From Clytia hemisphaerica (lineage: Eukaryota > Cnidaria > Hydrozoa > Leptothecata > Clytiidae): a stretch of 64,000 bases of DNA. Positions 1 to 64,000 of this stretch are shown piece after piece. The stretch lies in contig CACVBU010000619.1 of assembly GCA_902728285.1 (NCBI GenBank), positions 625,370 to 689,369 on the forward strand, given 5' to 3'. A model generated the notes under the pieces. The model was given only the letters and a program-made list of their open reading frames with translations, was not told the origin of the DNA and searched no databases. Position 1 is the first letter of the stretch. Every line of letters begins with the position of its first letter. Both the position numbers and the translations under genes were made by a program.

Positions 1-3000
1 TTTCTCATTGGTGGATCCTGCACCAGTCTTGATGTAGAGGTTCAATGTTCCGATACCACTTCCTAACATGTGATACCAGAAACGCAGACAATATGGTACG
101 CGTCTGTTCAACATCTTGTTCAGTGATTCAGAATTCAATCTGGCTTTCTCTCCAACTTTGCGTGGTTTAGATGCCTCAATATACATGTATTTACCTGAAG
201 ATATTGAATTGATTGATATAGACTTGGACAGCAACATTTTAGGGTTTGTTAACAGACTGGGTAGTCCGGGTAATTGGGGAACGTTAACAATATCAGTCAA
301 TATCTTATCGCAATATGTTTGAATTAGAGGGGTTGTGGATTGAACTATATTAAAAAATTTAAATTTGCAAGTTAGAGAGAAGTTTGAGTTCCCCACTAGG
401 AGTCAGGAAAAAGGATTCAATTTTTTACCATTTCCATTGAGAAGGGTGTGGTCTGTCTTGGGTCCAGTCCAACCCGAAGGTGTAATACCACTTCCAACGA
501 TCCAATCGAAATCGTCGCCCATTGGCATATTTCTCCATGTGCATTTCTCAGCGTTCTCAAAATCACATGTTGCTAAAGGAATAATTGATATTCACATTAG
601 AAAAAACTTAACGGCAAACAGGTTACATACGTGACTGTGAAAACTGGGACATTTTAACAACATTTATTAGTCGAATTTGATGTAGTGAAGTTAATAAGCT
701 AAGAAGAATAGTCCCAAAATTAAATAGACTCAGTAGGTGAAACTTACCAAGTTTATTACAAGGTCCATCCAACATTTTCAAATCATCTATAGCAATATCG
801 CCGGTGTAACTGGAGCCACGAATACCTTCGAATAAGAGCTATAAAAGAAAAGAAGTTCTTAGCTGTAAATTTTAGCGTACTCAGTACAAAAGCCACAGGG
901 GAATAGAATAATGGCAGCCTAGCTCAACTGAAAATTTCTTGGCCATGTTCTGAATTCACTTTACCTGATATGAAGGTTGACTATAGATGGTGAGTTGCCC
1001 GATTTGCCATCGGTTTCCTTGCTCACCCGTTTTCGACCAAGCTGCGTTGCCTTTCTGACCACCTGCTTTCAACACAAAAAGATTCATAGTTCCGATGGAA
1101 GAGCCAGTCATGTGATACCAAAACTGGAAACATTGTCCGTTTGTTTGTCCATTACCAGGGTAACTAGGGGACTGAACCAATGCGTTATCTCCTTTACGAA
1201 GGTTTCCTGATGTCTCAATGTACAAATATTTTCCTTTGTCATCGTTGTATGTGTGATCGGATGAAGGTCCCGTTTTCACGGAAGATGTAGCTCCTTGACC
1301 GATAGACCAATCAAATTTGTCGCCTTGTTTCAAGTTGACCCATCCACAGAGAGCTGGGTTGGTTTCTTCAAATGAACATTCCACTGTAAAAGAAATGTGA
1401 GATCATCCACTTTTGAATTCTTTACCCCGATACCCTTGAGAAAAATTAAATCAACAAAAAAACGTACAAAGATATTCCATTTTCATCGGAAGTATAGCAA
1501 AAACATATTAGCTTCTCTCTCAACGTCTATTTAAACTGAAAAGAGAAAAAAACATACGTGGAGCAGGGCATTGATCAGTAACTGTGATATCATCAATAGC
1601 AATATCTCCTGCAAAACCATTGCCACGAACAGCTTCGATTACGTACACATACGAGCCACGGTAGTTCAAATAAACGTGAGCCGGCTTCCATGTGTCACCG
1701 TGCGATCCATATTTGGACCAGATTGGTGTTCCAAGGATTTGTGTGTTAGGGTTACGGATGTAGACGTTGAGGCGGTTGATGTGGTTTCCGTACATGTGGT
1801 ACCAGAAGTTTAAACATTTCGGATTGGACGTGGCAGGACTGACAAGACGTGCTGTGTCATTCGGTTTACGTGGTGAAGAGGCTTCGATGTATGCATAATG
1901 TCCCATTGCTATTAAGCAGGCAAGAACATATTGAGTAACTTTCTTATTAAATCATGATTGCTTGAACAAGCTTTTGCTCGCTATTGTTGAATGGAAGTGT
2001 GATAACGAGACTAAAAATGCAATATACACCGATTAAGCGTGAAAAAAAGAGTGACTAGATCACCAGAGAAATTCGGATCCCGAGAAATGACCTTTCTAAC
2101 AGCGGATTCTATATTCAAAAGTGATAACGCCACATGAGATAGCAAGGCAAAAAAGTACAGAAGAACTTACTGGGTGAGAAAGTGAAGAGTTTGTTGGGAT
2201 TGGTGCAATCATTGTATAGAACAAAGAGCTGTCCATCATTAGTTCGTCCATATTTAGGTCCCATACACAATCCAGAGGAGTGCTGCAATGCACCATTATT
2301 GAGCATAGTCCATTTATCTGTACACGAATCTTTGATCACAACCTTTTAGAAGAGAAATAGGGTAAATGAAAGGTAACGTGGCAATATCTTAATAATTTTG
2401 TTCCAAGCACGATTAAACATACACTTTGGTCACTGATGTGCTCAAAACGGGCAATTCAAATGCTTAATACAAGGGAAAGATCTATTAGCTTACTTCTGTT
2501 CCTGGTGCAGTAGCTCCACCCCTGGGTCCAGCACACATGCCGTACATTGTCAATTTCAAGTTTCCATTGGTCAGCTGGAATTCCAAACGATCTTGACCAC
2601 ATCCAGTATAAATGACCAACTTGGTACTATCTTTCGGTTTGACCCAGGCTCCTTGATTAACGTGAACACATAATCCACTGGAGTGCTTGAGAGATCCAGG
2701 ACCGGCTGGACCGACCGCACCTTGAGAAAGGAGAATAAAAATGGAGGTTCACAATCACTAGCACTTTTACTTCAGCAGCAATTTTAAACTTAATATGTTT
2801 AAAACCAAGGTAATAATACACAATGTGACATTGTTGTGGTAAATAAATGACCTACCTTTTCCGTAAGTGTGATCAGTAGAAGGTCCAGATCCTTTAGTGT
2901 TGGTGAAACCTTGCGATCGTGTCCAGTTGAACGAATCTGTCTTTGATTGGGTTAGTCCACAGAAATCCGTCTCGAAGTTACAACCCAAGACACCAGGTGC

Positions 3001-6000
3001 TAAACAGACGAATAGAAGAATTAAAGGCATTTTAGTTGTTGCTCTGACAACGCCTCTCCATGGATTGTTCAAAGAGATGAAGAGATCAGAGAATTTCATT
3101 GTTTGGACTGATGATATTAATAGATTTAAACTAGGTCGGCAAAAAGGACATATTAATTATTCATCATTGCTCAATTTTTCACAAATTCGTCAGAGGTGAG
3201 CTTACCAACAGTGGTTGGGCGAGTGACCGGTAGTTTTGTGGTGGGTTGATTGGTTGGTTTAGGGTTGGGATCGGCCGTTGATGGTGTCAAGGTGCATGCT
3301 AATGAGGTGATCTGAATGTCATCAATGGCAATATCACCACGATATCCACCACCAATCTTTCCACGGAACTCAATCTGAAAGAGAATATTAAGATGGTGCT
3401 ATCACAATTATTTGAGTTTCACAGGATGATCTCTTTTTTATGACGTAATGTTTGTGGAAAGTTAAATGGTTAAAATTACAAAGAAAACAACTTGTTTACC
3501 GAATGGTCGGAGTTCATGTCGATGGGAACTCTGGCGTTCTTCCATGGATCGTTTTCTGTATTGTGTTGTTGTCCGCTCAACCTCCACAACACTTTTTCTG
3601 GTTGTGAACCGGAATACACTCTGTACACGACTTCCAATGTGCCGATGTCTGATCCATACATGTGGTACCAAAAGTTCAAGCATCGCTTTTGACCAGCAAC
3701 AGCGTTGAACTGTTGGCTGATCAACACTGCTGTTTCGTTTGCTTTGCGTGGATTCGATGATTCCAAGAAAACGTAAGATCCTATCAAAAAATGAGAAAAT
3801 TTGAATTTGAATATTTCGGGGCCTTAAAACAGATGACAGAGGAAGATAATTTTTCCTCAATTTAAACGACTTTCGCTTAAAAACTTGGAGCTATATGTGT
3901 ATCCAATATGGCACTTTATGTTAAATGATTCAGAATTCTAGAATATGAGTGTGAAGAATAGACATACCATTTTTGGAGCCGGTAGTGTGATCGAATTTAG
4001 GCCCAGTAAAGAAGGATGCAGTGCCAGCTGAGCCAACGATCCAATCAAAATCATCTTTCTTTGAATTGATGTAAGTGCAAAGACCATTCTCAAAGTCACA
4101 ATAACCTGAAACGAAAAATTGTATCCGTCAAAGTCAAGATCTGACAGTCAACATTATCAGAGGGAAACAGGTTTTTTCTTTATCGGATACTTAATGCGAC
4201 ACATGACAAAACAAGACTTCGTATCATTGCAAATTTTAAGGCAACAAACGACTTAAAAGTTCGATAAACGAAATTTTAGAAATAGAGCTCATAACAAGAC
4301 GATCATTAACGTGAAAAAAGGAACGAACCTGGAGAAGGACAGGCACCACTGGTGTATTTGACGTCATCGATTGCAATGTCACTCTGGTAGTTTCGTCCAA
4401 TCACTCCTTCGAATGCAATCTTGTAAACGAAAATGGATTGCAAAGTTGGATTAAGTGAATAGAAAAATATGAAGTGGTACATACAATAAAGCTTAGAAAA
4501 TTTTTCGTACTTTTTAAATTTTCATAAAAACAGTTGTTGGTAAAAAATCCCTTGCGAATAAAAAATTATTTTCAAATTTCAAAGTTTTTGCGGATAGAGG
4601 TACTCTAATTTGTTAGGAAACGAAAAAAAAAGTGTTGGTCTGTTATGTAAAAATTAGGTATTACTTTAAATTCTTTCTATACTTAGATAAAAAAGAGCAT
4701 TCACCTCTTTAACGGATTAAAACAGACACTTGCGTAGACATTTTAACACCTCATCGAGGCTAACAAACTAACGAAGTGTGTGGAGACCTACCTGGAAGTC
4801 AGAGCGCGAAGATATAGTGACTGAAGCAACTCTCCATTGATCACCTTGGTTACCAGATTCCCTCCATAATGGAGTCCTTGACAACCCACGGCTGTCTTTT
4901 TTGAGGACGGAAAGAGTACCCATACCGGTACCGTACATATGATACCAAAATTGAAGACAAGACGCGGTAGTTGGTTTTTCGATGGGACTTAAGATGCGTG
5001 CAGTGTCTCTGAATTTCCGACCAGATGCTTCAGTGTAGAGGTAAAATCCTGATGCTGATTGTAAGGTGTGATCCGTCTTTGGTCCGGTACCTGTGCAGAA
5101 TTGAAATTATTGAAATATTTTCAGTCTATGAGAAAGTTAGATCTTGTTAGTGCTAATAAAGACGGTTGCACGGAGCCACTTAAGTATTGAAAATAAGGCA
5201 TTGAAAACAAACAGGTTTTAGAATGCTGATGTTAGAGAGTACTTTTTAGGTATTGAGCCAGTTAAACAAGGAACGAACAATAACTTACCGAAAGAGTTGG
5301 TGTTCTTTGAGTTTCTGGCCCAGTTAAAGTCAGCTTTATCGTTGGTGTACCCACAAGCATCATTTTCGAAGGTACAAGTAGTGGACGGTTGTACGCATTT
5401 TCCATCACTGACGCTGATGTCATCAATGGCAATGTCACCTTGGTAACTAGTACCAACAGTCGCCTCGAACACAGTCTAAAATAGTAAGAAGGATATACAT
5501 CATTGTGATCTGCAACTGTCGACAAAATTCAGTAGAAACAACACAGCATTTTTTGATGCATTGCTCTGATTACTCTAACAACAGACTTGTGATGTTTGAC
5601 AGCCTTCTTCAACTTGACATAACCTTGTTTCCATTTAATGCCAAAACATTGTGTAGAATACTTCTTTATGGCGACCCCAATTTTAGCGTTGTCCAAAATC
5701 ATGATATATTGAGTAAAACAATAAAATTTATCTGTGATACAAGCCGTTTTGGGGGACCGTTATTTTAGTCTTTTACTCTAACTGCTCTCCTAGCTCTTTT
5801 TGTTTTTGTTTTTTATTTCTGTTAGTATTTATCCTCTGTAGTTAGGTTTTTTTCCATTTTATTTATTAATTCATTGTTAGCTTAGTTAGGGTTCCTTCCT
5901 CCTGGCGGTATGATCTGGTGGTCCTTTTGCGGGAGGTTAGGAACCTTTAGTTTTGTACTATTTGTTCGTGTTACATATACTATAGATAAAAAAAAAAAAT

Positions 6001-9000
6001 TGTGATGATCATTTAGACTTATAGTTGTTTAGTTTGTTAATTTTTCTTTTCTTTAGTTTGGACATTGAAGAAAAAAAGGAGCGAGATATGGAAATTTTGA
6101 AGGAACAGGTTTATAACAAAGAACGGTGAAATGACAAAATAAATAAAAAATCTTACGTTGAAAGGTTGTCCAGCGTGTAAAGTGACCAGTCCTTGAATCC
6201 ATTTGTTCCCTTGAGTACCAGAGCGTGACCAGAAAGGTTTAAGGCCGGTCAATTTGCTTCCAACGGCAACATAGATGTTCAAGGTACCGATATGTGGTCC
6301 GTACATGTGGTACCAGAAAGATAAACATTTCCCTGCGTTTGCATTGGTTGCCGCCATCTTTTGGCTTACCAAACGTGCTGTAGCATTTTTCTTCTGTCCG
6401 GAAACTTCCAAAAAGGCGTATTTACCATATGCTGTTCAAAGGGAAAAACGAAATTGAGAAAGAATCCCCGAAAAAGTCTTTCATGTTGTCAAACTTTAAT
6501 TCAAAGAAACTTCTATATAAAAGTATTCATAAAACAGGTCGAAGGAGCTTACCGTTTTTGAGAGTGTGATCCGTTTTGGGTCCAGTGCCGAAGGATGACG
6601 TTTGACCTTGTCCCAAGGACCAATTCAATTGGTCAGTTGTATCTTGGTACCAATTGCTGCAAATACCAGTCTCAAAGTTGCAATTGAATCCAGCTAGAAA
6701 AAGAATGATTAATGCTCTGTTTACACCAAGACATCGGTAGATTATAGAGCTTGTTCGCATTAAAAGAACAAAAACAACAACAAATGGGAATTCCAGTCAG
6801 TCCAGTCACTTTCAATCATTGTTGAGTAAAAAGCATGATCTTACTTGCTGGTGGGAGGGTGGTGGGTGCCATGGTAGTAGTTGTGGTAGTGGTGGTAGTT
6901 TGTCCTGGCAGGGCGTCACTCGGTACGATGGAACAGGATCCTTTCTTGAAGGTGAAATCATCGATGGCAATGTCACCAGTGTAACTTGTTCCTCGCACTC
7001 CCTCAATGATGATCTAATTTAAAGGTTGACGCTATCAGGTTGACGTTATTGGGTGACCGAAAGTTGACAAACCAAAGCCCACAAAGCCCCAAGACCCCAC
7101 TAGAAGTCACTCTCAGGGCAATTTCAATGAAAAATAATAAAGTGACAATCAATGAAAATAATAAATTACCTTGTAAGACCCCCGAGCACGTCCAACATTG
7201 ACTTGACCGTTGAGCCATTTGTTTCCTTTGTTACCACTCAAAGTCCAGACGAGATTTTCAGTACCGCTGGCATTGACGTAAATGTTGAGTGAGCCGATAG
7301 AGGTTCCCAACATGTGGTAATAGAAGATGAAACATTGTCCATTGGATGAGGTCTGGTTGAACACTTCGCTCACCAAGCGTGTCTTGTCGCCGGTACGTCG
7401 TGGTGATGAACTCTCCAAAAATACATATTTACCTGCGAGTGAAAGAAGGTTGGAGATTAATTTCAAAGAACATGGGATTGAGCCTTGCTCTCTACGCTAA
7501 TTCAGAAGAAAGATAAGTATTCTCTGTGTGATTATAAGCTAGGGACTTCGGGAAACCGTAACATATCATGTAGAAGTTTTACTTACCAGTTTTTGATCCG
7601 AATCGATCAGCACTGGGTCCGGTGTAAGAAGATGATGTGCCGCCAGACCCGATGATCCAATCAAAATTATCTCCTTGCGAGTTTGGTATATTATACCACG
7701 TACACCAGCCATTCTGGAATGAGCACTGACCTATTAAACAAGAAAAGTAGTGACTCTATTAATCACCCACTGAGAAATATTTAGTTGAAACAATACTGAA
7801 GATACCTAGAGTTGTGACATATCGTATAAAACATTGTTTGCATACCTTAACGAACGTGTGGGTTGAGATTTTCTGGAACATATTCTACTGTAAAGACAGG
7901 TTAGCTTACCAGGAATAGGACAAGGTCCATCCAAAACTTGGATATCATCTAAAGCCATATCGCCTGCATATCCCCAACTTGTTATGCCTTCAAAAATTAC
8001 CTAAAGTCAAATAAATGATTATTCATAAGTTAGTCTCGTATGAGATATACTGGTAAGTTACGCCTATGAAAGAATTAGATGTTTCTTCTCCCACGAATAT
8101 TAAGATAATTCACAACACCAACCTGTAACTGAAGGGAAATTGGAAGCTTTCATTTACCTTGGCAGAAGTTGACGTAATGGTTGCTTCTCCTTTAACCCAC
8201 AGATTGCCTTGTTGTCCAGTGACGGAAAAGATGGGTGAGGTGCTAGTTGCATTGGTGTACACTTTCAGTGTTCCTTGGTGAATACCAAACATGTGATACC
8301 AGAAGGTCAAACAACTTCCACCTTTTTTCAACCCAGTGTAATCCTTCATGATTCGTCCACGTTGGTTGACGCCGGTGTTTGACGTTTCCACGTAAACGTA
8401 ATAACCTAAAAAATGTTTTTTGAAAGTCTTTATATAGATTATAAATTGGGGTTTGGATTAAATCAGTTACCGAGAGGAAGCTGGATTAGTAAGGGCTGTT
8501 CAAAAATTCTGATTACTTTTCACCCAAGGCCAAGTAAAGGTTCCATTGATTTTGATTAGTCTCAACACCTTCAAGGTTAAAAAAGAAGAGAGACAAGAAC
8601 AAACCTGAAGTGGTTCCAGTAGTGTGGTCAGCCTTAGGTCCTGTATTAGAGCTTGAAGTTTGCCCTCTATGTCTCCTCCAATCAAAGTTATCAGATTTGT
8701 CTTGAGTGAAGCCACACATATCCTTTTGGAAGGTACACAGCCCTTTGGAGCTTCCACCACCACCAGCGTTGGCGTTACAATCACCATCAGTCATCACAAT
8801 GTCATCAATCGAAATATCGCCTTTGTAATCTACACCACGAATAGCTTCGATCACAATCTATGAATAAAGCAGTGTTTGGTTGGTTTGTCAGCTTTTGAAT
8901 CTAACCACACAAACGTATGGAGAATGTGATATATCGATTGGGTTGATTACAAGCTGTTTGAGCTTTACACTTATCCTGTATTAAAAAGGTAAAGGGGGCG

Positions 9001-11259
9001 GGCGCTGAAAATTGATTTTATAGCCAAGATCCTCGCTGGGTGAAAAAATAACTTGGGTAATTCTGTTGTGTCGGATGTGTTGGAGTAAAGTTGACTTACT
9101 TGGTAACTGGTCATTGATTTGTTAGCATTGATGGTGACGTTGGAGTTCAACCATTGGTTTCCTTTGGTTCCCTTCATCTGCCACAATGCAGCTCCTCTCT
9201 TGCCACTAGAGACTGTGGAGATGACGAGCCGATCGATATGTGGTCCAAACATGTGGTACCAGAAGGAAAGACATTTGGTGCCTGTTTGTTGTTTAGAAAG
9301 GAGGACGGCGTTGTCACCTTTTCGTCGTGGCCTGCTCGCCTCGATGAACATGTAAAACCCTGGAAGTGGAAATGGAGTTATTAATGCACATTTGTGAAAA
9401 AGAGCATTCGAATAAAATAAGTTACAGTAAATTTTTGTATAGAATTCACAAATCAACTTTCGAAAAGCAAATGGATTTGATGCGTCAGCAAGGCTTATAA
9501 CAATGCTGAAAGAGATTTCTGTGATATTCTTGCTGTGATAATTCCATGGTGAAAGTCGAAAACAGATGATGTATTCACTTACCGACAGGGTTACAGTATC
9601 CCCATTTATTGTCTTTGTCATAATTGCTAGTGGTAGCGCACCACGTTCTCAAGCCAGAAGCAATGCATTTGTTGTATCTTTTCTTCAAGTAAGTGAAAGG
9701 GAAGACACACGTTTGCCCGTTCGTCGTCGTTACTAAGCGAAAGGAGATAGAATGGTTGCGTAAGCGTTGCTGTCTAATCAGACTATACTAATTGACAAGG
9801 TTTTAACACAAGGAAAAGCATGGGCTGACCATTGAATTGATGAAACAATGATTTCGACAAGAGACTGTCTTCACGTAGGAGGACATTTAGCCCGGGCTAT
9901 TATAAAGATATTCAAAATAGATAGGTAAGCGAGATAAATAGAACTTTACACAGTCAATAGCGGACGAACTTATTGCAAAGAAGCAAATTTACTCACCATT
10001 TAATTTTTTCACTAACGAGGTATGATCACTACTTGCTCCAGTCCCTCCGGAACCAGTTTTCCCAGACTGCCGCCTCCAATCAAATTTGTCGTTTTTAGCT
10101 TGTGTCCATCCACAAGTATCTTTTTCAAAGTCACAGCTTTGTGCAATAATTGCTCCTGGAATTATTGGAAAATATGTTGGGAAGGCTTTATTTAAAAAGG
10201 CATTTCTACTAAAAAAGTTCCAAAATTATAGGATTAATTATAAAATTAATTAAGAAAATTACTTCATTAAAAAAATGAATTAATTATATAATTAGATTAT
10301 ATTAATTCTTAGGAGGGGGAGTTGCAGAGAAAATTTCTCAACTTGATTTGTCTGGTGTAATAAAAGTATTCAGTTTAAGTAGGAGTAAAATGCTGTCAAG
10401 TGTATTTTCCTGTAGTTGATGAAAAAAAAAACACTTTCGCTTTCAAGATCCTTCTTTTACGTAAGAAAGAGGTTAAAGGAGACGATCTTTGTTTGAACGT
10501 CATTTTCGTGTGAACAGAACTTTCTTTTGAGAAAATTACTAAAGCTCGATTTCAATTTGCAAGTCAATAAGAAATATGGAAAGTGGCTAACAAAAGTCAG
10601 GTCTCATCATCTTTTGAAAAAATATTTAGACATCCCTATCGGAAGGCAAAAAGGGTCCGAGAAAGGAATTTTCAAGACGTCTGAAAATCAACATTCTTCT
10701 GGAATTTTCAAATTTCAAAACTTTGCTTTGAAATAGAATTTGCTTAGAAACTTCGAATCACTAAAAACATAAGTACCCTCTCAGTACCCTTGCAAGAATG
10801 GTGTTTTTAAACAGAAACACACTATCCTTTCAAAGATCTCATTAAAAAAAGACATGTATCGTGCCAGACAAACCCAGACACTTAAGCTATGAGATGAATT
10901 GATATTTCGTCTATGGAGGTGATATTTTAAGATTCGCATCTGGAGGATAAGTATGATGTCATTTCGAGAAGAGAGCCCTTATACAAATGGTCCTTGGAAG
11001 AATGGGTCCTCAAGTCAAATATTAAAGGAAGCCTTGCATCGTTGGGTCATATGATATTTAAACTTTATTTGCTAGAAAATGAATAAGCAAAGGAGTTGTT
11101 GATAGGAAAAACAGCATGTTTTCTTCTATCGCAGCCGTAAAAGTGATAAACATGCAGACTCGAAAGGTAATTGTGAACAAAAAACTTAAGCTTACCTAAA
11201 GTGATGGATAAAATGAGTATCCTGGCGATCATTCTTCGATGAGGTGCCATCTTCTTCAA
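1..11259 (-). CDS. Secreted multi-MAM-domain protein with FN2 and lectin-like insertions (3' end outside window)
   Basis: Twenty-six minus-strand exons join in frame: 11196-11259, 9997-10155, 9583-9732, 9100-9359, 8605-8857, 8158-8405, 7910-8000, 7587-7730, 7170-7432, 6845-7013, 6553-6693, 6157-6431, 5289-5475, 4792-5090, 4329-4419, 3968-4105, 3500-3780, 3206-3374, 2856-2999, 2494-2720, 2171-2342, 1558-1908, 965-1383, 748-838, 429-572, 1-194. This gives about 1,708 residues before the window edge. Exon 1 starts at Met with a hydrophobic signal peptide (ILILSITLG). Nine MAM domains follow, recognised by CxFExxxCGW, FDWxxGxTxS..TGPxxDHT, CLxFWYHMxG..IGxL and [11 protein letters not shown] domains are extracellular adhesion modules. 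MAM1 holds a fibronectin type II domain and MAM7 a three-lobed lectin-like module. MAM3 ends in a poly-Thr, probably O-glycosylated, linker. I see no membrane segment within the window. Very sure of the family; the gene's identity is unknown. Confidence 0.9.
2171..2720 (-). other. Three-lobed beta-trefoil-like lectin module inserted within MAM7
   Basis: Two exons (2494-2720 and 2171-2342, phase 1 in, phase 1 out) encode about 133 residues made of three related segments. The first and third share LKHSSGLCV / LQHSSGLCM followed by a Gly-rich stretch and YxxC; the middle one has [12 protein letters not shown]. Three repeats of about 40-45 residues with one short strand signature each are what a beta-trefoil (ricin-B-like) lectin would show. 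I do not recognise the exact family, so the lectin label is structural inference. The module lies between the two halves of MAM7. Confidence 0.6.
5510..5998 (+). mobile_element. 5'-truncated LINE (non-LTR retrotransposon) 3' end
   Basis: An insertion in the intron between exons 5289-5475 and 6157-6431 of the MAM gene, in the opposite orientation. Its short reading frame (to 5768) has the Cys/His pattern usual at the C-terminus of non-LTR retrotransposon reverse transcriptases ([13 protein letters not shown], then RILLYG and FICDTSRFG). The element ends in an A-rich tail (about 5988-5999). The 8-bp word ATTGTGAT occurs at 5502-5509 and 5999-6006 as target-site duplication. It is a dead fragment with no complete ORF. 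Confidence 0.75.
9583..9732 (-). other. Fibronectin type II domain exon inserted within MAM1
   Basis: A single 150-bp exon, phase 1 at both ends, lies between the first and second exons of MAM1. It encodes an FN2 (kringle-like, collagen-binding-type) domain with the hallmarks CVFPFTY, a second Cys, [15 protein letters not shown]. All four family cysteines are present. FN2 modules bind collagen or gelatin in matrix metalloproteinases and fibronectin; ligand binding here is inference. The flanking exons supply the two halves of one MAM domain, so the FN2 domain is embedded rather than appended. Confidence 0.9.
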
Positions 11260-14200
11260 AACACTCTCCCTTCAACAGGGCAGAGGTTTTGGTTCGTCTC
11301 GTTTCTTTGTTTGTTGATCAGGATTTTGTCACCATGCCCAAGTGGGGAATTTTCCAATGTGGAAGAAAGTCAATCCTCTTCTTCTGTGCTAATGTAGCGC
11401 TGAAAACGGTTAAAAGTAAGAAATTTCAAAGTCGAATTCCAAGCAAGAGATAAATGTTACACTGTGAATATTCAAATTATATGTTCAACTTAATAGAATT
11501 TATCACGCCTTGAAGTCATCATCGTTTGCAATCTACCCCAAAACGATCACAAACAAAACTTAATTTTTTCGACGGCTTATACATAATACGAAACAGTTTA
11601 TTAGATGAGAAAGCAAATGAAAATATGGTAAAGACGTGAAGTTCAGGTGAGGTAAAGACAGACGAACCACTTGATCTCTCGGTTAATCTGCCAAAGCATC
11701 GAAAATGATTTCATAAATAGGTATACAGGCATATAACACGCATCAAGTACAATTAACGTTAATCGGAATTCCACTTTACATACACATGGATTGCCAAATA
11801 CATGAACAAGCGTGATTTTAAATCAACCAAATTAAAAAAAGAGGGAGAAAGTGAAGCAGGCCAGACATTCAAGAATTGCATGAAACTATTTACGCAATTT
11901 GGAAAAGGGGGATGGGAGAAAGAAAAACGGGCCTTTCACCATTCTTATTCTACCCAGTAAAAAATGGAGCTTGTTTTTTTCTGTGGTAAAGAGATACTTA
12001 AGTATGGGGACATACAAGCTTCAACGAGTATTAGATTACCGTTGCACAAATTGTTATTACATGTTGTTGTTCTCATTCATTTGTTTTGATTAAGAAGGGT
12101 AAAATGATTTTGCAATTCTTTTTTGCACTTCAAGTACCCCACTGTAGAATGTCTACATCCAAACGGAAGGATTACAAATTTGCTTCTTTAAAAAGCTCGT
12201 GAAGCAAAACTGACACACACTCTTGAGGGTAAAAAGCCAATTCGCTGGAAAACTTTCATATAGGAAAAAGGATTTATTTTCCTTTTAATATATTTTCATT
12301 GACTGGCATTTTGTATTAGGTGATAACTAGGAAAAGCTGACTCGAAGTGCAATGCCAGATAAAGTCTTTCCTTTCTGTTCTATCTCCACTTTAATCTATT
12401 GGCTTTGTGATGTAACCTTTGCAAGATTAGAATGGCAGGTATGCAGGCAGCATGGTAAAAAATTGAGCATATCTCCTTACATTAGAAATGAAGGATAAAA
12501 TATTATACTGTGAAGTGATTTGTCATTTGGATGACACTGGGGTCACCACTTAGGCTATATGAGATGCATGTTTTCATTTGTATTATAAAAAAAAGAAAAA
12601 AATCAGGGGATAGAATTTCGCAACGTTCAATCTGAGAAGAGGGGAACGGTGACTTTGCAAAAAAAATTGGTACAAAAGTATCAGCAAAATGAGGGGGACT
12701 TTGTATGAATAGATTGGACAGACAAAGGGACAAAAGAAAGTGATGCGTAAATAAAACTCAATCTGTCATTGATGGGATGGGAATAGAGGGTAAGGGAATT
12801 TAATAAGTTACCTGCAACATTTGCTTACTCCGGTTACACAAAGCTGCGCGTCTATTGATGAAGACACGTGTCTGTTTACTCTAGCTGACAATACGCTTTA
12901 AACTAACATACACATAGATAGAAAATACCAAAGTGTTTGAATGCTACGAGATACCGAAAGCGCATCTTTCACTCACTTTTTATGAATGAGATATGTTTAC
13001 TGTAGAGTACAAATTTTGGGCTTTCTCACAATCCGAAAACAAATATTTATTCCTAGATGGCAAATAAATAGCGACTCCCCAAAGAGGCAATTAAGGAGGC
13101 CACCAAGCAAACGACTGAAAAACTTTGACATGGAAATTCCAAACTTTCCAGATAATGAAATCTTCATAACATTTAATTTCTTACATAATGAAACTACCAT
13201 GTACTGCAAAGCATCAAATAAAAAATAAAACAGGAAAAAACACTATCGCCAGCGGGAAACGTCTTTTTCTTCAAAATTTAAACTCATTAGATGATGCTCC
13301 ACTCCTTATGCTCCACTTTAATGGGCCCTTCTCCTGGGACCTTTATTCCCTATTTTTAAGCTACCTAATGATGTGCTGGACGGCTCAAAATTAGCCACCT
13401 TGCGTTGTTAAGAACAAGGGTATGCGTGCATGTGAAAGATCATATGTACAACCAGTGGGCGTTCCATTTCCTGAATAACTGTTTTACTTGTAATTCTGCT
13501 CTCGTACAAAAAAATGGAGGATAAAAAAAATGAAAAAGAAAGTTATTTACCTGTACAATTTTGTTGTATTCTTTGCTGCCGAAAGACTGCTTCTTCTTGG
13601 CGATAAAACAACGATATTTCAAAAAGATTCGCTTTCTGGATAAAATTAGCCTATCACGAGGAGAATACCTCTGAGTGCTAATGCAAGAAGCTATCTTGTG
13701 ATACGCATTGAACTTTTGTCACATGTGGTCCACAAAAACACCAAACTTGTCACCAGATCCAACACACTAAATATGGGCCAATCAAATCACGGCATTGTGC
13801 TGATTGTCCAATCAGAGAACAGTATGCCAGAGATCTGGTGCAGACCATCTTCTCAAATGTCCCTCCTAAAACAAAAAAAGGACTACTTGATGATATATGA
13901 TCCTTGCATCAATATTTATTTTAGTTGGTCCCCTCTTACAAAAGCTTGTATAAACAAGGAGTTGAGCAAAAGAATAGTGAAATGCGTTTTAATAAATCCA
14001 TGTCTTTTCCATAATTCGCGACTTCCCTTAAAAATTTAATTGATACCCCTAAGCAAAAACTTAATCGATGTTGGTTTTATTGAATGACATCTAAAACTCA
14101 TCAGAATTACACAACTCAACAAAATCTCATCTAACAATTAATTAATTAATTCACGGCGTTAAAAATTGACACCAGTTTTCTTGGTTAATTAAAAAAAGAC

Positions 14201-14646
14201 ATTTCTGGAATTTTTCGTTACCGGATGGAATAGGAGATGTTTTATTTCGAAACTTACGCTTGACCTTTATTGACAAAGAACAGCGTAGAAAAAAAGTCTT
14301 GTAAATTTTGAAATGTCCCGACATTAAAAAATATGGCAGGGCTAGCATAAAGCAAGTTGACATCGCGAGAGTACCAATGAAATGCAAGTAATATTGAACG
14401 GAGAGCCAAAGCAGGGTTTTTCGTAAAGATTTGAAATAATTCAGGGATACGTCAGTCTTTATCGCTAATTAAGGGGCATAACCGAATGGTATCTAGTGTA
14501 CCAGCAAATTCCCAATTCACGTATTAAATACTGCAATTGTAAATTTTGATTGAATCTTTCAAAAATTATTTTTCTATCGTTCGTATCTTTGATATTCAAC
14601 CTTCGATTTTATATTCATTGATTTTTGATATCTTGGTCTGTAGGAA

Positions 14647-14749
14647 TTTACGTAACTTACTGTAAAGTTTGTGTAGTAAAAGAATGCTTGAAATTGCTTT
14701 TTGGGGGAATTATTCTTTTCAGCGTTCAAAAGTTTGTAAGTTACGTAAA
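14647..14749. repeat. Short inverted repeat (possible miniature element)
   Basis: The 14-bp arm TTTACGTAACTTAC at 14647-14660 is repeated in inverse orientation at 14736-14749, with about 75 bp between. The arms could be the ends of a very small inverted-repeat element or a simple hairpin. No target duplication is obvious. Confidence 0.4.
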
Positions 14750-15203
14750 ATTAAGCTCTTGAAACCATGAATCAGCAAATCTTTATGAGGTACTTTGTCA
14801 AGTCACGGGGCAATCAAGTGACTCCTGAAAATGTGGTACTAGGTTGGTTAAATTTTCCTATCGCCACTTTACAACGTAATAAAATGACTATGGATAGATA
14901 AAAAAGCAATCTCAACTTGTTAGGTCGTCACAGCCAGTATTGTCTCCGTATTTCTGAGCGGCAGAAAAGTTTTTTAGCCCATGCCCGGGGAAAGCAGCAA
15001 TAACATCCCAGAAATGTGGCAGGAATGCTGAGCCGGAATGATAAAGTTTAGCCATCCTACCGAACGTTGATATAAAACATTTTCACCATTTGAATTATCA
15101 TTGTACTCCACTGGTGGATATAATCATACTCGGTAGTTATATATAAGTTATATTCAATAATTCATATACAGTAAGACAAGCAAATCTAAGGGTTATCACA
15201 GAA

Positions 15204-15228
15204 GTGGGCGGGTGCGGGTGCGGGTGGG
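15204..15228. repeat. GCGGGT-type microsatellite
   Basis: About four imperfect copies of the hexamer GCGGGT, G-rich in otherwise AT-rich DNA. Confidence 0.6.
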
Positions 15229-16975
15229 AAAATCAACATTTTTTCGAAACTTTGGAAAATCCACTTAAAAAAAATACTGGCCAGTGCATAAAAGAGAGCG
15301 GTTCTAATATTATCAATCTGTCAACAAAGTTCCAACGTTTCCATCGTTCACCCAGGGTGCATTAGAAAAGATGATAGATTCAAAACCTTCCATGTTGGTG
15401 TAAAAGATTACCTTAAGAAGACCAACCGACTAGGGACTGGAAACGAAAAGCATTCGCTTGCATAACGTAAGCTTGTTTTAACGTCGTTGGCCAAGAACTA
15501 TGAATAGAGAAGATGTACGTGATTGAATTTTGAATTGTTATCCTAAGTTGTATAACGAAAATCCAAGGGTAAATCTTTCCAAACTACAGAAAACGAAAAT
15601 CAGTGGCACTGACCTTAACAGAAGAACAAAATGTCGGGTTTGGTAAATTGCCATGTGCCTGGTTTCCCTGTAATAAGGACAACTAATTTGGGGCATGGAT
15701 TGACGAAGGGACATAATCAGGCGTCATGAGCCCTTATATTTGGCTGGAAACAGTGACGAGAAATGACACCTTCTGAATAATCAAAAATGGAGGGGGGGAG
15801 GGGTAACAAGCAAAGGACCACTTTAAAAGAGCGTTCGTTGATATTGATGTTTCTTCACCCGGTCAGGACTGCGTACTTTTGTGCATTCGTACTTCAGCGA
15901 AAACCTTCCCTCTAATTCATTATGGCGAAGGACTTTAACAAAAGTTTAAAGGGGATGTTTATTATAACAGAAACGTACTTTCTTTGGTTGGGTGCCTGCA
16001 GAAAATAAGTTCGTAAGTTCTGTGATGTGTGACAACCGTGCGCGGTAATAAAGAAAATGCTCCCCCCCCTTATTCCCCTTATTGTTGAAGGATCAAATGT
16101 TAGCAGTCCAAAAAGAGATGACTGGTTAAAACAAACGACGAGATAAAATCTCACAATATCAACATGTAATAACTAACAGATGATCCCATTGCTTGGCGGT
16201 AGTTGGATTCGGCAGGTATGAAACCGTGCATAAGTATTTTCGATGCAATTTCTTGTATTTCTGAGCGGTAACTTGCACCGTAAGAAAGTATTTTCAATGC
16301 AATATTTACAGGTATTTGATTCTCCAAAATAAAAGGGAAGAAAATATTGGAGGTTGGATGTCACGAAGGGAGGTCATCTGAGAAAGGGAGATCCTTATAG
16401 GATGATTAAAAACGGTCAAATAAAATAATGCACAGAAAACAAGAATTTTCAGATGTGACAGAAATTTGCGCTAAATAAACGGGATATATACAGGCTGTCT
16501 GATACCCATGACTTTGCGTTTAGCTGTGAATGACTTTTGTTATTTTGACAAGCCGTTTCGTTCAATAAAAAACGCTTTGATTTCATTGTCTATAAGAAAG
16601 TCAACATTCTTTCAGGCTTTCCAAATACTCTAAATATTGAAAAGCACGTATTTTTACAAAGTCGCATCAAGTTTCGCAACATCCCTTTTTAATAAGAATC
16701 TTTTTTCATGACGTTGAGTTGACCAAATATGGTGTAAGACCCTTATGAAAATAAGTTTCCAGGTCTTGTGAATAAAACAAAACTTTGGTCTCAAAATTTT
16801 CGGGAAGGCTGTGACATTAATAATTAAGTAAACTCTACGAAAGCATATCTTTTCTGAATTCTGAGCAGAACACTTCTTCTACTCCCCATTTCTTTTCGTT
16901 CGTTCGAAGCATATGTATTGACAAAATCATTGATAGACAACACTCCAAAAGCTAAAGAAAAGGGGTGTGTAGAAC

Positions 16976-17265
16976 CATTGAGTTTCAAGCCCGAAGGGCT
17001 AGAGGTCAATCTCTAACCTTTCTCAGGCAAGAAAAATTGAAGCCTTAAAATATGCGCCGTATTTTTGATGACGGATTGAATCTAGCAATTCCTTTGTTTT
17101 CGAGTGATATATTTTTCAAAATTAAGCGGTAAATTTTAGTTTCAATCTGTCATTTGTGTAAAAACCAGTCGGGTCGCTCAAGGCCGCGCAACTTTGGTAG
17201 GATTTGTTGGCTTCAAATCCTACCAAAGAGATTGACCTCTAGCCCTTCGGGCTTGAAACTCAATG
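16976..17265. mobile_element. Inverted-repeat MITE, family A copy 1
   Basis: A 290-bp non-coding element with nearly perfect terminal inverted repeats of about 39 bp starting CATTGAGTTTCAAGCCCG. It is flanked by the identical 8-bp word TGTAGAAC (16968-16975 and 17266-17273). The 8-bp duplication fits hAT-like or other 8-bp-TSD DNA transposons. The crisp duplication and well-matched ends suggest a fairly recent insertion. A second, diverged copy lies at 22650-23092. Confidence 0.85.
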
Positions 17266-19264
17266 TGTAGAACACGCTGTCAGAGAAAATGATGAGAATT
17301 TCTTTAACGAAAACAGACAGCTTAATCTGATCTCTACGTCAGTAACGTTCAAGTTTATTATGAGAAGAAATAGAGTTGTAAATTGTGCCCAGACATGTTT
17401 TTTAACAGACTCTTGAAAAAATGCTTGAGACAAAAACCCAACGAACAAAAATGTCGCAAGGGCCAGTTCAAACATTATATCCAATAGGGATACCTTCAGG
17501 ACTTTTTCATTAATAAATCGAATACCGTTGAATAACTTATCCATGAAATAAATGTGTTTAACATTTTATCGACGTACAGTACTTCAATCTATATACCCTT
17601 TTCCACCCAAACAAAACCTGGAAATATTGGAAGGACGGATAAGGAAGAGTTTTAAGCATGAAGAGGGAATCCAGTGTACAAAAAGCATGAGTTATGATGT
17701 GTTCAATAATTTTCTTAGTGTGAAACACTAGACTGTATGGATAAGTTAATAAAACAACACAGTCATTAATCAATCGAGGTTTTTGCTTCAACTCTGTGTG
17801 TAAGGGAAAACCACAGAGGACGTCAAATAATAGTACTCCTCCAATGAAAATCTATTCTTAGGCGAAAGACCACTTATTTAAGTTACGCCCCCGCATCAAT
17901 ACGAGACAGCTAAAAAAGTGCTTTGAAGATACATTACAGTACACTTTTCGACCCTAAATAGAAGACAAAGGACATTATGGAGGGACAGGGTAGCGCTTTG
18001 GTGAAAGTATCAGTCTGAACATTTTCGAAGCGAGAAAACATATTGAATTGAAAATTGCGGGATGTACAGAGAAGATTATTTGGTTTAGATGAAAAGAAAA
18101 AAATCTGACAGTGGCGCAGATAGTATAATAATCGTTCGGTTTTTCCAAGAAACGGGATTTGTGTTTGACTTTCCATAAGAACATGAATAGCTAGATTACA
18201 GTGAATACGGTGGACAAAAAGTTACTGGATTAAAGGATTATCAAAGGTGGAAAAAAGACGAAGAAAATGGTGACTCAAGAACTAGAAAAATTGAAAAAAG
18301 ACACGGAAACATTGAAGTAAAAAATGAAAGGATGGTAAAAGAATAAACAAAAGCAAGGAAACTCACCGATTCCTTTCTCATTGGAGGAAATCGGCGGGAA
18401 GGAACTGTCATTTAGGCTAAAGAACTGCTATTATAATGAAGAAGGAAAAATTGAGAAAAGTCAAATGTGTCGGTGACAAAAGAAAATGGTTCTCAAAATA
18501 AAGAACAGAATGGAAGAAAATTTGAAAAGGAAGAAAGGAGAACCTGGTCCTGCTAATTGCAGAACGGTAAAACTTTTTTTTTCCGACAGACCAAATAGTT
18601 GAAGTGAGATTTTCTCTGTGGATCGAATTTCTGGCGAAAGATATCACATACTTTATTAGCCATTCAAAAGAACATTCATTTTAATCAATCCTCGAGTTTG
18701 GATATGAATAAGGGGCTGTCGGACAACTTGCTGATACTACGCAAAAAATAGAATTTCATACTGAGTACATACATTGTGAAAGCTATCAGAGATCGAGTAA
18801 GGGCTTTAAGACTAGTAAAGTTACATTCAAATTCAAATATCGTCAACTGTGAGAAATCCTGTCTGTTTATAAAATCCAATAGATTTGTTTTTAAAGGGAT
18901 TAATGGTGAAATGAAGGTGATTAGCCAACGGAATATCAATTAGAAAAGTCAATAATAGGATCATTTAGGATTTTCTCAAAGACAGATTTGACACAACGCA
19001 ATAATAGGGCCATTGTGTGGAGTGATATCCTGGTGGTAGGTTCTTGTATAACGATTGAGAAGGGATCATTATAAACCTGCTCTTGCTTTAAAATAGGAGC
19101 ATTTAATATCGCACCCTTTGACACCGTTCTTATTTTTCATTGCGTGACAGTAATCTCAGCTATTTAATGCATTCATTCATTTTCCGTACACATACAGTGC
19201 AGAGTACAGTGCAGAGTGTTGAACGATAAAGGTGGGACAGACTCAACAGTAAGCAACAAACAAA

Positions 19265-22200
19265 ATGTTCTCTAAAGTGAAATTTCTGGCTTTGCTGGTT
19301 GCTCTTGTAGGTGAGTCATTCCAAAATTAGTTGAGAAAGTTTTGTTTCAAGTTGTTTCAAGTTACAAAACTATAATCGTTGACTTTTTTTGAATTTTCAG
19401 ATCTTTGTCATGGAAGCATCACAACGCACATCAGTAAGTGATTTCCTTCAGAAAGTTTTACTAGCTTTAAAGATATAGCTGTAACTTATAAGAATATATT
19501 CTAGGTCTTAAATTACAAACTAAAACGTCAAAAAACAAATGAATGGTTTAACCCTATTCAACCTAGGCTTTTAGGGGCGGTTCAGAACTAGAGGGGGCTG
19601 ATCCTGTTCCACCCCTTAACTTTTGATCTAGTGGGCCTTTTTAGATGAAATTTGGCACACAAGATCCTTGTCACATAAGGTAACTTTTGACAAAAATTTT
19701 TTTTGATGACGTCACTCATCATGCCCAAAGTGAGCAAAAACCGAAAATGTCCTTTGTTCTTATAAATAGCTATTGTATTCTAACAAAGGCTTTAGAAAAA
19801 AGTTGCCTGAGTATAAAATGATTAATTTATCCTAAATATTCATTAAATTACGGTTTTTAAACGATATATTAGACATAAAAAATAAATTAGTATTGGAAAA
19901 GTGTTAATTTTTGTGACACCTTACTGTCAGAAATGTCATCATGCTCAAGGTGTGAAATTTTTTTTTTATTTTGAAGCTAAATAAAAGTTAGGAATTTACC
20001 GAAAATTTCATGGCAAAAGCTCTTTTATTTCAGGAGCTATTACCAACAATTTGGCCTCCAAACAGAAACAGCCCCCCCCCTCTAGGCCGATTTATAAATT
20101 TGAGCATCCGAAGTTACTGTTACGGTTTATATTCTCTCAGTTTCGAGCAAAGAAGTAGTGAGAACGCACAATAAGCTTCGAACGAGAGTTGGAACACCTG
20201 ATCTCTCTGGTGATTTCTTCCTGGCAATCAAAGCGAAGGATTGTGCTTTCAAAATGCTCCGTGATGACGACAACATTCTTGAACATCCTTGTGATCCTTC
20301 CAAAGACAAACAAGGAGAGAACATCTATTCTATCAAAAGTGATGGAAGGACATCAGAGCAAGCACTTACAGTTTATGAGCGCGCTTTCAGAGTATGGTTA
20401 GTACAAAATGTCTCAATACTTTTCCTTGACTTATGGTCCGAACACCTCTTAAAAAGCTTTTACAATATCAATCCATTCTCTTTTCGAAGATGATCTCAAT
20501 CCTATTTAAAACGTGTACATCCTTTTTTCACCGAATCATACAAAAAGCCCGAGCTTAAAATACGCCGAAATAAAAGTTTACTAAATTTTGAAAAAATCTC
20601 AACACGGAATGTACCTTTTATACATTAGGTAACAGTAAGCGGCTGAGACTTTTCTACCTCTTAACTTTACAGGGAATCAGAGGAAAAAGACATTAACTTT
20701 GCTGACCCTGATTGGGCTTTCAAAATGGATTCAACAAGCACATCAAAACCTGTCTTTCATTACACCCAGGTAAAATAAATCGTTGGGGTTCCGTTACCGG
20801 TTATTTTTTCACTGGTCATATTATAGGATTTCGACAATGGAAACGAAAAGCCTAAATCGACTTTTAAGAACAGTTTTCTTTCTGAAATTCACGCTATAAA
20901 CTGTAACTCATTGAGATCGTGATGTTCTCGGATACAGATTTTTGATTGAGATACAGTATCTCTCCTGTAGTAGCCTGCAAATTTGTGTGAAGAGATAAAT
21001 CATGGTAAATCGAGTAACAAATCAAGTTACAGCACTATACCTTGATGGTAATCGATTTATGTAGGATTTTTAAGGTAAGCCTTTTTGAAGTCATGAAAGA
21101 AGAACAGAAAAAGTTTGATAATCAACCATAATATCACGTTTCAGCTTGTTTGGAGATCAACGACGAAAGTAGGATGCGGTTTGGCAAGCAATGGAGGTGA
21201 ATCTATTGTTGTCTGTAGATATTCCCCCAAAGGAAACACAGCGACTGTTTCCTCGCTTCAATACAATGTACCAGTACCACCACAAACAGCACCTGGTAAG
21301 TTTCTGATAGTTATATAAAGTACAGAGAAGACGGGAAATTTTCGGCTGATTTTTCAAAACAATGCAACCTGCTAAAAGATTTTCGATAATAAAATGCTCT
21401 TGGAGGAGTGATAAAACTTTTTTTTTACCTATAACGTACTCAATCACACAATGAACGAAAGAGGAATTTTTAGTTTTTGCAAACCATCAATCATGCAAGC
21501 CTTTTCTCATATGTAGTTTGTTTTTCATCAACCTTTTGAGACAGCCAGTGTCAGATTTCTCAGTATTTCAAAATGCGATGATATCTTACTAGATGTTTGA
21601 AAAACAAACATATTTTTGATACTACAAAAAGTACGAGCAAGCCATCCTGCTACTTGTTGGAATAGAATCAAGAATGAATGAATAAGTCAGTCCCAGGTTT
21701 AAACCCCAAACATCAATTACAAACCTATTCTGTGGCAAAAAAGAACACTGGCGCATGTAGTAGAGACCTTTAATCTTTGGAGGCATTTTCCAATCTAGAT
21801 ACAATTATACACTAGATTAACGATGCAATGTCCGAGTGGTCAGCGCCTCAAACCAGTGCTTCGTGGTTCACACCCCCGACCTCTCTATTCAGTTCCAGCC
21901 GTGTACCCTGTGAAAACAATCGATGAGACTATCTAAAAGTCCTAAATTACTGGTCTATCCACGTAAAATTTATCTAACTACCTGCAATAAGTACCGGGTT
22001 GGAGAGAGACAGACTCTATCCAGAAAAGACACAAGATAGGAAAACTTAAAAAACTGGAGAAATAGTGGAGGTGAAACAGGTGAAACAGGTCGTTTTTTGA
22101 ATCTTTAAAATGAATAATTTGAGAAGCAATGCAACAAAAAGATAACAGCACGTGAAGGGAAATTTGATGCGCGACTTTATGAAGAGGTATTACTTAATGA

Positions 22201-23253
22201 CGAACAATACACACTGACGTTTCCATAGTAACAAACAAATACTTCCAGAAAGAATGTTCATCAGTAAAAAATTAAGCTTACATTAAAACTTTTTCATTCC
22301 CGGGGAATTTTCTAATCGCAAAATTAAAATGACAAAAAATTTTATGGATTTAAGAAAGGTTTGTTAGCTTCTCCTTATCTGGAACCCATTGTTTGAACTT
22401 TTGTTCGCAGTTTCTCGCTGGTCACGATAAAAGCAGCAGAAACATAACTCAAAATATACTGGGAAAGCTTCCCCAGAAAATGAGAAAAATACACTGGACT
22501 TACAGTATTCAACCTTTTATATAGACGCATCAAACTTTAACTTATCAAGCTTAAAACTTTGCAAGGGGGTTTATCTCCATCCATCCATTCTACCAGCACC
22601 ACAAAAGGGCTGTTATGAATGTGTTGATCCAAATATTTCCAGTATAAAACATTGAGTTTAAAACCCGCCGACGGGCTAGAATCTTTAACCTTTCCCATGC
22701 AAAAAAATTGAAGCCTTAAAGTTTTTCGTCACTTTTAACCCTTTAAGTGCACTTAATTCCCTTACCTACCCCCCCCCCTTAGCCGCCGCCCACCCTGTCC
22801 TTCCTAAATCCTATAAACGACCATCTAGCTCCTTCTAGATCAAGCCTTTAAAGTTTGAGCTAGCGATTTTCTTTAAAAAACTTAGAAAAAAATGACCGTG
22901 GCACTTAAATGGTTAAAATCTGGCGCTTTCTTTGTTTTCGCACGCCATTTTTCGAAATCCGGAGACTATAATACTTTCAATCCAGCGTTTGTGTTAAAAC
23001 CACAATGGTCGTGTTTTTTTATGGGAGATAAGTGGCTTCATTTTCCATCTACGCGTTCAATCTCTAGCCCCTTCAGGGTTTTGAATTCGATGGTCCAAAG
23101 CATCCCTAAATTCTAATACTGTAATTTTTCTCCACCCTTCCAGTGGCAGTACCATGTGAAGACAACAAGGATTTTGCTGCAACACTGTGCAAAGATTTAT
23201 CAGTTTGCGCCAGTTTCGGTAGCATGTGCAAGAAATCGTGTGGACTATGCTGA
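19265..23253 (+). CDS. Secreted CAP (SCP/CRISP-type) protein with C-terminal ShKT domain
   Basis: Six exons (19265-19310, 19401-19433, 20141-20396, 20673-20769, 21145-21295, 23144-23253) join in frame into about 230 residues. Exon 1 begins with Met and a signal peptide (FLALLVALV). The CAP domain shows THNKLR near its start, GENIY, HYTQ|LVW split by the exon 4/5 junction, and VVCRYSPKGN. The His residues expected in the CAP cavity are present. The last exon encodes a six-cysteine ShKT domain ending CKKSCGLC. CAP proteins are secreted and act in defence, reproduction or venom; ShKT domains can block potassium channels but also occur in non-toxic proteins. Which role applies here cannot be read from sequence. 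A tandem repeat of CAGTGCAGAGT lies just upstream (about 19195-19218). The long last intron carries a SINE and a MITE. Confidence 0.9.
19588..20084. mobile_element. Possible non-autonomous element in CAP intron 2
   Basis: The intron has CTAGAGGGGGCTG at 19588 and an approximate inverse complement (cytosine run then CTCTAG) ending at 20084. The 500 bp between is non-coding. Ends of this type suggest an old inverted-repeat element, but the arms are short, differ in homopolymer length and show no clear target duplication. Confidence 0.35.
21825..21900 (+). mobile_element. tRNA-derived SINE head (Pol III A and B boxes)
   Basis: TGTCCGAGTGGT at 21829-21840 resembles an A box of a class II tRNA (Ser/Leu-like). 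GGTTCACACCCC at 21865-21876 resembles a B box at the right distance. The sequence does not fold into a full tRNA and sits in an intron, so it is best read as a tRNA-derived SINE. Its 3' limit is unclear; it may run to about 22020. Confidence 0.6.
22650..23092. mobile_element. Inverted-repeat MITE, family A copy 2 (diverged)
   Basis: The left end CATTGAGTTTAAAACCC and the inverse complement of the right end (CATCGAATTCAAAACCC) match each other and the ends of the element at 16976-17265. The inner left region (AACCTTTCCCATGC, ATTGAAGCCTTAAA) also matches that copy. Flanking 8-mers GTATAAAA and GTCCAAAG are only partly alike, as expected for an older insertion. It lies in the last intron of the CAP gene, about 50 bp before the ShKT exon. 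Confidence 0.75.
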
Positions 23254-23300
23254 GATACCATCACTGCTTTTTTTCTTACTTGAAAATCTATTTTCGTCTC

Positions 23301-23306
23301 AATAAA
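23301..23306 (+). promoter_or_regulatory. Polyadenylation signal of the CAP gene
   Basis: AATAAA 48 bp after the CAP/ShKT stop codon, followed by a T-rich stretch. Confidence 0.7.
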
Positions 23307-25942
23307 TTTTCATGAAAAGGAATCTTGTATATTTTCATAATCAAACTATTTAATGTATCCTATTTAACTATTGCTTGTGACTTGCTGGATTTTCCAAAGA
23401 AAGAATATTAGTGAATGAACTAAAACACGAAAGCTTACAAATTGCTTACCTCCACTTTTTGGTGGCAATTCAATTATTGTACACGTTTGCTCCCAACCAA
23501 TCCAATATTTTGCATTTCTTTCAAACACTTTTTACCACCACATGCTGGTACTTAAGGTCTAGACGAAAAATAAGTAACCTCGTAATATTTTGCTCCAAAA
23601 TGTTTAAAAAAAGAAAAGATAGTTTTTGATTCTTAGCCGACTGTTCGCCTGCCTATTCTAATTGTGCATAAAATGGGCTGTCTAAAGTCAATGCATTGCC
23701 CTCTTTTGACGCCAATGCAAGGTCTTCTTTCAACCTTTTTTAAGCAAAGAATTTAACTGCCCACTTTGTGCCCGCTTTGTGCCTTAGATTAGAATATAGG
23801 TAGGGCGAAAGGTGAACCGTCTAAACTAGAGCTTACTTAGATTCGTCTTGGTACCGGGGTGTTGTCTGTTTCCAATACTATGTCCCGTTGTGTTTTTTCA
23901 TAAAGAAATATCACAGAATCCATATAGAAAGCCTAGGTTATTTTTCTTTACGTATACATCTTTATTTTTGACGGATAATTTCTACATCACGATTCTCCCT
24001 GAATACTGGTTAGCAAATCTTCCATATTTTAGAGAAACAAAAACTGCAGGGTGTCTACAGATTATTTTTCGGGATTTCAAGGTTTTCAAGGTTTTTTTGG
24101 TCATTCTTAAGTGGTTTTTCAAGTTTTTTTGGCAAAAGATTTGGCACTTTTCAAGGTTTTTTTGATACTCAGTTGACATGGCTCTCTACAAAAGTGTTGC
24201 TTTGAGGAAATTATTTTCGATCCTCAAAATTTTAAAGATGAACGGCCATTATTCCAAGACGTCAACCAGAATACTCTGGGTATCCAGTTCATGAATAGTG
24301 TAACCTATGTGATTTTTTATTTATATCATCTTATCCGACGAACCTATCTTTAACCTTTATCTTTAGGTTGCCCATTGATTTACTATTTCAATACTATGTA
24401 GCCGACCAACCCACTAAGCTTCCATTACTCACTTAGCTATCCACTTCGTATCAGTTTGAATCGTAGAATTTTATATACATAACATATACATAAAATATTT
24501 CAATTTCTTGTAAGAAGAACCAATATACTTTTGGAGATCAAGAAATTAATGATGAAAAAAAAAATAACGTGACGTAATATGAATGAAATAATGGTTCATG
24601 AAGAAACTTGGGGAACAGTTGATTTCTTAGGGCTCATGCAAACGGAAAATTAGTGAGAAAAACTCAGCTAATGCAATGGTAAAAGAATATGTTGCATTCC
24701 TTGAGACAGAATTGTAACAGAAACAGGGGGATATGGAATTCTCTAAATGTTATAAAGGCTTTAGCGCCGCAGGCGATTTTTGGAAATTTCCTCATGACAA
24801 ACAGTTTAGGAACGTACTTACTCTTACTTTTTTACTAGATAGAAATGACAGCAAAATTTCATCGGCCGGTTAATTTTTTTAGAGTCTTCAGGCCGGCGAA
24901 ATTTGCCATTCACCAGGCCAAAATAAAACCCCTCAGATAAGTTTTGTAAGATACTACTAGCAGACAATCGATAGAAAAGATGAAAAAACCTACCCTGAGT
25001 GCGACAATGGCGAGCATTTTCAAGATCAACAGTAAAGAGTGGATGAAATTATGGGAGGTTTCTTTTGAACATGAACAATAATTAAAGTAGGATAAATGTA
25101 CGCAAGTATCTAATAAACACAGTTTTAATTAACACGAGGTAATCTATTCGCGTTAATAACTTGAGTAGTTATACAAATGTAATAAGGTAGATCAAATCGT
25201 TTAAAGTCACAACACTTTAAGAGGACCCTTTAGTTTCCATTTCTTACATCAGGTCAAGATAACGGATCTCAGGGAAATTGGGTTCATTTAACAGCCGAAG
25301 CTTTATACTTGAAAATATTTTGAAAACTTTCATTACAGTGATTTAGTACGAAAAGGTGACGTTATCGGGGAAAATGGCCCAAAAAAGGTCGCCTTTTTCA
25401 TAGTGCTTCTTGAAATCATGATGTACCTGTGCCAAAATTACAGCCACGTGACTTTTTTAAGGTACAATTACGTGAAGCAGGAAGCGTGTAGATAGAAGCG
25501 GGTTCAATTCAACTTTTGAAAAGTCGTCATTTTTTTGCCTATTTTGAGGGTTAGGAGTTTTGCCTTACAACGTCAGTTTTTTGGCCATATAAACTTTTGC
25601 CAGGTCTAATTCGCGGGTTCCCTGTCAAAAAAGTTTCATAATCCTACCTACTTTCGAACTAATCACATGCAGTTGAGTCACACGAAAGGTGCTACGGATA
25701 ATAAGAATTTGGCTCTTTTGGAAAATCTATCATAACGACTGGAGCGATATCGAATTTCTCGTCTTTCACGGAGTTAATTATTTTCGAAAATTAAGATTTG
25801 CAGCAGTTCATTGTTCAAAATAAGATCATAATATTGCAATAATAAATCATAAGAAACAAAATAAGATAAACACCAATCAATTAACATAATAAATCAATAA
25901 ACCCTTAAAAATAAAAACAATATTGAGAAGCACGCTGCGTCA
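23307..25942. other. Intergenic region between convergent CAP and WSC genes
   Basis: About 2.6 kb of AT-rich non-coding DNA between the 3' ends of two genes. I see no recognisable gene. A low-complexity stretch of TTCAAGGTTTT-like units is annotated separately. Confidence 0.6.
24070..24168. repeat. Imperfect TTCAAGGTTTTT tandem repeat
   Basis: Four to five degenerate copies of a TTCAAGGTTTTTTTGG-like unit. It is simple-sequence or old-transposon material with no coding potential that I would trust. Confidence 0.5.
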
Positions 25943-25948
25943 TTTATT
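25943..25948 (-). promoter_or_regulatory. AATAAA overlapping the stop codon of the WSC gene
   Basis: On the minus strand the stop codon TAA lies inside AATAAA. I found no other AATAAA in the next 100 bases downstream, so the 3' UTR may be extremely short, or a variant signal is used. Confidence 0.4.
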
Positions 25949-28900
25949 TTGTTGACTTGGTGAAAGCTGTGGCACAATTGCTGTCTCCAGATCCCGAGTT
26001 ATGTTGACAAGCAAGCTTCTTTGCGCCTGAATTTTGATTGGTGACAATGACCTGCAAAACATCAGTGTCTGGGTAGTTCCATTGACCGAACGCATAAATC
26101 TCACGGTTGGTTCCTTGCGATAAAAAATAAACGCGAAAGGTTGGTTGCATATAGAACCGTTAAGGTCAGAACGGTTTAATGTGATTGAAGAGTCAGAGAA
26201 GTTGATGGGTTTTCTTAAGAAACAATTTCATGATTCTTAAGGACTTAAGTATTGAGAGGACTTCGAAAATCCAGCGAGAAAAAACAAAGTCTTGTGGTAA
26301 CAATCGGAAAACCTTTTAACGAACCTGTTAGGATACTGGTGACATCTTGGAACGTGGAATCACCATTGTTCCATGACAGTTTATACTTGCCCAACATTTG
26401 GAAGATACCTTTCCACTTGTACACAATGTCCACTTTCTTACGGAGGAGGTTGATCATCACCTTCAAAGAACACAATAGTAAAAAGATTTGATGTTGTCGC
26501 AGTATTTTTATTTGAGTTGCACCTCCTACAAATGAGATTACTAGTGAGATTGATTTCGAATTTTATAAGAAAATAACTGTACCCCTTCATTAGCTGGCAC
26601 ATCAACCGTGACGTGTGTTTGATCTGCCATTGATTGTACATGTGTTTTACTGCGCTCCACATTGAAAGTGGAAGAAGCTGAAATTTGAGTCGAGAACTCC
26701 GTTGACGCTTTCACGCCGAAGGCACTTGCTTCAAGACCAACTTTGGTGCCGATGGTGACCCCCATTGAGAAGCCGGATCCAATCTTGAGAGTGGAAGAGG
26801 TAGTGATAGTGCTGGTGACTCGCTTGTTGCACGTGTATGCTTTGTTGGACGCAGTGCAAATGACTGGCTTGAAGTTCTTTACTTGTTGTGGTGCAGCAAC
26901 TGTAGGTTGTGTCTAAAGGAAGTGTTATTGAGTTATTGTACCACAATTGAAACCTACTCCTGTTAGCATGTGATTCATATGATGATGATTGTAAGAAGGG
27001 AAAGTGCCACAAAAAGGCGTTAAATATCAAATGAAGCCTACCTTATCTTCGACTTTGAATTCTCGAGCTTCCAAATACATTCCATTGGTTGTGTCAGTGA
27101 TCGATTTACATTTGTAAGAGCTTGTGGATGCACTGCGGTCAATTGCGTCCATACTACACTCCTTCAGTTTGCCATCGGTGCCTCGAATACGGACTGATAT
27201 TTTTGGATTCTCTGCGAAAGATTTTCCATTGTTCGGGCCCATACTACAGCATCTGAATTCTTCAATACAATAGAGATTGTTGCAGCTGTTTCGGAACATA
27301 CCAGACATGTAGTAACCATTGTTACACTTTGACCATCCTGTGAAGATCAAGAAAAATGTGAGAGTATTTTTCATGGAAAACAAGACAAATCATAATGTAA
27401 ATGGCTAGAAACTAAATATTCAAATAGAGATAAAAACAAAGCATGAGGGTGTATAAAAGGGCAGACGTTAGATTATGATACCTTTATGGTCGAAGGATTT
27501 CCATACATTTTTGTTGTAACAATGTTTCCATTGCGACACTTGTGACTTTGGTTTGCAACACATGAACTCTTCAATGTTGTGCAGATGGTTCCCACTCGTC
27601 CTGTAAATACCGTGCATGTAATATCCTAGAGAAAATTATCACTTCATTATTTTATATTGTACAGTATATTGTGGTCCACAAGCAGAGTATTAGGGGAGGG
27701 ACTGAGAAAGATTTTTGATATTAAATAGTGGACCAAAAGCTCCTGATTATCATAAAAAAACAAATTAGTGTGAGCCACCTTGGTTTACCCTTACAAGAAG
27801 TATATAGGTTTGTATTTTCCTTTCTCATTCTATTATACCAAAGCCTACCCTTTGCGATACAATTTAAGGGACAGCAAAGATTACAGGAAATACGGTATAA
27901 TCGTTACAAGCATTAGCTTACCGTTTTTGCAGACAGCCCAGTTCTTTCTATTCCAAATATCCCAGATGTTTAACTTGTAACAATCGCGATCATTAGCTCC
28001 TCCTGAATACAGGTGCGAAGCTGCACTCTTGCATTCTGCTTCTTCGAGCAAAAAGATTTGATCCTTGTCGCCTTTACGGTTATTATTACGGTACAGACCG
28101 GTCATGTAGAGTCCATTGGGACAGCTTGACCATCCTTTGTGATCGAAAGACTTCCACCAATTAGCATTTTCGGTGGCTACTGATGGTTTCCTGACGTTTC
28201 CGATCATGTGTCTTCGATAGTCTCCACTGGTTTGCCATATGTTGGCAATTCGACGAACCACTTGCTTTGCAACGTCAATATTTCCGACCACGGAAACAGT
28301 AAACGTACCAACACCTAAGACAAATCACAATCAATTACCAATTGGACTCTTCACAAGAATGCTTGTCAAAGTTGATATGTTCAATTAAAGAACTTGTAAA
28401 GTCCAACTAGTAAGTCAAAGTTAAGAGCTTGAGCAGCCACCTGCAGACGGGACATCAGATGAGCCTTCAAAGCGTCAAATGCTGTTGAAAGCATTGGTTC
28501 AAAAGAAATGTTCTGGTTCGTTTTCAAAACGTTTGAATTTCTCCTCCTGAAAAGCTTATCTTGCATTAGTATCGCTACGAAAGCATTTAAAGTGAATCAG
28601 TTTAGCATGAGTAAATTGATTCTCGTTATTCTTGTTAGCTAAAAGGTGAATTTGAAGTGTATCCATAAATATACGTTACCTCCGCAACATTCTTGTGCAG
28701 TGGTACATGCAGTGTAAGTTCTACATCTCGTTCGACATTTGTCGTCAGCCACCTGTTTTCCTCGTGGGTAGATATTGCGACACCAACAAATTCCACCTGA
28801 GGAATAGAATGTTGAAAAGGAAAATTAAGGGAACTAATTAATTCTTTCATTTTTCTACGAGTTTTCAAGAATTTATACTAAAAATGGCATATTCGTGTGC

Positions 28901-29227
28901 TAATATTCGTGGTAGAAAGAGTTGCATTCTGTTGTATAAAGCTTACTAATGGCAAAATAGATTCTAATGTGTTGTAATTATACCATGGACTATTACAATA
29001 CCTCTTGTAGCAGCTAACATATAGCCTTTGTCTCTACAGAAATCTTGACAGCGAATATTTGAAGCATGTTCACCCATATTGGTATGGACGCCTGAACCTG
29101 GAAGTGAATTGAAACAGCCTTCAACGGTGACTGCAAGTGCTGACCGTTTGACCACGTCTTTGGCTAACCCAACATCCAGGGTGGATGATAGCAGGAGTAG
29201 GATACATGATAGTTGCAAAAACAGCAT
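25944..29227 (-). CDS. Secreted WSC-domain protein with Cys-rich repeats and aerolysin-like C-terminus
   Basis: Eight minus-strand exons (29002-29227, 28680-28796, 27922-28314, 27482-27625, 27042-27337, 26583-26912, 26325-26460, 25944-26113) join in frame into about 603 residues. A signal peptide (residues 1 to about 22) precedes a WSC carbohydrate-binding domain (about 30-113, ending QECCGG). Residues of about 150-340 carry repeats of the type FDHKGW..C.NG.YM.G.YR....EE..C. From about 400 on, long Ser/Thr-alternating strands and VDVPANEG resemble the beta-rich, membrane-inserting fold of aerolysin/ETX-MTX2 proteins. This suggests a secreted, glycan-targeted pore-forming or defence protein. 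The WSC call is firm, the aerolysin-like call rests on pattern only, and I do not recognise the middle repeats. Toxic activity is not shown by sequence. Confidence 0.8.
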
Positions 29228-30279
29228 GACTTCAAATGTTGGTACTAAAACAAGAGAGAATTTCAACAGAGAGCTACATCAGACTTTTGAACCCTACTTT
29301 GAGGTGATGCAAAACCAAAGATTTTTAAATCAAGGTGTAATAAATTCAAAAATAGCTACGATATATTTTGACCACGATATATATCCATACATGACAGCTA
29401 AATCAAAACAGACTTTTTTAGTTTTCGGCTTTTGGGAAAAAACGTTTTTATGTCAAGATATTTGAACGATATAGAGAATTCACACATTATTTCATAAGAA
29501 TCACAGTACACGCCATTCAGGCTCGGCTCTTCTACTTATTTTGACACTTTGAGCTTCATACTGTTATTATCCTTTTAATATTTGTAGGGTATTTTTTCAG
29601 GCTTTATACCCGATACACAACACTTAATTTGCTTAAAATTCAAACAATTCAAAGTTCAGCATTATTTTTAAATTAAACCTCTTTGTCTAATAAGATTATT
29701 CCTATATAAAAAAGAGTGTAGGTGAATTTTCTGGTCGAAATGAAAATAGCTAGAAAATGATAGTAGCTTACATTCGGAATTCCTGTTCTTCTTTTTTTCT
29801 TCTCGCCTTGGCTGAACTCAATTATAATATCTTCATAAACTTGTCTCGCCTTTTATCTTGTACAAGATGGCGTACGAATGAACAAAACCAAGAAGTGCAT
29901 TTTTGAAATCGGAGCATTGTTCTTCAAACAAAGACAATCAAAGTCACAATTTGAACAAAAGATAAATCTTGAATTGCCCAATCCTTTTGTAGTTTGTTTG
30001 GAGGTAAGTTTTCAGAGAAACATTTGCTCAAGTAAAGTGGTCAACAAAACTTGTTTGTAGACGATGATATGGTTGCCTTGGCAGCAAACTTGAAGGAAGA
30101 ATATTTTCTTTGATAGAAAGTTTCGTCCGGATGATGCCAAGACAAAACTGAGTTTTAAAGGCCCCGGTTTCATTCAATAAGAAGTCACACAATAATTTAA
30201 TTTACAGATTACTTTTCAAGACTTTTTGCTTATTTACTTTGTCTCTTTGTAATATGGATCAAACTTTACCTCTAATTAG

Positions 30280-31960
30280 GAGGCCCCCCCAGCGGACCCA
30301 AAATTCACGCCATCACGCCAAATTTTTTTCGATTTCACGCCATCACGCCTGAAAAATTTGATTTTCACGATCACACCAATTTTTTTCGATTTCACGCCAT
30401 TACGCCTAGAAAATTTAGTTTTCACGCTCATATTCTCTGGATAAATTCAGTTTTAGACCACGTTTAGGCCCATGGTATGGATAAAATGCCGTTATATAAA
30501 CTTAATTTTTGCCCACAAATGGCGTGTGTTTGGTCGCCAATCAGTTTTTCGGCATTCTCATACACGTAAGTCAAGATTATATATATATCATTTTTCCTAT
30601 CGGAAACACCCGAAAAATCTGGAAGGAATTTGATTTGTTTTTCTATTTTTAGTAATACACAGGGGTCAAATTCAAATTTTTTCGGGTGTTTCCGATAAGA
30701 AAAATGACGTAATCTTGACTTATGCATATCAAAAATTGACAACTGGTGGGTCACATCAAAGGGTCCAGTTTGAGGTATATTTGAGTAAATTGAAAAAGCC
30801 AACCATAGTTGGGCAACGGAGAAAATATTTGAATTTTGAAGAGGTCAAAGTGCTTTTTTAGGACCCATTTCAATTCAATTTAAAAAAAATAATGGAAATC
30901 TTTTAAAAGTGCAAAGAGCTTTTTTGGTAAAAACATAAGTGTCCCCTGGTCCCCCCGTTGACGGGACCCATGGGTATTAATTGTGAATTGGCGTGAATAG
31001 TTCTCAAAAGGTTAACGAGGAGGCGCAACCATGGTTTGCGCAGACGGGAGAAATTTTCAATTTAGTATGGCTAAAATTGCCCTCATTTACTCTCTTTTTC
31101 CAAAATATGGTTTAACATCACAGGATTCCTTTGATCAGAATGCCAATCTGCTCAAAATTACACCTCATAATAAACCTTTTGCTTCTTTCTGTTTAAGGCT
31201 TTGCTACAAATACATATTTTCCTGAAATAAAGGACCTGATGTCTTTGATGCATCTAAGAATAAGCATCTAGTAAGAAAGAGAGGAAAATGTTAGTTATGG
31301 AGGAAGCGCAACCATGGTTTGCGCCGACGGGAGAAGTTTTCAATTTTCGACCACTGCGATCTTCAGATCCACATCCCGCGTGTGTTCCCTCAAAATCGGA
31401 ATTGGAATTATTCTCGATGAGTAGAACTTTGAAATTTTCACTGGATATTCGTTTTATTGTTCTGTATCAGATAAAGAAAAAATCCTATCTTTAAACAACA
31501 TTCATTATTTTCTATAGCCAAAATTGAACATTATTGAATCCGATTAAAGATCGCCGTGGACCCTCTCATAGCATTCCACTTTATTTTGAAGACTAGCTAG
31601 CAGCTGCTAAAGACAATTGGAAGTTACAAGGATAAATGGCAGATGAATAAAACTGTTTGCACCGTTTATATTCTTTTATGTTTTAAAATGAGATCTGTAG
31701 GAGTACGACTAAGAAAATTTTGAAATTTAGACCCTCCTAATTGGCTAAAATGGATATAAAATTATGATTCAAGTAATGAATATAATTTTCACGATCACGC
31801 TGAACTGCAAATTTCACGCCATCACGCCTAAAAAAACTCGATTTCACGATCACACCGGCACTTCATTTTCACGCCATCACGCCGTTTTTTCCAAAATTTC
31901 ACGCCATCACGCTACGAAAAACCCTCCATCACGCCATCACGCCAACCGCTGGGGGGCCTC
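30280..31960. mobile_element. 1.7-kb DNA transposon with 15-bp TIRs and TCACGCC subterminal repeats
   Basis: The termini GAGGCCCCCCAGCGG / CCGCTGGGGGGCCTC are inverse complements (the left C-run is one base longer). The 6-bp AATTAG is duplicated at 30274-30279 and 31961-31966. Both ends carry clusters of CACGCCATCACGCC-like words (about 30305-30430 and 31790-31945). The interior has no long ORF, so it is non-autonomous. Two near-palindromic copies of GCGCAACCATGGTTTGCGC sit at 31023 and 31306. Subterminal repeat clusters recall CACTA-like or similar superfamilies, but the termini do not match a family I can name. Confidence 0.8.
30565..30723. repeat. Long hairpin inside the 1.7-kb transposon
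   Basis: An arm at 30565-30618 (GTAAGTCAAGATTA..CGGAAACACCCGAAAAAT) is repeated in inverse orientation at about 30674-30723 with few mismatches, separated by about 60 bp. Transcripts would form a stable stem. Confidence 0.6.
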
Positions 31961-33980
31961 AATTAGCGGACACTAACCTGTCTTCCCGATGGTTTCCGCT
32001 AATTAGAGGTTCCTCTGTATTTCTTCTAACGGTATAAATTAGAAGAACGAGGGGGACGATTTGTTTGTTCGTTATTTTCGGTTGAGCAGTATTCTTAGTT
32101 GGGTTTTATAGAAAAAACTTTTTTCAAAAAGGCCATTCAACTAACTTACGGAATTAGCATCGCAAAATTCTCCTTCTATCTTTTCTGCAGCGAAACCGTC
32201 TTATTTATTTATTGAAGGTGAAGAAATGTTGACTTTCCAAGCAAACATCAGCAATTTTATCATAATATTCATAATATTAAACGAAATAATATTGAAGTTT
32301 GTCTAACAAATGCAAGCACGAATGCCATGATGGCCAGCACGAGAGAAATGCTGAAAGGTTGAGAGATTCAACATTGCCACTATAGAATGAATGAGTGATT
32401 AAAAACCTGACAACTCTTTTCCCAAATTTCTTTATAGGCTTTACTCGCCAAAGCCGATATCGCTAAGATCTTCTCCAGGTGGGTGTAGTTAAGTGAAGTG
32501 GGTGTGCTACCATTTCTACGATTGAAAAATAATTGAAGGCGTTGTAGAACACCGGTATGAATAAAAAAGATTAAATCGATTGAAAAATGATAAGCAAGGG
32601 GATAGTACAGTAACTAACCCCCAAGTTTAATCAAGGAGGTATATGGGGATGTTTTTGGAAATCCATATAAATGGTCAGAGGAAATTTGTGTATCGAATAG
32701 GTCTTATATGTGATTTTCGTCTATGCATTTTTAAAACATGACAAGAAACATGTACACATGTTCTACAACACGTTCTAACCAAACCTTAGAGGGATAAAGC
32801 ATCATCATCAAATAACATAGAATAAACAACTCTGGAATTGGGTGGACAAAATTCTGTAGTTTTTCCCATTTTTCTCTTAGTTCTCTGGGGGCGTGTCGGA
32901 GGTGTGTGTGTCACAGTTGTAGAAGTGGAAGGACTCAAATTTTTGTTTCAAAAATGGAAAGGATGGAGCCTATACTAGCCTAGAACTTAAATCTTTCTAA
33001 AATTAAGCGTCACGATAAGGAATAGAAAGAACATGGAAATAACCGATGAGCTAACTTGACAAATATGCCTGTATATCGGAAGGATGAACTGCGCGAAACG
33101 GATCAGCGCTCGAATCAAATGAACAACTAGACTTTACATCAACGTGCAAACTGAGTAATAAAGATATCCGATACAAGTTGGTTAAATATTCATAATCATA
33201 TCTTCAAGTACAGAATTCCAACAAAGGATACTATTTTATAGCAGACATTATTTTATAAGAACATTTTGGAGATTGATTTTAATAAATTGGTCATTTTTCA
33301 TTTTGGCACATTAATAAAAGAATTTGACGAATAAGTCTGAGCACCTCTAGAAGTTATCCGGTACGAAACAAAAATACAAGGTAGTTAAACTAAAACAGTA
33401 GGCTTAGCGCTTTAGTACTTTCTCCACGTTTCTCTGCACTTGAAACAGACTTCGAGTTTGGTTTTTGTCAATTTTGATATTTTCTTATAAAACATTTGGT
33501 TTTGAATATTCCTATGAAAAATTAACCACTATCCAAAATTTCGTCGTTTTGTCATAAATGCTTTAGCAGTAACTGTGCACCGCCAACCCTGTATGTCTGT
33601 ATGGATCTTTATCTGTTACTAATAGCAACTAGATGAATAGACTATTCTGCAGCGATTTTATGAATTGGGAATCTTCTATTTTTTTGAAATGAGCATTGAA
33701 TGCGTTGATTGAAAAGGTATTTGAATGCAGCTATGCTATCTTCTTTGCGTTTGCTCCTATTCAAGAGGTATCAAATAGAAATACTATTAATCAAATGAAG
33801 AAAGAAGGTATTTCTTGCACTAATTCGACTTTATATGGCAGATGAGAGGAAAGTTGTGTAAGCATATTTTAAAATAAGAAGAATATTTGAAATTGTAAAC
33901 ATTGAAATGTACAATAATATCGCAACCAAATGAACAATTTTCAATATTTGAAATGAGTTTGTTTGGTTCAGTTGTTTTTC

Positions 33981-34101
33981 ATGACCAGCATGTATCGTGT
34001 TTACGTATTGTTTCATTTGTTCCTGTTTGTTTGGTTGTTTACTTCATATGTGACGCATGCGCAAGATGAAGGGAAGAAAATTGTTTTAGAAGCACACGTG
34101 G
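33981..34101 (+). CDS. Candidate first coding exon (signal peptide) of the giant dystroglycan-like gene
   Basis: An ATG (33981; in-frame alternatives at 33963 and 33990) opens a strong signal peptide: Met-Tyr-Arg followed by about 17 hydrophobic residues (VLFHLFLFVWLFTSYV) and a likely cleavage site at THAQ. Two usable donors follow: GTGGGT after 34097 (phase 0) and GTAAAT after 34101 (phase 1). The phase-0 donor would join in frame to the acceptor at 35994. The giant gene otherwise lacks a signal peptide, and this is the only good one upstream on its strand. The link is inference; intermediate exons are possible. Confidence 0.45.
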
Positions 34102-34449
34102 GTAAATTGTTTATCCAACAAACGAAACATTTTTGCAAGGTGAACTATTCTTCTGATTAGTTGAAATTAATTTTCATCGTGATTTATAAAGCGAATTATG
34201 TACAAGTCTAACTAAAAGTTGTACTGTTTTGCTGTTTGTGTAAACTTTTTCGCAATAGATTAATTAGCCACTGACCTGGTTTCTACATTGAATGCAAACA
34301 AGTGATACTTTTATGGACCTACCTGGTTATGCATTAAACACATATATAATTGATATATACGTGAGCATGACCGTTAGTCAATCATTCAGAACACAAATAG
34401 TGACGGTCTATTAAAATTAGTTGTTTGTTTCTTACAAAAAACGTTTAGA

Positions 34450-35330
34450 AACCAAAATTTCATGCTCTTGAAATATTCTTTCATATTTAAGACTTCGTGA
34501 GCAAAAAAAACATCTATCTCATCAAAAAATTGAGTAATTTGGCTAAGAACATTGATGCATGCTTATTAATAGTGATTCTTATAGATAAAGATGCCTTTTT
34601 TGAGCTGAAAAAACTCTTTTTTTTTACAGATATCTGCTTGAGCCATCTTTTATCTACTTTCATACAAAAAAGCAGAAAAAAATGAATGATCCAATATTTC
34701 ACAAAGTCCAAAAAACTCAAATTTGCCCAAAAACATTTTTTTTCGAAAATCAGGCACCGTCACCTTCGAGGGTTTATAGTTCTGCATCTTTGTGCAAAAA
34801 ATCATAAAGAATGAAAGAGCCAATCTCGAGAAAAGCTAATACTTAAATAATTGATAATGTGCTTATAAAAAAATATCGAATTTGGCCAGTTTTTCTGTAA
34901 AAACACGCCAAGCAACCAAAATTTCATCTCTAAACACACATATTTTTCAAAAGTAAGCCGTCATGAGCAAAAAAAACATCAATCTCATAAAAAAGTGAGT
35001 AATTTGCCTAAGAACATTGATGTCTGCTTATTAATAGTGATTCTTATAGATAAACATGCGTTTTTTGACCCAACACAATTTTTTTGCAAAAATCTTCCAT
35101 ATTTTACCTATGATGGTACCCTACTTTCATGCAAAAAATCAGAAAAAATTAATGATCCAATTTTTCACAAAATCGAAAAAACCTGTTTTTTGGCCCAAAT
35201 TTGCCCAAAAAATTTTTTTTCGAAAATCGGGCTCCGTCACATTCTGCCCACCATCATTTTTCACTTTTGTACCAAAAATCAAAAGATTCCTATGATTCAA
35301 TCCTGAGAAAAGCTGGTAACAGACGAACGA
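34450..35330. repeat. Tandem duplication, unit about 465 bp
   Basis: Sequence from 34450 is repeated from 34914 with clear similarity. Examples are ACCAAAATTTCAT at both starts, TGAGCAAAAAAAACATC at 34498 and 34964, GCTTATTAATAGTGATTC in both, and CGAAAATCxGGCxCCGTCAC and GAGAAAAGCT near both ends. Internal poly-A/T runs differ. No coding frame is conserved between the copies. Confidence 0.75.
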
Positions 35331-35489
35331 ACGAACACGGTTAATTTATAGGACCTCTATCCCACCGGGGTAGGTCCAAAAAGTGCTCACTTATCCTGAC
35401 TAGACTTTCATCACGAAGCCACAAACGACATTTCTTATTAATGATTGCAAGATCACACAATTTCAAAAGTGTTTTTCATCCATTTCAGG

Positions 35490-35993
35490 GTCATTCACCA
35501 AACATAAAATTGGCAACAGAACATATCCACCATTATTCTGAAGATGACGGACTACTTGCTTTCGTACCAACACACAATCAAGCTAATTTCCCGCTCTGTG
35601 GCAACGTTCATATTGAGGTTCAACAGACGATTAACGAGCACCAGTTACCAATATTGATAATATACTTAACTAGTGATCTAAAAACAACTCCCAATGAAAG
35701 ACATTATGAATATTTACAATGCTGCTAGAAAGATTTTCGATCAGAATTTTACCCTGACAACAAAAATGTCCGAAACAACTCGATGCATCAAAAGAGAAAC
35801 CGACGGGAAAGAGAGTCCTGCATATCTCGTCTTATCGCACTCGGATTATCAACCAGTGGAAAAAGTGATAAGTCTTTTAAACACAGTAGCATTGTACACG
35901 GACATTATCGGATACTCGACATGCCAACACTATTTGAAATACTACAAGCGAAGGTTCACTCGTTCTTTCTCTCGACTTCTTCAACTTGGGTAG
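35490..35993 (+). other. Open frames of uncertain status 5' of the giant gene
   Basis: A good acceptor (ATCCATTTCAG) precedes 35490 and opens a frame to 35728. A second frame is open from 35694 to the TAG at 35991. Neither shows dystroglycan-type motifs, and I find no strong donor joining either to the acceptor at 35994. They may be poorly conserved exons or intron sequence. Confidence 0.3.
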
Positions 35994-38900
35994 TTCTTCG
36001 AATTCACAAACAAACGTAGCTTGCCATGCAGTAGTAGTAATAACAAACCGATCGCAAAGACATCTTCCTACAACGTCATAGTGGACATCAACAAGTTTGT
36101 TTACATCAAACTCGATCCCAACATGTTTGTGGACGCTGAAGACGACCATCGCACCTTGAAGCTTCACATGGAATGGTCGAACGGTCGCACCATAACGTAT
36201 TCTGATTGGCTACAATATAATGGTGTATTGCAACTGATGTATACATGGGCCACTTATGAGACTTTCATGAAACAACCGAAAGATGGGTACAGTTTCGTGG
36301 TCACTGCGATGGATTCGTGTGGAGCGACTGGTTCCATCAACTACAAAGTCAAGATAAACAGCAATTTGCAACCACCTTGCTACGCGTTTGAGTTACTGGT
36401 GGAATCAAACTTGATTGCAGATACACCAAGAACACATTTATTGGGAGACATGGTTAACATTTTGGCCATTCAATTTAACGATGCAAAACTTTCCAAACAT
36501 TTAGTTCAATCGTTGATACAGCACAGCGCCATCAATTCAAGACTATTCTCCTTGCTTTTCAGCGATAGCACAATTAGTTGCAATCCCTGTAATTTAAATA
36601 AGATTCGTCAGATCGAAACGACATCGCAAAATAATCCAGCATTTCATTCAGCTTTTCCGCCGAATTTCAAATATTTGGGATTCACGGTGAAATGGGATTC
36701 GTGTTCAGGCCACTCGCCACCGATTACGTTGAGGAGCCTACCGCAACTCACCATCAACAACTACGGTTCATTGCAGTATGAAATTCCTGCAGACACTTTT
36801 TACGACGCCGAGGAAGGGTTCACAAACAACCTCAAACTATCCATTGTTTCTAGTAAAAACATTATTGCTACCTTACAATACATGAAGTTGTCGGTTTATC
36901 AAATCCAAAGCAATCCTAGTTCCACGAAATCAACCTTCACCATAAAAGCTTCCGATAGTAAAAACCAGCAGACAGAGCTGCAAATTCACATCAATCTTAA
37001 AGGAGCGTTACCTCAGCCTCCTGGTTACTTCAGTTTTCGTTTTACCGCCTATTACTCGTTTTCGAGCTCAGATGCAGAAATTCTTAACCTGGTCATGACA
37101 ACGTTTTCAAAGTATTTGAATACTAACAGTATGAAGAATTTCAATGATTACGTCATTGTGGGATTCGCGCGAACAGGTTCTTTCCCACAATTCATCACTT
37201 TCTCATTCGCTTTCAAAACATTTTATCATCACACACAAGGTTACAACCAATTCCTGATCGCACAAACCAAACTCTTCTCTCAAGGCTCAGTGTCCAATAT
37301 GTTCATTGCAGACACCATACAATATATTCGAGATATCACTGGTCAAACACACGATAACTACAACGGTTATATTTTCGTAAAACCGACTATGGTGCAACCA
37401 ACCATGATGCAAACTAAGATCAACCCTCATCCAAGTACGACTATAGACAACATCTCTCCTAGTACTGTTTCAACCCAACCATCAAGCAAAGTACCTCATA
37501 TCGAAGGCCCGATCGCTCTTTACCAGATAGGTCCGTTCAAAGTCACCTTCTGCGACTTCATGGTCTTCCCCATTCCCGATAACCTTTTCAAAGACGATGT
37601 TGACGGTTCAACGCGTCGACTGAAACTATCTTTAACAGACGCTGGACATCAACCTGTCAGTACATCTTCCTGGATTTTCGTTGACTCGGACATACAAGTC
37701 ATCTACGGGTATTTAAAAGTTGAAGATTATATTGAGTTACGAGGTGGAGGTGCAAACAAAGACACATTCTTCCACCTGGTGGCCACAAACTCCAGAGGAG
37801 GATCCACGTCTTTACGATTTAGTGTGGAACTACCAGAAAAGATCCCAGACATCTTATACACAGTCAGCATGAAGGTGACGCCCTTCTATCAACCCTCCAT
37901 CCCTGAGATCAATGAACAACTCATGCTACTGACCAAAATCTCTGCTTACTTTGGACTACCTTCTAAGTTCTCTTGGATCAATATAATTTCCTTCAAACGT
38001 CAACCAAACGAGAACCAAATTACCATTGCGTGGACCAATTGTACCTTGACTGGCCAACAATGTCATAACAAAGACGTCTCAACCATCGCGTCCAAAGTCG
38101 TTCTCGACAACGGTCAACCAAATTCTGTCTTCGCTCGCTTTTTATCTCCACAATACATCATTAACGAGATCCGAGCGACGACTTCTTCACAATGCCAACA
38201 CACGACGACGTCGACACTTCAACCGACGTCGTCAGTCATTGGATCATCATATCCAATCATTGTCAATAACATGCCGACGCTTGAAGTCACTACTCTCAAT
38301 TATTTCACTTATAAGGTAGGTCCATCTTTATGCCAACAAGGGGAACCATATCATCACCATCATCAAAATTTGTTTTGTTTCTATTTAGCCCTTTTTGCTA
38401 AAAATCATAACTTGGAGGTCTCAAGAAACATTTTCTGGTTTAAAAAACCTCATTTTAACTAACAGTTATAGCTGAAACTTATCTCCCACTTTTTTATAGA
38501 TCCCATTCAACACGTTTTACGACTCAACAGACGGGTATACACCCTACCTCACATTGAGTATGTCGTCCAACGCTGGAAAACCCATCCCAAGATCCTCTTG
38601 GATACAATTCAATGCAGCTGCACAGGAAATCAATGCTTTCTTATACGTTGACATCTTGAATGGTCGAGAAGTGGAGAATTTCCAATTTGTGTTAACAGCA
38701 ACTAACTCTTTTGCAAGGTCTAAAAACATGGTGATTAACATTCAATGTCGTCGAAAGGTGTTTCCAATGGGTGGTTTCTATGTGGAGTTTACTGGACGCG
38801 AATATTTCAATCAAATCATGAATAATATACAAGTTCTTACTATTCTTCTTCAACGTTACTTCCAGTACACTGGCAATCGATACAACACAGAGATCGTCTC

Positions 38901-41900
38901 TTTCCAAAGGAACACTGGACTGAATTTTCGAATGAGGTTCATGTACCACCGCGTCATCGATTCCTCCAACGATTGTAATGTCACCGAACTGTACAACTTG
39001 CAAAAGATATTGCTCACGAGCCAAGGGCAAATCAATTCTGACTTTATGTTCGCATTTTTACCAGAAGCGGTGGCAAGTCATGTCACCATCACTACCTTCG
39101 GCTCATGCTTGAACCTGCCTACCACCACACCGTCCACCCCTCAACCTGTCATATTGAACCAGATTCAACCTTTAGTCATCAGCAATGCTGGCTTCTTCCA
39201 ATACTCCATTCCCGAAAAGACTTTCTATGACGCAAAAGATGGCTTTACACCAATGATGCAACTCAAACTTTTGGACCAATACAAAACGGAGGTTCGTAAG
39301 GACTCTTGGATCACTTTATCCAACAACCAAGTGATATTAGCTTCACCCTCTAGCATGCAATTTCCAAACACCAGGACAAACCAGTTCTATCTGCGAGTGA
39401 TCAACAGTCAATTGAAGTTCACAGATTTGGCTTTAGAAGTGACAGTCATTAACCAATCACCTGTCGACGCTTTACGAATCACTCTAACAGGCGTGCACAA
39501 GTTCCAATCCATTTCAAGTACAGTAGACATAATCATTTACATCATGGAAAAACTCAACTCTTATTTGTACGACCAAACGAACCGTAAAGAGACAGTGTTG
39601 ATCAGTTTTTATCACAGCTCTTCCACCTTCACAATGCACCTGGATGACGCTTCACTGATTGGCGACATCTGCTCATCCAACGCATTTCGAACCTTAGAAA
39701 AGAAGATTTACATCACACCTGGTAACATCCATCCACAGATGGTGATGGAGTTGTTCCCTCAAGTCTCCTTGACAGAAGTTCAATTTTCTAAGCAATGTAA
39801 CAGACCGATCACAACCTCTAAACCAACCACAACAGAAAAACAGAATACCCCACCATACGTCAACCAACCTATACAACCAATACATATCTCCTTTGGTCGG
39901 TTGTTGTTCAAATACATCAGTCCTCAAACATTCCTAGATAGGGAGGACGGTGATGCCAGACACTTACAATTAACACTCCTCCACAACAATGGTGGAACAG
40001 TCCAACCCGATAACTGGGTTCAAATGAACCAGAACACTCTGCTCATTTACGGTTCGTACACTTTACAAGATTACAACATGTTACCGTTTGACAAATACCG
40101 TTACATGCTACGAGCAACTGACTCCAAAGGCTCTTTCACAGCAACTCCAATCATCTTCGAGCGTCCAAGCACATCACTAGAGTACAGTTTCAAGATTCGT
40201 ACCACAATTACCATGTTTTATGACTCCACCACCAGCTTGGTGAACGAGCAAATACTTTTCATCACCAAGATCAATAGCTACATCACAACCTACCTTAGAT
40301 ATGGTATTCAAATCATCACTTTCACCAGAAGCATCTTGATCAAGCAACTCATTATTGAATGGGCATTGGACAATCTCAGCGATGACATCTGTCCTTGGCA
40401 GACATTACAATTAATCACCGACAAATTCGTCTCCAACAGCCAACCATCAAGTGGATATCGATCAATCATGAGGCCAGAATACTCAGTCAGTTCAGTAGAA
40501 ATCCAACGAATGCCTTCATGTCAACAAATCACCATTTCACCATCCCCATCATCCACCACCACACATCTCCAAACCTCCACATCCATTCCTACAACTCCAA
40601 TACCCAAACCTCCGACCATTAACACAAATATCTTTCCAATAAGATTATCAACCAAGCAAAGTGCCATCTTCATCTACTACATACCGAGCAATGCATTTAA
40701 CAACCCAATGAATTCACCCTTAAAGTTAGACCTCTTAACAGAAGAGGGTAGACAACTGGAAAATAGATCTTGGGTTTCATTCAACAAGCAGCATAATTAC
40801 ATTTATGGAATGTTGATTGAGGATATGATTACCAGTGGTTCTTCTGATGTGTACCGTCTACAAGCAACTAATGGTGGAGGATCGGTCTATTCTCAAGTCA
40901 CTATCACAATACCGGTCTTAGAGAAGAAATTCCATTCGATCACTATTCTGTTTCGTACAAGAGACACCTTCTTTAAATACGCAGACCTTACTGCACTCGT
41001 CATTGGCCAATTGAGTCTATACCTCAGACAAAGTGGTGTCATTAATCTCTTATCAATCATCAAAATGCAAGGGAATTTCTGGTCCGTACAATTCGCAGCA
41101 TCCACTCAAATCGTCGACTATTGTAACATGCAACAATACTTTACGTTTCGACGGAAGTTTGTAGTAGACACACTAGTTAGTACTTTGTTCAAGAACTTTG
41201 TTTATCCAGAGATGGAAGTACTACAAGCGTACGCTAGCAATGAACAATGTCAAAACGTAACCACAACAACCACTACCACACCCACACCAAACGTAAACCT
41301 CCCTCCCACCGTCTTCAAATTGTTTGCGAAAGTTACGGCAACGACATGTGAGGTGTTCGAGTTTCAGATTCCTAACAACTCGTTCTTCGACGTGGAAGAC
41401 GGGTTAACATCGAACCTGGCGATCACCATACAAGAACCGGATGGAGCAGAATTACCAAAAGATGTTTGGCTGGTTTTCAATGAAACGACGCGCACGTTGA
41501 GAGGATTGTTGACGCTGACCGAAGCAGTGAATAGCAACCAGTTTGTTTATCGAGTGGTGGCTACTGATAAAGCAGGTTGGTTAAGTTCCATTTTTTATTT
41601 CAATCTTCCATTTGTTGTCGAAATTAAATCTTAGAAAGAAGTTAAAAAGCAACATCAAATTACCATTCCTTTTTCTAGGGTACAGACCAGACTTCTATAA
41701 CCAATATTCAACATATTTTTAATAAGTCCCTTTCCTGTTTCAATAAATTTTATCTGTTTTTCTTACTTTACAGTGCAAAACGGAAAGCATTCAGTGGTAA
41801 ATTTTTTTCTCAAAAATGCCCTTGCCCTTCTCATTTAATTATCATTCTTTTGCAGGTTTATCAGTGTTCCAAATGTTGACCATTCACGTTTCAAAACCTC

Positions 41901-44900
41901 AAAACGAGGTTGACGGTCACTTGGTCGAAACTTATGGCACCATACTACAACAGATAGAAACGAACGCACTCAAGTTGCTCATTCATCAGAAATTCCTTTC
42001 GTACATTCAACAAAAGTTCACGCAAGGCTCAGTAGACGGCCTCCAAATACATTCCATGATCATCTATCCAACCAATCCAAAAAGCATGAACTTGAAATGG
42101 TCCATCTGTCAACGTCAATGCAACCAGAACGTGGATATCGAATTGAAACGCATTCTCATGGTGCAGAACATACAACCTAATTATGACGTCATGGTGCTGC
42201 TACACCCAACTGCTCACGTGACTAGTGTTTCTATCACTGGTGATACCAAATGTAGGACGACAACGACCACCACTACCACTCCCACCAAAGTAACACCCTC
42301 TCCAAACACACCTCCTACGATCAACAGAGTTATACCAATTTTAACTGTGGAAGGTTGTAAATTGCTGGACTACCAAATACCTCATGATACATGCTTTGAC
42401 AAAGAAGATGGATACACAGCCAAACTTCATATCAAACTTCTTCATGAAAACAAGACTGAAGTTGGAGATTCGTCGTGGATTCACTTGAACCACGCAACAC
42501 AAAAGATCTATGGTATTCTGAAAATCAGTGATTTGGAAGGTTCGCCAAACAATGTCTTCACATTCTACTTGGTTTGTCAAGACTCTGGTGGATTGAGTGT
42601 GGAGCATCGGTTCTACATTCTACCAAGTGGTACACCAATGATGCCAAAGTATCATTTCACTATGAAAAGTTACATCTACGTCAACGAGATGATGAGTGAT
42701 TCAGAAATCCAACTGCTCTGGATCAAGAGAATGAAACGATACCTCGGAGAAACAGAATACAATATCCAATTAATTGACATGAAGCGAACCACAATCTTAT
42801 ATCCTCAAATCACCATCAAATGGTATAATTGCTCCATACAAGATCCCTGTTCGCAAGATGCTTTACATTTGAAATCCTTATTATTGAATGATAAAAACCA
42901 TCACAGTTTGAATGAGCAATTCTCTAGATCGATGGTTCCAGAGTTTGTCTTAATCTCAGGAGCTATGGAGCAACAACAACCTTGCCAAGTTATCACTACG
43001 ACCACTGGAACACCATCCCTAACAACAACTCCACCAGTCAACCAAATACCCATTACTGTTATGAAAGTTTTGAAAGTGGAGATTGATGTTTGTGAACAAG
43101 TTGTGTATCAAATTCCTGCAAACGCTTTCTTTGACGTTGAAGACGGGTACACGCGGAACTTGAAACTCTCTTTGACCAACAAAGATGACAGCAAAGTAGA
43201 CGAACTGTGTATCAATTTCGACAAGGGAGCACAGACTATCTATTTCCGATACGTCAAGGATTTGTTTCAAAACAACCTTGAGCTGAAACTGACAGCTATG
43301 GATTCAGAAGGAGGAAGCGCAACGAGTGATTTAGTAATCACCACAAAAGCCAACGTTGCGGAATTAAGCCACTGGTTTTCTATGCGAAGTTACGTATATA
43401 ACATTGTTCCACAGAAGTTGAACATTCTGAACAGCTTCACAGCAAAGTTAGAGCATTTCTTCAGTGATAAGAGCGGCGGTCAGATCATGTTCAAAAAGTT
43501 ATCATATACAGATAATTACATGGAAGTTGAATGGTCGAATTGCTCGTTGTACACAACCTGCAAGAATTCATCCTTGTCGAAAATGAAATCCAAAATGTTG
43601 ATGTTTGACTCGTCAAGCATAGTGAACCCACAATTCATTTCCTTCATGGCTCCATCTTTCGTCATTACTTTCTTACAAATGCAATATGGAGATATCTGCT
43701 ACCCACACCCATCCACAACTGTGGTACCAACGCCCAGTACACAGGTCACGCCCCAGCCATCAGTCACACCGACACATGGTTTAAACACGCCTCCACGTGT
43801 CATGAAAGAAATACCTGTGTATAGTGTACCGTTATGTGCTTTATTCAGCTTTCGCATTCCACAAGATACCTTCTATGATCGAGAAGACGGTGGTACTAGA
43901 AATTTGAGACTTGAGTTACGTCAGTTCAATGACCAAGAACTGGCGAGCACGTCTTGGATACAGTTTGTGGAATCAACACAAGTGGTTTACGGTCAGTTCC
44001 GTCAAGAGGGTAATAACATGGACAGTAAATACATCAGTTACATTTTGCGAGCATATGACAGATCAGGCCTCAACACTTTCACCGTCATTACAATGAAAAC
44101 ACCCCCGATGGACACCGTTCCCTACTTCATTGAGGCCGAATTCACCCGATTTTACGATGAAAACACACCGGAACTTATCTCACAACTCTTTCTAACAAGC
44201 AAGATCTCTACATATTTAGGTGAGCAAAATGTTGGCAACGTTCTTGCTATTTCCTACAAGCGTACTCCAAACACTATCGAGTTATCTTGGACAAATTGTC
44301 GACTGATTGATAGATCATGTCAAAACAATGAGGTGCAAGATAATATTCGCAAATTTGCGACGAACGGTGTAGATCAGATCAACGATGACTTCAGACGAGC
44401 TATGGATCCATACTACATCGTCAAGAAAGTATTGGTCAACACCTCCAATTGTGACAAGTTACCGAGAACCACCACAATTCCATCGCCTTCCAGCTCCATG
44501 TATCCAGCAATGTCTTCCATCTCCACAAACCAGCCACCAAGGGTGAACGGGATCATCGAACCCATACCTCTCAAGAAATGTGGGTCATTCTCTTACACCA
44601 TTCCGAATAATCTTTTCATCGATGAAGATGGCAATACCAGGAATCTGAGGATACAATTCTTCGATATCTATGGCAACGAAGTCAACAATCGCACATCTTG
44701 GGTTCAATACAATCCAAAATTATTCCTTATCTATGGTTTGATCAAATGCAGCGACATCGAGAAACAACCTGACGCTGGATACCAATACATTCTGGAAGCT
44801 TCTGATTCGCAAGGGCTTTCCGTATTCACAATCCTACCATTTCAAAAGTTGGATCAGATCACTCGAATAGGGTTCGAGATTGAAATGGAGATTGAATGTT

Positions 44901-47900
44901 CCTTTGATGCAGTGACGCCGTATCTGAACGATATTTTTCAAATCATCAACAAGATTGTCTTCTTCTTTGGCGATCACAACATGGACAATATCAAGGTAGT
45001 GAAATTCTTCGAAAAACCAGGATCTATAGGCACAATCATATTCAAATGGACCAACTGCACGTTCGATTTTACCACATGTCCAACAGACCAAATCGAGTTG
45101 TTGGTACAAAAGATTACATCCTCAAACGGAGCATTTGCCAAAAGCTTTGAGCCAAACTACAGAGTGAAGAGTATTGAATACGTTTACAACACGCCCTGTC
45201 AGAAACCCACCACGACACTTGCCCCTACAACTACACCCTTACCAAGCCCTCCGAAAGTAGTCAACTATATTTCGACCATCATAACAAAGCGCTGCGCAAA
45301 TCTACACTTTCCCATCCCTGAAAAGACGTTTTATGACGATGAAGACGGTTGGACGAGAAATCTAACATTGCTGTTGATGACAGTGACAGATGAGAAGTTG
45401 TCATCAGGAAGCTGGATTCAGTTCGATCAACAGTCTCAAACTATCATAGGAAGACCTGCAAAATTGACAAACATCCCAGACCCTTACCAATCCTTTATTT
45501 ACAATTTAGTTGCCATGGATAAGGAAGGAAACCAATCCCCACTTGTTATTCGAATCGACGTTCTATCCGACCCTAAACCAAACACAATCAACCAGAATTT
45601 CACTCTGATCCTTAAGAAAAACTTTCCAATAAACATCCCTGATGTAAAAGCTTACAAAGAACGATTGAAAACCAAGATCGCGTCGTATTATGGAGATACT
45701 GGGTCATATTTCATCAACGAAATCGATTTTGCATCCAATCAAAACTCCTTACAGCTTTCTTGGTCGAATTGTACAGTGAACGGACCATCATGCAACAACA
45801 CGTTAGCTCGTTTGATCAAAGACAAAATTATGGACCCATCTGGAAAATGTCGAACACAGTTTGCATTCATATTTCTACCGGAATTCACTGTAAAAGAGCT
45901 GACAATGCAAATTAACTCTGACTGTGGTATCATCACAAGTACCATAACGCCCACGACTTCCGCCCTCGTTACACCTTCGAGCAGTATTTCACCGATGCCA
46001 GACACCACCATCAAGGTGCTGGTGGAAGAAATTAACATTCCTGTCGATTACTGCAAACAAGTGGAGTACATGATTCCTGAGAACATATTTCACGACGAAG
46101 CGACGGGTAATTCACGTTCGTTCACTTACAGTTTGTTGTATGAGGATAAGTTAACAGTTACTTGCAGTTCATGGTTGCAACTCAATGTAACCTCGGGTAA
46201 TGAGCTGTATGGCAACCTGTTACGGACGCAACCAGTTAACCCTGTCAAGTACAAACTGCGAGCATTGAACGAAGTTGGAGCATCTGCCACATCTGACATC
46301 CTGATCGATACAACACAGCTAGAAAAGTTGAATATCTCATATCGTGCTGCATTTAGTTTCCAAACAACTTTGGACGAAAAAATATGTGATGCTGAGCTCT
46401 TGTTCATACTGAAAGAGAAACTAAAGACATATTTTGGTGATGATACCACTTCCTACACCAGCTTCTTATTCTTCTCACGAGGTACCAAACAGCAACCAAG
46501 TTACGTCATGTGGACAAATTGCACCATTCGCACCGATATATGTGATTTCAGACACATTAACGAAATCACTGCCAAGCTATTCGTCGACGATCAAAGTCTA
46601 GTTGTCAAGCCTGCTCTCATCGAAGCACTCAAACCTGAATTCACAGATCTGTCAGTCCTTGAAGAGAAATTGGGTCCTTGTGACGCAAATGAGGTCTTGT
46701 CAGTCGGTTTGAGTCCAGATCCAATCTGTGTGGACTCGTGTGGGGAATTTATTTACAAATTGAATGATAGCATGTTTATAGATCCTGAGGATGGCAATAC
46801 GAGCAAACTAATCATCGAAATGACCAATAAAGATTCCACACCTTTGGCACCCAATTCGTGGATTCAGTTTGACCAGGTGAACAAAGAAATTGTCGGTTTC
46901 CCATCGGAGAGTGTTATAGTGAACGAACCAAGTGAAGGTTATGTATATTTGATCAACGCGTACGACTCACAGGGTGCGGCCGCTTCCGTACCCGTCACCT
47001 TCAAGATGTGTAGAGGTCTACCTTCTTATGATGGTAGTGTTACCGTCAAACTGAAATGCAACAAGACAATCACCAAAGCCATTCATATTGTAGAAGACAC
47101 ACTGCATAGGATATCAGAAGCGTATTACGATGGGACATTAGCCGATTTCTTTCTCGTCAACTATCAATTGAAGATGAATGATATGAACTTTACGTGGACG
47201 AACTGTACAGGAAGTGTTGACTTCGATTTGGAGCAATTACAGAATTCGCTGAATGATTCCGACTGTCAACCCATCAACGTAACTATCACTGATCATAAAG
47301 ATTACCCACCCATAGTTGTTCGTGATAATTTGAGGTTCGACATCTCCTTTTGTCACCCGAAGAATTACACCATTCCTTTTGACAGCATCGTTGACGGTGA
47401 GGATGGGGACTTAAGAAACATGACCGTGTATCTGGCCTTTCAAAACATGCAACCTCTACCATCAGATTATTTTTTAGCTTTGTATAAAGATTCACTTGAG
47501 GTCATTTTTATGGCTGCCAATCAAACGAAAAGTAAAATCATATATGAATACTACTTAGTAGCAGTAGACAAAAGAAATCAAACAGCTCGAATGATGCTTT
47601 ATTTCGAAGTGATGGATGATTTCCCGCCCGTCAATTACCTGATTGGTACGAAACTTCGAGCTCCAAGCAACATCGCAACTATTCAAAGCATCAACGATTA
47701 TTTCGATGCAATCAACCAATACAGGAATAACAACAGCACATGGTTAGTAAATGACTACCGAGGCTTTTCAAACGGAACAATCATCATACGTTATACACAA
47801 TGTACCCATTCCTACCCTAAATGTGACCACAAAAACATTGAGACATTCAGATCAACCTTTATGTCGGAGGATGGTCAAATCAACCCAGATGTCATTGCAG

Positions 47901-50900
47901 CAATGTTTCCAAGGTTTAGAGTACAATCCATGGATATTGAAAGATACAAAGATTGCTTGTTGGAGCCCAACACGCCACCAGAAAAACATCACAATCTCAG
48001 TGTGACCATCAAAAGATGTGGCATAACAAAATATCGAATTCCCGAAGACACTTTCTTTGACAAAGAGGACGGGAACACTGGCAATCTGACATTGAAATTG
48101 TACAGAGATGAAGGTACTCAATGTTGGTTGAAATTCAATGCAACCGACCAACAAATGACCCTTCTCTATGATTCTGGCAAAGCTGGTCAGACATTCAACT
48201 TCACTATCCAAGCAACAGACGTGAGAGGGGAAAGCGTCAACGCAACTCTCGCCGTGTTTTTCGAAGAACGAGGAAGAATAAGCTACCAACTAGTCTTCCT
48301 ATTCGACATTGTTGAAACCTTACCATGTTTCGAAGAGAAGTATTTCGTATCAGAAACGATGTTGACATACTTCAATAACACCGAAGAAATAGGAGTTGCC
48401 AGTATTTCCAAAGGGCCTGACAACCTTTTAATGGAGGTGGTAGTGGAGCATTGCGATATGGACTTTTCACCATGCAACTACATCGTCATGGACCGCTTAA
48501 CAAAAGCATTACAAGATGGAAATTCATTGAAGAGGGAATTTATTGATTCCTTTTCCACAGATAAATATATACCGAGGTACTTGTCGCAACGCAAAGGGGA
48601 GCCGTGTCTTGACCGAAGTAATACAGCACCTCTCTCCCAAGGAGAGATCGGATTGGTGAACGTGACCGCTTGCACCAATCAGACCGAGCTTTTTTTACCA
48701 CGTGATCTAGTGATGGATAACGAGGATGGTGATTGGTCCAACATGAAGAAGGTACTATACAAGGTCTTGGAAAGTGGCGGGAAAACACTTGTTACGTCGA
48801 AAGACTGGATTCAAATGAATGGCGTTTCTATTATGATTATTTACGTTCGATCCCTGGCAACTTCACAACCAGAAGAAGGCTACCACTTCCTAATCGACGT
48901 CACTGACAGTCGCGGTAGTCAAATCGAAGTACCGCTCACTGTGACCTTTGAACGAGACAGACCAAACATTACATTTGCAATAAACATGTCTTTAGCATTA
49001 CGCCAGACCGGTATCGTTGACTCTATTAAAAGTTGGAAAGTGGGTATCGAAAAAAACCTCAGTTTAACAATTGAAGTATTGAATTATATGTCTAGAAGAG
49101 AGAATACCATACTAGTTGAATGGACCATTTGTGGAATGAGCAAAGACGCGAGTCGGTGTCCTTACGAAGAGATCAAGAAAATTGAACAGTATTTGATGGA
49201 TGTGGGTGAACAAGTGAACATGACTCGTTATGGGAAATGTTTGGAGCCACCTTCAAGACCACCCAACAGTACTGATGTCTCCTTCATTCTTGATCCATGT
49301 TTGAAAATCAATTACACCATCCCTGAAGACGTCTTCTTTGACGACAAAGATGGTGGCACAAGCAACCTGACGCTAAAAGTCGTGCAAAATTACCCCACGG
49401 AGCTGGCCGATTTTATCACGTATGACGAGAAGAGGTATTGTTTCCATGGTATTGTCATGTTGGAATTCTTCGATCGATACAAACGTTTGGAATACCTGAT
49501 TCAAGCGACCGATTCTGATGGTCTGACGGCCAACGCCACTTTGAGATTCGTTGCTCGTAACATCACAAGACAGTACCAATTCCGTATTCACGCTACTTAT
49601 TTCGGTCAACCGCGAACCGAAATTGCATTCGCCACCGAGTTCTGTTATCGCTTTGAGAAATACCTTCGAGACATCAATTTGGATGCTGGGGTGACGATCT
49701 ACAATGTGTCAACGATATCCGAGCAAGCTTCGTCATCCAGGTACGATATCACGGTCACGCCATGTGCGCTGACAGGTCCTGTTTGCAATAAACAGACATC
49801 AACTTCAATCACTGATCAACTCGTCACAACATCAAGCCAACCAAAGTTCAGCTTCATCAGAGAAATGTTGGACCTCATCGTCCCTGATAAAATCGACATT
49901 GTAAAAGAAAATGTCTGCCATAATATCGATTGGCATTCCGAGGATGTCAAATATCTTAAAGCCAGCATTTGTAACAAGAAGCAATATTCAAAAGACGTTT
50001 TAGTAAGAAATGCAACAGAAACAACAACACTGGTGTTTGACAACCTATATCCATGGATGGCATTCGATGAAAGGAGTCAGATCATCTCACTGAATCCTAC
50101 TTTGAGAGAAGTGGAAACACAACCAGAGGATGGCTACTTGTTGCTTTACAACATCAGAGACGGGAACATCCAATCACCAAAGCAGAACACCAGTGTCTTG
50201 ATTGAAGGGGATCCATCAGATTATAATTTCATGATTGTATTGCACCTCAGACCAGATGAAGCGCCGGTCACCTCCACACTGGATACTACAAAAAGGTTGC
50301 AACTGATCAATGACATTCAGATGAAAGTAAACGAAATCACCAAAGACACCAATTTCAATTTCACGACTGTCATCGATGTTAATTCCACCTCGGACAATAT
50401 TCTTCGAGTATTCCTGTACGATTGCAATCTGAACGGCGAATTCTGCCAAACCCTTTTGAATGACGAACTTTACGAGACTTTCACAGACAGTGACGGATCA
50501 ATCAAAGCAAGCATCCAAAACACATTCCAACCAAAATACAAATTGGAAAGCATTACAACATCAAAACGAGGGAGATGCAATGAGCTACCCAAAGATCGAC
50601 CTTACGTCACTGATGAGATCCCACCAATGAATTTATCATTATGTCAGAAACTTGATTATCGATTACCCAAAGGTTTGTTTATGGACACTCTGGATGGGGA
50701 GATCAAAGGTGAAAGAATCCGTTTATGTGATGAAGCTGGTAACGCTATAACATCCCCAACCTACATCAAATACAACGCACAACGAAACTCTTTACAAGTC
50801 ATTCTCACACAAGAACAGCTAAAGAAATTCGGTGATCGAAAGCTTTTAATGTTCTATTTGAAAGCGAACAACAGTCGTGGTGAGATGGCAAACACTTCAT

Positions 50901-53900
50901 TTGTTCTTCATTTACCAGAACTTCCAGTCAATAACCTGATCATTCAAACGTATGCTTCCTCGCCCTACTCACCCGAGCTGAAGTCAGATCTAGATGTTTT
51001 ATTAGATGTTTGTGCACGCATTGAAAACCACATTCGGTCCACTAATGAGTCGATATCAGTGATTGGGCTGGATCGAACGAAGGACACTATCACAATAGAG
51101 TGGACGACATGCAATATAATGCAAGAAAACTGCTCTTCCGAACAGGTCAACCAAATCATGGATAAGATTTATGGTGATGAAGAGAGAATCGTATTTCACG
51201 CGTACTACGTTCAAAAGTTAGGTGAAAACTTTGGCTACCCTCACATCAAAACGAATGTTCGAGAAACAAACTACTGTCTTTACCCAGGTGGGAACGAACG
51301 TCCACAATCCACCAGCAATGTCAGTCTTGTTGTGGAGCAATGTGGATACTTCGAGAAGAAGTTAGACAACGATATTTTCACAGATCAAGAAAACGGTGAC
51401 ATCACTAACCTGACGCTATCTATGAAGTTTACTAACGGTTCGTCAATCAAGCCCGATTATTGGATACAGTACGATGACGAAACAAAAATTATTTACGGTA
51501 TTGTTGACGACTCGGTGCGAATGGAAGAGAATTACACTTTCCTCTTGGAAGCTGTGGACGATTCTGCAGAAAAAGCGAATGGATTTGCATTCGTTTATTT
51601 GAAGGAGAATGCAACTTTGATACGAGCGAATCAGGAAAATGGAGTGATATCGTTACAATGTTCAAATAAAGAAACTTCATCTTTGAAAACTATTACCGAC
51701 ATTCTAGACCAGATAGCGCAAAAGATATCCAGCTCACCTCAAGATATCTACTTGAAACGTTTCTTCAAGAACGAAACAACACTCGTCATTGAATACTTGT
51801 CTTGTAAAGAAATCGATTTATCACCATCAAAGCAATTAGTTGATACAGCCGTGGATAGTTGCGTTGTAGAAGACGTGGTCATCGTTCCTAAGCCGCAACC
51901 CACAACAACGACAACGACAACTACACGGAAACCTAAAGTACGTGAGACCTTGGATATTATCAACATCACCTGTGGTCAACCGTCTGAGTACAAAATCAAA
52001 GAAACAACTTTTGAGGATGATGACGGGTCAACTTCCAATCTAACACTGCAAGTTTTGGACAAATTTGAAGACGTGGCGGATTACCCGTACTTGACGTTCA
52101 ACACATCCACACAAACCATCACCACTTTCGTCAGTACTAAAGACTGTCAGCAAACAGACATTGAAGATCATTACAATCTTCAAGCAACTGACAAAGATGG
52201 AAACTCTGTCATCTCCAAATTTGAGATCAGGAAAATTCCAAAAACCGTGTCTTGTTGCATGTACATACAAACAGAAGTTTCGAATATTGATCAGCTGGAT
52301 GAAAAGCTACGATTATATAAAACATTGCAAGAAATATACACTGGAAATTCAACATCCAAAGATATTGTGCTGGTGGACATCTACCGAAACTCCACATCTA
52401 ACAAAGACATTGCAGTTTACACAGACGGTCAAATCACCAACGAAACGTGCTTCAAATCAAACACGAGGCCACTGACAGACCCTGTATTTTCTGACCCAAA
52501 CATGACTGTTGTTCAACCTTCATTCGTTCAATCCTTGAATCAATATGAACCAACAGATACCAGAGCTATAGCAGAACCAGCTTGTAATAAAACAGTGATT
52601 CCTGTAGTACCACCTCCACCGGAAACAAGCGCAGCGTTAACGGATGATTTCATTGGCGAATCAGATTGGTTCTTATACTTGTTACCTTTATTCATCCTGG
52701 CATTCATGCTACTGATGTGTTGCTTTTGCTACTACTGTTGTAGATATTGTTACAAATGTTGTGTGGCGCCGACGCAGAAAGAGAAGACTCTACCCTACAC
52801 AGCCCCATATACAGGAGACGTCCTGCCCACCGCAAGGGGGGGAGGACCATCTCCACTTCCTTATTCAACCTTACCAAAAGAAAGGTACGACGATGACCCT
52901 GGGTACGACGATTCTATTGACGCTGCACCAAAGAAACAAGGTAAAGATTCATAATTGATGAATGGCCGAGAACTATTCAAAACATATACAGGCTTTTAGT
53001 ATTTGTCATGAGATGTTTAAAACTTAAATATACGAGTTCTTTGGTTAGCCTCGACTTTGATAATATTTAAGTTCTACGAATACCAGAATTCAAGATCATT
53101 AGCGCCGAAATTGCAAAATTGAACATTTTAATTTAGTTTCTAGACATTGCCAATGCTAAATACACGTTTTCTATCTCTATTTATCGCTCAAATAGGTATC
53201 ATTGCACTTCCCATCACCACGAAGGACGTTCAAATGCAAGAAGCAGCAGTCACAACGACTACCACAACTATGGACCGACGACGACAAGAACGTATGCGTA
53301 AACAATCCAGTATCATACAGCCAGTTTACGTTGATCAACAGGAAGAAGCCAACAAAATAGACTTCGATGAAGAGTTCAATAAAGTGTATTCGCAACCATT
53401 ACGCGGTGAATCATCCACATTAAGAACTATCCAACGAACTAAAGTCACATCGAATTCAATGGACGATATGAACCGTTCGAGGGAGATGGTTTCACAGCGG
53501 TTAGCAACGAGTCGACCAGTTACCACTTCATATATTGCTGGTACCGCTCCGATGAGCAATAGCCAATCCTTCACACATTCATTGCAAAGACAACAAGACA
53601 ATCGTGTAACATCACGTGATCAAACAGCACGCAGGATGGATACACGACGGAATTTACGGCTGCCGGCAATTCCGACCGGTCCACCACCCCCATATTCACC
53701 ACCACGTTTTCAACGCGTTTTCCGGCAAAATATTATTCCAAGTTATTACGAACGTTATTTACGACATCGACGAAACGAACAACGTAGTAATCCAATCGTT
53801 ATTACTGAAGACGTGTTACCGGCACCGTCGCGTCGTAACGTCAGCCGCGTGTTAGTCTCACCCAAACCAAAACAAATCATGTCTCTTCCCATAAAGCGAC

Positions 53901-54592
53901 GTAAGCGTGAACGTGAACGGGAGCGCGTGGTGACGCCCGTGATCACGATTCCAGACTCATTGGAAGAAACTTCAACGATAAGCGATGATTCATCTTCCAT
54001 TGAAATGAAGGCCATTTTGAAGGGAAAACAACACTCTATACGACGATTACTTCAGAAGACACCGATCGATGAAACTACCTTAATTACACCTTTAGTACGA
54101 AAGAAAAAGAAGAAAAGACACCTCCCTAAAGAAATCATCGAAATTCCAACTACTTCTTTTAAGTCGAAAACTAAACGACGTTATTCAGTCTCGTCAAGTC
54201 CATTGTTGAATAACTCACGTGACACTCTCATAAACAAGAAGTCGAGGTCTCACTCCAAATTCAAACACAAGTTTTCGAAACCATATTTGTATGATTACAT
54301 ACCAGTGAAAAGGAAGTCCGTCAGACGTTCCAAACGATATAAGGCACAAGAAGAGGTGGCAGAACCCACTATCACGTATTCAACGTTATCAAGGAAACAT
54401 CGAAGAAAAGAGAGTAAAAAGTTACCGACGTTGGAAGAGTTGTTAGATGATTCTCTCGATATCAATGATAAAGTTGACTTGAATGACTCACATGAAGGTG
54501 CAACAGACACTTTGAAAAAGAAAAGAGCGTCATTAAAAAATGACCAAAAAATCTCATGGATTGATTTAAAGGACATTAATTTGAAAGAATGA
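35994..54592 (+). CDS. Giant transmembrane poly-dystroglycan-like receptor
   Basis: Four exons (35994-38315, 38500-41575, 41856-52940, 53196-54592) join in frame into about 5,959 residues plus a missing N-terminus. The ectodomain has about 23 modules of about 235 residues. Each is a cadherin-like (CADG) domain with IPxxTFxDxEDGxTRNLxL, W(I)QF and DSxG, followed by a domain with KIxxYxG, W(T/S)NC..C, PxFxxxFxPEF and a final Cys. This pair, with its WTN..C signature, is the layout of the N-terminal half of alpha-dystroglycan. Many early linkers are Thr/Pro-rich and likely O-glycosylated; later modules are rich in N-glycosylation sites. One membrane helix (about residues 5404-5430) runs into a Cys-rich segment, then a 520-residue basic tail with PPPPYSPP. 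Probable role: cell-matrix adhesion linked to the dystrophin/WW-domain cytoskeleton. The upstream splice to the signal exon is unresolved. Confidence 0.88.
41856..52940 (+). other. 11.1-kb coding exon carrying most dystroglycan-type modules
   Basis: An uninterrupted coding exon of 11,085 bp, acceptor TTTTGCAG before 41856 and donor AAG|GTAAAG after 52940. It starts inside module 8 and runs through the membrane segment. CADG cores begin near 42372, 43108, 43852, 44598, 45310, 46068, 46755, 47362, 48030, 48690, 49313, 49990 (degenerate), 50652, 51358 and 51990. An upstream in-frame ATG at 41816 is in the intron and is not the true start. Confidence 0.9.
53196..54592 (+). other. Last exon: cytoplasmic tail with PPPPYSPP motif
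   Basis: The acceptor TTTATCGCTCAAATAG before 53196 has a long pyrimidine tract and matches in phase (1) the donor after 52940. It encodes 464 residues rich in Arg, Lys, Ser and Thr. PPPPYSPP is at 53681-53704, close to the PPPYVPP motif by which beta-dystroglycan binds dystrophin WW/EF-hand regions. Basic clusters (RRKRERERERV, RKKKKKRHLPK, KRKSVRRSKRYK) could act as nuclear localisation or phospholipid-binding sites. An ATG at 53147 lets this stretch look like a separate intronless gene; phase and motif argue against that. Confidence 0.8.
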
Positions 54593-55107
54593 TTTCAATG
54601 AACGCCCCTGAAATGTTTAGGATTTCAGGTCGTTAAATTTTGATTATTGTAATTAAATAATTATTCTAAAATAATTAGGTACTGTAAATAGGTTTTAATA
54701 TTTTTCAAATAAAGTTAAGATTCAAAAATGATGTAACTTTTCTACCTTCAAGGTTTTAAGAGGGTCATCAGAAATTTGTTCAAAATCTGGATCAAATACA
54801 AGTAATAGAAATGGAAAATAGAAAACAACTGGGCATGACTTCGCTTCGCTTTAAGACATTTCTATTTCAAAAAAATTGACTATCAATTAATTAAATAAGC
54901 TATGGTATAAAAACAATACTATATTCTATGATACCAATAATAATTTCCGTTTCATATAAAAATTTATCAATAACAATAACTTTAAGAAATTTCTTACAAA
55001 AAATATAATTCCAGAAATGCATAATGTAAAAAAACTGAAACACGATAAAAACAAGACATCATATCAAATGAAGACGACATCTCGATCCTGTTTAGGACTT
55101 GTTTTGA
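54593..55107. other. Short intergenic region between convergent genes
   Basis: 515 bp between the stop codons of the giant receptor gene and GBE1. It contains the receptor's polyadenylation signal and AT-rich sequence. I see no clear AATAAA for GBE1 on the minus strand. Confidence 0.7.
54708..54713 (+). promoter_or_regulatory. Polyadenylation signal of the giant receptor gene
   Basis: AATAAA 116 bp after the stop at 54592, in an AT-rich context. It supports this exon as the 3' end of the transcript. Confidence 0.6.
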
Positions 55108-61785
<6,678 letters not shown>

Positions 61786-62574
61786 TTTTTCTAACAATAA
61801 AGGGAATTCCGAGTTTGACAAATTATTTCTGCTCATCTTTACAAGAAAATCAATATCACAAGACAAAATTTACAAAAAAGAAGAACTTTTGACCAAAATA
61901 CATTAAAGCTGCAAGAAAACTTGCCCTTTCACCCCTGGAACCGGTCCAAAACATATTTTTGATGGGGATTTGCATCCATCCAAAGACAACATAGCTAGAT
62001 AGACTACGCAAATCTGGATTCTCATTGTAAGAAAAGCATTCTTCGTTTTTTGACTTGAGTCTTGAGTCCTTCTCTTCTGGAAAGGGGAGATGAATTTTAA
62101 TTCTAGAGTGTCACTTATCGAATTTGGTTCATTGGATCAAAACTGATAAAATGAATGAAAAAGTTATGTTTACTTTAGAAATTGATGAAAAACGTTAAAT
62201 ATCAAACTATCGATTTTTTGTCTGAAAACAACAAAAACCAATAGCATGATAATGAGCTTTGGTTTGCAATTAAAAACACAAATTCATAAAGGTAGGTAAG
62301 TCTCAGAAGAGGGATGAAAGTTTTTCAACAAAATGATTTAAATTTGTTTTTGGTTTTGACTAAAACTCCACTATGAGAAAAAGCCATCATGAGATTAGAA
62401 AGGAAAAGGTTGACCGGTCTGGAAACAATGCAAACCCTGGTTTTGTTGTTTGTGAGGCCAAAAAAAGTTCTGCTTGCAAATTTGCATTTTGCTAATCAGG
62501 ATACAAAAATGAATCCAAAATAAATTAATAAAATATTAAATTTACTATACTTACCCAAAAGAATCCAAAAGTTC

Positions 62575-63378
62575 GGGTTGGTCTAAAAAGCAGGGTAGCC
62601 AATTGGGGTAGCCAATTGGGCTAGGTTGTGGGGTACCTAAATATTTTACAGACCAGAATAGAAATACCGAAAATGAATGCATAGAACCACATTTTACTGA
62701 CCAGGGAGCACGAATCTGATTGATACTTAGATTGATCATGTATGATTACAAAGATAAACAAAGATATAAATTACCACATGTTAATGTACGAGGAGTAAGA
62801 AATAGAGCTTCATTTAATAGAGCTATTTCAAAAGACTTTTTGTACCTATTATAAGCTGCCATATTTAAAAATTTTGAAAGGAATTGATTGTTTGAAACAT
62901 CTAAACATGATTTAAATTAAAGAATTAGATTCAATAACAAGGATTGTTAAGATATGACAAGATTTGAGATCATATATGGCCCAAAGGCGATTTCAAAGCT
63001 TTATCATCGAATACAGCTTCACGGAATTAACAATTAAAAAATAAAAACATAAATAAAATCAAATCTAAAATATTAAAACTGTTTTGTATATATTTTTATC
63101 GGGTCTGTAAATTTTCAAACGAAGCCAAGAAGGAAGACAAAATGGCGCCAGGTCTCTTGAGAAGTAACAAAGCTCAGTACCTTTGGAAAAAAGGCTATTG
63201 TGGCTGAAGTTCGAAAGGAATCTTAAATTTTATTACATGGAATCATTAACAAGATGTTTTATAGTTATTTCCACATGAAAACAGGTTTCAGATTTCAAAA
63301 GTTTAGGCAAAAAGAGGTACCCCATAACCTAGCCCAATTGGCTACCCCATTGGCTACCCTGCTTTTTAGACCAACCCC
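62575..63378. mobile_element. 0.8-kb inverted-repeat DNA transposon with 8-bp target duplication
   Basis: Terminal inverted repeats of about 60 bp (outer end GGGTTGGTCTAAAAAGCAGG) with only a few differences between arms. Each arm holds two copies of GGTAGCCAATTG-like words followed by GGGCTAGGTT. AAAAGTTC is duplicated perfectly at 62567-62574 and 63379-63386. The inside is AT-rich and lacks an ORF, so it is non-autonomous. An 8-bp duplication fits hAT-like families. Confidence 0.88.
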
Positions 63379-63858
63379 AAAAGTTCCCTTAACAATCAAA
63401 CGAGCCAAAATCACAAAATTCAGATAGTGATATTATGATTTTGATTGTTTAGGAAAGTTTTGGATTGAACAGAATGACTCTAAAAATATAAATAATCATA
63501 GCAACTGAATAACTCAAAGCTGCGGATCATTTTCTTTCTTTGAGCACTTAATTTTTATCTTTATTGATTTTGATATACAAGTAGATTTGGCAATATTTAT
63601 CATTATTAAATTTGAGGTTACACGTCCAGCAGCCATCGAGTCTGAATTCCCACCATCTTGAAATTTATGATCTTGTTTGTATGATTTTTTATCATCGAAC
63701 CATGCTGTTTCATTTATATATCAGTAATTCTGTCGGCGAGTAACTTGCCAAAATTTCTCGCACGGCAAATATGAGATTCTAAAATGGTAGAGTAGAGCTG
63801 CAAGTGGAGCTGTGTAGTTCATTTGTTTTGAAATTTGGCTGCTTTGATTGGTCAGTCT

Positions 63859-63882
63859 CTATTTCTATTTCTATTTCTATTT
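63859..63882. repeat. (CTATTT)4 microsatellite
   Basis: Four perfect tandem copies of the hexamer CTATTT. Confidence 0.9.
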
Positions 63883-64000
63883 GGTTGAGTTTTATAACAC
63901 TTCATGGCAGATTAAAAAGACAATCAGAAAACGAAAGTTTCCTTGTTTTTCATTTTCGCATTTATGGGGAAGAATGAAATTTTCAGAAGATGCTTTATTC

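Follow-up and report, generated by a model that had tools for sequence, protein, structure and literature searches.

The membrane-proximal module of dystroglycan was found to be amplified to 23 tandem copies in a single protein of the jellyfish Clytia hemisphaerica, which is encoded in the stretch of genomic DNA analysed here (64,000 nucleotides, referred to as the window). Each copy, or unit, is composed of an IG2 (cadherin-like) domain followed by a SEA-like maturation domain, which is the arrangement of the dystroglycan superfamily (IG2_MAT). Dystroglycan links the matrix to the cytoskeleton, its failure underlies muscular dystrophies, and its IG2 and MAT domains usually form one cleavable piece. 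We regard the window protein as most likely a giant adhesion receptor of this superfamily, probably uncleaved, with a frozen 23-module array as a long arm and a WW-ligand tail.

The coding stretch at 35994-54592 (+) contained four exons, and in-frame splicing gave 17,880 nt, that is 5,959 residues and a single terminal stop. The long open frames on this strand (35994-38459, 38500-41631, 41801-52951 and 53144-54589; longest open stretch 3,717 codons) could be joined in frame by GT-AG introns at 38316-38499, 41576-41855 and 52941-53195. The joins (38315/38500, 41575/41856 and 52940/53196) were picked among several in-frame options for unit continuity. The NCBI model P0001 agreed with the window residues over the first two joins, and the related protein P0002 over the third. 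Exon 4 was assigned to the gene because the same tail is fused to units in one chain in P0002, P0003 and P0004. The preliminary description had placed the protein at 35994 to 54592; this coding stretch is real, but 35994 is only the start of an open frame and the gene begins further upstream. The exons and the upstream candidates were as follows:

33981..34139 (+): candidate first exon, with an ATG, a hydrophobic signal-like stretch and a CAAG/GTGAAC donor, proposed from sequence alone, without homology support
35489..35989 (+): probable coding stretch for the N-terminal part of the protein, 5' of unit 1 (weak, from visual inspection)
35994..38315 (+): exon carrying units 1-3 and the first part of unit 4, from open frames and splice joins; 5' border provisional
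38500..41575 (+): exon that completes unit 4, spans units 5-7 and takes in the greater part of the CADG half of unit 8, from splice joins
41856..52940 (+): large exon with the remainder of unit 8, units 9-23, the membrane helix and the start of the tail, from splice joins
53196..54592 (+): last coding exon with the cytoplasmic tail and the stop at 54590-54592, from splice joins; tail fused likewise in P0002-P0004

The region at 35489..35989 ended in a basic KRR stretch, which by eye may be compared with the RKRR preceding unit 1 in P0004. The N-terminus of P0004 gave 0 matches against the PDB. In the presumed first intron, pieces of an AT-rich repeat were observed at 34428-35244, with ~465 bp spacing and 78-90% similarity. 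Public databases already contain the protein as an uncharacterized entry: the best match was 'uncharacterized protein, partial [Clytia hemisphaerica]', with 97% identity over 64% of the query.

A profile whose training set comprised relatives and the window protein located 23 non-overlapping tandem units of ~225 residues each, from residue 19 to residue 5379. All were recognised by unit profiles, and those marked below were also covered by structure models:

36048..36713 (+): unit 1 (IG2 and SEA-like pair)
36717..37337 (+): unit 2
37509..38204 (+): unit 3
38253..39120 (+): unit 4, split by intron 38316-38499
39145..39807 (+): unit 5
39850..40533 (+): unit 6
40609..41259 (+): unit 7
41302..42262 (+): unit 8, split by intron 41576-41855
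42311..42994 (+): unit 9
43049..43711 (+): unit 10
43790..44464 (+): unit 11 (modelled)
44534..45208 (+): unit 12, cleavage position occupied by Gly-Thr (modelled)
45248..45934 (+): unit 13
46013..46690 (+): unit 14
46703..47290 (+): unit 15, second domain shortened
47306..47968 (+): unit 16, cleavage position occupied by Gly-Thr (modelled)
47975..48616 (+): unit 17 (modelled)
48629..49231 (+): unit 18 (modelled)
49259..49927 (+): unit 19
50015..50590 (+): unit 20, CADG half degenerate, matched from profile position 55
50600..51277 (+): unit 21
51302..51892 (+): unit 22, second domain shortened
51932..52594 (+): unit 23, membrane-proximal; placed beside ordinary dystroglycans by module trees

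Rebuilding the profile from the P0004 units alone made the search less circular. This profile recovered 23/23 window units, the weakest with an i-Evalue of 8.5e-17, and its best match over 100 shuffles of the window protein was 0.4. The single protein with about 23 tandem repeats that the preliminary description had proposed was thus confirmed. It had also placed a W(T/S)NC motif after each CADG core; the exact motif was present in 7 of the 23 units, so that 'each' was loose. Around WSNC of unit 13, at about 45,760, P0001, which represents the other haplotype, reads differently (an allelic or an annotation difference).

A comparison with the DAG1 profile, proposed in the same description, supported the assignment to dystroglycan. 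PF05454 (DAG1) matched the three ectodomain frames with E of 3.8e-13, 5.5e-8 and 2.7e-44 (49.9, 33 and 152.2 bits), all above the cut-off of 23.3. When units were scanned singly, 11/21 matched at E ≤1; the score of unit 11 by itself, 20.4 bits, is under the cut-off. The dystroglycan-type giant receptor of the preliminary description therefore stood, but its identification of the units as the N-terminal domain pair of alpha-dystroglycan did not: they correspond to the juxtamembrane IG2 and SEA-like pair. The unit profile gave no sequence match to the N-terminal region (IG1+S6) at E up to 10, and the structural match to that region, which was rejected as the unit identity, was clearly weaker than that to the juxtamembrane pair. 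The prediction of adjacent units, likewise proposed there, was run on units 11-12 (pTM 0.51) and units 16-18 (pTM 0.41); the packing was not confidently predicted and the inter-unit geometry was of low confidence. Therefore, the 'rod' shape and its length are what we infer.

The units differ strongly within the protein. In an alignment of 21/23 units (units 4 and 8, which span introns, were left out), 20 units shared 14-32% identity with unit 11. The array is frozen, being conserved position by position in P0004. This protein was 36% identical overall to the window protein and had its 23 units in identical order, and the best hit of 23/23 window units was the same-numbered unit (22-54% identity). 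Window units 4-23 corresponded to units 1-20 of P0002 with 38-69% identity. The colinearity of best hits was partial with P0005 and absent with P0006 and P0007, both of which keep the tail. In an 86-row tree, from which one C74 and one P0008 unit (≤150 residues) were left out, all 23 window units paired with their P0004 counterparts, with less support for units 7 and 15. The one-to-one order with P0004 and P0002, together with the low identity within the protein, indicated that there was no recent turnover of units. A haplotig on contig C598 was colinear with the window, with 98% DNA identity over 17 kb. The two Clytia haplotypes showed 117 synonymous and 88 nonsynonymous differences, and the dN/dS of 0.20 (one pair) indicated that the coding sequence is under constraint. 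When proteins were searched with units 9-15, one match, P0027, was obtained among the 7,990 candidates scored (those sharing most words). Prokaryote genome contigs scanned with unit 11 for close relatives gave 28 pattern matches and zero relatives.

These data bear on a different reading, in which the protein would mediate cell-cell or self-recognition adhesion through its CADG domains, like a cadherin or protocadherin, and would not be a matrix receptor. CADG domains are built on the cadherin/Ig sandwich, Foldseek ranked cadherins and protocadherins high, and the strong divergence of the units is as in recognition molecules. However, the strongest sequence and structure matches of the units were to dystroglycan, and the haplotypes differ little, unlike those of a hypervariable recognition gene. 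We consider this reading unlikely.

At the cleavage position, the Gly-Ser pair was found in 0/23 window units, with Gly-Thr in two (units 12 and 16). The pair was present in 3/3 dystroglycans compared, namely the two ordinary ones of Clytia (see below) and the solved one. Among 546 rows from giant proteins, which include the window protein and redundant records, Gly-Ser occurred in 4 and Gly-Thr in 6. The published dystroglycans of Nematostella and nematodes likewise lack Gly-Ser. With the pair absent from all 23 units, the predicted chain is most likely uncut and would stay one piece from its distal tip to the membrane. The Gly-Thr of units 12 and 16 might still permit cutting.

The linkers changed along the array. 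Between units 2 and 14, the 12 linkers were 10-59 residues long and mucin-like, with much Thr, Pro and Ser. Joins 14-18 had 4-5 residues each, and those after unit 18 had 9, 31, 5, 10 and 13, the last being a Thr run. Beyond the units, the following features were recognised:

52661..52747 (+): single membrane helix and, after it, a Cys-rich juxtamembrane stretch, from hydropathy; alignable in 6 relatives
52853..52876 (+): tail motif PLPYSTLP, common to P0002, with PIPY in P0003, from alignment
53654..53704 (+): tail motif LRLPAIPTGPPPPYSPP, of the WW-ligand type PPxY; 6/6 relatives aligned retain LRLP and PPPY

Hydropathy gave one membrane segment (aa ~5402-5430), in agreement with the single helix described earlier. 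The helix, the Cys-rich stretch and the LRLP..PPPY motif could be aligned from the window protein as far as P0007. The PPPPY tail of the preliminary description was also found, fused to units in P0002-P0004, but the motif is not C-terminal. A PPxY at the extreme C-terminus, as in vertebrate dystroglycan, was looked for in the window protein, and about 300 residues were found after PPPPYSPP, in a tail of about 530. A single helix with a cytoplasmic PPxY dystrophin ligand is the canonical dystroglycan arrangement, and the window protein has one helix and a PPxY that is a putative ligand of this kind; PPxY motifs also bind WW partners other than dystrophin. Canonical dystroglycan further binds laminin-G domains by way of matriglycan, and a glycosyltransferase family of LARGE/B4GAT1 type has matches in Clytia (see below). 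The window protein thus resembles dystroglycan (DAG1) in the IG2 and SEA-like module beside the membrane, the single helix, the PPxY tail and the mucin-like Thr/Pro stretches. It differs in having 23 modules instead of one, in the lack of Gly-Ser in every unit and in the internal position of PPPPY, and the IG1+S6 N-terminus was not among the domains identified in the window.

The protein might instead serve the cell surface mainly as a mucin-like spacer or as a protective coat, binding no specific ligand and using its modules as a glycan scaffold. This would suit the Thr/Pro/Ser-rich linkers, the 79 N-glycosylation sequons within the first 5,395 residues and the matches over cut-off to Glyco_transf_49 (LARGE/B4GAT1-type) on Clytia contigs C928 and C41. 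The conserved positions of 23 folded units and the WW-ligand tail, however, exceed the needs of a spacer, and we hold this possibility to be quite improbable.

Ordinary dystroglycans were also recognised elsewhere in the genome, and Clytia has at least two such one-module genes. The gene at C373:644263-646454 (-) (L016) encodes one IG2_MAT module with Gly-Ser, a membrane helix and a tail ending in APPPYSAR; on its N-terminal side an S6-like region, a furin-like site and a mucin stretch were seen by eye. That at C791:738418-741735 (+) (L015) encodes a furin-like site, an extended Ser/Thr region, a single Gly-Ser-bearing IG2_MAT module, a helix and a tail containing APPPY. Weak DAG1 matches on C232 and C788 (L017, L018) were by eye LRR-EGF membrane proteins and not dystroglycans. 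The DAG1 family match and the PPPPY tail would also fit the idea that the window protein is the sole dystroglycan of Clytia in a strange form and not an extra paralogue, but given the genes on C373 and C791 this is very improbable. Hardly more credible is that the repeats are several neighbouring genes or an assembly artefact, to which repeats are prone, because the units are too divergent for assembly collapse or expansion, and the colinear C598 haplotig and the single chains of the same kind predicted in other assemblies led us to reject it.

A second giant family (C74; P0008-P0026) was found, which resembles the window protein in its 15-21 IG2_MAT modules, their conserved order and a membrane helix where the prediction reaches it. 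In Clytia it is represented by a tandem pair of paralogues (C74:395669-409307 and 412501-426302; L009-L012), with one open frame of 4,331 codons. The C74 array had 15/18 units in the same order as P0008. A search with P0008 gave 18 proteins, P0008 included, among 1,117 candidates scored, all with 15-21 units, and 13/18 predictions in this family ended before the membrane helix. The modules had no one-to-one pairing with those of the window protein, and the tails carried PPLY or PPNY (PPPY too in P0011), with no LRLPAIP..PPPPYSPP seen. In residues 1-285 of P0008, a furin-like site (RRKRR) and a GYPV stretch of S6-like character were seen, and the best PDB match of this N-terminus was that of alpha-dystroglycan (E 0.76, weak). 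This suggests that the second family may keep the dystroglycan N-terminus once.

Unit 23 was placed among ordinary dystroglycan modules. In the 86-row tree, P0004_23, WIN_23, 8yt8 and C373 grouped at 98/82; the fork adding C791 had 83/38 and an inner fork 98/15. In a second module tree the same four rows had 95/81, and all five including C791 had 96/90. A separate clade of the three dystroglycans was not rejected (p-AU 0.132), and the branches were long. In the available text of Adams and Brancaccio (2015, PMC4582122), the dystroglycan of Nematostella vectensis has six IG2_MAT_NU modules, the last of which is nearest to human dystroglycan. The kinship of unit 23 with ordinary dystroglycan modules, as of that last module with the human one, is suggestive only. 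The two proteins differ in module number (6 versus 23). The Nematostella protein is described in that paper as the animal's dystroglycan, whereas ordinary dystroglycans exist in Clytia as well. According to a speculation of the same authors, tandem modules would make dystroglycan stiffer and place its outer part at a greater distance from the cell.

For the giant receptor favoured here, the extracellular arm would be long, perhaps 150 nm or more if extended, judging from general domain sizes. Its proximal part would be stiffer and close-packed (units 14-19, linkers of 4-9 residues), and the distal part, with the mucin-like linkers, more flexible and glycosylated. The ectodomain may bind the matrix or a neighbouring cell, and the conserved PPPPYSPP would anchor the tail inside to a dystrophin-class or other WW protein. 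More broadly, we lean towards the view that cnidarians, Clytia for certain, have two ancient giant, mostly uncleavable families of dystroglycan type, with 15-23 individually conserved IG2_MAT positions, beside ordinary dystroglycans. They would act as long-range extracellular tethers of giant-cadherin size, their membrane-proximal unit derived from the ordinary module and the distal ones by amplification. If this holds, arrays are built from the dystroglycan module, which elsewhere is one cleavable piece next to the membrane. The 23 copies of the window protein, each conserved individually and lacking the cleavage pair, would test the role of the module apart from cleavage. They may point to a long-range adhesion or mechanical system that has gone unrecognised in jellyfish, and Clytia is a species workable in the laboratory.

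Tandem IG2_MAT modules have been published up to six; the 23-module scale, the lack of Gly-Ser and the frozen order appear to be new, as does the presence in the same genome of a second giant family and of two one-module dystroglycans of the ordinary kind. Among the titles listed in our search of mainly open-access literature, none was on giant dystroglycans. In a jellyfish study (PMC12259307), 'a dystroglycan', of unstated kind, appears in a list of 19 single-copy orthologues that are elevated in the eye-bearing tissue of three species.

Two further features were observed in the window. Exons at 56822-58613 (-) resembled by eye a glycogen branching enzyme, and two of them gave singly no Pfam match at E up to 0.01. 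At 959-9648 (-), a run of MAM-domain exons (PF00629) was recognised, two of them with E of 2.6e-33 and 6.8e-26 and the others by eye.
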